This document shows, piece after piece, positions 1 through 43,369 of a DNA stretch of 43,369 bases; the first letter of the stretch is position 1, and the number at the start of each line of letters is the position of its first letter. The notes under the pieces were generated by a model. It was not told the DNA's origin and ran no database searches. It was given only the letters and a program-made list of their open reading frames with translations. The DNA comes from Candidatus Poribacteria bacterium (GTDB lineage Bacteria > Poribacteria > WGA-4E > JAJDTR01): the NCBI GenBank assembly GCA_028820655.1, contig JAPPIK010000030.1, positions 1 through 43,369 of the forward strand, read 5' to 3'. Made by a program: the position numbers and the translations under genes.

Positions 1-12
1 AATAATGACTGA

Positions 13-47
13 TCAAGCGACTGAATAAGGAGCGCGATAGAAATCCC
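13..47. repeat. Dispersed copy of the 36-nt direct repeat
   Basis: A 35-nt copy of the unit that is tandemly duplicated at 6092-6163. It begins TCAAGCGACTG and ends GATAGAAATCCC, differing from the tandem copies by one substitution and one missing A. It lies just beyond the 3' end of the DUF4340 gene, so it is intergenic. Confidence 0.75.
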
Positions 48-124
48 ATAGAAATATTCTCCTGGTCGCGATTCCCCACGAATGACCAAAAAATGGCTTC
101 GCTACCGATTATTCAAACAGACTC

Positions 125-1900
125 TTAAGGATTACTTGGGGAAACACGAAGATCAACGACCGTTTTTCGGAGTTCATCATATATCGAAGGTTCCAGCAGA
201 AAAACGGTGTCCGGCGCACCCCGGAGTCGCGCGTACCGTTGTCCGTTTTCTGCGGTCGCACCGATTTGCAGCGTGTGCTCCTTCAGGCTCTTCAAGGTCA
301 CACTGGCTTGAACCTCCGGTTCGTCAAGGCGCGTGGCGTCTAGACCCGGCGCCGGTGCAATGTATTTCTCGGCTTTCAGGTCATTGAGTCGATCGATCAC
401 GCTATTCACGGCGCCGTTGTTTGCGTCCTCCTGAACGGGCGAGACAAGCCGCCAACTCACACCCTGCTTTTGGCACGTCAGTTGTACGCCGCCGTGGCGC
501 AAAGCGAGTTTATATGCATCCTCGCTCTCAAACTGAAGAATCTGTTTATCGCGCAACCCCGCCACCCCCGACCCGATAAGTTCCGGCAGACCGTTTTTTA
601 CCAGTGCCACCGGATCGGCGCTCCGGGCTTTCGCATAGACCACCCCGCCTTTCGTATTTCCGAACAGCAGGACGGAAGCCTCGGCGCCCGGAGTAAAGAA
701 TGAGACCTGCAGCGACGGGGCGCCCAAACCGTAACGGCTTAGCTCTGTCGAATGTTCCGCTACAAATTCGACCGCCTTTAGCGAGTCCACTCCAAACAGG
801 ATGTCATCCACTACCTCGGCGTCCGCTTTTAGGCGGTTCGGTTCTTCAATCTGCCAATCGCCTCTCAGGTCTTTCGCGCAGACAATTTTTGCCTCTGCCC
901 GTTTCCGGATTTCGAAGCGATCACATTCCGTTCGCTGGAAGTCGATGACGCGCTTGTCGCGGAGCTCGAAAACGCTCCTGTCCAGTTCGTTAACTATCTC
1001 TCGGTTGACCGCATAGACGGATTCAAGCCTATCGGGCTTAACATAGACGTGCACCGTATCCGGAATATCTGAGCCGACTAGCAACGCTTGAGACTCGTCC
1101 TTTAGTTGTAGGCTCAACCGAATGCGGGGATTTTCAAGACCGTAGTCCGTCAAATCGGCGGCGCCGTCCTTTGTGAACTCCGCCACTTTCAACAGGTGCA
1201 GCGCATCCAAGATTGAGCGAATCTCCTCGGCATCGGCTTTGACGCTAATCGGACCCGACATCCGCCACTCCGCTTCACCGGCAGTCTGACATCGAATCGG
1301 CTCCTTGCCGGCAACCGATAGCGAGACTTCGGTAACGTCGTCCGGTTCAAACTTCAGCGCGTTTCGCGTTCTGAGATCGGCGGGTGACTTTGTGAGATCC
1401 TGGAGCGCGCTTGATTCGATTAGGAAGATGTGCGATTCCGAGGCTTCTTTGGCGTAGACGGAATAGTTGACAGTCTTTTTGCCGATAAGAAAGGATTTCG
1501 GCACGGTTTCGTCTGCCCTCCACAGATCGACCCGGACAGTCGGCTGATCAAGTCCGTATTGCGAATATTCGGGGACCTCCAGAGTGCGTTTCACCTGTTT
1601 GTTCAGGAGATCACCCAGCATTTCGGTGACTTTGCCTTCATTCGCGTAAGCCGCGATGGGAGCGGTCAACTGCCATGCCCCGTTGTCATCCTTTGCCAAG
1701 GACAGCGGATCGTAAGCCGAATCATTGAACGACAGCCGAATTCGTTGCACCGTGTCAACGCTGAGTCCGTAGACCTCGCTGATTCTTGGCTTCTCGTTTT
1801 CGCCGGAGCCAATCTCCTCCCCGCCATCCAAAAACAGGAAGTAACCTCCCGCCGATAGCGCGAACACAATTATGATAATGAGTGTTGTTCGAAAGTTCAT
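125..1900 (-). CDS. DUF4340 repeat protein (ABC/gliding-type accessory)
   Basis: 591-residue membrane-anchored protein. One hydrophobic helix at about residues 5-23 is followed by a long periplasmic part with four tandem DUF4340-like units, each opening with a W-x-[ILM/V]-xx-P motif (W76, W212, W349, W483), followed by a 'dA..v..ild.L..l.a' segment and a 'YGL..P' motif. I chose the ATG at 1900: the longer frame begins with TTG at 1981, overlaps the upstream gene, and would bury the membrane anchor. DUF4340 proteins are regularly encoded next to a GldG-like protein and an ABC-2 permease, exactly as here, with the GldG-like stop 37 bases upstream. The family's function is not established; by context it is the periplasmic subunit of an export or envelope ABC machine. 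No clear Shine-Dalgarno sequence precedes the start. Confidence 0.88.
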   Translation of the reverse strand: MNFRTTLIIIIVFALSAGGYFLFLDGGEEIGSGENEKPRISEVYGLSVDTVQRIRLSFNDSAYDPLSLAKDDNGAWQLTAPIAAYANEGKVTEMLGDLLNKQVKRTLEVPEYSQYGLDQPTVRVDLWRADETVPKSFLIGKKTVNYSVYAKEASESHIFLIESSALQDLTKSPADLRTRNALKFEPDDVTEVSLSVAGKEPIRCQTAGEAEWRMSGPISVKADAEEIRSILDALHLLKVAEFTKDGAADLTDYGLENPRIRLSLQLKDESQALLVGSDIPDTVHVYVKPDRLESVYAVNREIVNELDRSVFELRDKRVIDFQRTECDRFEIRKRAEAKIVCAKDLRGDWQIEEPNRLKADAEVVDDILFGVDSLKAVEFVAEHSTELSRYGLGAPSLQVSFFTPGAEASVLLFGNTKGGVVYAKARSADPVALVKNGLPELIGSGVAGLRDKQILQFESEDAYKLALRHGGVQLTCQKQGVSWRLVSPVQEDANNGAVNSVIDRLNDLKAEKYIAPAPGLDATRLDEPEVQASVTLKSLKEHTLQIGATAENGQRYARLRGAPDTVFLLEPSIYDELRKTVVDLRVSPSNP

Positions 1901-1937
1901 CGGAAAATCCGGGACGATACGTGATGCGGGAAGAATG

Positions 1938-3590
1938 TTAACGGCGGCGCCACCACACGACCACACCGATAATAAAGACAACTATCGGAATCAAGAATAT
2001 CGATGTCATCTGCACAAACCCGGCTTCGCTGGCGGTCGCACGCCGCAGCGTTCGCTGGCTCGGATCGAGGGGTCGAATGGCGATCAAATCCTCCTCGAGC
2101 GTCAACCAGTGTATCGCGTTCAGGAAAAGATCGCCGCCGCCGGTGTTGGCAAAGTATGCGTTTGACGCGAAATCCGAATCGCCGAATACAACGAGGCGTG
2201 TACGTGTCTCGGCGGGTTTGGCATCTGCCGGATTCCGGGACGAGGATTCTTCCTCTGACGCCTCGTTTTCGTCCGTTAATTCGACCGCGACGGCAAGGGA
2301 CAGAGGCGGCGGTGTGTCTACGCCTTCGGTATAACTCGCTTCCGGCAAAAATACGCCGTCCGCCCCGCGTTCGGTCTCGCCCCAACATACGCCGGCGGTA
2401 TCGATCGTCTTCGCAAGCGATTTCACACTGAGATTGGGGCTATATGAGTCGCTCGGCGTAACCGATCGCGCTGTTTGAAAAATGGCAAACCCAACATACC
2501 GTGTGATTTCATGCAACTCCAAATCCTTGATTACCGGCGCCTCGGGTCCCCCAAACATAGACGAGAATCGAGGATCGAACACGAGAACATAGTCGTTTTC
2601 CACCGAAACACCCCACCGTGCGGCCAACTCCACCAACTGTTGATTCGGATCTTTCGCCGAGATAATCGAGGGCTCGAACATAAGGAGCAGCTTGCCGTTG
2701 CGGTCAAGGTATCTGGCGATGGCATCAACCTCGTGGGATACAAGATGGGTCCTGGGAGCGGCAATAACGAGGGCGCTGCAGTCGGGAGGGACATCGGGCT
2801 CGGTGGTTAGGGTTAGCGGTTCCACGGCATAATTCTGTTTCTCCAAGGCTTCCCGCGCACCTTGATATCCATCGGCCTCATACACGTCGATTCCCCGTTC
2901 CTCGTGGCCTATCAGGAAATAGACGCGCTTGACCTCGTCGCGGACCACCTTCATGATTGCGCTGGTAAACTTCTGTTCGTCGACCGTGGTCACCTGTTCT
3001 CGCTTTAGACCGCTCTCGAAAACCACCGTACCGTCAAAATCGATGTCATACACTTCAACGCTCTGGGGATTTGTGGCCGGATCAATGAACTCGACCTCCA
3101 GTTTATCCGTTTCGCGCGCGTACCTTCCCAACACATCTCTTGCGAACGCAAGTTGATTCTGCATCCTGGGGTTGTCGGCATTGTTGCTGTAGAATGCGAG
3201 TACTTTGACCTCGCGATTCAAGCCGCGCAGTATATTCTTAGTCTGATCGGACAGAGTGTAGAGTTTGTCCGCTGTCAAGTCTGCCGTAAAATCGAACTTT
3301 CGATCGACAATGATGTTGATTATCGCCATTATCCCGACGAGGAAGATAATGCTAATGGCTACATTCGCGCCGTATCGTGCCTGTCGGCTGACAAAGAATC
3401 GTGCGACCATCTTCCGGTTGAGCGCTATAAAAGCGGTTAGGGTCGACGCGCCAAGTACGAGTAAAATCCACAATGCCTCGGTTTCCCCGAGGAGGAAACC
3501 GGCGAGCGCACCGAACAGCAGGATGAGTGCCAAGAAACCGAGGAGCGGCGCAAGATTCGCGCGCGCCCGGTCTTTTTCTTTGGATGGCAT
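1938..3590 (-). CDS. GldG-like ABC transporter auxiliary protein
   Basis: 550-residue integral membrane protein. Three hydrophobic helices lie near the N-terminus (about residues 12-30, 36-55 and 75-95), a large extracytoplasmic region resembles GldG/ABC_transp_aux proteins ('LSDQTKNILRGL', 'FYSNN', 'FAGHEERG'-like 'LIGHEERGIDVYE'), and a C-terminal helix ends in WWRRR. The frame allows an ATG at 3608, but GGAGGT, which contains the stop TAA of the permease, sits ten bases before the ATG at 3590, so I use that start. This makes the two genes translationally coupled. The known family acts with an ABC-2 permease and ATPase in gliding-type or cell-surface export. A role beyond that is inference. 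Confidence 0.88.
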   Translation of the reverse strand: MPSKEKDRARANLAPLLGFLALILLFGALAGFLLGETEALWILLVLGASTLTAFIALNRKMVARFFVSRQARYGANVAISIIFLVGIMAIINIIVDRKFDFTADLTADKLYTLSDQTKNILRGLNREVKVLAFYSNNADNPRMQNQLAFARDVLGRYARETDKLEVEFIDPATNPQSVEVYDIDFDGTVVFESGLKREQVTTVDEQKFTSAIMKVVRDEVKRVYFLIGHEERGIDVYEADGYQGAREALEKQNYAVEPLTLTTEPDVPPDCSALVIAAPRTHLVSHEVDAIARYLDRNGKLLLMFEPSIISAKDPNQQLVELAARWGVSVENDYVLVFDPRFSSMFGGPEAPVIKDLELHEITRYVGFAIFQTARSVTPSDSYSPNLSVKSLAKTIDTAGVCWGETERGADGVFLPEASYTEGVDTPPPLSLAVAVELTDENEASEEESSSRNPADAKPAETRTRLVVFGDSDFASNAYFANTGGGDLFLNAIHWLTLEEDLIAIRPLDPSQRTLRRATASEAGFVQMTSIFLIPIVVFIIGVVVWWRRR

Positions 3591-3598
3591 TTGGGAGG

Positions 3599-4324
3599 TT
3601 ACCTCCATTTTGATGATTCGATCGACTTGACCGTGGCAAACAGACAGACAGTCGTAAAACTGAGGTAGTAGACGGCGTGATTGAGAGACACGACGCCCCG
3701 CGCAAAATCCTCAAAATGCTCCGTGAGCGAGAGATAGGCGAGGATTTCACCCAGCTTGCCGCCGCGATCCGACATGAACCCGATGACCCAAAGCGTAAGC
3801 AACAATCCGAAACTCGTCAGTGCCGCGACAACTTGGTTTTTACTCATCGAGGACAGCATGAGGCCGAGCGAGAGAAAGCATGAGCCGAGCAGAACCAACC
3901 CCAGATATCCGCTAAAAATGGGGCCCGCGTCCAAGTCTCCGAATGACAACACGAGCAAGGGGAAAAGGAGAGTCAAAAACAGCATAGTCAGTAACATGCT
4001 CAAACTCGCCAGGAATTTGCCGATGACCACCTCGGTGTCGGTTACGGGGGAGGTGAGGAGCAGTTCGATTGTGCCGGATTTCCGCTCTTCGGCGAATAGT
4101 TTCATCGTCAGGGCGGGTGTGAAAAAGAGCAGGATGATGCTGATGTTGCCGAACACGACCTGCATTACCACTGCGCTAGAGCCGTCGCTCCCACTTTGAA
4201 AGAAGAATATTGCGGTAAAAAGGAAGCCGACGACTGCCATAAAGACGAAGAAAACAAAGTAGGCGATCGGGGACACGAAGTAGGTATAGAGCTCTTTTCC
4301 GCAGATCGAGATGATATTTTTCAT
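3599..4324 (-). CDS. ABC-2 type permease (GldF-like)
   Basis: 241-residue protein with about six transmembrane helices. The start 'MKNIISICGKELYTYF' and the motif 'MKLFAEERKSGTIELLLTSP' are typical of ABC-2 permeases of the GldF/NosY type: the EERxxGT segment forms the coupling helix that contacts the ATPase. It overlaps the ribosome-binding site of the GldG-like gene. In related operons an ATP-binding gene directly precedes this one; here the preceding gene is the HemQ-like enzyme 136 bases away, so the ATPase must be encoded elsewhere if the transporter is functional. The intervening 136 bases hold a 6-bp hairpin (4439-4457) just behind the HemQ stop codon, without a T-run. Confidence 0.9.
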   Translation of the reverse strand: MKNIISICGKELYTYFVSPIAYFVFFVFMAVVGFLFTAIFFFQSGSDGSSAVVMQVVFGNISIILLFFTPALTMKLFAEERKSGTIELLLTSPVTDTEVVIGKFLASLSMLLTMLFLTLLFPLLVLSFGDLDAGPIFSGYLGLVLLGSCFLSLGLMLSSMSKNQVVAALTSFGLLLTLWVIGFMSDRGGKLGEILAYLSLTEHFEDFARGVVSLNHAVYYLSFTTVCLFATVKSIESSKWR

Positions 4325-4460
4325 GCGCTAATGTAAAGGATACGGAGAGGTTTGGAATTCGGCGGAGCGTCGTGAACGCGGTTTACGCCCGAATCTGATG
4401 GTTTTGACGGCTCGATGCTGGACGGCGTTTAACGTCGGCGGCGAATTGACATCGCCGGAT

Positions 4461-5210
4461 TCAATCAATTTGCATGGGGCTCTGCCAACAGACATGTCCC
4501 ACGAAAAACGGACCGAGCGAGTCGATGTATTTGGCGGTTTGCTGCGTTTTGCGCATATCCTGCACCAAGCGGGACAGCGGATAGAGGTCGGCGCCGACCA
4601 ACCCAATCACAAACTCGTTATCGTGCCGGTCTAGCCCGAAGCAAGCCAAACGAATGTCGTTGGCGTAACCCGCTTCGGCATAGGTGCGTCCCATCATGCC
4701 GTGCTCCGCAAGGATTTTCCCTTGGTCGGGTTTTGAAAGGAGGTAAAACTCGGGCTTGCGGCGCAATGGGTACCAGACCGCCCAACGCAGCGCGGGATTG
4801 AGGACATTCCGACGAGGCTTGACCAACAACCAGTCCTCAAGATCGGGTTCGCGCCCCGTTGAATAGGTTCTGCCGATCATGGTTAATTCGGGTTTGCGGC
4901 GCAATTCGGAGAAGGGCTGGGTACCGAAAAGTCTCCGCTCTTCGGAAACCAAGTCGGCGGGATCGGTCGCGATCGATAGTACGCCGACTCCGGCGGGGTC
5001 GTTCAAATCGTGATAAAGGACGGACTCGACGCTGCTTGCGCTCAGCGCCTCGATCAGCGCCTCGGCTTGCGGCGCTCCGTCAAATGCGTGAAGTTGCAGG
5101 AATAGACGTTTCGTGCTCGTTTGCGGGTCGCCATCCGGGGTCGGCGCGCCAACTTCGCGGATGTCTAAGGGTTCGCTGGAATGGGCGGATTCGGAGTGTT
5201 GCGGTCGCAT
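4461..5210 (-). CDS. hemQ: HemQ-like coproheme decarboxylase (chlorite dismutase family)
   Basis: 249-residue cytosolic protein of the chlorite dismutase superfamily. The proximal heme histidine is H170 in 'LAEHGMMGRTY', matching the 'SHGxxGRxY' block of HemQ proteins, and the C-terminal 'DMRKTQQTAKY...GPFFVG' block is also typical. Y147 in 'WYPLRRK' aligns with the tyrosine that forms the radical in coproheme decarboxylases. Known HemQ enzymes convert coproheme III to heme b with peroxide, the last step of the coproporphyrin-dependent pathway. True chlorite dismutases have the same fold but different distal residues, so substrate is inferred. The first 33 residues are a polar extension. A GAGGT sequence lies ten bases before the ATG and a sigma-70-like promoter lies at 5250-5279. 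Heme supply fits the cytochrome-rich neighbourhood. Confidence 0.85.
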   Translation of the reverse strand: MRPQHSESAHSSEPLDIREVGAPTPDGDPQTSTKRLFLQLHAFDGAPQAEALIEALSASSVESVLYHDLNDPAGVGVLSIATDPADLVSEERRLFGTQPFSELRRKPELTMIGRTYSTGREPDLEDWLLVKPRRNVLNPALRWAVWYPLRRKPEFYLLSKPDQGKILAEHGMMGRTYAEAGYANDIRLACFGLDRHDNEFVIGLVGADLYPLSRLVQDMRKTQQTAKYIDSLGPFFVGHVCWQSPMQID

Positions 5211-5249
5211 GTTTCGTGTTACCTCGCGGAAGCGTGAATTTTGCGTGAG

Positions 5250-5279
5250 AGTATACTATAAGGCGTGGGAGGATTTCAA
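5250..5279 (-). promoter_or_regulatory. Predicted sigma-70 promoter of the HemQ-like gene
   Basis: On the minus strand TTGAAA (5274-5279) and TATACT (5250-5255) are separated by 18 bases. The predicted transcript would start about 33 bases before the ATG at 5210. Prediction from consensus only. Confidence 0.5.
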
Positions 5280-5419
5280 AAAGAAAGCGAGAGCGGAACG
5301 GGAGAAATCCATCAAATTTTTTGGGATCTCCAGAGTTAAGTGTGGCACCGAGATTATCCGCAAGACGGCGCATGTGGCCTATTGGAGAAAATTCATTGGG
5401 GTATCACTGGTTTTTTCAG

Positions 5420-5448
5420 TTGAAAACTACACACATGTATAGTATAAT
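5420..5448 (+). promoter_or_regulatory. Near-consensus sigma-70 promoter on the plus strand
   Basis: TTGAAA (5420-5425), a 17-base spacer, and TATAAT (5443-5448), five of six and six of six matches to consensus. It is the only plus-strand promoter of this quality I noticed, and it points into a region without protein genes. A transcript would begin near 5455. Confidence 0.6.
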
Positions 5449-5454
5449 ATAGGC

Positions 5455-5656
5455 CGTTGGCGTTAGTTGCGGCCCTGCTCCGGCTGGCGATATGTCCCCG
5501 GGTCGATAATACAATGTGTGTCGAATGGGCTCTGTTCACCGATGCAGCCACCGCGCCTGCGCCGCTAAAGGGTTCTGCCGCAGGAGGATTCGAATCTCCT
5601 TCAAAGAGTTGTACTGAGGGGGAAATCTGGTCACCCTTGCACGGGGTTTTTTGGCG
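5455..5656 (+). ncRNA. Candidate small RNA downstream of plus-strand promoter
   Basis: The roughly 200 bases behind the promoter are GC-rich and include a near-palindrome, AGGAG-GATTCGAAT-CTCCT (about 5582-5600), then a CCC...GGGG pair followed by six Ts (5646-5651). I compared it by eye with 6S, SRP, tmRNA, RNase P and tRNA signatures and could assign none. The 3' end is uncertain: a better terminator lies at 5918-5937. Existence of the RNA is inferred from the promoter and structure alone. Confidence 0.25.
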
Positions 5657-5917
5657 CGAAAATGGGAAAAAACACACCGTAAAATGTCAAATCTGTTTCT
5701 ATGTCGTCTTTACTTTTCAACTGTTTTTGCCTTTGTTCGGCGCCGGCTTTGTCCGAAATTGAGCAAATCTGGGCGTCCCCGGTCATCGCGCCTGACGCGG
5801 TCTTGGGCAACAGTTTCAGCACCCGGGAGAGGGGTGGGTGAAGTTATATTCGCAGAAAATCGCAGAATATCGCATACTCCAATCACGAGTAAAATTCATG
5901 CACGAAGCCAGGCTACG

Positions 5918-5937
5918 GGGCGCTTCGACGCCCTTTT
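5918..5937 (+). terminator. Terminator-like hairpin, plus strand
   Basis: GGGCG, loop CTTCGA, CGCCC (5918-5933) followed by TTTT. The position fits the end of a transcript started at the 5420-5448 promoter, which would then be about 480 nt. Confidence 0.45.
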
Positions 5938-6079
5938 CAAGTTGAAACGCATGAACTGCGACGATATTTGTAGGGATCGATCAACTGAGATCAAACGACC
6001 GGTTAGATCAAGCGAGCGAATAGCGACTGCGTAGAGATCTTGACGATGTATAGCAACGCGACATCACCCAACACCAAAG

Positions 6080-6090
6080 CCCCAGCGGGG
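6080..6090. repeat. CCCC-AGC-GGGG hairpin
   Basis: 4-bp stem with an AGC loop. It shares the CCAGCGG core with the larger hairpins at 6201 and 6251, so it is probably a member of the same palindromic family. It abuts the 36-nt tandem repeat. Confidence 0.5.
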
Positions 6091-6091
6091 A

Positions 6092-6163
6092 TCAAGCGAC
6101 TGGATAAGGAGCGCGATAGAAAATCCCTCAAGCGACTGGATAAGGAGCGCGATAGAAGATCCC
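6092..6163. repeat. Tandem pair of a 36-nt direct repeat
   Basis: Two adjacent 36-nt units (6092-6127 and 6128-6163), each TCAAGCGACTGGATAAGGAG followed by CGCGATAGAArATCCC, differ at a single position. A third copy lies at 13-47, and degenerate relatives (ATCAAGCGArCGAATAG) occur near 6007 and 6764. There are no spacers or repeat array, so this is not a CRISPR. Confidence 0.85.
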
Positions 6164-6200
6164 GTGAGATGTCAATAGAACATGAATCCTCCCCGCATCT

Positions 6201-6267
6201 GCACTCCAGCGGAGTGCTATGTCAATAGAATCGTGATGCGTCCAATCACCGCACTCCAGCGGAGTGC
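6201..6267. repeat. Two identical GCACTCC-AGC-GGAGTGC hairpins
   Basis: Perfect 7-bp stems with an AGC loop at 6201-6217 and 6251-6267, each followed by wATGT. I recall such CTCCAGCGGAG palindromes as interspersed elements in some uncultured bacterial genomes; this was not checked. Confidence 0.8.
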
Positions 6268-6341
6268 AATGTGGGGTGTTACTTGGTAGCGCCCCATCAT
6301 CCCTGTCGCGACAATTCTTTCAGCACGTAACACCTTCGCAC

Positions 6342-6360
6342 CGCAAACTGTTAGTTTGCG
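6342..6360. repeat. CGCAAACT-GTT-AGTTTGCG hairpin
   Basis: Perfect 8-bp inverted repeat with a 3-base loop, a third palindrome family in the same non-coding region. No T-run follows on either strand, so a terminator role is unlikely. Confidence 0.75.
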
Positions 6361-7142
6361 ATTACAATCCATCAGCGGGACACATTCATATTTCGCTCTA
6401 TGACTAGCTTTTTGAGAGTGTTACTTCGTAGCGTTCCTTGGAGAAACCCGATATGTCAATACGCAGAAAAACGAAGTTTCACGAACCTCACGGAACTGAC
6501 CACATTCTTACTGGAACCCGCGCCACTACGGGATTCCACGCCAATTTGCGCCGCACAAGAAAAACGTCGTTTACAAACCATCAAGGGGCACATACGATAA
6601 CCAATAAACCGAACACCCTTAAATATACGCGCGCACAATAGCGCACTAACGTAATACCGGGCATATCCTGCTTGAAGCCGCGTCCGGGGTGCATTAGAGC
6701 GCGATTCTCGATTCTGTGCGACGTGTGCGCTATCCTTCGGACTGCACCGTAGGTGATTAACTGACATCAAGCGAACGAATAGATTGATTGACCGATAGCA
6801 GTTTCCGCCGTAGCGATCCCATAGAGATTCTAGTGCGGTGGAAGTCCTATAGAGATCTTTCGTTGTCCCCTACCACCGAGTTGGGAGGATTTGAGTGCTC
6901 GACTGCCTAAGTCCTAAATCAACTTCCTATTGCACACTTAACTCTGAAGAGCCAATCATTCAAGGCAATGCATCGACTCGGAGCGGGAAGGTACGAAGAT
7001 AAGCGGCTCAACGGAAATATAAGTACATATCCGCTATCTTTTGACTGCAAATTTACTCCGTGGATGACTCAACGCTGCGAAAAATGCTGGAAACGGCTGA
7101 TACTATTTTGGAATGATATCCAGTCGAAGATAAGCGGCAGGG

Positions 7143-7562
7143 CTACGACAGGTGGTAGAGCATCCAGTATACGACGATGCCGGTAACGGAAACGTAGAGC
7201 CAGATTGGGAGCGTCCACCGGGCAATCCGCCGGTGTTTGGCGAACTGCTTGCGGATGGCAAAGTAGAGTGTGGTCAGTGCAAGCGGAAGAATTAAGGCCG
7301 CAAGAACTATGTGCGGGATGAGCACGGCGAAGTAGACACCTCGAATCCAGCCCTGCCCCTCGAAGGGAGTCGATCCGGCGTGATAGTGGTAGGTCAAATA
7401 CGAGGCAAGGAATAGTGTGGAAACCGCGAACGCGGCTATCATGCAGTTCCTATGGGCGATCGGCTTGCGAGTGCGAATGCAGACGTAGCCGATGACCAGG
7501 AGTGTGGCGCTCACGGTGTTGAGTGCGGCGTTAACGGTGGGAAGGTCGGAAATCGTCAGCAT
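7143..7562 (-). CDS. DUF420 membrane protein (CtaG/YozB-like)
   Basis: 139-residue inner-membrane protein with four to five transmembrane helices. The motifs 'LPTVNAALN', 'AHRNCM', 'YLTYHYHAGS', 'PHIVLA' and 'HRRIARWTLPIWLYVSVTGI' are those of the DUF420 family, which carries several conserved histidines in or near helices. Family members often lie near cytochrome oxidase genes and may help assemble the oxidase, but their role is not proven. An in-frame TTG at 7592 would add ten residues, but the ATG at 7562 places the conserved LPTVNA block near the N-terminus as is usual. No clear Shine-Dalgarno precedes either. Confidence 0.88.
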   Translation of the reverse strand: MLTISDLPTVNAALNTVSATLLVIGYVCIRTRKPIAHRNCMIAAFAVSTLFLASYLTYHYHAGSTPFEGQGWIRGVYFAVLIPHIVLAALILPLALTTLYFAIRKQFAKHRRIARWTLPIWLYVSVTGIVVYWMLYHLS

Positions 7563-7634
7563 AGCGGCGCAAAGGTACAACTCGCGGAACAAATAGACAT
7601 GAGGTTGATAAGCGGCGCCAACCCCACTAGACTG

Positions 7635-8057
7635 TTAGGCTTGGAGGCGTTCGATTGCGGTTTTGGCGCCTTGCCGGACTAGTTCGGAGGAATCGTGTTG
7701 CTCGACCTCTTTGAGTTTGGGGAGCGCGGCGGAATCCCCGAGTTTACCCAAAGCAACGGTTGAGAAGTAGCGAACATCGTCCTCGTTGTCATTCAGTGCT
7801 TCAAGCAGCGGGGCAAGGTCTTCCGAAGTTGCGAGATCGCGTTCGGAATCTCCGATGTTGATTAGCGCCTGCACCGCCTCGCGGCGAGCATTGACATCGC
7901 CGTGCCGAAGCGCGGAAATCAGCGAATCGTTGTCGCCGGTGACAAATGACAGGTTGTCCCATTCACAATCGAGGCAGAAATAGCCGTCTGCGCCAATTCT
8001 CTGGATGTTCGCGCTATTACAATGGGGGCATGCGGCGATTGGCTGTGGATGGCTCAT
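7635..8057 (-). CDS. Zinc-ribbon plus HEAT-repeat protein
   Basis: 140-residue soluble protein. The N-terminus is a zinc ribbon (C10-x2-C13 and C28-x2-C31). From about residue 44 onward there are two to three HEAT/PBS-lyase-type helical repeats ('DVNARREAVQALINIGD', 'DDVRYFSTVALGKLGD', 'SSELVRQGAKTAIERL'). HEAT repeats of this type bind proteins or prosthetic-group lyase substrates; no catalytic residues are visible. The gene stands alone between the DUF420 gene and an unknown gene, and its function is unknown. Confidence 0.85.
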   Translation of the reverse strand: MSHPQPIAACPHCNSANIQRIGADGYFCLDCEWDNLSFVTGDNDSLISALRHGDVNARREAVQALINIGDSERDLATSEDLAPLLEALNDNEDDVRYFSTVALGKLGDSAALPKLKEVEQHDSSELVRQGAKTAIERLQA

Positions 8058-8112
8058 GATTCGATGCGATTTGGACTTAGTGGTCTTCTCGCTAAGTGTT
8101 TAACGCATGTCG

Positions 8113-8142
8113 AAATCAAGTTTTTTCTTGAAAACTTGATTT
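8113..8142. repeat. 12-bp perfect inverted repeat
   Basis: AAATCAAGTTTT (8113-8124), 6-base loop, AAAACTTGATTT (8131-8142). It lies 56 bases upstream of the zinc-ribbon/HEAT gene start and could be an operator or structured leader. The rest of the 293-base gap 8058-8350 shows nothing else I can name. Confidence 0.6.
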
Positions 8143-8350
8143 CTGGCTGGAAACAGAATACCGTGTTTTTTTTCCGAAGACTTGGTTTCTTCTCTGAATC
8201 CTAGTGCCCTCGAAACGATCTAGCCGGCTCATCACCGGCAACTTGACACATGCAATCAAGGTAATCACAAAAATCTCATAAATCACAGTTCAGACAATGT
8301 GAACTACCGGCACCCAACACTTAATCATATTTACTTACCGAGAGAACCAC

Positions 8351-8731
8351 TTAGTCGGCGGGAATATGTGACTCGGACAGCTCGGGCAACTCGCGCCAGA
8401 TTTCCGGACCTTCGGGTTTGAAATTGATCGTCGCGATGAATTGCATGCCGCTATAGAAGTTAATCTTGAACTTGCCGCCGCCGAAATGTTCTTTGATGTA
8501 GCGCATCGGATTCTCGATTAGCGGACCCATTTCATCCGCATGGTAGAAGGCAAGCGCTTTGAATCTGACGGTGTTGCCGATTGGCTCCTGCACGAGAAGT
8601 CGCGCGCTCGTTGTCGGAAAGAGAACCTTGAACGTCTCCCACAGGTCATCGACCGTGGGTTTCGGATTTCCGAGTCGTTTTTTATAGTCGTTTTCGATGT
8701 ATTCGGAGAAGAGGTTTAGGACCCATTCCAT
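8351..8731 (-). CDS. Hypothetical protein
   Basis: 126-residue predicted soluble protein, not recognised. It is rich in aromatic residues, has no signal peptide, membrane helix or cysteine motif, and mixes a helical N-terminal half ('LNLFSEYIENDYKKRL') with a beta-looking C-terminal half ('KFKINFYSGMQFIATINF'). The start ATG at 8731 lacks a good ribosome-binding site. Codon use resembles the neighbours and the frame is clean, which supports it being a real gene. It lies between the zinc-ribbon/HEAT gene and the smallest PCP_red gene. Confidence 0.7.
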   Translation of the reverse strand: MEWVLNLFSEYIENDYKKRLGNPKPTVDDLWETFKVLFPTTSARLLVQEPIGNTVRFKALAFYHADEMGPLIENPMRYIKEHFGGGKFKINFYSGMQFIATINFKPEGPEIWRELPELSESHIPAD

Positions 8732-8849
8732 AGGCGAAATTCGAGTGTGCTGTTCGCGGCTCTCATATTGCAGACGTCTAGATTGGGATCTTTAGAAAAT
8801 CCTCCAGATGGAAGTGCGGTAGAGGAAACTCCTCCGTGGCTTTGCACTG

Positions 8850-9263
8850 TCAAAAAGTAGCGGCTTTCTCAAAGAACTCTATGTCGACCACGTTTACATC
8901 GGCGTTTCGCGCATTCTCGGCAACTCGCTGCACTACCATCTCCCGAACAAACGGGATTGGGATGCGTTTGACACGATGGACCACCTCTTCGGTGCATCGC
9001 GTCGACGTATTGCCGAGAAATGGGCCTTCGCTTGGATTGGATTCGGCGGGATGGTCGCAGGTTTCCGGCACAAGCTGTTGCAGCCGCATCGAGACGTAGT
9101 CTGTGACCCACCCTTTGAGTGCTTCGCCCTTTTCTTCGCTCATTTCGGCGGGCCTCGGTTGCTTATCCAGTTTTTGGCTGATACCCACTAGAAGATTTTC
9201 CAGCCGATCCAGTCGGTCTTCTACGGCGGATAGGCGTTCTTCAACTTTGGTTTCGCTGCTCAC
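8850..9263 (-). CDS. Coiled-coil PCP_red-domain protein
   Basis: 137 residues. Residues 1-35 form a strong heptad coiled coil ('VEERLSAVEDRLDRLENLL'). A polar linker follows, then residues 91-135 resemble the PCP_red domain (the small C-terminal domain of light-independent protochlorophyllide reductase subunit B): 'VKRIPIPFVREMVVQRVAENA' then 'DVNVVDIEFFEKA'. The GTG start at 9263 is preceded by AAAGGAG eight bases upstream. It follows the radical SAM/PCP_red gene in the direction of transcription, with 101 bases between. In BchB this domain binds at the substrate tetrapyrrole site; its role in stand-alone proteins is unknown. Confidence 0.82.
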   Translation of the reverse strand: MSSETKVEERLSAVEDRLDRLENLLVGISQKLDKQPRPAEMSEEKGEALKGWVTDYVSMRLQQLVPETCDHPAESNPSEGPFLGNTSTRCTEEVVHRVKRIPIPFVREMVVQRVAENARNADVNVVDIEFFEKAATF

Positions 9264-9364
9264 TGTTCTATCTCCTTTGCGTAGGGGTGAAACACAAAAA
9301 TCTAAACTGTATTATGCGGGGAGTTTGCAATCCCGATTTTCGGTATGCCTCCCTCTTCAATCAT

Positions 9365-10666
9365 CTAGCGGCGCGGGCGAAATGACGGAATCCCCGTTTT
9401 GTCAAACTTCTCTTTGACCGCTTTCATTGTCTCGGGCGTGATTTCAAGATAACCGTGTTCGCGGGCATACCGTTCCACGCTCTTGATTACCATCCCTCGC
9501 GCGAAAGATGGTACGCGCTTTAGTCTCTTCTGTGCGAGTTCGGTCCAGCGCAACTCATAGTCAACCTCGGCGGCAAACGGTGTCGTCTTCTCGAAACTAA
9601 TAGCTTGACTGCCGTACTGCCCCGGTTGATACTCGCACGATTCATCCTCGGCGAGGTAGTTCCCCGAAGCGGCATAAGCGCGCGCACGGCAACCGCCGCA
9701 GACATCGCGAAACTCGCACGCGCCGCATTTCCCTTCCAGGAGTTGGCGATTTCGCAGCTCCCGGAAGACTTTTGACTCGTTCCACAACTCCCCGAAACTC
9801 CGGTCTTTCAAATTGCCGACGCTAACCGGCATGTACGGACACGGCGTCAGGTCACCTTCGGGTGAGATACGGCAGTAGTAGACTCCGCACGGGCACGTGC
9901 CGCCGGGATAAGCTTGCAGAAACGGTGAATCGGACTGCTGCTCGTAAATGGCGCGTTTGTAATGGGGAGCGCACTTTGCGGCAACGAGCATTTTGCCCCG
10001 GTATTGCGCTTGCAACTCAAAGAGCTTGGAGAGCAGCTTCTCGTACTGCTGCGGTGTGATGTCCATGACCGTCTTCCCTCGTCCCGTTTTGACGAGGAAA
10101 TAGATATTAATGACCTTGGCTCCCAACTCATGCGCGAATTCGACAATCTGCGGAATCTCGTCGTAATTCCAGCGCGTCACGGAGGTTTGCACCAAAAAAT
10201 CCAGATTGGCGCGTTTCAGTGCCTCGATACCGCTCATCGTGGCTTCATAGGCGCCCTCCATTCCCCTGAATTTGTCGTGATTGACCGCGTCCACGGCATC
10301 GAGGCTTATCCCCGCACCACTCACGCCATGGCCGCTCATCAGCCGAACCACTTCGTCGTTTAGCAACGCCCCGTTGGTACCCATTACGACCAAGAATCCG
10401 GTCTGCGCGGCATACTCGGAAATTTTCAGTATGTCGGGGCGCAGCAGCGGTTCGCCGCCCGTGAGTATCAGAAGAATGTTGGGGTTGACATCCGCAATCT
10501 CATCGATCACTCGAAAGCATTGAGACTGTGTCAACTCCGTGTCCCGATGGTAGCCCGTGGGAAATTCGTTGGTATCTACAAATCCCGCAGGTAGATAACA
10601 GTGCTCACATTTGAGATTGCATAGCCGTGTGATATTCCATGAGACGGCTTGGACTTTCGTTTCCAT
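9365..10666 (-). CDS. AhbD/NirJ-type radical SAM/SPASM protein fused to PCP_red
   Basis: 433-residue cytosolic enzyme. The radical SAM cluster motif is C16-x3-C20-x2-C23, with 'LTGGEPLLRPD' for SAM binding. The SPASM region carries C258, C260, C265, C276, C314, C317, C323, C326 and C344, with 'CRISPEGDLTPCPYMP' and 'CEFRDVCGGCRARAYA', the arrangement seen in AhbD and NirJ proteins of heme and heme d1 synthesis. Residues 374-420 form a PCP_red domain that ordinary AhbD/NirJ proteins do not carry to my knowledge. Known relatives oxidatively decarboxylate or cleave propionate chains of tetrapyrroles. A tetrapyrrole substrate is inferred, supported by the fused domain. A weak AGGA precedes the ATG. 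Confidence 0.88.
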   Translation of the reverse strand: METKVQAVSWNITRLCNLKCEHCYLPAGFVDTNEFPTGYHRDTELTQSQCFRVIDEIADVNPNILLILTGGEPLLRPDILKISEYAAQTGFLVVMGTNGALLNDEVVRLMSGHGVSGAGISLDAVDAVNHDKFRGMEGAYEATMSGIEALKRANLDFLVQTSVTRWNYDEIPQIVEFAHELGAKVINIYFLVKTGRGKTVMDITPQQYEKLLSKLFELQAQYRGKMLVAAKCAPHYKRAIYEQQSDSPFLQAYPGGTCPCGVYYCRISPEGDLTPCPYMPVSVGNLKDRSFGELWNESKVFRELRNRQLLEGKCGACEFRDVCGGCRARAYAASGNYLAEDESCEYQPGQYGSQAISFEKTTPFAAEVDYELRWTELAQKRLKRVPSFARGMVIKSVERYAREHGYLEITPETMKAVKEKFDKTGIPSFRPRR

Positions 10667-10732
10667 TTTTCCGGAATTCCTAGCAAACCAATCGTTTTAT
10701 CTCAGCAATTCTAGAATCCAGCGCCCAATCCA

Positions 10733-11224
10733 TTATCCCGCATTCAAGCGCAACGAAAGGACAAGCACTATGACGCCGGCGAACATCGCCAAGATTCCGA
10801 ATCCGTTTGTCAGTCGTTGCAGCCTTGCAATCCTTAACGCGTCGACGTTCGGGTCCGTCGCCGCTGTTTCCAGTCTCCTGTTGAAAACGGCGATATGTAG
10901 GGCGTGGAACAACGTCATCAATCCGACAAACGCGAGTTTGGCTACGAAGTCGATGAAGTAACTTCGCGGAAAGTTCATCTGTGTGTTCAATCCGACGAGG
11001 AAGGCATTCATCGCACCCGTTATCAGCAGTATATGGATAGTGAATCGGATGATATGACGAAGGCGATTCCGAATCGCCGTCGTGTGCCGGATGCTCTCGG
11101 CGACCGGAAAACACTTTCTCAGCGCGGGTGCTGCGATGCTCACTGAAAACAGGATTCCGCCAAGCCAAACGATAGCGGCGACGAGGTGAATCCAACGTAT
11201 GACGAGTTCGACGAATATGCGCAT
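10733..11224 (-). CDS. CopD-like membrane protein
   Basis: 163 residues with four transmembrane helices. 'VIRWIHLVAAIVWLGGILF' at the N-terminus is the signature of the CopD/DUF4149-like group, and histidines fall in helices (H13, 'FTIHILLITGAMN', 'LFHALHIAVF'), compatible with heme or copper binding. Related proteins are proposed to take part in copper import or cytochrome assembly; the precise job is not known. It lies between two PCP_red genes on the same strand, 56 bases downstream of the zinc-ribbon PCP_red gene. Confidence 0.8.
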   Translation of the reverse strand: MRIFVELVIRWIHLVAAIVWLGGILFSVSIAAPALRKCFPVAESIRHTTAIRNRLRHIIRFTIHILLITGAMNAFLVGLNTQMNFPRSYFIDFVAKLAFVGLMTLFHALHIAVFNRRLETAATDPNVDALRIARLQRLTNGFGILAMFAGVIVLVLSLRLNAG

Positions 11225-11280
11225 TGACCGGCGGAACCTGTGACCTGCGGACGCTGTTACATTTCGTTTGGGGCGCGGCG

Positions 11281-11805
11281 CTACATGCCGAAATTTCCGC
11301 GCGCAGCGTCCATCACCTCGCCCGTAATTTCAGCTATCCCTTTTTCGCGAGCGAATTCTTCAATTCCGGCTTTAGCCATGGATTGGACAAAACTTGGAAT
11401 CCGATTCAGGCGTTCAAGCGCATCCTCTGTCCATACGAGATCAACTGGCTCCGGCGCCTGATTCTGAAAAGCGTCTGCAACCACCGATGTGAACGGACAC
11501 TTGCCGCCTTCCGGCTCAGACGCGGTCGACGAGGCGTGCTCGGGAGCATGACCTGACGAGAATGCTCCCTCATTCGGGTCGCTCAGAAATGAACGCACCA
11601 TCTGCATCGGGGGTGCGCTATCACTCTTTCCACCGAGCTGAACGTCGAGTGACTTGAGCATCTGGGTTTCCCACGGGTTCATGTGCATGGCGATTTCCCC
11701 AAAGCAATCAGGGCACTCGAATATTGCGGTCAACGCGCCGCCCTCGGGTGCTTTCGATTCTTTGAATTTCATGGCTGTGTTGCATTCAAGGCATAGGAAT
11801 TTCAT
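11281..11805 (-). CDS. Zinc-ribbon PCP_red-domain protein
   Basis: 174 residues. An N-terminal zinc ribbon (C5-x2-C8 and C31-x2-C34) is followed by a low-complexity linker and a PCP_red domain at about residues 124-170 ('VWTEDALERLNRIPSFVQSM' then 'FAREKGIAEITGEVMDAA'). GGAG lies seven bases before the ATG. Two further cysteine/histidine-bearing positions ('GGKCPFTS') occur in the linker. No catalytic domain is present, so it is more likely a carrier, adaptor or sensor than an enzyme. The Mrp-type ATPase gene is immediately upstream, 115 bases away. Confidence 0.85.
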   Translation of the reverse strand: MKFLCLECNTAMKFKESKAPEGGALTAIFECPDCFGEIAMHMNPWETQMLKSLDVQLGGKSDSAPPMQMVRSFLSDPNEGAFSSGHAPEHASSTASEPEGGKCPFTSVVADAFQNQAPEPVDLVWTEDALERLNRIPSFVQSMAKAGIEEFAREKGIAEITGEVMDAARGNFGM

Positions 11806-11920
11806 CGATTAGCTCCGGACTTGCAAGAACGTGGGACGTGGGCGTGGACTTACATCGACAAAAAATTATAAGTAACATCAAATAGGCTGGTGTATATATA
11901 AAAAGTGTTTGTGTCTTGAA

Positions 11921-12814
11921 TTATGTATTGTGGTTGAAAAAGGATTCGGTTTTTTCCGCGATTTCCGAAATGCTGTGGCTAGCGGAGGTGTCTGGGTATT
12001 TCTCCACGAATGTGTTTCCGTTATCGGCAGCCATTGAGATCCGTGGGTCGAACGGAATTTTTCCGAGGAGTGGTATTTGAAATCGCCGTGCCATTTCCGC
12101 CGTGTCGCTCGCGGGAAACAGGTTTTCAGTTTTGCCGCAGTCTGCGCACACGTATGCCGCCATGTTTTCAACGAGACCCACGATCGGTATATTGACTATT
12201 TCTTTTGCCATCGTCAACGATTTCTTTACGACAAGCTGCGACACTCCGGAAGGGATCGTGACGACAATTGTGCCACCAAGGTTTGGTAACAAATCGATGA
12301 GATTCGGCAATCGATCTGTTCCCGGCGGCAAATCAATCAGTAGATAGTCAAGGGATCCCCATTCGGTGTCTGACAGAAACTCGCGGAGCGCTGAAATTTC
12401 CATCGTTCCTCGCCACGTGAACGCGTCTTTTTGCGTTTGGGCTTCCCATAGGACCGGGGTATCGTCGTCCTTGAGGAACAGATCCATGGACATTACTTTT
12501 ACGCCTAACGGACTAGTGGCTGGTGTGACACCCTCAGTTCCGTATTCAACGCTTGCACCTCGCACGCCCATCATCTTGGCGATTGAGGGCCCGTTGATGT
12601 CAGCATCGAGTACACCAACACGCTTGCCCCGCAAGGCGAGGGCCGAGGCGAGATTCGCCGTTATCGAGCTTTTTCCGACACCACCCTTCCCGCTCATAAT
12701 GGCAACGGTATGGGATACGGACTGCAGCCGTTTTGTTAAGCGACCGACTTGCCGGGCCACTTGCCCGGCGACGTCGGATCCGCCATCGCTTGGGAGGTCG
12801 TTGTAGGTCTTCAT
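11921..12814 (-). CDS. mrp: Mrp/NBP35-type iron-sulfur carrier ATPase
   Basis: 297-residue cytosolic P-loop protein. It has the deviant Walker A motif 'SGKGGVGKSS' (41-50), 'DADINGPS' switch (70-77), 'DLPPGT' (161-166) and the cluster-binding pair C223-x2-C226. Mrp/ApbC/NBP35 proteins bind a bridging 4Fe-4S cluster as a dimer and deliver it to target proteins. The N-terminal MIP18-like domain seen in many long Mrp proteins is absent, so this is the short form. Its neighbours include a radical SAM/SPASM enzyme with three predicted clusters, which makes cluster delivery to that enzyme an attractive but unproven role. Confidence 0.93.
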   Translation of the reverse strand: MKTYNDLPSDGGSDVAGQVARQVGRLTKRLQSVSHTVAIMSGKGGVGKSSITANLASALALRGKRVGVLDADINGPSIAKMMGVRGASVEYGTEGVTPATSPLGVKVMSMDLFLKDDDTPVLWEAQTQKDAFTWRGTMEISALREFLSDTEWGSLDYLLIDLPPGTDRLPNLIDLLPNLGGTIVVTIPSGVSQLVVKKSLTMAKEIVNIPIVGLVENMAAYVCADCGKTENLFPASDTAEMARRFQIPLLGKIPFDPRISMAADNGNTFVEKYPDTSASHSISEIAEKTESFFNHNT

Positions 12815-12946
12815 GTCTTACGCTGCATGGTCTAGAGATGAACCCTGAAGAAGGCTATCGACACTACACAATCCCCGAGACGTGCGTCGCTGTCGCAAGT
12901 GAACCGTTGAATTTCGTCCAATTTGAATAGAATCGTTCGATTCCGA

Positions 12947-13175
12947 TCAATGGTAGATATACAGCGGAATTTCTGCGTGATTAATCAGGGATTTTGTCGC
13001 GCTGCCAAAGACAAACTCTGACGCGGTTCGTTTGCCGTACGCCCCCATGGCGAGCAGATCTATCTCATGCTCTCGGATATAGGACAGGATGGCTTTATCC
13101 GGCCGCCCGAGAATACTCTGAACGATCAAGACACACAAGTATTTCGGCGAAATTCAGCGGGGATTCGTTGGCCAC
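12947..13175 (-). pseudogene. Universal stress protein, internally deleted and frameshifted
   Basis: A GTG at 13175, five bases after GGAGG, opens a frame whose product has the USP N-terminus ('FAEILVCLDRSEYSRAA') and then stops after 26 residues. The C-terminal half of a USP continues in another frame down to 12947 ('GRPDKAILSYI', 'DLLAMGAYGK', 'EFVFGSATKSLI'). About 80 residues remain of a usual 140-150, so roughly 65 residues are deleted and the frame is broken at the junction near 13100. The intact ribosome-binding site suggests decay is recent. No alternative single start rescues it. Confidence 0.8.
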
Positions 13176-13253
13176 CTAGACCTCCGTTCAATGTGAGACA
13201 CGTGCGACTTGCATGTTTTTGATGTGATACGTAATGCGTAGAGTGATTTGATA

Positions 13254-13457
13254 TCATCGGTGCTTGGGATTTGATTCCTGAGTTTGACCACTACGATATT
13301 CAGCAATCGCCTCAGACGCCATCTTGGACAATGTATCTTGAGAATCAGCGAATCGTCGAGTCCATCGTTTCTCAGATTGGAGTTCTGCAAACGCATCTTG
13401 TTCGCTTGGCGATAGCTTTGAAGCCTCGGCAAACGCTTCTTCCAGTCGTGCTGTCAT
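13254..13457 (-). CDS. Orphan antitoxin-like protein, shortened
   Basis: 67 residues. 'LEEAFAEASKLSPSEQDA', 'EKRWTRRFADSQDTL' and 'AEYRSGQTQ' match a family of small antitoxin-like proteins I recall from cyanobacteria and uncultured bacteria. In that family a hydrophobic 'A..ILEEL' helix usually joins the first two blocks; here about eight residues seem to be missing. No toxin gene follows: the next sequence downstream is the decayed universal stress gene. It may be a remnant rather than a working gene. Confidence 0.55.
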   Translation of the reverse strand: MTARLEEAFAEASKLSPSEQDAFAELQSEKRWTRRFADSQDTLSKMASEAIAEYRSGQTQESNPKHR

Positions 13458-13682
13458 CAGGAAATCACCATATGGAAATCCGGGCCGCGATATTACGAAC
13501 GGTAAAGATCGACACGAAACCTTGAAAAGTTCTGCGAATACGATCTGTGAGCCCCAGCACTCGCTATACCATCACGGCATCTTCCAAGCGGAACGAAGTT
13601 TTGCATCGTTTTAGTGTCAACCCTTGTCGCTTAGACCGCTATCGGGACCTCCACTAATGCTGTCCGGATCGTGACGGGCTCA

Positions 13683-14744
13683 TTAACTTTGTTTCCGTGG
13701 GAGTGTGATCTGATCCGGAACGACAATCTCGCCTGCAATAATCTGCGCTTTTAGCGATTCAACGCGATTTAAGATTTCGTCGGAAAGTAGAGACTGATTG
13801 TGTTCATCAACGGCGTAGCTGACCCCGCCGTCTCCAAGTCCGAGGTATCGCGCTCCTCCTATGAAGGTACCCTCGGCAGTTTCATTGATTACTTTGATCA
13901 CGGAAGCCGAAAGTTCTTTGACCATGCTCGTCAGGACTATGCCGGGGTCGAGGTAGTTGCCGTTCGAATCAACCCATATGATGAATTTTTGCTGCTCTCT
14001 CGCCGCTTCGAGCACTCCGTTGCCAGCTCCGCCCGCAGCAGTATAGATTACATCTGCCCCGTTCTTATATTGCGCCAATGCCATCTCTTTCGCCCTTTCC
14101 GGCATTCCGAAACCGGTTGCATCTTCGCTGATGTACTCCACGATGACTACGGCGTCAGGCTTGACCGCTTGAACCCCGGCAACGTATCCGGCTTCAAACT
14201 CCCGCAGCAACGGAACATCGGCTCCGCCAATATAGCCAATCTTCCCACTTTCCGATTTCAGTGCGGCGATTGCACCCACTAGAAACGAGCCCTCGTTTGC
14301 TCTGTAGTTGATGGATGCGACATTTGGAACATCAAGGGCAACATCAAAGATCGCAAATTTGACATCGGGGAAGTCGGGCGCCGCCATCGCTAGAGGCGCT
14401 CCCATCTGGTAACCTGCCGTCAATACGAGATCTGAACTCTGAGCGGCTTCCCTTATCTGCATCTCCGCCACTGCCGGATCGCTCTCCATTCCGGCAATCT
14501 CGGTGAGGACAATGCCGAGTTCTGCTTCGGCCGTTCTTACACCGATATGAAAACTATCACAGTAACCGGAGTCGCCAATACAATCGCTCGGATAAATCAT
14601 GGTGACGCGAAGAGGGACGGCATCAGCGTCGTCCGGCACGCCCGAAAGAATTGCTTGCTGAATAACGTCGCAGCCAGCTACTCCGATACAAAGCAGTGCT
14701 AATATCAGCGCGGGAATCGATTTCGTTACGCTAAAACTCCTCAT
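13683..14744 (-). CDS. BMP-family substrate-binding lipoprotein
   Basis: 353 residues. A lipoprotein signal peptide ends in the lipobox 'GVAGC' (acylated C25). The mature protein is a periplasmic-binding fold of the BMP/PnrA group ('KIGYIGGADVPLLREFEAGY', 'DVIYTAAGGAGNGVLEAA', 'IIWVDSNG'). Known members bind purine nucleosides or related ligands for ABC import. The ATG at 14744 is preceded by AGGAG; the frame extends further upstream but without signal-peptide character. No ABC ATPase or permease of this type is next to it, so its transporter partner is either elsewhere or absent. The 225 bases after the antitoxin-like gene show no gene. Confidence 0.92.
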   Translation of the reverse strand: MRSFSVTKSIPALILALLCIGVAGCDVIQQAILSGVPDDADAVPLRVTMIYPSDCIGDSGYCDSFHIGVRTAEAELGIVLTEIAGMESDPAVAEMQIREAAQSSDLVLTAGYQMGAPLAMAAPDFPDVKFAIFDVALDVPNVASINYRANEGSFLVGAIAALKSESGKIGYIGGADVPLLREFEAGYVAGVQAVKPDAVVIVEYISEDATGFGMPERAKEMALAQYKNGADVIYTAAGGAGNGVLEAAREQQKFIIWVDSNGNYLDPGIVLTSMVKELSASVIKVINETAEGTFIGGARYLGLGDGGVSYAVDEHNQSLLSDEILNRVESLKAQIIAGEIVVPDQITLPRKQS

Positions 14745-14887
14745 ATTTTCTCCTGTTTGATAGATGATTTCCCACTGAATTCGTGATGTCGAATGGTCGA
14801 AATGGTAGCACAAGAGATGACTGAATGCAAGGTTTGAGGAGAAGAAGGTGAACACCGAACACAATATCGCTCGTCGTAAGATAGGCT

Positions 14888-14904
14888 GGTGCGCAGTGCG
14901 CACC
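14888..14904. repeat. GGTGCGC-AGT-GCGCACC hairpin
   Basis: Perfect 7-bp stem directly abutting the stop codon of the USP/PCP_red gene. No T-run on the minus strand, so it is more likely an interspersed palindrome that has settled at the 3' end than an intrinsic terminator. Confidence 0.65.
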
Positions 14905-16815
14905 CTACAGGTTCTTGTTCTGATCTTGCTGATAGTACGTGCCGAGGACTTCGTTATCCAAGCTGCGTCCCTCCTCAATCACCTGCGCGGCAAATTCTAG
15001 GCTGATTGTCTTGAGATTCGCCTCCCGTGCGCGTTGCTCGACGCGGGACAGGGTGATGTTGCGCATGAATCCGGCGGGGACAAGTTCCAGGCGTTCGCGG
15101 GCGTCCGGCGTCCATTCAAACGTACTTTCAATCGATTCCTCTTGAGAAGCGTCGGAGGATTCACGGGACTGGGCGACTGCTTTGAGTTCGGGAGCGTCTT
15201 CGCGAACAGCGGACGCTTGGTCCATGCTCTCGTTAACTATCCGCATGGCAAAGTCGTTGGTGATGGTGTCAATTTTCTGGGTGCGCGCCGATTTTTCGAT
15301 TCGCGCCTTGACGTTGCGCCTCATGTAACCGCGCGGTACATTCCGCAACGCCTTCTTCGCCTGATCCGACCACTGTAGACGGAGCCCGTCGAAGGTCTGT
15401 TCCTCACTCACGCCGCCCTCTTGGTCTGCGATCGTCTGGAGGGAGTCTTTGTCAACCATCTGGAAGTGCTCGCCATCCACACCGCAGACAGGACATTTTA
15501 CGGGCTGCTGGTCACGCGCGGCATAACCGCAATCGCCGCAGATAAAGGTCTTGACGGCATTCGAGTCCATTACGGTTTGCGTCGCGATCTGTTTCGCAAC
15601 TTTGGTCATCCGCTCCGCCGACCGCCCCGGCATAAAGGCTTCCATCGCCTGTTCAATCACACTCTCGGTAATCACGGAATGGCCGCGTTCAATGGCAAAA
15701 CGGTGGACAGCGGTGCGCGCGATGCCCTGTATCTGCGGCGGTGCTTTCGCCATCCGATCCATTGCTTCCTGCGTCCATACCACGGTCTCTTCCGCCTTGA
15801 CATCAATTTTTGGGACATATCGAGCGCTTGAGAGCAGTACGTTGCAGGGCGCAAGCCGCAGCAAATTTTCAGTGTTGCTGCCAATATCCATATCTGTCTC
15901 GCTGTGGACTCCGATTCTTCCTAAAACAAGCATCCACGGTTGGGTTCTACGGGTATATTGCAGTATTTTCTCGAAGGCTTTGCCATCTAGTAAGGTGATC
16001 TTTAGGTCGTAACTGTGATCTTCCTTGGCAATGGTTCGGGCAATTTCCAAATGGGATTGATAGATTTTGGCGAGTCCGGTGTCGATAACCTCTTCGTGCA
16101 ACTGTTCCTGTTCTTTGAATCTGAAAGTTTTTGATGCCCGCTCCGTTAAGACGTTGACCACCGAATTGAACACGACATAGTGAAGATAGGGGTCGTAAAC
16201 GCCGATCGCCTCCACTTGCCTGTCAAACGCCGCGCCGATGCGGATGGCTGTTTTCAATCCGGCGAATGATTCGGGGCTGCCGTCGATTCCCACGAGGATA
16301 TGACCGGGTTGGTCAAGAGTACCCTCAGTATTTCGGACGACTAGGGTATCGGTCTGGATTCGCCTCACAACTCGCTCCACCACGCCGCCGAGCAGGCTGT
16401 CTTTCACCGCACCCATTCCGAGGGCGCCCATTATCACGAGGTCGTAATCACTCGTTTGAATATCCTCCGCCAGCTTAATGAAGTGCTTGCCTTCCGGCAT
16501 CTTGGCTTCAAACGGTATTTCATTTTCGGCGCACTTTTCCTTCATTACCTCCAAATAGGAATCGGAAATTAGCTGCAACCCCATCGTAATCAGGGTGTCA
16601 TGAATCCGGCGCTGTTTTTCGAGTTCGGCTTCGTCCTGGTATTCTTCGGGGAGCGTATACTCCATCTGTTTGAACCGCACGTCGTGCATTTTGGCGGCAT
16701 ATACGTGGGAGCCGACGAGTTGCGAGCCAAATTTCTTGGCGAACTCTACGGCGAAATTGACGCTTGCATCCGAATGATCGGAATTGTCAACGGGCACATA
16801 GATTTTTTTGAACAT
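14905..16815 (-). CDS. USP-USP-PCP_red-rubredoxin-like-PCP_red-PCP_red fusion
   Basis: 636-residue cytosolic protein with six modules. Residues 1-162 and 170-330 are two universal stress protein domains; the first keeps the nucleotide-binding glycine run 'MGALGMGAVKDSLLGG', while the second is degenerate there. Residues 345-395 are a first PCP_red domain, 426-445 a rubredoxin-like zinc ribbon (C426-x2-C429, C441-x2-C444), and 480-533 and 566-617 second and third PCP_red domains ('LRNVPRGYMRRNV', 'LELVPAGFMRNIT'). GGAGGAAGG precedes the ATG, and a promoter with an embedded palindrome lies at 16848-16877. The architecture suggests a stress- or nucleotide-responsive protein that also handles a metal or tetrapyrrole ligand; no activity can be assigned. 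Confidence 0.9.
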   Translation of the reverse strand: MFKKIYVPVDNSDHSDASVNFAVEFAKKFGSQLVGSHVYAAKMHDVRFKQMEYTLPEEYQDEAELEKQRRIHDTLITMGLQLISDSYLEVMKEKCAENEIPFEAKMPEGKHFIKLAEDIQTSDYDLVIMGALGMGAVKDSLLGGVVERVVRRIQTDTLVVRNTEGTLDQPGHILVGIDGSPESFAGLKTAIRIGAAFDRQVEAIGVYDPYLHYVVFNSVVNVLTERASKTFRFKEQEQLHEEVIDTGLAKIYQSHLEIARTIAKEDHSYDLKITLLDGKAFEKILQYTRRTQPWMLVLGRIGVHSETDMDIGSNTENLLRLAPCNVLLSSARYVPKIDVKAEETVVWTQEAMDRMAKAPPQIQGIARTAVHRFAIERGHSVITESVIEQAMEAFMPGRSAERMTKVAKQIATQTVMDSNAVKTFICGDCGYAARDQQPVKCPVCGVDGEHFQMVDKDSLQTIADQEGGVSEEQTFDGLRLQWSDQAKKALRNVPRGYMRRNVKARIEKSARTQKIDTITNDFAMRIVNESMDQASAVREDAPELKAVAQSRESSDASQEESIESTFEWTPDARERLELVPAGFMRNITLSRVEQRAREANLKTISLEFAAQVIEEGRSLDNEVLGTYYQQDQNKNL

Positions 16816-16847
16816 CCTTCCTCCTTCTCCGACACATGTTTTCTTTC

Positions 16848-16877
16848 TTTATCATGCTTTTTTTGACAGTGTCAAAA
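16848..16877 (-). promoter_or_regulatory. Promoter with palindromic operator of the USP/PCP_red gene
   Basis: On the minus strand TTGACA (16870-16875), 16-base spacer, GATAAA (16848-16853). The -35 hexamer is part of a perfect palindrome TTTTGACA-G-TGTCAAAA (16861-16877, plus-strand reading), as expected for a repressor or activator site. The transcript would start about 25 bases before the ATG. Confidence 0.5.
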
Positions 16878-16955
16878 CCCGAATTCTGCGATTAACTATA
16901 AAATCGCGGAGCCGCTATATTATTGTTTGGAAAGAACAGAGCCATCATGATAAGG

Positions 16956-17783
16956 TCAATGCTGCCACAGGTTTGCGTCTCTGATAAGGCTGCTAGCCCA
17001 TTCTATGACTTTTTCATCCGCATGAATGACGAATTCCTGCCCACGTCCCGCTGACTGAAAATACCCGTCCTTCCAAGAGTTCTCTGAGTGGTACGATATT
17101 TTGACATGCCGAAAGATCTTCGGGTCAAGATTCCAACGACTCTTTATCTCTCCGTGCTTTGTTAGCATCTTCCGGTTATCGAACCGAAAGACACCGGCAC
17201 CGGGACAACTCGGATGAAAACCTAGCTTTGGCGCGGCGACATAGATGGTATTGTTACTCCGTTTCCTTGCTGCCGCATAGGCATGAGAATGATCGTTCAG
17301 CCAGATTGGCAGTTGAGCGTCTCCGCTGGCACGGATAACATTACCAATCTGCAAGTAACCAAAAATGGCATGGAAGCCGTTACCGTCGCCATGAAACCGT
17401 AAGCTACCACCAACCTCTTCGGTGTGGCGGAACCAGCCGAAAAAGAGAAACAAATCTCCGCGTGAAACCCCTTGATTCTCCAAGTGCGTCTCCGCGGCCA
17501 TGCCTTGTCCGAACGCCGGGAGCCAATTTGGAGGACGCTTACGAACCCCTGGAGCGAGATCAGGATCCAGATGAACCGCTTCGCGCTCTTTTTTTGCTCC
17601 GGAATCAAGGTCCGCAAGGATCTCCGCGTACGACTTTCCTCCGGGTTCAATGATGTCGCTATAAGTCAAGGTCTCCCAGTCCCCGGGAACCGGCAAGCTA
17701 AGCATCTTGCCGTCAGGCAACACAGGACTTGGATGTCCACCGCTAGAACTGTCAAACCCCTTCCGACTAAGTATGATTCTCAC
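16956..17783 (-). CDS. Nucleotide-modification-associated domain 3 (Nmad3-like) protein
   Basis: About 275 residues, spanning the whole domain: 'ILSRKGFDSSSGGHPSP' at the N-terminus, 'LTYSDI', 'HLDPDL', 'PAFGQGMAAETHLENQGV', 'GDLFLFFGWFR', 'HAIFGYLQIG'. These blocks are those of the Nmad3 family, described by computational analysis as linked to modified nucleotides or DNA in phage and mobile contexts; no activity is established. I place the start at a GTG (17783) because family members begin just before 'IIxSRKGFDSS'; an ATG at 17834 would add 17 residues with no better ribosome-binding site. No DNA methylase or glycosyltransferase lies nearby, so its association with modification is unsupported here. 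Confidence 0.8.
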   Translation of the reverse strand: MRIILSRKGFDSSSGGHPSPVLPDGKMLSLPVPGDWETLTYSDIIEPGGKSYAEILADLDSGAKKEREAVHLDPDLAPGVRKRPPNWLPAFGQGMAAETHLENQGVSRGDLFLFFGWFRHTEEVGGSLRFHGDGNGFHAIFGYLQIGNVIRASGDAQLPIWLNDHSHAYAAARKRSNNTIYVAAPKLGFHPSCPGAGVFRFDNRKMLTKHGEIKSRWNLDPKIFRHVKISYHSENSWKDGYFQSAGRGQEFVIHADEKVIEWASSLIRDANLWQH

Positions 17784-17912
17784 AGACCTACATTCAACTG
17801 TTATCGCCTTATTCACATGACTGAGCGATAGCATCTATTCGGGACTTTCCTCTTTGCGCTTCCGCCCCCAGAAACCACCTAGAAGATGTCCCAGGATTGT
17901 CCCGGTGAATAA

Positions 17913-18104
17913 TTAGGGAATTGCCGTCCAATCCCAATGTAGAATGAAACGGCGGGTTAGGACATTGATGAGAATCGGGAGATAGATGGTTCGTCCCCAA
18001 GGGCGAGAAAATCTTCTGAAACGGACTCGGTAAAATCCGAAAGGAAGGTTGATGAGGAAAACAAGGATCGTCACACCTAGCCGAGCCGTGTCAAGCCCAA
18101 TCAT
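17913..18104 (-). CDS. Small membrane protein behind SCO1
   Basis: 63 residues with one or two hydrophobic segments ('VTILVFLINLPFGFYRVRF', 'IYLPILINVL'). The 'NLPFGFYR..FRRFS..WGR.IYLPI' pattern resembles a small conserved family I recall next to respiratory genes. The ATG at 18104 lies 30 bases after the SCO1 stop and has GAGAG upstream. Function unknown. The sequence between it and the Nmad3 gene (17784-17912) holds no gene. Confidence 0.6.
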   Translation of the reverse strand: MIGLDTARLGVTILVFLINLPFGFYRVRFRRFSRPWGRTIYLPILINVLTRRFILHWDWTAIP

Positions 18105-18134
18105 ATCGACTCTCTTTCTCCGAAGGGATTTTGA

Positions 18135-18797
18135 CTATCCCAGCAAGGTTTTTATGTCTCGCCGAAGGTGCCGGAGATTGGCCTTGATTCGACTATCATA
18201 GTAGCCTCGAACGGTTCCCTGTCTATCCACAAGAACGAAGCGGGTGCTATGGAGGATTTCACTTCCCTGATGTCCGACCGCAAGGTTGAATCCGTCGTGC
18301 GCAAGCTGATAAATTGATGACTTTTCGCCAGTCAAGAAGGACCACCGGCGGTGGTCCGCTCCAAAACTCTGAGCATAGCGGGAGAGCACTGCGGGCGTAT
18401 CGCGCTCCGGATCGACCGAGAAAGAGACGAATCGGAGTTCAGACTCGGCCGCAAACTCATCTTGAAGCCTCCTCAATTCATCGGTCATCGGCGGACAAAT
18501 AGTGGGACAACTTGTGAAGATAAAGTCCGCGACCCACACTTTACCCTCCAAATCGGCTAGTGAAAGCGCGCCACCGTTTTGATCGGTTAGGGAGAAGTCC
18601 GGCAGTTGGTGATTCTCCGAAAGCCTCGACAATGGGCTCTCCGACACAGACTTTTCGCTTGGTCGATGCATGAACGATTTTATGTTCGCAGCGACGATAG
18701 CGGCAATCACGAAAACCAACACACCCCAAAGCAAAACGGGCAACAAACGCCTCTTCGATGTTGTCTTCTGTTCTAGAGATTTGTCTTCGGTTTCCAT
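18135..18797 (-). CDS. SCO1/SenC copper chaperone
   Basis: 220 residues, membrane-anchored by a helix at about 18-38, with a periplasmic thioredoxin-like domain. The copper site is complete: C97 and C101 in 'TSCPTICPPM' and H183 in 'SEILHSTRF'. SCO proteins load and reduce the CuA centre of cytochrome oxidase subunit II. The ATG at 18797 is chosen over a TTG at 18845, since residues before it are not conserved. It ends the oxidase gene run and is 58 bases from the subunit IV stop, consistent with co-transcription. Confidence 0.93.
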   Translation of the reverse strand: METEDKSLEQKTTSKRRLLPVLLWGVLVFVIAAIVAANIKSFMHRPSEKSVSESPLSRLSENHQLPDFSLTDQNGGALSLADLEGKVWVADFIFTSCPTICPPMTDELRRLQDEFAAESELRFVSFSVDPERDTPAVLSRYAQSFGADHRRWSFLTGEKSSIYQLAHDGFNLAVGHQGSEILHSTRFVLVDRQGTVRGYYDSRIKANLRHLRRDIKTLLG

Positions 18798-18855
18798 AGC
18801 GTCAAGCACAGACGTATCGCAGATGTCAAAGACGATCCTGAGCAATCGCGTTACG

Positions 18856-19191
18856 TTAATGTGATGTATCTACCGCATGAGTCTCGGCTTTGGCTTCTTC
18901 TGCATTCCGGGCATCTGTCATTAGATCCGGCAAAAGCATAAAAACGAGAAAAACACAAATGATAAAGGGTGTCAGCGCAATAGCCGTCAAGGTTTTCTGC
19001 TCAAATTTCAAGTGCATGAAATATAGCGCGACGTAAGCCGCTTTAGAACATGCCATACCGATGAGAAGAATAAACTTTACACTTGTGGGAATCCAGTCTG
19101 GGATGACAACAAGGACTTCGGCGATTGTGAGTGCAAGCAAAATCCAAAAGATCCTGAAGTATTTGGGGTGTTCTTTGTCAGAGTGTTCCAT
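18856..19191 (-). CDS. Cytochrome c oxidase subunit IV (bacterial type)
   Basis: 111 residues with three transmembrane helices, the length and layout of the prokaryotic COX4 family. 'AAYVALYFMHLKFE' is the typical second-helix end. It stabilises the subunit I-III core. GGAG is seven bases before the ATG, and the gene begins 20 bases after the subunit III stop. Confidence 0.92.
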   Translation of the reverse strand: MEHSDKEHPKYFRIFWILLALTIAEVLVVIPDWIPTSVKFILLIGMACSKAAYVALYFMHLKFEQKTLTAIALTPFIICVFLVFMLLPDLMTDARNAEEAKAETHAVDTSH

Positions 19192-19211
19192 CTCAATTCT
19201 CCATTTCGAGA

Positions 19212-19856
19212 TTACAGTAGATAAACGAAGGTGAAGACCATGATCCAGATTAGATCAACGAAGTGCCAATAGAGTCCCAAAATCTCTACCTTGTGATTGT
19301 AGTCAGCCGTGTACGTTCCCCGCATCCCCTGAATCAAGATAACGATGAGATAAATGACCCCGCCGGTGACATGGGCACCGTGAAAACCTGTAATCGTGTA
19401 GAAGGTTGGGCCAAAGAGCTTCGAACCGGAAATCGCAGCACCTGACAAACCTTCATGAGGAATTTCATTGAGGGTGAGGCCGTGCTTGATTAGTGCGGTC
19501 CATTCATACGCTTGCAACCCCAAGAAGATTAGCCCCCCAAGGATTGTCAAGCCTAGAAAGGTGCACATTCTCGACTGGTTTCCCTTCTGAATGGCTTCGA
19601 GAGCTTTGACCATGGTAACACTACTGCAGATTAGCAGGAAGGTCATAAATGCCGTGAGGTTTATGCCGAGCACTTCTGATGGGGGCGCCCACTCGGCCGC
19701 GCCGGCGCGGATTGCTCCGTAGGCGGCGAGCAAAGCCCCAAAAGACATTGCGTCACTAATGAGGAAGAGCCACATCCCCAACTTGCCCTGGCTGTCGGGG
19801 GTTAGAGACGGCTCATAGACATCAGCAGAATGATCTATGGCAGCAGTTTCTGACAA
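19212..19856 (-). CDS. Cytochrome c oxidase subunit III
   Basis: 214 residues with five transmembrane helices. 'LGMWLFLISDAMSFGALLAA', 'GLQAYEWTALI', 'FYTITGFHGAHVTGG' and 'GLYWHFVDLIWIMVFTFVYL' are subunit III motifs. The start is a TTG at 19856 with AAAGGAG eight bases before it; no ATG fits. This is the more conventional of two subunit III-like proteins in the cluster. Confidence 0.93.
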   Translation of the reverse strand: MSETAAIDHSADVYEPSLTPDSQGKLGMWLFLISDAMSFGALLAAYGAIRAGAAEWAPPSEVLGINLTAFMTFLLICSSVTMVKALEAIQKGNQSRMCTFLGLTILGGLIFLGLQAYEWTALIKHGLTLNEIPHEGLSGAAISGSKLFGPTFYTITGFHGAHVTGGVIYLIVILIQGMRGTYTADYNHKVEILGLYWHFVDLIWIMVFTFVYLL

Positions 19857-19888
19857 TTTTTCATACTCCTTTCATATCTGAGTGCGGT

Positions 19889-20116
19889 TCATTGATTGTA
19901 ACGCTGCTTGACGCGCTTAATCGAAAAAAATATGCCGCCGCCAACCAGGCTAAAAACGATGTAGGGCATCGCCATGAGAAATAGAATGCTCCACTTGAAA
20001 CCCTGTGCAATCGGGTCATCATCGAGTTTACATGACGGGCATGCTTGGACTACCGTCGGTATCACGAACAGCGCGTAAGCCGTAACCCCCGACATGAGTG
20101 AAAGATAGCGGCGCAT
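19889..20116 (-). CDS. Small CPSC-containing membrane protein
   Basis: 75 residues: a signal-peptide-like helix ending before 'QACPSCK', then a polar stretch and a second helix ('FLMAMPYIVFSLVGGGIFFS') with a basic tail. The CPSC motif would face the periplasm and could bind copper or form a disulfide. AAGGAG nine bases before the ATG at 20116 decides the start over a GTG at 20137. It lies between the two subunit III genes, so a role in oxidase assembly or stability is likely but unproven. Confidence 0.8.
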   Translation of the reverse strand: MRRYLSLMSGVTAYALFVIPTVVQACPSCKLDDDPIAQGFKWSILFLMAMPYIVFSLVGGGIFFSIKRVKQRYNQ

Positions 20117-20243
20117 TGTGGATATCTCCTTATTCACGATTTATAGTCAACACATACACTCCCGAATCACCGGAAACCACAATCCCTCATTCCTGCGAGA
20201 GGCAGACCGCCGTGATTGGGAACTATCTCTGGATTATTCCGAT

Positions 20244-20849
20244 TTAGACCAAATAGACCAACACATAAAGTATGGGCCACAGGACTACGACAAAGGTCCA
20301 GTAGATGGCGCAAATCTCCACGCCAAGGTGTTGATCGGCCGAAAATCGACCGGCGACTGCCTTGGCAAGAACTCCTAACACCCAAACGACCGCAAGCAAT
20401 GCGTGCAGTGCATGGCAACCGATGAGGACGTAGAAGATTGAACCGTACACCCCGGACGACAAAGTGAACCCATGATGCACCAATCGAACCCATTCGGTGC
20501 CCTGTACAATGAGGAAGATGGCACCGAGCACCCCGGTCACGAGCAACCAGATTCGAAGTTGATTCTGAAGCCCCCGGCGCACGGTGCGCAGGGCGCGAAT
20601 CATGGTATAACCGCTCAGAAGCAGGACAATCGTATTGATTCCGGTGATGCCAATCGGCAATCGTACGTCAGCCTGCGTAGGAGGCGGCCATGTGACACTT
20701 CCCAATCGAAACACAAGGAATGTTCCGATCAGACCCGCGAAAAACATGATTTCCGCCCCTAGAACTATTAAAATGGCTAGACGGGCATTGCTGGTCGGTT
20801 GCCCCACGTCGGCGGATTGATCATATGTCGCGTGTTCTGATTCGCTCAT
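20244..20849 (-). CDS. Second cytochrome c oxidase subunit III-like protein
   Basis: 201 residues with five transmembrane helices. 'VLGAEIMFFAGLIGTFLVFR', 'GTEWVRLVHHG', 'FYVLIGCHALHALLAV' and 'IYWTFVVVLWPILYVLVYL' are subunit III-like. It differs enough from the product of 19212-19856 to be an old paralogue. ATG at 20849 is preferred to the adjacent TTG. Both together may form a two-protein subunit III, or each may belong to a different assembly state. Confidence 0.9.
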   Translation of the reverse strand: MSESEHATYDQSADVGQPTSNARLAILIVLGAEIMFFAGLIGTFLVFRLGSVTWPPPTQADVRLPIGITGINTIVLLLSGYTMIRALRTVRRGLQNQLRIWLLVTGVLGAIFLIVQGTEWVRLVHHGFTLSSGVYGSIFYVLIGCHALHALLAVVWVLGVLAKAVAGRFSADQHLGVEICAIYWTFVVVLWPILYVLVYLV

Positions 20850-20901
20850 CAAAATGAGCCCTCACTGAAACAGCTATGAGAATTCTGTTGTATGCCGCAC
20901 T

Positions 20902-21012
20902 TCAGTTTTTCACCACAGCAAAGATCGTTGCGAAAACAAACAGGAGGACAAAAACTGCTAATAGGAATAATCCGAGGCGTCGATTTCGGGTTTGTTTTTC
21001 CCGGTCATTCAT
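20902..21012 (-). CDS. Hidden 36-residue single-helix membrane protein
   Basis: A short frame between the heme O synthase and subunit III-like genes: a basic N-terminus ('MNDREKQTRNRR') followed by one strongly hydrophobic helix ('LGLFLLAVFVLLFVFATIF') and 'AVVKN', ending TGA. GAGGAG lies about 11 bases before the ATG, 23 bases behind the preceding stop. Oxidase clusters often encode single-helix subunits of this size (CcoQ-like or subunit-IV-like), so I regard it as a real small subunit. Confidence 0.7.
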   Translation of the reverse strand: MNDREKQTRNRRLGLFLLAVFVLLFVFATIFAVVKN

Positions 21013-21035
21013 CCGAATCAAAACTCCTCATCTTG

Positions 21036-21938
21036 TCACGCGGTCTTATCAAGCGCCATAACAAGAAACACAAGAGGCAGATATATCAATGAAGCGTATA
21101 GCAACCGTTTCGCAGACACGGTTGTAGGAGAAATTGACAACTTAATACCGAATGCAAGAAATCCTATGCTCAAGACTAACGCCGCGAAGAAATAGAAGAT
21201 TCCCGCTATTCCAATCAAGGTGGGCAACAGTGCTACGACAAGCAGCGCCAAGCAGTTACTGACGATTTGTCGCCTTGTGCTCTTACCATCCGGGTGAACA
21301 ACCGGAAGCAACCGGAATCCTGCTTGTGCGTATTCATCGCGGTAGATGCATGCAATCGAAAGGGAGTGGGGAAGTTGCCAGAGAAATAGGATGGCGAAAA
21401 GCGCCCACGCATCAATATTGATTGTTCCGCGTGCGGCAACCCATCCGATGACCGGCGGCAATGCACCCGGAACCGCGCCGGCTACAGTGCAAAGCGGCGA
21501 CTTCTTTTTAAGCGGCGTATAGATGAACAGATAGGTCACGACGATAGCAGAGATAACCAATGCGCTTAACGGGTTTACACGGAGCGCAGTAAATGCGAGT
21601 CCACCGACGGTCAGTACCACGCCAAAGAATAACGCGGTTGTTGGTTCAACACGCTTGTCCGGCAAAGGACGGTTGCATGTGCGTACCATCTGTGCATCCA
21701 GGTCCCGTTCGAGGTATTGATTCAGAGCCAACACACCCGCCGCCGACAATCCGGTGCCGATAAAAGTTTCTGCTAACCGAACCCAATCGAGCGAACCCGA
21801 AGATGCGAGATAGAAACCGGCAGAGGTCGTAATCAGTATCATCGTTACGAGCCGTGGTTTGGTCAATTCTACGAAAGTTGACACTCGGCGTCTCAGATAA
21901 GTCAAGTCGTTGCCTAAGGTTTGAGTTGCTAACATCAT
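21036..21938 (-). CDS. ctaB: Protoheme IX farnesyltransferase (heme O synthase)
   Basis: 300-residue UbiA-family prenyltransferase with about eight to nine helices. Both aspartate-rich motifs are present: 'NQYLERDLDAQM' (73-84) and 'YRDEYAQAGFRLLP' (198-211), the sites that hold the Mg-farnesyl diphosphate. It converts heme b to heme O, which the next-upstream gene product oxidises to heme A. GAGG lies seven bases before the ATG pair. Confidence 0.95.
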   Translation of the reverse strand: MMLATQTLGNDLTYLRRRVSTFVELTKPRLVTMILITTSAGFYLASSGSLDWVRLAETFIGTGLSAAGVLALNQYLERDLDAQMVRTCNRPLPDKRVEPTTALFFGVVLTVGGLAFTALRVNPLSALVISAIVVTYLFIYTPLKKKSPLCTVAGAVPGALPPVIGWVAARGTINIDAWALFAILFLWQLPHSLSIACIYRDEYAQAGFRLLPVVHPDGKSTRRQIVSNCLALLVVALLPTLIGIAGIFYFFAALVLSIGFLAFGIKLSISPTTVSAKRLLYASLIYLPLVFLVMALDKTA

Positions 21939-22031
21939 ACTACAACCTCATTAAAATAAGACCACAGGTTACCCATCACCTTCGATGGACACTCGGCAAA
22001 CTAGCCGCTTGTTTTCCAACCATAGCGAACT

Positions 22032-23141
22032 TCATCCGTCAAGGGCTTGGCCCGTGCTCGTAAGCCGAAAAACGCTCAAGGTGACTATAGCGGATACGAC
22101 AAGCATCATCGCTCCGATTGCAACATGGGCAGTTGTGATTATCACGCTCATTGTAGAAGACACGACTTCACCGGCAGATGTGAATTCGGCGACGTATGCG
22201 GCACCGCCCAAAACCAGTTGAACGGCGAGCAAACCGCTGAGCACCATTAGCGGCCGCACAATACGAAAATACCCCAAATAATCTCTCAACGCGCGCCCAG
22301 AGAGCAAGAACACGTGAATTGTCACTAAAGCAGCAAAAAGTAGATGTGCGTCCAGTCGAGTCCCCGTATGCCTCAATATCGCGCCGAAGATAAATTGTAC
22401 ATAGATTAGCGCCAATGTAATGCCACTTAACCGTCTCAGTCGTGATGCACCCGCGTCTTGGATCGTCGGCCAATTCTGCATCCACCCGCGCGAGGTGAAC
22501 AGGACAAGACTTGCAGTCAACGCAAAAAACACTTGAGCAAAGCAGGCATGCACGATTGCGAGGAGCGTGCTCAAGTGCGTTACGCGCAGACCGCCCATCA
22601 CACCTTGCACAATGACTGCAACCAGTGTGATCGCACCAAGCAGTTTAAGCCATCGCCGATCATCCTTTGACCAGATTGCCAATAATAACACAATCGTCAA
22701 CAACCCAACGATTGAGCCGATCAGCCTATGGGTGTGTTCGTAAAGGACACCGTGTACGTAAACATCCAGCCTCGCCTCCGATTTAATCAGGGTATAGACT
22801 CGTTCATTCTCACTATCCGTGAGCCTCCACTTACCCTCCTCTTCTTTCGAGATTACGGTGTTATCTGAAATCGAAATCTCATTGTTCTCAAGCGCACCGC
22901 GTAGATTTTCGGTGAGATTGCCGCTCTCCAGATCCGTTTGAAGGATCGGGTCGATGCTGAACAGAAAACCGCTGACCGTTTTCGACACCGGATAAAGGAA
23001 CATATTGTATCCGAACGTCGTGGGCCAATCGGGAACGGCAAGCCCCGAATCTGTGCTAGTTACGATGCCTCCCATGCAGATTAGAACAAAAGTCATCACT
23101 GCCGTCAATATAGCAACTCGGTGAAGCCAACGATGGTACAT
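22032..23141 (-). CDS. ctaA: Heme A synthase (COX15/CtaA) with loop insertion
   Basis: 369 residues, eight predicted helices. Helix 1 is followed by 'STDSGLAVPDWPTTFGYNMF', then an inserted polar segment of about 65 residues (roughly 62-128, acidic, beta-looking), and then 'YEHTHRLIGSIVG', the heme-ligand block of the family. Later histidines ('LAIVHACFAQ', 'LLFAALVTIHVF', 'TTAHVAIG') fit heme b and substrate heme O ligands. It oxidises the C8 methyl of heme O to a formyl group. In ordinary family members the two first blocks are separated by only 15-25 residues, so the loop is unusual. No Shine-Dalgarno is visible. Confidence 0.93.
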   Translation of the reverse strand: MYHRWLHRVAILTAVMTFVLICMGGIVTSTDSGLAVPDWPTTFGYNMFLYPVSKTVSGFLFSIDPILQTDLESGNLTENLRGALENNEISISDNTVISKEEEGKWRLTDSENERVYTLIKSEARLDVYVHGVLYEHTHRLIGSIVGLLTIVLLLAIWSKDDRRWLKLLGAITLVAVIVQGVMGGLRVTHLSTLLAIVHACFAQVFFALTASLVLFTSRGWMQNWPTIQDAGASRLRRLSGITLALIYVQFIFGAILRHTGTRLDAHLLFAALVTIHVFLLSGRALRDYLGYFRIVRPLMVLSGLLAVQLVLGGAAYVAEFTSAGEVVSSTMSVIITTAHVAIGAMMLVVSAIVTLSVFRLTSTGQALDG

Positions 23142-23303
23142 GTCTAATTCATGGAAAGACTACTGCCTGAAAAGCGATGCGTCAATTGACGAGGCGTAAA
23201 ACATAACAAGAAAAGGGGCGCAGATGAACACGAAAAATAATCGGCTTCTTTCGCTGATCGACGAATCGATTTTGTCAGCGTTCATCGGCGTCCCAGACTG
23301 TGG

Positions 23304-25148
23304 TTAATCGGCAGTTGCCCCCGCTGCAATCGGCTCGTCGCGTGAGGGTTCGCCATCCGACTGCGTTTGCGGAATCCAGTCAGTTTCGGCACCGGGAACG
23401 CTGTATTCGTAGGGTCCGTGGTAAACACGCGGAATCTGATCGAAATTGCCGTGCGGCACCGGGGTCGGTGCGTGCCATTCGAGGGTGTTAGCGTGCCAAG
23501 GATTCTGTTCGGCTACCCTTCCTTTGAACATGCTCCAGAACACATTTACCAACAGAATAATCTGAGCGGCACCCAGAATAAATGCGCACATGGTAATAAA
23601 CTCGTTTATCCCTTGAAGATGCGCCAAATCGGTGTCAAGCGGATTATGGATGCGTCTACGATGTCCAGCTACGCCGATGATGTGCATCGGGAAAAACACA
23701 CCGTTAAAAGCGATGAAAGAGATCCAGAAGTGGATCTTGCCGAGTGCCGCATTCATGTGCCGCCCGAACATCTTGGGGAACCAGTAGAACACTGCTCCGA
23801 ACAACGCAAACACACTCCCGCCGAAGACAACATAGTGGATATGCGCGACGATGTAGTATGTATCGTGGATGTGGATGTCTACCGGCGAGTTTGCCATAAA
23901 GATACCGCTGAGCCCTCCAATTACAAACATGGATACGAAAGCAAGGGTGTGCAACATCGGTACCGTAAACTGAATAGACCCACGGAATAGGGTGCCTAAC
24001 CAGTTGAAGGTTTTTATCGCCGAAGGAACGGCAATCAACATCGTGGTCGTCATGAATGCCATGCTTAATTGGGGGTTCATTCCACTCTGAAACATGTGAT
24101 GTCCCCAGACAACCCAACTCAGAAAGGCGATGGAAATCATGGCGAACACCATGGACTTATACCCGAAGATCGGTTTTCTGGAAAAGACCGAAATCATTTC
24201 GGATGCGAGCCCCATGCCGGGTAGAATCAATATGTACACTTCGGGATGACCAAAGAACCAGAATAGGTGTTGCCAGAGGAGCGGTTCTCCGCCGCCTTCC
24301 GCCAGGAAGAATGATGTCCCCGCCATTCTATCGAACAGCAACAGCGCAAGTGCGGAGGCTACGACAGGGAACGCGAGCAACAGGAGAATTGCAACGATGA
24401 AGAGTGACCAGATCACCAGTGGAAGACGAAAGTAGGTCATACCCGGCGCCCGCATGTTGATGACGGTGGTAATGTAGTTGATCGACCCCATTAGCGAGGA
24501 AACACCCATGACAATCAGCGCCATGCACCAGAGGTTTTGTCCCCATATCACACCGGTAAAGTCGGGAACCGACGAGAGCGGCGCGTATCCGGTCCATCCC
24601 GCGGCGGCATGCCCACCGGGAACGAAAAATCCCGCCATCAAGATAACAGCGCCTAGCACACTCGTCCAGAAGGACAACATATTGAGCACGGGAAACGCCA
24701 TGTCTCTCGTGCCAATCATCAGTGGGATGAGGAAATTCCCAAAGGCACCAACAAGCAACGGTACAACGACGAAGAAAACCATGATGGTGGCGTGCATTGT
24801 AAAGAGCGCATTGTAGAACTCTGGCCCGATGATGCCGCCGTACATCGTTCGCTCAAACCAGTTCTCCTCATCGTCTTCGCCCCATCTTTCCCACCTACGA
24901 TCTGCTTCGGAGACGGCTTCACCTTCGTCTAGGTACTCTTGGGAAACCCCAATCATCGGAAGTGGCTTATCGGGCCAAGCAAGCTGCCAGCGGAACAGCA
25001 ACGCAAGCCCACCGCCGACCATGAACATAATCAAACCATAGATTAGGAATTGCTTGCCAATCATCTTGTGGTCGAGAGAGAAAATATATTTGCTGACAAA
25101 ACTCTCCTCGTGATGATGGTCATGCGATTCATTTGCGTGATCATTCAT
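23304..25148 (-). CDS. ctaD: Cytochrome c oxidase subunit I
   Basis: 614 residues, twelve or more helices. Heme a and a3/CuB ligand motifs are all present: 'ALFTMHATIMVF', 'FGHPEVYILILPG' (with the His-Tyr cross-link pair and the D-channel glutamate), 'WVVWGHHMFQSGM', and 'HDTYYIVAHIHYVVFGG'. 'MIGTRDMAFPVLN' supplies the D-channel aspartate, so this is an A1-type enzyme pumping protons and reducing oxygen to water. No cytochrome c domain is fused. The ATG at 25148 has AAGGAG ten bases upstream; a GTG 24 bases earlier is ignored. The 162 bases after the gene show nothing coding. Confidence 0.97.
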   Translation of the reverse strand: MNDHANESHDHHHEESFVSKYIFSLDHKMIGKQFLIYGLIMFMVGGGLALLFRWQLAWPDKPLPMIGVSQEYLDEGEAVSEADRRWERWGEDDEENWFERTMYGGIIGPEFYNALFTMHATIMVFFVVVPLLVGAFGNFLIPLMIGTRDMAFPVLNMLSFWTSVLGAVILMAGFFVPGGHAAAGWTGYAPLSSVPDFTGVIWGQNLWCMALIVMGVSSLMGSINYITTVINMRAPGMTYFRLPLVIWSLFIVAILLLLAFPVVASALALLLFDRMAGTSFFLAEGGGEPLLWQHLFWFFGHPEVYILILPGMGLASEMISVFSRKPIFGYKSMVFAMISIAFLSWVVWGHHMFQSGMNPQLSMAFMTTTMLIAVPSAIKTFNWLGTLFRGSIQFTVPMLHTLAFVSMFVIGGLSGIFMANSPVDIHIHDTYYIVAHIHYVVFGGSVFALFGAVFYWFPKMFGRHMNAALGKIHFWISFIAFNGVFFPMHIIGVAGHRRRIHNPLDTDLAHLQGINEFITMCAFILGAAQIILLVNVFWSMFKGRVAEQNPWHANTLEWHAPTPVPHGNFDQIPRVYHGPYEYSVPGAETDWIPQTQSDGEPSRDEPIAAGATAD

Positions 25149-25291
25149 TCGACACGAACTCCTTTCTTTCACATAAATATCATTTCTTACACCTAAACTG
25201 GACTATAAGGCGCTTCTTTAGGTTTGTTGGTCTCATTCTCTTGCATTAGTCTACTAAACCTATGGGCAAGATCCCAGCGTCCTGCTCGCCG

Positions 25292-25975
25292 TTATTGCCA
25301 CGCTTCTTCTACCCACTTCGCATAGTCATCGTCCGTATGGACATTAAGGTATCCCAGCATAGCGGAGTGCCCAAACCCGCAGAGTTCGGCACAAGGGATC
25401 TCGTACTTGCCTGTCTTTGTTGCTTCAAACCAGACGTTTATCGTCCTGCCAGGCAATGCATCCTGCTTGAGCCGCATCTGAGGTACGAAAAAACTATGGA
25501 TGACATCTTCGGACGTGAGTTCGACATGCACAACTTTATTTACCGGTACGTGCAAGTGATTCTCGAGGGTCAGATCATCGGTGGTACCCAATTTACCGTC
25601 AGGTCCCGGGTATGTCATATCCCAATTGAACTGTTTGGCATGCACTCGGACAAGCACGTCATCCGGGCTACTGGGAAACTGGGATGGTACCTTTATCTTG
25701 TTCCATTGCGGCAGGCTCAACATCGCTAGGCCGAATACAATGACAGTTGTCGCCGCCGTCCACGTGATTTCAAGCGTAGTGCTGCCTTCAATGTAATCCG
25801 CTTTGCGCCCTTCTTTAAAGCGGTATTTGATCATGAAGCCAATTAGCACCGCCATTACAGCTATAAACACGACAGCAGTAATCCAGTAGATTAGGACAAA
25901 GAGTTTGTCCACTCCTTCTCCAAAAGTAGATGCGTTTTCCGGAAGCCATGCGGGAAAATCCAGCCATTTCAGCAT
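25292..25975 (-). CDS. ctaC: Cytochrome c oxidase subunit II
   Basis: 227 residues: two helices at about 25-50 and 68-88, then the periplasmic cupredoxin domain. The CuA site is intact: H160 ('DVIHSFFVP'), C195, C199, H203 and M206 in 'CAELCGFGHSAM'. It takes electrons from a cytochrome c or copper protein and passes them to subunit I. There is no C-terminal heme, so it is aa3 rather than caa3 in form. The ATG at 25975 is chosen because AAGGAG lies 11 bases before it; an ATG at 26023 is also in frame. Confidence 0.96.
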   Translation of the reverse strand: MLKWLDFPAWLPENASTFGEGVDKLFVLIYWITAVVFIAVMAVLIGFMIKYRFKEGRKADYIEGSTTLEITWTAATTVIVFGLAMLSLPQWNKIKVPSQFPSSPDDVLVRVHAKQFNWDMTYPGPDGKLGTTDDLTLENHLHVPVNKVVHVELTSEDVIHSFFVPQMRLKQDALPGRTINVWFEATKTGKYEIPCAELCGFGHSAMLGYLNVHTDDDYAKWVEEAWQ

Positions 25976-26026
25976 TTCATTAAAATCTCCTTTCTGGGTC
26001 GCTGAATTTGTTAGAGAGGGCATCTC

Positions 26027-26815
26027 TCAAGTCATATTCACGCGACGATACGCTGTTTGCGCAGCGCACAAATACATCACAACACAAAACAGACCCGTAA
26101 CAACGAGAGACAGAGACAGTTGAGGAATATCGCCAACCGACGCCGGGTTGTCGAGATAGAGGCATCGTCGCAATGCCGCGACGCCATAGCTCAATGGATT
26201 GAATTTCATTATCCATTCAAGCAGCGGCGGCGCGCCGGCGGCGGGGAAAAACGCCCCGGATAGCAGCCAAATCGGGATGAGGATGAGATTCATCACTGCG
26301 TGAAATCCTTGTGTCGAATCCATCCGCCACGCAATCGTCAGCCCCATACTCGTGAGTCCAAAACTCAAGAGCACCATCACACCGATTGTGGATAGAACAG
26401 AAACTATGCCGGTGGACAATCCGATAATCGGCAACAGCAAGAGACAAAGCGCGCCTTGCACGAGCGCTAATGTAGTGCCACCACAGGCTTGTCCGAACAC
26501 GACGCTCAACTTGGGAACCGGAGCCACTAAAATGCCTTGAAGGAATCCTTCCCTTCGATCTTGTACAACCGCGATTGTGGCGAAAATCGCGGTGAATAAC
26601 AGGACGAGAGCCAAGACGCCGGGGTAAAAATAGACGATATAGTTTGTACCATCGGGAAGCCCGGACGGACGGAACGATGCGTTCAACCCGCCTCCCAGCA
26701 CAAGCCAAAATACCAGCGGCTGCGCAATCGCGCTGGCCACACGGCTCCGCTGACGCAAGAATCTAATGATTTCGCGCCGCCAAATTGTTGCCACAGGGAG
26801 CAGGATTCTTGCCAT
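26027..26815 (-). CDS. ABC-2 type transporter permease
   Basis: About 262 residues, six transmembrane helices, ABC2_membrane family (NodJ/DrrB-like). 'VVQDRREGFLQGILVAPVP' is the coupling helix region, and 'FPAAGAPPLLEWIMKFNPLSYG' is the typical late-loop motif. Start uncertain between ATG at 26815 and GTG at 26824. With the ATPase at 26943-27863 it forms an exporter of unknown cargo. It sits 51 bases before the subunit II start, so a link to oxidase biogenesis is possible. Confidence 0.9.
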   Translation of the reverse strand: MARILLPVATIWRREIIRFLRQRSRVASAIAQPLVFWLVLGGGLNASFRPSGLPDGTNYIVYFYPGVLALVLLFTAIFATIAVVQDRREGFLQGILVAPVPKLSVVFGQACGGTTLALVQGALCLLLLPIIGLSTGIVSVLSTIGVMVLLSFGLTSMGLTIAWRMDSTQGFHAVMNLILIPIWLLSGAFFPAAGAPPLLEWIMKFNPLSYGVAALRRCLYLDNPASVGDIPQLSLSLVVTGLFCVVMYLCAAQTAYRRVNMT

Positions 26816-26942
26816 TGAGGACACTACGCATTCTCTCTAACACAGGAATCACGACTCGGATTTTCATATAACTTCAACCTCTGAGTCCCTGTAGATAACG
26901 GTATGTTGTTCCGATATTCCCGTAAACGCTATGCGAACAATT

Positions 26943-27863
26943 CTACAATTCAAAACGGCGTCCGGTGAGTTTGATGAAGACATCCTCCAAGGTCGGCTTG
27001 CCGAAGCGAGCGGAGCGAATGTCCGATGGAAATGCGGCGACAACATCTCGAACAAACTCGTGCCCACCATCACATTCAATACGTAACATGCCCTCGACCG
27101 AGGCGACCTTGCACCCATACTGTCGGTTTATTTTCGGTGCAAGTTGATCGGGCGCTGGCGAATCAATGGTCACAATATCACCACTAATGTGATCTCTTAA
27201 CCCATCGGGTGTTCCGACGGCGACCAATTCTCCCGAGTTGAGAATCCCGACCCGGTCACATGTCTCGGCTTCATCCAATATGTGGGTTGTCAAGACAACC
27301 GTCACTTCTTCCGAAACACACAGATTATTCAGAAATCCGAGTAACCGCCGGCGGGCGATCGGATCAAGCCCCGCGCTCGGCTCGTCAAGCAACAGCAACC
27401 TAGGCCGAGGCAGCATCGTCTTGGCGATTTCGGCGCGTCGTCTCAATCCTCCGGATAGCGTTTCCACTAGGTCATCGCCCCGGTCGTCCAACTCATGTAG
27501 ACCGAGCACATCCCGGATGCGACGCTTCAAATCCGCACCCCATATCCCGTAAAGATGCCCGTGATGCCGCAGGTTTTCAGTGACCGTAAGTTTTAGGTCT
27601 AAACTTGGATGCTGGAAAACAACACCCAAGTGTTGCCTGACCGGACTGGAGTCGCGGGCAAGATTGTGCCCGAGAAGCGTCACCTCCCCGCATTCTACCG
27701 GAATAAATGTCGTAAGAATCTTGAAAAGTGTAGTCTTGCCACTTCCATTGGGCCCAAGAAACGCGAAAATCTCTCCCGTTTTGACACAAAAACTGACATC
27801 CGCCAACGCGCTTCGGTCACCGTAGGCGTGCGAGAGATTTTCTACTTCAATCGGAAACATCAT
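26943..27863 (-). CDS. ABC transporter ATP-binding protein
   Basis: 306 residues. Walker A 'GPNGSGKTT' (37-45), signature 'LSGGL' (136-140), Walker B 'LLLLDEP' (156-162), switch histidine in 'VVLTTH'. The C-terminal extension of about 90 residues ending 'PTLEDVFIKLTG' is typical of DrrA/CcmA-type exporters. It energises the adjacent permease. The gene is separated from the cupredoxin-like gene by 135 bases without features. Confidence 0.94.
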   Translation of the reverse strand: MMFPIEVENLSHAYGDRSALADVSFCVKTGEIFAFLGPNGSGKTTLFKILTTFIPVECGEVTLLGHNLARDSSPVRQHLGVVFQHPSLDLKLTVTENLRHHGHLYGIWGADLKRRIRDVLGLHELDDRGDDLVETLSGGLRRRAEIAKTMLPRPRLLLLDEPSAGLDPIARRRLLGFLNNLCVSEEVTVVLTTHILDEAETCDRVGILNSGELVAVGTPDGLRDHISGDIVTIDSPAPDQLAPKINRQYGCKVASVEGMLRIECDGGHEFVRDVVAAFPSDIRSARFGKPTLEDVFIKLTGRRFEL

Positions 27864-27998
27864 TGATTGGAAGTCGAAGGAGACGACAATCGTTCTTCAC
27901 ACTCCCGGCAAAGACCACTAAAAGCAAAAATCGAGACTTGCTCGAATGTCACTGAACTCAATCGTGTATCGGTGCGCCAGCCTCGGAAACTATTTCTT

Positions 27999-28787
27999 CT
28001 ACTCCTTCAGAGAAAGCGCAAAATCTTGCATGACGCTTCCACCCGCATCCACGGTAACGGAGACTGGCGCATCATTATTCGTTCCGCATGCTTCATGCCA
28101 ATAGCCAAGTTTGTAGGATCCCGGCGGTACGTTTTCAATCTTATATTTCCCGTTCTCATCGCTGACTGCAAAGTATGGATGCGGAATATATGCAATCCAT
28201 GCTTTCATCCAACCGTGCACATCACACTTTACGGCTACGGGGCCTTCCGCCTTCTTCACCGCTTTAACCGGCATTTTCCGTCTGCTGCCCGGCTGTGACT
28301 TGTTGAAGGCAGGATTCTTTTTACTAAAGATATGAACGTTGTGCATGATTTTGTCGGGATTAAGCATGGTCAACCGTTGTCCGACGGGAAGCAGCCGTAC
28401 ATGCGGATCAAACTGGCAACCATCCTGATCGATTTCGTATTTTATCTTGGCGCCTTTTTTGAACCCTTCACCAGACGAGATATCCATCAAGTAGACAATG
28501 GTGTTTTTCAAGGCGTTGCCCTCGCCGACAACCACCGATTTATCAAATTTATCGGTTAAACCGCAGACTTCCGGATTCTTGGTAATCGGGAGTTTTTTCA
28601 TTTCAGGCGCTTCGCCCTCAAATTTTACGGTACCGGTGATGGTGCCGCCATTGGAAACACTCCCGGCTTTATAACTTGCCGGAAACACAAGTGATTCGAC
28701 GGTTTCGCCTTCCCCGGCAGCGATGGCATTCGTCGCAAGAATGCTCGCAATGATTAAAGTTAGAATTGTAGCAACTTCGATTTTCAT
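27999..28787 (-). CDS. Periplasmic cupredoxin-like protein with CarboxypepD_reg-like tail
   Basis: 262 residues with a signal peptide (about 1-24). Residues 45-200 form a cupredoxin-like domain; candidate type-1 copper ligands are H149, C188, H191 and M194 ('IMHNVHIF', 'KCDVHGWM'). The C-terminal part ('DENGKYKIENVPPGSYKLGY') is a carboxypeptidase-regulatory-like beta sandwich. AAGGAG is seven bases before the ATG. The same architecture occurs at 35778-36542 (27999 and 35778 products are paralogues). A role as a periplasmic electron carrier between the cytochromes and oxidases is plausible but not shown. Confidence 0.85.
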   Translation of the reverse strand: MKIEVATILTLIIASILATNAIAAGEGETVESLVFPASYKAGSVSNGGTITGTVKFEGEAPEMKKLPITKNPEVCGLTDKFDKSVVVGEGNALKNTIVYLMDISSGEGFKKGAKIKYEIDQDGCQFDPHVRLLPVGQRLTMLNPDKIMHNVHIFSKKNPAFNKSQPGSRRKMPVKAVKKAEGPVAVKCDVHGWMKAWIAYIPHPYFAVSDENGKYKIENVPPGSYKLGYWHEACGTNNDAPVSVTVDAGGSVMQDFALSLKE

Positions 28788-28854
28788 GATGCAGCTCCTT
28801 TTGAGATTATTTTTTAGAGTGGACAGAATGTCAAATTATCGTTAGGTACGTCAC

Positions 28855-30591
28855 CTATGTACTATTCGCGCTTTCCCGCCTCCTCACGCTGCCTCTCAAA
28901 CCAAAGAGGACTCCGACCGAAATTAGGGCGACAACAGGCGGATACACGAAACGTCTGTTTGACGGTACGGGATCAAGAACGAACGTGTACCATGATGAAA
29001 TAGCTCGCTTGGTATTCACGTCGCCGTTGGAGCCGTCCCATGCGGAGAAAGCGATGGGAATGAAGACTCCAGGTTCAAATTTTAAGTCATTCTTGTCATC
29101 GGTCCTTAACGCCCGCTTGGTCCACAGACGGTACCGACCGTCTTCATATACAGCTTCAGTTTCTATCTGGTTTTGCGATGCTTGAACGGAGACTTTACCT
29201 ATGCCCTTGGCGTTCATTTCTGTAATCCTGTTAGCTTCCGAGACCTTCCAATGCCATAAGTAAACCGGAAGACGTCTATCGCCCCAGATGAAGTACGGTT
29301 TTGGATCCAAAGGACTTGTGGGCACCTTTACGGGAAATTGGATGGCAATGGCATCCTCAACGGTTTCGCCCGTCTCGTCATTCTGTTGCGGAAGCGTTCG
29401 CGTTCGATCGTCCCATGAAAAGAGAAATGCAACTTCATTATCGTTGTAAAAGGACTTGGCTGTTACAGAATCCAAGGAGGGATTGAACTGCCGCGGTTCA
29501 ATAATTACCTGACCCACGAGTGGAAAGTAGCTCGTGTCCTCAATTTCACCCCAAGCGGCATCATTTAATCCCGGTAGTTCGCCCAAGCGGTATTGTGAAC
29601 GCAGCACTTTGTCGCCTACGGCGGCCGGTGGACGCCCTTCGCTCCCCAGCGATTTCACGTAGTTTGCCAAGTGCCAACTCTTCTCGAATATCGGCTTCAT
29701 GGCCACGTCGAGTTTTTTCTGCTCCTCAGGGGTAATTTCATCCCCTTCTTCGATTCTGAGCATGAGGTCTTCGTACTCGTAAGCTTTTTCCTCCAACTCT
29801 GTATACTCGGCCTCCTCCTCTTCGGTCATCTCATCCTTGTCTTCAAGGGCTATAATCCGTTCGGCTTCAGCGTCCGTCAATCCGACTCGGAAGGACGACA
29901 CGAATGCCGGCATTGGGGAGCCGGCGATTCCGCCTATAAACCGTTTGAAAATATCTTCCGTTGTTGAACCGCCCCTGTAATTCCAACTGTGTTCCATATT
30001 TGCGGGCCAAGTACGAAACCCCCATTCATCGGTAAGGTCGGGTGCGGAGGTACCGTCCCCTCGCCCAAGTACACCGTGACATTCGACACAGCCAAGTTGG
30101 GCATAGAACTCTTTTCCTTTCGCGATGCTCTCTTCGGAGTAAGGTACTTTTCCCGACAGGTCAATCACCCGCGGCAACGCTCCCTCAAAACCCTCAAAGT
30201 ACGTCTTGATTTGGGCAACGAGGCTCCACCGTTCATCTTCGTTGAGGAGCCCTTCCCATGCCGGCATTGAGGATCCCGGCATGCCATTTGAAATCACCTC
30301 AAAAAGGTCCTGATCCGTCGGCAAGTTTCCACTCTCCGTAGAGCGAATCTTGTAGAGTCCTGACGTAAAATCCCTTGGACGCGGCACAAGGTTATCGGCG
30401 GCAGACCCGTCACCGGCTCCCTCAACACCGTGGCAATGAGCGCACTTGTCTATGTATAATGCCTTTCCCGCCTCAGAAGCAGCGGGGGCAGAATTGCCCT
30501 CGGCGAAAACCGGGGATGATATTATCGCAGGAAATAGAAGGAAACCTGCGAAACATATACTGAGTGATTTCTTAACAGATGGCCGACTCAT
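28855..30591 (-). CDS. Diheme cytochrome c fused to ethylbenzene-dehydrogenase-like heme domain
   Basis: 578 residues. A signal peptide (1-30) precedes two c-type heme sites (C50-AHCH and C168-VECH). Residues 243-295 are an acidic charged helical insertion, 325-545 resemble the EB_dh heme-b-binding domain ('LNDAAWGEI', 'VAFLFSWDDRTRT', 'FIPIAFSAWDG'), and a C-terminal helix anchors the protein. EB_dh domains in known enzymes form the gamma subunit of DMSO-reductase-family complexes, but no molybdenum enzyme is encoded here, so it may act as an electron carrier. Its ATG overlaps the last 20 bases of the toxin-like gene, and there is no strong ribosome-binding site of its own. Confidence 0.85.
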   Translation of the reverse strand: MSRPSVKKSLSICFAGFLLFPAIISSPVFAEGNSAPAASEAGKALYIDKCAHCHGVEGAGDGSAADNLVPRPRDFTSGLYKIRSTESGNLPTDQDLFEVISNGMPGSSMPAWEGLLNEDERWSLVAQIKTYFEGFEGALPRVIDLSGKVPYSEESIAKGKEFYAQLGCVECHGVLGRGDGTSAPDLTDEWGFRTWPANMEHSWNYRGGSTTEDIFKRFIGGIAGSPMPAFVSSFRVGLTDAEAERIIALEDKDEMTEEEEAEYTELEEKAYEYEDLMLRIEEGDEITPEEQKKLDVAMKPIFEKSWHLANYVKSLGSEGRPPAAVGDKVLRSQYRLGELPGLNDAAWGEIEDTSYFPLVGQVIIEPRQFNPSLDSVTAKSFYNDNEVAFLFSWDDRTRTLPQQNDETGETVEDAIAIQFPVKVPTSPLDPKPYFIWGDRRLPVYLWHWKVSEANRITEMNAKGIGKVSVQASQNQIETEAVYEDGRYRLWTKRALRTDDKNDLKFEPGVFIPIAFSAWDGSNGDVNTKRAISSWYTFVLDPVPSNRRFVYPPVVALISVGVLFGLRGSVRRRESANST

Positions 30592-30928
30592 GATTTAATT
30601 GTACTCTAACAGATTCGGTGGTTACAGGGGAAAAGGCATATAATGCACGACCGATCTGCGACACCCAGTTTTCGTCATGTTCCGTTAATTGTCCTAGGCG
30701 CCGCATGATTTCCTCTTTTCGTAAACAAGCAAATTTCGCCAAACACAACCTCGATACGCGTAGTAGACCACAGAACTCCCAATCTCTTATTTTGTAGTCT
30801 CCATGTCCTAACCTTTCCCGTGTAGTAATAGGCGCTAACACAGCATCTGCATCACCTTTATCAAGAACCACAAGGGCTGGGCGTATTTTCTCTCCAACCC
30901 GACCAGATAGAGGAAAGTCAACTAGCAC
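30572..30928 (-). CDS. PemK/MazF-like toxin
   Basis: 118 residues. 'VDFPLSGRVGEKIRPALVVL' and 'AVLAPITTRERLG' are the MazF/PemK fold motifs of a ribosome-independent mRNA interferase. Family members usually begin a few residues earlier ('GEIVLVDFP'); the frame does read GEI, but a stop codon lies just before it, so the first usable start is a GTG inside that strand (30928). The N-terminus may be slightly eroded. The start overlaps the antitoxin stop by 11 bases, and the 3' end overlaps the next cytochrome gene by 20 bases. Confidence 0.75.
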   Translation of the reverse strand: MLVDFPLSGRVGEKIRPALVVLDKGDADAVLAPITTRERLGHGDYKIRDWEFCGLLRVSRLCLAKFACLRKEEIMRRLGQLTEHDENWVSQIGRALYAFSPVTTESVRVQLNHESAIC

Positions 30929-31136
30929 AATTTCCCCAAACTCTTAGTTCGTCATAGATTGCGTCTCCATCATAGTAAGCTGCTAACAGATGCTTTTTCG
31001 CTGCTTCACGCCATGAGTTTTCATCTTCATCCTCATTTGCAATGGAGATATGAATTGGTTTTCCGGGTTGGACGGAAATTGGTACACTCAACTCTAGATT
31101 TGTTGAGTCCACTAAGCGTGCCGTGATTACTTTCAT
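30918..31136 (-). CDS. Antitoxin partner of the MazF-like gene
   Basis: 72 residues. 'VITARLVDSTNLELSVPI' followed by a charged helix ('SWREAAKKHLLAAYYDGD') resembles small antitoxin-like proteins encoded upstream of PemK-type toxins. The ATG at 31136 is the first in frame; an earlier TTG is not needed. It likely neutralises the toxin by direct binding. No clear promoter is visible in the 148 bases upstream, which carry a GGCGG/CCGCC hairpin. Confidence 0.7.
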   Translation of the reverse strand: MKVITARLVDSTNLELSVPISVQPGKPIHISIANEDEDENSWREAAKKHLLAAYYDGDAIYDELRVWGNCAS

Positions 31137-31222
31137 TGGCTTATGCCAAGAATTGCGCAAAGCAACCAATTCTCGGCTCCGTTAAAGTATCCTTGTAGAA
31201 TAACCCAACTTCGCAATCGTGG

Positions 31223-31242
31223 GGCGGCTTGCGGTTTCCGCC
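31223..31242. repeat. GGCGG...CCGCC hairpin in a repeat-like spacer
   Basis: 5-bp stem with an inner GCGG-TTT-CCGC alternative, in the spacer between the membrane cytochrome c gene and the antitoxin. I recall similar GCGGAAACCGC sequences as interspersed repeats in uncultured bacteria; not verified. Confidence 0.45.
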
Positions 31243-31284
31243 AACATGGGATTTTGCTATCCGTGTTGGACGCTATACTAACCC

Positions 31285-32067
31285 TTAGTGGTCAGCCTCG
31301 CCAAACGTCCTCGGTTTATAGCCGGTGTACTCGGACAAGAAGATGATGACGTCCCAAATCTCTTCTTCAGTTAGATGATCCTCCCAAACGGGCATAGCCG
31401 AATCCCAAGGTGTGGCTGCCGGCGGCAAGCCCGGCCCGCCTTTGCTGATACGCCAGAAAAAGAACGACTCTTGGAAATTCGGAATGATGCCCGGATCTTG
31501 GAAGTTGGCAGGTAACGGGTTCAACCCGTGCGCAAAGTGCCCTTCCCCGTCAAGGTCGTCGCCGTGGCAATAAAAACAGTTTTGATAGTAGACCCGACGC
31601 CCGTTTTCTGCATGGGCTTTGAACGCTTCCTTGTCATCCTTTTCGAGATGCCGAAACGGGTTTTCCACCTCCTGTGTTAAACCGATTACTTTGTCACCAT
31701 ATTTCAACTCAGCAGGGGGCGCGGGGTGGGCGGTGCGCAAAGCGGCCGGTGGATCCGCCTTAGTGGAGACCTTAGAAAAGGTGAACCCGAGTAGCACAAG
31801 CGGAATGAGAGTGCCCAATGCTATTCGTCGTATCTTTTTGTCATCATCGATAAGTGTCTCTTTTATAGGGCGGAGGAATTCGCGAAATCTATCATCCTCT
31901 ACTGACACGTGGACAAGAATCGCCAAGAGAATCAGAACGACATACATCGCGATGACGCTGGCGGGCAGCGGTACGGACCACACTCCACCGATGAAGAATC
32001 GCAGAAAGAGCCAGACCAGTAGAAAAAGTATCAGGCATCTAGTAAAAAGCGATAACCGTTTATTCAT
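31285..32067 (-). CDS. Membrane-anchored monoheme cytochrome c
   Basis: 260 residues. Three hydrophobic helices (about 11-28, 36-54, 81-99) precede a periplasmic domain with one heme site, C164-FYCH, and a candidate distal methionine in 'SAMPVWEDHL'. 'LTEEEIWDVIIFLSEYTGY' is the usual C-terminal helix of class I cytochromes c. GGAG lies nine bases before the ATG at 32067. It follows the diheme cytochrome gene by 199 bases that include a terminator-like hairpin, so it may have its own promoter. Confidence 0.9.
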   Translation of the reverse strand: MNKRLSLFTRCLILFLLVWLFLRFFIGGVWSVPLPASVIAMYVVLILLAILVHVSVEDDRFREFLRPIKETLIDDDKKIRRIALGTLIPLVLLGFTFSKVSTKADPPAALRTAHPAPPAELKYGDKVIGLTQEVENPFRHLEKDDKEAFKAHAENGRRVYYQNCFYCHGDDLDGEGHFAHGLNPLPANFQDPGIIPNFQESFFFWRISKGGPGLPPAATPWDSAMPVWEDHLTEEEIWDVIIFLSEYTGYKPRTFGEADH

Positions 32068-32198
32068 CGATGAAATCTCCAAATTGACGATCAATCAACT
32101 CATGTCGAATGAGGGGAGCACTCGGCACATGACACCGTGCTTCCCGGAAACTCTTGGTTGTGCGAATACTTTACCGATCGAGCCATTAAGCCGTATAG

Positions 32199-32220
32199 AA
32201 AACTGTGGCCGCCACCACAG
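32199..32220 (-). terminator. Intrinsic terminator behind the repeat-containing cytochrome c gene
   Basis: On the minus strand CTGTGG, 6-base loop, CCACAG, TTTTCTAT. It lies 46 bases after the stop at 32267 and would end the transcript from the upstream genes. Confidence 0.5.
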
Positions 32221-32266
32221 AAATATGGACGAGTGTGCAAAATCGGCCCAAGTCTACGTAGCCGAG

Positions 32267-33787
32267 TCACTCGGCTGCATCCTCGGCTTCTGCGGCCGAA
32301 GCCCCGGCCTCTGCAACCGTCTCTTCTGTTGCACCGGTCAGCGACGCCAAATATGCGAGAAGGTCGCTCATGTCGGCGACAGACAGCAGTAGTGGGAAAT
32401 TGTCTGGCATTGGCGAGGTAACGCTAAGTCGTTTGCCGAGCGCACGGCCGTAAATGGGGCCCTCATCAATATCGAAGGTGTCAATTACTTGCTCCTCGCC
32501 ATCGACCATCAACGTGACCTCGTCCTCATTCTCCGACACCAACTCACCTACGATTTCGTTACCGTCAAAGTCGATTATGGTCGCTTGTACCTGTACATTG
32601 GATTTGGATATGGTCTGCGTTTCTCCATCAACACTGATTATGACGTTCTCCGCATCCTCATCGGCGAGGTCGCCTCTCACTTTCGTCCCGGTGTCTGCTG
32701 TATTGACTTCGATCCAGAAATATCCTTGGTCCTTTAGATTCGTTAATTCCTCGATCGGTTCGGGATCGAGTTCGCTCAAGAGTAGTGTCTGTTCGGTTTC
32801 AATTCCGCCCGCGTCTTTCACACGCACAGTGATTTTTTCTTCGTCCTGGAAGGTGAGGGTTCCTTGAATTGAGGCGCCGTTCGTTTTCACGGTGACAGAG
32901 CCGTAACCGCTCACGATTAGGGCGTTCGGTTTAACGATAGATTCCTCGATGTACCGCATGCTGTTCAACGATGCGATATCTGTCAAGTCGGGAGCGGCGA
33001 CAACCTCAACGCCATCGTCCAAAGTTTGGCCCGCCGGTTGCTCAATCCCGGCGACCGCATGACATGCAATGCATTTCGCGCCATCGACGAACACCCTCTT
33101 ACCGCGTTCAACGTCTCCGAGTAGGAGAGGCGGCAATACCTCGACCTCCGTTATAGCGCTTCCGATATCTACGGGCGGTTCAAATTTCGTCAGATCAACC
33201 TCTCCGCCCTGAAATTGCAGAAACGCGATAACGGTTTCAATCTCCAATTCCGTTAGACTGATCGGCGGCTTCCAAACCGGCGGCATAATGTTGCCGTAGC
33301 CGGGGACAAGGAACTTGTGAGGTTCGTAAGTGGACTCAATCAGATAGTCTTTTGTCGACACTCCGGGTTGGCGTGTTCCGGCTAGAACGCCGATATCCGA
33401 TAGGTCCGGACAACGCCCCTTGGGAGCCGACGGGTCGAGCGTATGACAGGTATTGCATTTCCCTTTTCCGTTGAAAATTGCTTCGCCCGCCTCAACAAAC
33501 GCCTCTTCTGTACGTGGAATATCGTCCAGAATCACTCTTGCGGTCGAGGTTTCCGGTACGATGCTGGCGGCAAACGCATAGAACCAGATTACCAACAATG
33601 CAAACGCAAGCAACTTCATCACCCGCTGCCAGAGAATGATATTCGCAATGGTGGAGATGAAAAACCAGGTTGACCACGGCAACAGGTTCTCCGAAGCAAT
33701 CGGGAAAGCGGGGGCTTTCGCGACGTAGGCAATAAAACTCACGATCATTACAACCAAGCTAGCTATTTTTGTAATCGTGTTTGACAT
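32267..33787 (-). CDS. Membrane diheme cytochrome c with inserted beta repeats
   Basis: 506 residues. Three N-terminal helices (about 8-24, 38-55, 58-75), a first cytochrome c domain (C111-NTCH, ligand in 'NIMPPVW'), and a second (C239-IACH) whose methionine block 'TSPMPDNFPLL' lies more than 200 residues later. Between them residues 295-445 hold three successive units with the pattern 'G..v.G.l..e.e..vti.vdG.e..i..s.i', resembling the small beta domain found in planctomycete-type heme-binding proteins. The tail is Ala/Glu-rich. It probably relays electrons between the bd-like protein and soluble carriers. AGGA lies eight bases before the ATG. Confidence 0.88.
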   Translation of the reverse strand: MSNTITKIASLVVMIVSFIAYVAKAPAFPIASENLLPWSTWFFISTIANIILWQRVMKLLAFALLVIWFYAFAASIVPETSTARVILDDIPRTEEAFVEAGEAIFNGKGKCNTCHTLDPSAPKGRCPDLSDIGVLAGTRQPGVSTKDYLIESTYEPHKFLVPGYGNIMPPVWKPPISLTELEIETVIAFLQFQGGEVDLTKFEPPVDIGSAITEVEVLPPLLLGDVERGKRVFVDGAKCIACHAVAGIEQPAGQTLDDGVEVVAAPDLTDIASLNSMRYIEESIVKPNALIVSGYGSVTVKTNGASIQGTLTFQDEEKITVRVKDAGGIETEQTLLLSELDPEPIEELTNLKDQGYFWIEVNTADTGTKVRGDLADEDAENVIISVDGETQTISKSNVQVQATIIDFDGNEIVGELVSENEDEVTLMVDGEEQVIDTFDIDEGPIYGRALGKRLSVTSPMPDNFPLLLSVADMSDLLAYLASLTGATEETVAEAGASAAEAEDAAE

Positions 33788-33891
33788 GAGTTGATTCCTA
33801 CTCTTTGGAGGATGGCCGAACAGCTAGTATGCGCTCAACAATCCGGACATCGACGGACAATTGGCTATTTCGATTGTGTACAGACCTCGCA

Positions 33892-35703
33892 TTAATCATC
33901 ACCTACGCCCACTTCAGCCGTAACAGTCGCGCGTTCCGCTTTTTTCTTGTCACCCCACAATCCGATCCAGAAAATGAAACCTACCAACGCAAAGAAAATC
34001 ACCATAATGACGGCTATGACATTCACGGCGTCTCCAAGCAGGGGTGTGAACGCATCGGGCGAGGTGTCGGGCATCACGCCAAAAATGTGCCAGTTCTCGC
34101 GAAGTCCGGAACGCGCATACCCCATCAATCCCATCAAAGAGGTGAAGGTGATCGCGAGAAGAATCAGAACGTACTGCGAGCGGTCGGTCATCTGTCCCCA
34201 GTTGATATCGTTTGAACGCATTGCTTTTCGATACATTACCAGGTCGGTGACCGTGACCGCAATCATGACCGCCAATGCAATCAATACTTGGACCGGGGTC
34301 AGCACGTTGACCCGGAAGTCACTTTCTACTTTGAATCCGGCAAGACCGATGGCGATAATCGCGGCGACAGCAAGTCCAAGAACGGCTGCGATACTAATGT
34401 TACCAATTTTCCTCCAGCCCACCGTCGGAGCTTTGCCCGATCTCCGATAGAAAAGAAAACTAAGAAAGGTGGCTAATATGATGATATTGACAGCAGTGTT
34501 TTTTGCCGTCATCAAACCGAAGAATCCCACGAGCGGGTGATTTGTGCCTCCCATAGCCGCCATCTCTTTCGGGGACATGATCAATGTGCGCGGCGTCATC
34601 CAGATCGCTACACAGAGCACGATAATAGCAATCATGTATGGCCGGTAGCGCGCGTAAATCTCACCGCCTTTGATGCGTGTCATGCCGGACCAAAGGTAGT
34701 AGTTCGCTCCGATGAACAGCACGCCAATCATGACCGCCTGAATGATGAACAACCACGAAAAGAGGCTACCCATCATGTTGATGCCCATCGTATTGTTGAA
34801 CATATAAATCTCGCGCCCCAGCCAGTATCCGGCGAATGGCAACGGGATTAGCCCGCACAGTGCGATAAAGTTGCCCGTATATCCCATCCAATCGTAATGT
34901 GCCCTGTCTTCTTTTGTCTTGGCAACCAGAAAACGAAACGCGGAATAGGCTCCCACGATTGCACCGCCGAAAGCTATATTCCCGATGAGCCGGTGAATGT
35001 TGACGGGCATCCAGGTGTAGTTGTTTACCGCCTGCCATAGCGTACCGATGAACTCACCCGTTTCTTCGTCATGAAGTGCAATCGGCTTGTGATCCGGCCC
35101 CATAATGGCTGGGCTTGTTTGGTACGTCAGCCACGCGTTGGACACGAACATAATTGCAGTACCGAACACATTTAGAAGCACACCGAGGAATAGGTGCCAC
35201 ATCTTTGAGACTGCCCCCTGCATGCGATCCCATCCATAGGAGTAAAGATAAAGCGTAAATGTCTCTCCAAAGAATAGGATGACGTAGAAAATCATGGTTG
35301 GGCCAAATATGCCGGTGAGCCTGTTCATCACCTGGGGATAACACCAGATAAGAACAAACACCAACACTCCACCCAAAAGGGCAGTTGTCGAGAACGCGCC
35401 CATGCAGAGTTTGATGAACTCCTGCGCCATCTTGTCGTATCGTTTGTCTTTCGTCCTCATGCCGACAAACTCAATGACGACAGCGAACATCGGCACACCG
35501 AGGATGAATGATCCGAACAACAGGTGCAATTGGGCAGCAATCCAAGCGGCGCTGCGACTCCCAATCTTCGGGAAGGGTCGGTAGTCCACGTCTGTCGCGT
35601 CCTGTTGGGCAAAGGCAGGCGCAATCGCCAACACAGCGTAAATCACGAGCAGCCCAAGATAAAAATACAACCTATTTTTCGAGTCGGCGGATATGCAGCG
35701 CAT
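33892..35703 (-). CDS. Cytochrome bd oxidase-like subunit I
   Basis: 603 residues, about fourteen hydrophobic helices, beginning with a signal-like segment ending 'AIAPAFAQ'. CydA-like histidines are visible: H60 in 'AQLHLLFGSFILGVP', H170 in 'KMWHLFLGVLLN', H237 in 'VNIHRLIGNIAFGG', with E147 in 'FFGETFTLYLY'. The quinol-binding Q-loop of true CydA is not recognisable, and there is no subunit II (CydB) in the window. Similar bd-like proteins are encoded near multiheme cytochromes in Nitrospira-type genomes and may accept electrons from cytochrome c. The gene follows a cupredoxin-like gene by 74 bases. Confidence 0.88.
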   Translation of the reverse strand: MRCISADSKNRLYFYLGLLVIYAVLAIAPAFAQQDATDVDYRPFPKIGSRSAAWIAAQLHLLFGSFILGVPMFAVVIEFVGMRTKDKRYDKMAQEFIKLCMGAFSTTALLGGVLVFVLIWCYPQVMNRLTGIFGPTMIFYVILFFGETFTLYLYSYGWDRMQGAVSKMWHLFLGVLLNVFGTAIMFVSNAWLTYQTSPAIMGPDHKPIALHDEETGEFIGTLWQAVNNYTWMPVNIHRLIGNIAFGGAIVGAYSAFRFLVAKTKEDRAHYDWMGYTGNFIALCGLIPLPFAGYWLGREIYMFNNTMGINMMGSLFSWLFIIQAVMIGVLFIGANYYLWSGMTRIKGGEIYARYRPYMIAIIVLCVAIWMTPRTLIMSPKEMAAMGGTNHPLVGFFGLMTAKNTAVNIIILATFLSFLFYRRSGKAPTVGWRKIGNISIAAVLGLAVAAIIAIGLAGFKVESDFRVNVLTPVQVLIALAVMIAVTVTDLVMYRKAMRSNDINWGQMTDRSQYVLILLAITFTSLMGLMGYARSGLRENWHIFGVMPDTSPDAFTPLLGDAVNVIAVIMVIFFALVGFIFWIGLWGDKKKAERATVTAEVGVGDD

Positions 35704-35777
35704 GATTTTGGTGGTTTGCAGCTTAAACGGCTCTATTGGAAAGATTTTGCTCCGATTCGCGGCGATGACTCATCAAG

Positions 35778-36542
35778 CTACTTCGCACTTTTCTTCCTGA
35801 AATCGGCGTTTGTGAAGTTGATCTTGAGTTCTCCGGTCGCGGCAACTTCCACCGCTTTGGCTTTAGTCGTGCCAAGTTCCTCGTGCCACGCTTGGATTCG
35901 ATATTTGCCTGCGGGGACATCTTTGATTGAGTATCCGCCGGTGTCGCTTGACGCTTCATAACTATCGGAACCGATCCATTTGTCGTTGCTGTCCTTGTAC
36001 CCCGTCACGGCATAATAATCGTTGTCCGCCACAAAGATATATCCCGTCATCCAATTGTGGATGTCACACGTGAACTTAATGGCTTCGCGTTTTTCCAGCT
36101 TCAAAGGCAGCGCTTTTCCGGGACCGGGTATCTGCCAATTCGGCGCTTCATTCTTTTTGGCGTGAGAATGGACGTTGTGAGCCACCGGATCACTGGATTG
36201 CACGTCAACCGTGGTACCGGCGGTAACGACCAAGACATGTGGTACGTACAAGCAATCTATTTGATCCATCACCGGATTCTTGGCTGGGGTTGTCGGCGTT
36301 GCCCCGCGTGCACGGAGGTAAACAACAACGTTCTTAATCCCTTTTCCTTTGGAAACTACAAGCGCCTCAGATTTGGCGCTCTTGAGAGAGTCAATGCAGT
36401 GTTGATCTTTTGATACTGTCAATTTTGGGCGCGCGGGGGCGTCTCCATCGTACATCACTGTACCGGTAATGGTGCCGGCATATGTCAGAGATGCCGCGAA
36501 GATGAAGATACTCAGCGTTGTCAGGGGCATTACGGTTTTCAT
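35778..36542 (-). CDS. Periplasmic cupredoxin-like protein (paralogue of 27999-28787)
   Basis: 254 residues with a signal peptide (about 1-22). Candidate copper ligands H122, C159, H162 and M165 ('VAHNVHSH', 'TCDIHNWM') match those of the paralogue, and the C-terminal 'TGGYSIKDVPAGKYRIQAWH' is the same carboxypeptidase-regulatory-like unit. AAAGGA precedes the ATG at 36542. It flanks the bd-like gene on one side as its paralogue flanks the EB_dh cytochrome on the other side, suggesting distinct partners. Confidence 0.85.
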   Translation of the reverse strand: MKTVMPLTTLSIFIFAASLTYAGTITGTVMYDGDAPARPKLTVSKDQHCIDSLKSAKSEALVVSKGKGIKNVVVYLRARGATPTTPAKNPVMDQIDCLYVPHVLVVTAGTTVDVQSSDPVAHNVHSHAKKNEAPNWQIPGPGKALPLKLEKREAIKFTCDIHNWMTGYIFVADNDYYAVTGYKDSNDKWIGSDSYEASSDTGGYSIKDVPAGKYRIQAWHEELGTTKAKAVEVAATGELKINFTNADFRKKSAK

Positions 36543-36778
36543 CGCTTTATTGTCCTTTCATTACTTCGATTTTCCTGCGATATGCATTAGCTGATTTTTC
36601 TCGTTCTCACAAATCGTTTGTATGATAGCACGCTGCAAAAAGGAGAATCAAGAATTTAAGATTCAACCTCACGGATATCCGTGACCGGGACGAACACATG
36701 CCAAGCCTGCCTTGGTAGATGTGTGTCAATGATCACCAGAAGGTGCAAATATGCGCCGGTTTGGTCAAGTGAGGTTCG
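36543..36778. other. Non-coding spacer with palindrome
   Basis: Between the cupredoxin-like gene and the binding-protein remnant. It contains the 16-bp palindrome at 36669-36684 and no credible frame. Together with 36779-37001 this makes a 459-base stretch without an intact gene. Confidence 0.7.
36669..36684. repeat. 16-bp palindrome TCACGGATATCCGTGA, copy 1
   Basis: Perfect palindrome, preceded by CC and followed by C. The same 16 bases occur at 43208-43223 with the same immediate flanks (CC before, C after for the first base), so they belong to one repeat family. Confidence 0.85.
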
Positions 36779-36967
36779 CTATAAGACCTCAAGTTGGCCG
36801 TTCTTCGCGATGAGTACAGCTTGAGCGTGAACCGCGTCTCCATTGGCCTCAAGAGTGAATTTTCCCAAAACTGGGTCGAGATTTTTAATTTCGGCTAGCT
36901 CGTCCCGGATTGCTGTCGGGTTGGTTGACTGGGCATTCGCAATCGCATTAACCAGAATATGGGGGTA
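36779..36967 (-). pseudogene. C-terminal remnant of a branched-chain amino-acid binding protein
   Basis: Reading the minus strand from 36967 to the TAG at 36779 gives 62 residues: 'LVNAIANAQSTNPTAIRDEL', then 'AEIKNLDPVLGKFTLEANGD', then 'AVHAQAVLIAKNGQLEVL'. This is the characteristic C-terminus of LivK/Peripla_BP_6 proteins. An in-frame stop sits just before it and no start is available, so it is the tail of a lost gene. The usual length is 370-400 residues. No branched-chain transporter genes are nearby. Confidence 0.65.
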
Positions 36968-37001
36968 TTATCCCGATACTTGGACTTATGTAGATTGTTG
37001 A

Positions 37002-37373
37002 TTAATCATGTACCGGCGTAGGGCGGAAGTTTTCTTTTATGAAGGTGAGAATTTCCGACTGCTCTTCATGCGTCAGATAATAAAAAAATGCCGGCATGTC
37101 ATCCTTGCCGGCATCAATACTATGGATAAGTTGGTTGTCGCTGCGGTTCTCCCATAGATCCGCTTCCGTCAAATCCGCGGGCTCCAATTTTTTGAATCTT
37201 CCGATTCGTCCGTTGCCTTCGCCATGGGGGCCATGACAGCCGGCACAAAACCTAGCGTAATTGTATTCAACTTTGGAGCCGTATCGAGTGCTTGGATCTA
37301 CTACTCGACAGATCCAAATCAACCAACTCATGCTAGCTGCAAACATCCCAACGATGATGAGTAGATGTCGCAT
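37002..37373 (-). CDS. Monoheme cytochrome c
   Basis: 123 residues with an N-terminal signal anchor (about 4-22) and one heme site, C43-AGCH ('FCAGCHGPHGEGNG'), and a distal methionine in 'DDMPAFFYYL'. The C-terminal 'EEQSEILTFIKENF' helix is standard. It starts 13 bases after the octaheme gene stop and was probably part of that transcript. A likely soluble-side electron acceptor of the Rieske/b complex. Confidence 0.9.
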   Translation of the reverse strand: MRHLLIIVGMFAASMSWLIWICRVVDPSTRYGSKVEYNYARFCAGCHGPHGEGNGRIGRFKKLEPADLTEADLWENRSDNQLIHSIDAGKDDMPAFFYYLTHEEQSEILTFIKENFRPTPVHD

Positions 37374-37386
37374 GACTACTCCAAAA

Positions 37387-40300
37387 TCACTTGGCTAACG
37401 AGAGAAGGTAGTCCCTGACGAGTCGAATCTGTTTCTCAGCGTCACCGTTAGCGTACCCTTCGACAGGTTGGTATTCACCGCCGATATTTGGCCAAGCTTG
37501 GGGCATCGCGGTTCCCGGTTGGAAGGATTGCGGTTCTTTGAGCCATTCGATGATCCAGTCCGATTTCAGACGGGATTTGGCCAAAGCAAGGTCGGGACGT
37601 CCGGTCTTATTGCTTCCGGCTGGAATCGCTTCGCCCTGCCCCGGATGGCACGATATGCATTCAAGTGCATCAAATATCTGTTTGCCTACTCTCAAGTCGG
37701 CGCGTGAAGCCGTTTCCAAAGCGATTGTTTTGTACGGGAAAGGCTCATCGGACAGCGACGAGAAGTATTTTATAAGCGCTGTCGCCTCGCTGTCTGAAAA
37801 ACCAAAGGTCGGCATCCGGACTTTGAGCCCGTACCGAATCGGACTCGGATTCTTTAAGAATTCAAACAACCAGTCGGGGTAGACTTTTGCACCTTGAGCT
37901 TGCAGCGTCGGCGGGGCGAACTGTTTTGCTTGAATTTGGTCCAACCCTTCATGCGCCGCGACGATGTCTATATACGTGCCGCCCTTACCTTCAATCTCAT
38001 GGCAACTCGTGCAGTTATACTTCTTCGCCAATCGACGGCCGGCATCGATCTGCCACGTTCGTTCGCTCGGTTGATACATGTAACTGACGGGATACTTTGT
38101 CGGCTGAAAACTCTTCAGAAGAACTGCCAATGCACGGGCATCTTCTTCGTCAATCGGAAAGACCGGCATCCGGGAAACTATTCGGCGCGTTTGGTAGCGC
38201 CGAGGATTCGTGATTTTGCCAATTGTCCAACCGTGCCAACTATGCTCAATGCCGACAGTGTCTCCAAAATCGAACTCCTCGGTGGTTTTGGCTCCAAACT
38301 CTCCAAGATCGGCTCCCACCTTCGATTCTCTTTCAAAACCGGGGATGCTATGACAACCGTAGCAACCATAGCTTCGGACCAGCTTTTCGCCTTCCGCGGG
38401 ATCGCTCACCGCGTGCTGATATTCGCTCTCCGCCGTGAAAACGGCCGCTGATCCTTTCAACGACATCAGGTACGCCACGGCGTTGTCTACTTCGGATTCC
38501 GTTAGGCGTAAGCTTGGCATGGCTGTGTCGGGATCGTAGGATTTCGGATCGCTTATCCACTGACGAAGGAAATTCGGTGTAACCTTGCTCCCGACGTTGT
38601 CCAACTCCGGCGCGAAATCACTCCCTAGGCCACCCACCGAATGACACGCCAGGCATCCGACCGATTTGACCACTTCCTCCCCGGCGGCAATCGCACGAGC
38701 GGAGGTCGAGTACGTGTTTTCAATCTCTTCAATCGAGGAATCGCGCATCTGCGCAAGGTATTGGGCAATCGATTTGACTTCGTCCACTACCTTTTCCACC
38801 GCATCGTCGCTGTATGCAAATTCAGTCCCGTCGTCTCCCTGAACAATAATTCCGCCCGCAGTTTTGGTGACCACACCGGTGCGTTTGTTCCCGTTCTTGA
38901 AATACACGAGTTGAGTCATCTTTGGATTTGGGAAGAAATTCGGCATCTTGGTGTTAACCAAATGGGCACTTGGATTCTTGACCCAACTCTCAAGCCATTC
39001 AATCCCATACACTTTGCTTCCAATCTTGGCTAGCGACGGACCAACTTTATCAATGTTGTCGAGAGCGGAGTAGCCTTCGACGGCATGACAACCGTGACAT
39101 CCGAGGTCCTCGAAGAGTGCCATTCCCTCGGTAAGATGCGGCGCGTAATCTCGTGATTCCCCGGTTTGCGGCGAAACCGCATCCAACATCATCACTCCAT
39201 CATGGCATCGGCGGCAATTTGATTCCATATAACCCCGCAGTTCGGGAGACGACCTGCCGGTATGTTCATCCAATCCAAGTACAGGGGTTAGCCAATATTC
39301 ATGATGTGTGAGTGCGTGCGCGGCTTTCGATGTCAGAGCTTGGCCCTGTCCACCGTGGCAAGGAGTACAGCCGAATCTTTCCGCCGGGTGTTTACCGAGC
39401 AGAACATCGCGGTGCGGGTGCGTCCTCAGCGACGGATTGTATCCTGTTTCATAGGCAATCTCCACGACATCGGCAAAGATATCGGGATCGGTGAAGGTCA
39501 GGAGTCCGTCTTCGTTTAACTGGTAGCTATCCTCTTCGGCTTCCTTTTCGTCGATCAGGACGGATTCGCTGCCAACTTTAACCAACGGGTGCGCCAACTG
39601 AATCGAGAGAGTGTTTTCTCCGTCTCCTTCTATCTCTTCGAAGGTCTCGTTACCGAAACTATCATAGCCACTCTTGTCTACCGCAAAGTGACAAGTGGCG
39701 CACCGATCCGCCGTGAAATCGAAATCCTCCATGTAATATTGGACTATCGTACGCGTTTTGGAGAACGGGCTTTCCATCAGACTTCCCAGAAAGGTCTTAT
39801 TGTGCTTTAGGGAGTGAAGTTTTTCGTCAATTCGTGCCACTGCATCATGTTTTGCTCGATCCGCTGCAAGAGATTCCACCTGCTCCTGAACCGTGTGCAC
39901 TTTGTCAGAAATCTCGGAGTTTTCGGGATCATATTTCACGGCAAGAAGATATGCGCTTAAGGCATCCTCGAGATGACCGTTGGTTTCGTAAAAGTCGGCT
40001 AGGGCTTGATAAGTCCGTGACGATTTGAGTTCGGCATCTATCACAGCTCGCGTTAAAGGGCCTTCAATCGCCGATTCGAGTCCATCCAGTTTCTTCTTCC
40101 ATTTTTCGACGGAAGATTCATCCGCACTAGAGGTCTCATGTCCCTTGGCTACATGCAGTGCATGTTGATACTTGTAATTTATCGCGTCGGATTCACTCTG
40201 AATGAATTTGCGCTCCTGCAACGCTTCTTCACGTTTTACCTCTGCATCCGCCACTGCATTTTTCAGTTCGTTTAGTTTTTTCCCGTCCAGCGCATCCGGT

Positions 40301-40521
40301 TCCGGAATATCGGGTAAATCCTTCGTGGCTCGCTCCAGTTCGATTTTTGTCTTGTCATATTCGTACTGATAAAACTCCTGCTGAATACCCTTCCACGGGC
40401 GCCTCGTAATTGCTTCGCTCCAGAATCCCCATATTGTCACTAGACCCAGTAAAGCGGAGAGGATAAAGAATAAGACTGCGTAGGATTTCTCTTCTACAGG
40501 GATATCTTTTTTGTTCCTCAC
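37387..40521 (-). CDS. Octaheme membrane cytochrome c with coiled-coil/TPR domain
   Basis: 1044 residues. One N-terminal helix (about 15-35) anchors the protein; residues 50-240 are coiled coil with one TPR-like unit ('RTYQALADFYETNGHLEDAL'). Eight CxxCH sites follow: C274, C385, C436, C475, C623, C720, C837 and C955. Several heme domains have the class I layout, with methionines in 'TKMPNFF', 'TAMPSLRL', 'SRMPVFP', 'VRMPTFG' and 'TAMPQAWP'. Residues 535-580 resemble one beta unit of the type tripled in the 32267-33787 protein. It lies directly behind the split cytochrome b genes, so it probably replaces cytochrome c1/f in that complex. Start GTG at 40521 with AAGGAG 12 bases upstream. Confidence 0.93.
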   Translation of the reverse strand: MRNKKDIPVEEKSYAVLFFILSALLGLVTIWGFWSEAITRRPWKGIQQEFYQYEYDKTKIELERATKDLPDIPEPDALDGKKLNELKNAVADAEVKREEALQERKFIQSESDAINYKYQHALHVAKGHETSSADESSVEKWKKKLDGLESAIEGPLTRAVIDAELKSSRTYQALADFYETNGHLEDALSAYLLAVKYDPENSEISDKVHTVQEQVESLAADRAKHDAVARIDEKLHSLKHNKTFLGSLMESPFSKTRTIVQYYMEDFDFTADRCATCHFAVDKSGYDSFGNETFEEIEGDGENTLSIQLAHPLVKVGSESVLIDEKEAEEDSYQLNEDGLLTFTDPDIFADVVEIAYETGYNPSLRTHPHRDVLLGKHPAERFGCTPCHGGQGQALTSKAAHALTHHEYWLTPVLGLDEHTGRSSPELRGYMESNCRRCHDGVMMLDAVSPQTGESRDYAPHLTEGMALFEDLGCHGCHAVEGYSALDNIDKVGPSLAKIGSKVYGIEWLESWVKNPSAHLVNTKMPNFFPNPKMTQLVYFKNGNKRTGVVTKTAGGIIVQGDDGTEFAYSDDAVEKVVDEVKSIAQYLAQMRDSSIEEIENTYSTSARAIAAGEEVVKSVGCLACHSVGGLGSDFAPELDNVGSKVTPNFLRQWISDPKSYDPDTAMPSLRLTESEVDNAVAYLMSLKGSAAVFTAESEYQHAVSDPAEGEKLVRSYGCYGCHSIPGFERESKVGADLGEFGAKTTEEFDFGDTVGIEHSWHGWTIGKITNPRRYQTRRIVSRMPVFPIDEEDARALAVLLKSFQPTKYPVSYMYQPSERTWQIDAGRRLAKKYNCTSCHEIEGKGGTYIDIVAAHEGLDQIQAKQFAPPTLQAQGAKVYPDWLFEFLKNPSPIRYGLKVRMPTFGFSDSEATALIKYFSSLSDEPFPYKTIALETASRADLRVGKQIFDALECISCHPGQGEAIPAGSNKTGRPDLALAKSRLKSDWIIEWLKEPQSFQPGTAMPQAWPNIGGEYQPVEGYANGDAEKQIRLVRDYLLSLAK

Positions 40522-40622
40522 AATCCCAATTGACTCCTTAACTTATGTCAATCAACAAACCGTTAGCTGCAGGAAATGTGGATGGTCATGAATAAACGGT
40601 GTATTACACGTTACGAAACACA

Positions 40623-41489
40623 CTAGATATTGAACCACGGGGAAACCCAAATATATTTGATATTCCACACCCACCGGAGAATCATCTTGATTGGAAGAGA
40701 GAGCATTGTCAAAAAAAGGAACGACACGACAATGTAACGTACCAATCCCAACTCTTGAAGAAACTCACTGGTCCGCACTTTCCATAGATAGAAGATGGGG
40801 CCCAAAGCAAAATAGCCGGCAACCACGACAAAACCAAATACATTTGCGGTAAGTACGTCGCGAATGCCAAACTTATATGACAGGTTGACGTTTGTCAGGG
40901 GCACGACTTTGTGGGGATCCCAATATTTCCATGGGGCGAAGAAATTCCAACCTGGACCTCGTAGAAATGTACCGACTACCATTAGAGTAATCCACAGGAT
41001 GATAAAGCCGAAACAGAATGTCGCGATTGCAAACGGGCGCTCCTTGAGCGTGTAATAGCCTTTCCCTTTTGGATTGATGTCAACATAAGGGATGGCAATC
41101 AAGCCTACGATAATCAAACCCGGCAACACGACGCCTGCAATCCACGGGTCAAAATACACCAGCATCTCTTGTAACGCGAGGAAATACCACGGGGCTTTGG
41201 AGGGATTGGGGGTCTTTGTGGGGTCGCTCGGTTCTTCTAGCGGCGCATCAATGGTAATCGACCAAACGGCGAGGATAAGAAGTATGATGATAGCACATAT
41301 GAATTCATTGCGGCAGAGGTAGGGCCAAACGTAAACTTTGTCTTTGAGTGACGCTTCAGCCGGTGTTCCGGCCAGGTCGTTATTGCGGCCTTGGCTAAAC
41401 GAAAGCCACATGAAGTATGGTAACAAAAATATGATTGCAAGGATCGGGACATTATCGGGTTTCGTAATAAGAATTATGAGATGTTCCAT
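40623..41489 (-). CDS. Cytochrome b C-terminal (subunit IV-like) protein
   Basis: 288 residues with seven or so helices. The quinol-site loop reads 'SKAPWYFLALQEML' (97-110): the proline and WY are present, but the glutamate of the usual PEWY motif is replaced by proline. The last three helices are an extension beyond plant subunit IV. It pairs with the cytochrome b N-terminal half encoded 185 bases upstream. GAGGT lies about 12 bases before the ATG. The intergenic 185 bases include a hairpin (ACGCC/GGCGT, 41614-41630) without T-run. Confidence 0.93.
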   Translation of the reverse strand: MEHLIILITKPDNVPILAIIFLLPYFMWLSFSQGRNNDLAGTPAEASLKDKVYVWPYLCRNEFICAIIILLILAVWSITIDAPLEEPSDPTKTPNPSKAPWYFLALQEMLVYFDPWIAGVVLPGLIIVGLIAIPYVDINPKGKGYYTLKERPFAIATFCFGFIILWITLMVVGTFLRGPGWNFFAPWKYWDPHKVVPLTNVNLSYKFGIRDVLTANVFGFVVVAGYFALGPIFYLWKVRTSEFLQELGLVRYIVVSFLFLTMLSLPIKMILRWVWNIKYIWVSPWFNI

Positions 41490-41674
41490 AAATTACAGAT
41501 TACCTCTAAAGGTTTGACCTAACGGAAAAGTAAGATACTACATCACGCCAAGAAACTCCCAAACGGCAACTTTACATGATTGGGTTATATTCTGATTTCA
41601 TATAGTCTGACGGACGCCATTTTCGGGCGTTTGCATTGGAATCAAAACCAAACCAGATTGTCATTTTGTTGAAA

Positions 41675-42445
41675 CTACAGAGGACCTGAGATTCCGCCGT
41701 CTTTACGAACCCGCCAAAAATGCAATGCCATCAGTACACTCGCGAGCAACGGCACTGCGACACAATGCAGAATATAAAACCGCAAGAGTGTCGAAGGGCC
41801 TACGATTGTGCCACCCAAGAGCGCAAATCGAACATCGTTTTCTTGAGTGATGTCTTGAGGGTGGAATGGCCCCTCATGACCCAAGACCGGGGTTGCCCGC
41901 GCCATATTTGTGCCTACCGTGACCGCCCAGAATGCGAGTTGGTCCCATGGAAGCAGGTAACCCGTGAAGCTGAGAAATAGAGTAACAACCAGCAGTATGA
42001 CCCCAACGCCCCAATTGAACTCGCGCGGTTTCTTATAAGACCCGGTCAGAAAAACGCGGAACATGTGAAGCATGACGGCGATAACCATGCCGTGCGCCGC
42101 CCAGCGATGCATGTTGCGCAACAACATTCCAAACGGGATATCAAACTCCAGATATTGCACGTCTCGAAAAGCATATTCTGCGGTTGGGCGATAGTAAAAC
42201 ATGAGCAAGACCCCGGTAACCGCGGTGACAAGAAACATCAAAAAGGTGATTCCGCCCATGCACCATGTAAAACGGAAGTTGATTCCGTGGCGTGGAACGC
42301 GCGGCGGGTGCAGATGCAGCCATACATTCTGAAGGACTTGCAGCGTGTACCGCCGTCCCGTATTCTCGTAACCGTGGCGGAACATCGACCGCCAAATTTG
42401 AGAATTAACAATCTTTTCCTTGAGTCCGTTTCGTTTTTCGTTCAT
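41675..42445 (-). CDS. Cytochrome b6-type N-terminal subunit
   Basis: About 256 residues, four helices. Heme b ligands H113/H127 ('MHRWAAHGMVIAVMLHMF') and H227/H242 are spaced 14 and 15 residues apart, the b6f-type spacing. C62 in 'FTWCMGGITF' aligns with the cysteine that covalently binds heme c_i in b6f and Bacillus-type complexes, and 'MFYYRPTAEYAF' is also b6-like. The start is uncertain: ATG at 42445 or at 42484 (13 residues longer); neither has a good ribosome-binding site. It forms the quinone-reducing side of the complex with the Rieske protein and the subunit IV-like protein. Confidence 0.93.
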   Translation of the reverse strand: MNEKRNGLKEKIVNSQIWRSMFRHGYENTGRRYTLQVLQNVWLHLHPPRVPRHGINFRFTWCMGGITFLMFLVTAVTGVLLMFYYRPTAEYAFRDVQYLEFDIPFGMLLRNMHRWAAHGMVIAVMLHMFRVFLTGSYKKPREFNWGVGVILLVVTLFLSFTGYLLPWDQLAFWAVTVGTNMARATPVLGHEGPFHPQDITQENDVRFALLGGTIVGPSTLLRFYILHCVAVPLLASVLMALHFWRVRKDGGISGPL

Positions 42446-42574
42446 AAAATAAAGTGCGGTTGACCCCATGAGCCCGCGACACATTCAATGTATTTGCTCA
42501 TTTCGTGGGGCGGGTCGGCTCCTTTCTCACGGTACAATAGTACTATTGTGGAAGTTGTAACACCACAAACTCAG

Positions 42575-43063
42575 CTAAACTTTCAAGAACGAGCCGGGTT
42601 TTCCCCAGTCGCCTCTTTCCCCGAGGAATTTTACGGATTTATCAATCTCAAGTTGCCCATCTTCCGCTAGCGCGATTTTCACTCGCTCGAGCGGCCGGGG
42701 TGCCGGGCCTTCATAATTGATGCCATCGCGATCAAAACCGCTGCCGTGACAGGGGCACTTGAACTTGTTCTCGGAGCCGAACCATCGCGGTGTACACCCG
42801 AGATGAGTACAAATGGTCAACAGCGCATAAAATTCTCCATCTTCCCGACGGACGATCCAAACGCCAAACGGATCTTTTTTGTACTTTTCGCTCACGGTGC
42901 CAGGAGGATACTCATCGGGAAACCCGGCTTTGAATGTTGAAGACGGCTCAAACAGAACGCGGGGGTACAAAAACCTGATCAATCCGGGACCAAAAGCAAG
43001 TCCGAGTGCTGCCACAAAGTTTCCCCAGCCGAGGAATTTAAAGAATTGTCGTCGAGTTGCCAC
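42575..43063 (-). CDS. Rieske iron-sulfur protein
   Basis: 162 residues. A twin-arginine signal-anchor ('TRRQFFKFLGWG' plus a helix at 14-33) leads into the Rieske domain. The 2Fe-2S ligands are C85/H87 in 'CTHLGC' and C103/H106 in 'CPCHGSGF', with C90-C105 able to form the stabilising disulfide. It takes electrons from quinol and passes them to a c-type heme. GTG start at 43063, with GAGG eight bases upstream. It is first in the complex operon, behind the promoter at 43162-43190. Confidence 0.95.
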   Translation of the reverse strand: MATRRQFFKFLGWGNFVAALGLAFGPGLIRFLYPRVLFEPSSTFKAGFPDEYPPGTVSEKYKKDPFGVWIVRREDGEFYALLTICTHLGCTPRWFGSENKFKCPCHGSGFDRDGINYEGPAPRPLERVKIALAEDGQLEIDKSVKFLGERGDWGKPGSFLKV

Positions 43064-43161
43064 GGTTCGTATCCTCTAGAATTTCGATGTTTTATTGATG
43101 GATTTCGAAAACGGTTGTTTAGAAACCTATGCAGCATAAATGCGCCCGTGAAATTTTGTGT

Positions 43162-43190
43162 ATTATATCACTCGTCTAGAAAGAGTACAA
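43162..43190 (-). promoter_or_regulatory. Predicted extended -10 promoter of the Rieske/cytochrome b genes
   Basis: Minus-strand TATAAT (43162-43167) with the extended TGA before it and a weak TTGTAC at -35 (43185-43190), spacer 17. The leader would be about 90 bases. Consensus-based prediction. Confidence 0.55.
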
Positions 43191-43207
43191 GAATTAAAAT
43201 GGCCGCC

Positions 43208-43223
43208 TCACGGATATCCGTGA
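43208..43223. repeat. 16-bp palindrome TCACGGATATCCGTGA, copy 2
   Basis: Identical to 36669-36684. It lies about 18 bases upstream of the -35 of the predicted Rieske promoter, so a regulatory role is possible, although the other copy is not near a visible promoter. The remaining sequence to the window end (43224-43369) shows no gene on either strand. Confidence 0.85.
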
Positions 43224-43369
43224 CTTTGACAAATCGTATTTGAGTAGATCTGTATACAGCCCCGATTTGTCTCGCACAATACAATAGACATCTTTCCAAA
43301 ATAATCTCAATCGCATCAGACATTGTTCACGGTGTTGAGGGACCAAGGGCGCAATGCACAGTCGAGAGA

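Follow-up and report, generated by a model that had tools for sequence, protein, structure and literature searches.

Introduction

The PCP_red domain (PF08369) has been described in the subunits BchB and BchZ of DPOR/COR, in the separately deposited BchB C-terminal domain (2KRU) and in the standalone protein Asr4154 (2L09). All four BchB-type proteins sampled here carried PF08369, and the nitrogenase-like PF00148 core was present in the four sampled phototroph-type proteins. The domain has been used as a marker of phototrophy (PMC12815261); in the literature searched, no report of PCP_red outside chlorophyll synthesis was found, nor of tetrapyrrole binding by the isolated domain.

Two further groups of described systems are relevant. 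The AhbD and NirJ enzymes (TIGR04545, TIGR04055 and TIGR04051) are radical SAM/SPASM proteins, and in the nir cluster for heme d1 the gene for NirJ and those of its partners lie beside cytochrome cd1, so that a tetrapyrrole radical SAM gene is found next to that of the respiratory enzyme in which the product is used. Secondly, an enigmatic cluster that encodes a bd-like protein (OR-N CydA), alt-NxrC, mono- and diheme cytochromes c and a cupredoxin is known from Nitrospira, Nitrospina and Kuenenia (PMC3578206, PMC6606698, PMC12342949, PMC10839748). One 'putative zinc finger' protein in a 2013 paper on this cluster is possibly related to the genes analysed here.

The DNA analysed, referred to as the window, was a stretch of 43,369 nucleotides from a Candidatus Poribacteria bacterium (assembly GCA_028820655.1, contig JAPPIK010000030.1). 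The Poribacteria that carry the genes described below are sponge-living. The features of the window are listed in Table 1.

Table 1. Features of the window, with positions counted from its first nucleotide.
Feature	Position	Strand	Evidence
HemQ-like gene	4461-5210		
PCPcc: coiled coil, divergent C-terminal PCP_red	8850-9263	-	Pfam scan, profile-profile comparison
rSAM-PCP: radical SAM/SPASM enzyme, C-terminal PCP_red	9365-10666	-	Pfam scan, NCBIfam
CopD/DUF2269-like 4-TM membrane protein	10733-11224	-	Pfam scan
ZnPCP: N-terminal Cys pairs (CxxC, CPxC), C-terminal PCP_red	11281-11805	-	Pfam scan
Mrp/ApbC-type Fe-S carrier P-loop ATPase	11921-12814	-	Pfam scan
Bmp/PnrA lipoprotein gene	13683-14978		
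UspPCP: tandem universal stress protein, rubredoxin-like Zn/Fe motif, three PCP_red	14905-16815	-	
aa3-type oxidase genes: Sco, COX4, COX3 x2, CtaB, CtaA, COX1, COX2	18135-26023	-	
Cupredoxin-like/CarboxypepD_reg exported protein, bd-like module	27999-28787	-	
alt-NxrC-like: two c-heme motifs, EB_dh/type II DMSO-reductase gamma-like heme b domain, C-terminal TM helix	28855-30591	-	
Membrane-anchored monoheme cytochrome c, bd-like module	31285-32094	-	
Diheme cytochrome c, bd-like module	32267-33787	-	
bd-like membrane protein (CydA-related, N-terminal half)	33892-35703	-	PF01654

Results

PCP_red domains in the window and in the host genome

A previous sequence-only reading had counted six PCP_red copies in four proteins between positions 8850 and 16815. 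Five were clear, with matches above the PF08369 gathering cut-off of 32.5 bits in rSAM-PCP (56 bits), ZnPCP (63 bits) and UspPCP (three stretches, 94.5 bits in total). The sixth, in PCPcc, fell below this threshold (22.6 bits, E 1e-4) and was backed by profile-profile comparison, in which the PCPcc orthologues matched other PCP_red sequences with 92% probability (E 5e-7) and the KRIPxFVR core was aligned; the PCP_red side of the comparison was built without PCPcc sequences. The C-terminus of PCPcc was near-identical across 17 Poribacteria sequences, so that it is a divergent sixth PCP_red domain.

The 5.9 Mb host genome (a 95%-complete assembly) was shown to encode exactly six PCP_red domains, all of them inside the window; there was no seventh, the next match having an E value of 0.18. 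This genome-wide PF08369 search found no BchB-type protein, and since all of the sampled BchB-type proteins carry the domain, such a protein is unlikely to be present in the host. BchB C-termini could be aligned with ZnPCP over 50-80 residues. Unlike DPOR and COR, in which PF00148 is fused to PCP_red, none of the four proteins contained PF00148 in the Pfam scan, and their PCP_red domains were fused to radical SAM, Usp, zinc-ribbon and coiled-coil regions.

Composition of the PCP_red locus

The Mrp and CopD-like genes were interleaved among the PCP_red genes, as had been noted previously. PCPcc, which has invariant ETC-HP and CTE stretches, has so far been found in Poribacteria only; the CopD-like protein is a kept neighbour in Poribacteria and was not detected in the loci of Gemmatimonadota and Acidobacteriota. 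Both were rejected as core members because of this restriction to Poribacteria, and the Bmp/PnrA gene was rejected as a member of the set, since it was at the locus only in a same-genus genome. The rSAM-PCP sequence carries a CNLKCEHC motif and a Cys-rich SPASM region. The Mrp protein (PF10609) is MrpORP/ApbC-like and differs from other carriers of this type by its specific link to ZnPCP, which it adjoined in the examined loci that had both genes on one contig.

Several features of ZnPCP and UspPCP would suit a signalling or stress unit, in which the tandem Usp domains, together with the rubredoxin-like and PCP_red ones, would respond to ATP, redox state, O2/NO or free heme by tuning the bd-like complex. 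UspPCP was among the best-conserved members (75-94% in Poribacteria), an ATP-type G-x2-G-x9-GS motif is present in its second Usp domain, and the folds closest to its model were those of tandem Usps, among them Rv2623 and TTHA0350 (ATP complex). The invariant GGKCPF of ZnPCP is reminiscent of CP heme-regulatory motifs. This explanation is nevertheless unlikely, as it leaves the radical SAM enzyme and the Mrp Fe-S carrier in the set unexplained. No UspPCP homologues were found on the plasmids or viral contigs searched. The AF2 models were weak for both rSAM-PCP and UspPCP (mean pLDDT of 62 and 68) and were rejected as a basis for ligand or interface inference.

Family of the radical SAM enzyme and heme synthesis in the hosts

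The best NCBIfam matches of rSAM-PCP were AhbD (TIGR04545; 326.6 bits, cut-off 500) and NirJ2 (TIGR04055; 305 bits, cut-off 500), both under their own cut-offs. The score for TIGR04051 was 187 bits (cut-off 515), and all other assigned families were at or below 187 bits. TIGR04053, a family without an assigned function, scored 270 bits, between NirJ2 and the rest, so that a non-tetrapyrrole substrate is possible. The earlier suggestion of a shared tetrapyrrole ligand would fit the affinity of rSAM-PCP to AhbD and NirJ.

It is improbable that the enzyme modifies a protein residue on one of the subunits of the bd-like complex, in the manner of RiPP or sulfatase maturases, with PCP_red acting as a protein-protein docking domain that joins the accessory proteins. 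SPASM enzymes often work on peptides, the best Foldseek matches of the weak rSAM-PCP model include PqqE, SkfB, SuiB and anSME, and the occurrence of PCP_red in several partners of one set is as expected for a docking module. However, the assigned families that lie closest by far have tetrapyrroles as substrates, the cluster showed neither a short precursor peptide nor an RRE-like domain, and tetrapyrrole reductases are the sole described context of PCP_red.

Ferrochelatase was detected in 11 of the 13 genomes searched. The PF17805 family, to which the AhbA/B and NirDLGH-type decarboxylases belong, was found in one (G046) and was absent from the host (G000) and the 11 others. Since most hosts have ferrochelatase and lack such decarboxylases, the set does not represent the siroheme route, and siroheme-dependent synthesis of heme b or of heme d1 was rejected for the sampled genomes. 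In addition to these missing partners, rSAM-PCP differs from AhbD and NirJ in its scores and its extra PCP_red domain, and the set, although analogous to the nir cluster in pairing such an enzyme with a respiratory complex, differs from it in its other partners and its putative bd-like target.

An O2-independent step from coproheme to heme b, the function of AhbD, could feed respiration if HemQ or oxygen-dependent steps fail. AhbD was the top-scoring family, ferrochelatase is present and the window contains a HemQ-like gene. This function is very unlikely, given the score far under the AhbD cut-off, the absence of AhbA/B, and the limitation of the set to genomes with one respiratory complex; most relatives that have a cytochrome oxidase do not carry it.

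The bd-like respiratory module

A large respiratory gene cluster occupies 18-43 kb of the window; its aa3-type oxidase genes lie between the PCP_red and bd-like modules and are adjacent in several genomes. The bd-like protein matched PF01654 with 64.9 bits, and in its N-terminal half, which has the CydA heme ligand, H60 and E147 aligned with H19 and E107 of E. coli CydA, respectively; this places the protein in the cytochrome bd superfamily. The GRQPW/Q-loop pattern was absent from this protein. Because of this missing quinol-site pattern and the gene context (PMC3578206, PMC10839748), it is probably a member of the OR-N subfamily of CydA. The neighbouring genes encode an EB_dh gamma-like protein that combines a TM helix with two CXXCH motifs, cytochromes c of the mono- and diheme types and cupredoxin-like proteins, and the gene set at 28-37 kb is equivalent to that of Nitrospira, Nitrospina and Kuenenia. 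NXR alpha and beta were not seen in the window. The PCP_red set, which the window has, is not mentioned in the papers searched on the cluster of those bacteria.

Co-distribution of the PCP_red set and the bd-like module

In a survey of 631 genomes of Poribacteria, Gemmatimonadota and Acidobacteriota, 157 had both PCP_red and the bd-like protein, 438 had neither, two had only the bd-like protein and 34 had only PCP_red, many of the last being phototroph BchB-type or fragmentary. The numbers with both, bd-like only and neither were 68, 0 and 14 in Poribacteria, 61, 1 and 160 in Gemmatimonadota, and 28, 1 and 264 in Acidobacteriota. The tie of the PCP_red set to the bd-like complex is thus well supported. 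Neither outcome named as refuting by the sequence-only reading was seen: the domains match PF08369, and the PCP_red genes were found together across one Poribacteria order, with the core (Mrp, ZnPCP, UspPCP and rSAM-PCP) also present in the two other phyla. Of the Poribacteria outside the main order, a single genome (G046) has PCP_red; it is also the only one of them to carry the bd-like gene, and the two share a contig.

The co-occurrence is partly due to shared ancestry of one gene cluster, and the Fisher values for it do not take phylogeny into account. There is, however, only a slim chance that the genes are simply conserved neighbours, passed on as one block and functionally unconnected to the bd-like module. 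Vertical descent accounts for much of the co-distribution, and 17 kb separate the bd-like gene from UspPCP in Poribacteria, but the pairing recurs in three phyla with differing gene orders and split loci. The two modules are mostly adjacent in Gemmatimonadota, where the operon order is Mrp-ZnPCP-UspPCP-rSAM-bd-like-cyt c-cyt c-EB_dh, and several Acidobacteriota have the order bd-like ... UspPCP-Mrp-ZnPCP-rSAM; the PCP_red genes still co-occur in genomes that have the locus in two parts (G012, G026 and G039). Furthermore, the bd-like tree contains a clade that spans phyla (G046, G466 and G325; support 100/99), which indicates that the gene has moved between phyla, and two of these three genomes still carry PCP_red proteins. 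The third, G325, a genome whose completeness is not established, has the bd-like module without PCP_red. Genomes with only the bd-like module are nearly absent.

The heme-copper oxidase does not track the PCP_red set: COX1 was found in 25 of 36 genomes that lacked both PCP_red and the bd-like gene; no COX1 was found in G046, where both are present. General cytochrome oxidase maturation was rejected on this distribution. The common process proposed by the sequence-only reading is supported, and it is respiratory, the set being nearly co-extensive with the bd-like complex; general cytochrome maturation is not supported, as the set is missing from many relatives that have a cytochrome oxidase.

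Discussion

Since the PCP_red set occurs, in three bacterial phyla, almost only in genomes with the bd-like complex, it probably builds or controls this complex, perhaps through a change to its heme, and is probably unrelated to chlorophyll. It is quite possible, if short of probable, that it is a dedicated accessory set for the bd-like/alt-NxrC-like electron-transfer complex, devoted to tetrapyrrole modification and hand-over. Most likely the radical SAM enzyme, which resembles AhbD and NirJ, would modify or insert a heme or another tetrapyrrole. Mrp would supply Fe-S clusters to rSAM-PCP, which may alter a tetrapyrrole, probably heme b, held by the PCP_red domains. ZnPCP and UspPCP could then carry heme, serve as insertion factors or act as regulators that depend on ATP, and so pass the tetrapyrrole to the bd-like subunit or its partners. 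The action of the set on the complex, the tetrapyrrole as ligand and this order of steps are inferred.

A more far-reaching proposal, conceivable but doubtful, is that these genes encode an undescribed route for making and inserting a non-standard heme, such as a chlorin or a side-chain-altered heme, needed by the bd-like complex common to Poribacteria, Acidobacteriota, Gemmatimonadota and probably nitrite-oxidising and anammox bacteria; PCP_red would then be a general tetrapyrrole-handling domain.

As more than 150 of the surveyed genomes carry PF08369 alongside the bd-like module, the domain there being part of multi-gene sets that lack the BchB architecture, PF08369 is an unsafe marker of phototrophy. 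The bd-like/alt-NxrC complex has been called enigmatic for more than 10 years in nitrite oxidisers and anammox bacteria, and its co-inheritance with accessory genes, one of them for a tetrapyrrole-type radical SAM enzyme, makes the cofactor of this complex a testable question.

PCP_red domains in the window

The sequence-only reading had reported six PCP_red domains (PF08369) in four proteins, and this count was upheld. In a Pfam scan, the radical SAM/SPASM protein (rSAM-PCP) and the zinc-ribbon protein (ZnPCP) each carried one match above the cut-off and the universal-stress fusion (UspPCP) three; the coiled-coil protein (PCPcc) scored below it. The HRVKRIPIPFVREM core of PCPcc was conserved across 17 orthologues, and profile comparison with PCP_red domains other than its own gave a probability of 92%. 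This domain is a genuine, divergent copy. All genes concerned were on the minus strand. A genome-wide search (5.88 Mb, 95% complete) yielded only these six domains; the five PF08369 matches (E 1e-8 to 1e-17) lay inside 8 kb, with none elsewhere, indicating clustering beyond chance.

Features of the window
Feature	Position	Strand	Group
HemQ/chlorite-dismutase-like	4461-5210		
126-aa protein	8351-8731		
PCPcc	8850-9263	minus	PCP_red set
rSAM-PCP	9365-10666	minus	PCP_red set
CopD-like	10733-11224	minus	PCP_red set
ZnPCP	11281-11805	minus	PCP_red set
Mrp	11921-12814	minus	PCP_red set
Bmp/PnrA-like lipoprotein	13683-14978		
UspPCP	14905-16815	minus	PCP_red set
Nmad3 protein	16956-17834		
Cupredoxin-like proteins	27999 and 35778	minus (27999)	bd-like module
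EB_dh protein, two CXXCH, C-terminal helix	28855-30591	minus	bd-like module
Monoheme cytochrome c	31285-32094	minus	bd-like module
Diheme cytochrome c	32267-33787	minus	bd-like module
bd-like protein	33892-35703	minus	bd-like module
Small cytochrome c	37002		bc-type complex (37002-42484)
1044-aa protein, eight CXXCH motifs	37387		bc-type complex
Subunit IV-like	40623		bc-type complex
Cytochrome b/b6	41675		bc-type complex

Distribution and core of the set

Among Poribacteria, 37 of 40 relatives and 71 of the 85 genomes surveyed across the phylum carried PCP_red domains, nearly all of them in one order, whose family f3 lacked them. The genes were often grouped together; in G012, G026 and G039 the locus was split, with rSAM-PCP, CopD and PCPcc apart from ZnPCP, Mrp and UspPCP, so that the co-occurrence exceeds inheritance of one block. 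Within Poribacteria, UspPCP (75-94% identity) and rSAM-PCP (75-90%) were highly conserved. An alignment-based ZnPCP scan of public genomes returned 59 loci named Candidatus Poribacteria and four others (one Acidobacteria, one Gemmatimonadales and two further bacteria). Since these four outside genomes each had exactly four PCP_red matches (ZnPCP one, Usp fusion two, rSAM one), Mrp adjoined ZnPCP in all examined loci having both on one contig, and PCPcc and CopD were detected in Poribacteria alone, the core set is Mrp, ZnPCP, UspPCP and rSAM-PCP.

Several neighbours were also recorded. The 126-aa protein (no Pfam match, 75-91% conserved) adjoined PCPcc in Poribacteria, including at a split locus. 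The substrate-binding lipoprotein lay inside the set, a position not conserved outside the genus. The Nmad3 (nucleotide modification associated domain 3) gene, between UspPCP and the oxidase genes, otherwise occupied this position only in a same-genus genome. By eye, loci L131 and L133 shared two unrelated genes (FdrA-like and a second conserved protein) downstream of ZnPCP, distal to Mrp-ZnPCP.

Association with the bd-like module

The link to the bd-like module was the point that the earlier reading missed. In Gemmatimonadota the order was Mrp-ZnPCP-(small membrane protein)-UspPCP-rSAM-PCP, followed by a homologue of the bd-like protein (51-55% identity) and then by homologues of the window's two cytochromes c, EB_dh protein, cupredoxin-like protein (27999) and COX2/COX1.

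The bd-like protein was searched for in the same genomes as PF08369. Both were present in 68 Poribacteria, PCP_red only in three (G033, G069 and G073, all incomplete assemblies), bd-like only in none and neither in 14; the corresponding numbers were 61, 27, one (G325) and 160 for Gemmatimonadota and 28, four, one (G561, with a truncation at a contig end) and 264 for Acidobacteriota (Fisher P = 1.8e-13, 1.9e-35 and 6.8e-34, respectively, uncorrected for phylogeny). Among the PCP_red-only genomes of the latter two phyla, 29 of 31 had one or two matches and all four sampled proteins were of the nitrogenase-like BchB type; most are therefore probably phototrophs. G247, with two matches, has an rSAM-PCP gene. 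The rSAM and Mrp of G104 were nearly identical to those of Acidobacteriota G460, which suggests contamination or transfer; the G312 locus is on a 9.5 kb contig. The main exception to co-occurrence is G325, which has no PCP_red; at its locus L222 a bd-like gene accompanies cytochrome c and EB_dh genes that are both duplicated.

G046, from another Poribacteria order, was the sole genome there with either element, and had both on one contig. Of 36 genomes tested that had neither element, 25 carried COX1 (PF00115), which was not found in G046; thus the set tracks the bd-like module, not aerobic respiration in general. The bd-like proteins of G046, G466 (Acidobacteriota) and G325 formed one clade (support 100/99), as did their cytochromes c, so the module has moved between phyla; PCP_red proteins were present in two of the three. 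Mere linkage of set and module is a rival explanation; in our judgement, it is quite probable that the set works for the bd-like complex.

Identity of the bd-like module

The bd-like protein belongs to the CydA family (PF01654), and its N-terminal half retains heme ligand H60 and glutamate E147. A conserved cluster in Nitrospina, Nitrospira and Kuenenia encodes a bd-like protein of 14 helices whose N-terminus resembles CydA and which has no quinol site (PMC3578206, PMC6606698). Its other products are an alternative NxrC, which spans the membrane once and in Nitrospira bears two heme-binding motifs, together with mono- and diheme cytochromes c, cupredoxin-like proteins and a "putative zinc finger" protein. 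Later papers refer to bd-like proteins of this kind as OR-N type CydA, still uncharacterised and presumed to receive electrons from cytochrome c (PMC12342949, PMC10839748). In gene content, the window matches the cluster's bd-like protein, both cytochromes c and cupredoxin-like proteins, with the EB_dh protein matching the alternative NxrC; the zinc finger protein is a lead as a candidate ZnPCP.

Split BLAST matches revealed an insertion of ~33 residues after residue ~200 in the bd-like proteins of the listed f2 Poribacteria, absent from families f1 and f4. The bc-type complex, encoded next to the bd-like and aa3 modules, showed affinity to ExtP/ExtQ models.

Possible chemistry of the set

The rSAM-PCP protein scored 327 bits against AhbD, 305 against NirJ2, 270 against TIGR04053 (a family without assigned function) and ≤187 against the remainder, all below cut-off; an O2-independent heme b step and protein modification are rival functions. 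Ferrochelatase was found in 11 of 13 genomes searched and siroheme-decarboxylase-type proteins (PF17805) in one, so a siroheme route was rejected. The HemQ-like gene, which has stayed close to the set in several Poribacteria, points to a last heme step of the coproporphyrin type. ZnPCP has an invariant CxxC pair, CPxC pair and GGKCPF. UspPCP is a tandem Usp with a rubredoxin-like motif and an ATP-type motif kept in its second domain; the nearest folds to a weak structure model were tandem Usps, one solved with ATP. Heme- or ATP-responsive control is a further rival.

The most likely scheme has four steps. Judging from gene pairing and family, Mrp would pass Fe-S clusters to rSAM-PCP, which, by its family, may alter heme or coproheme presented by PCP_red; ZnPCP and UspPCP might then carry, insert or gate the product, and the target would be the bd-like complex, as co-distribution and adjacency support. 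That the set acts there through tetrapyrrole modification is put forward tentatively, at somewhat less than even chances.

The literature searched, which omits most subscription journals, yielded no account of the set. The original finding is real and of greater extent than supposed, and the set is tied to a known, unexplained respiratory complex.
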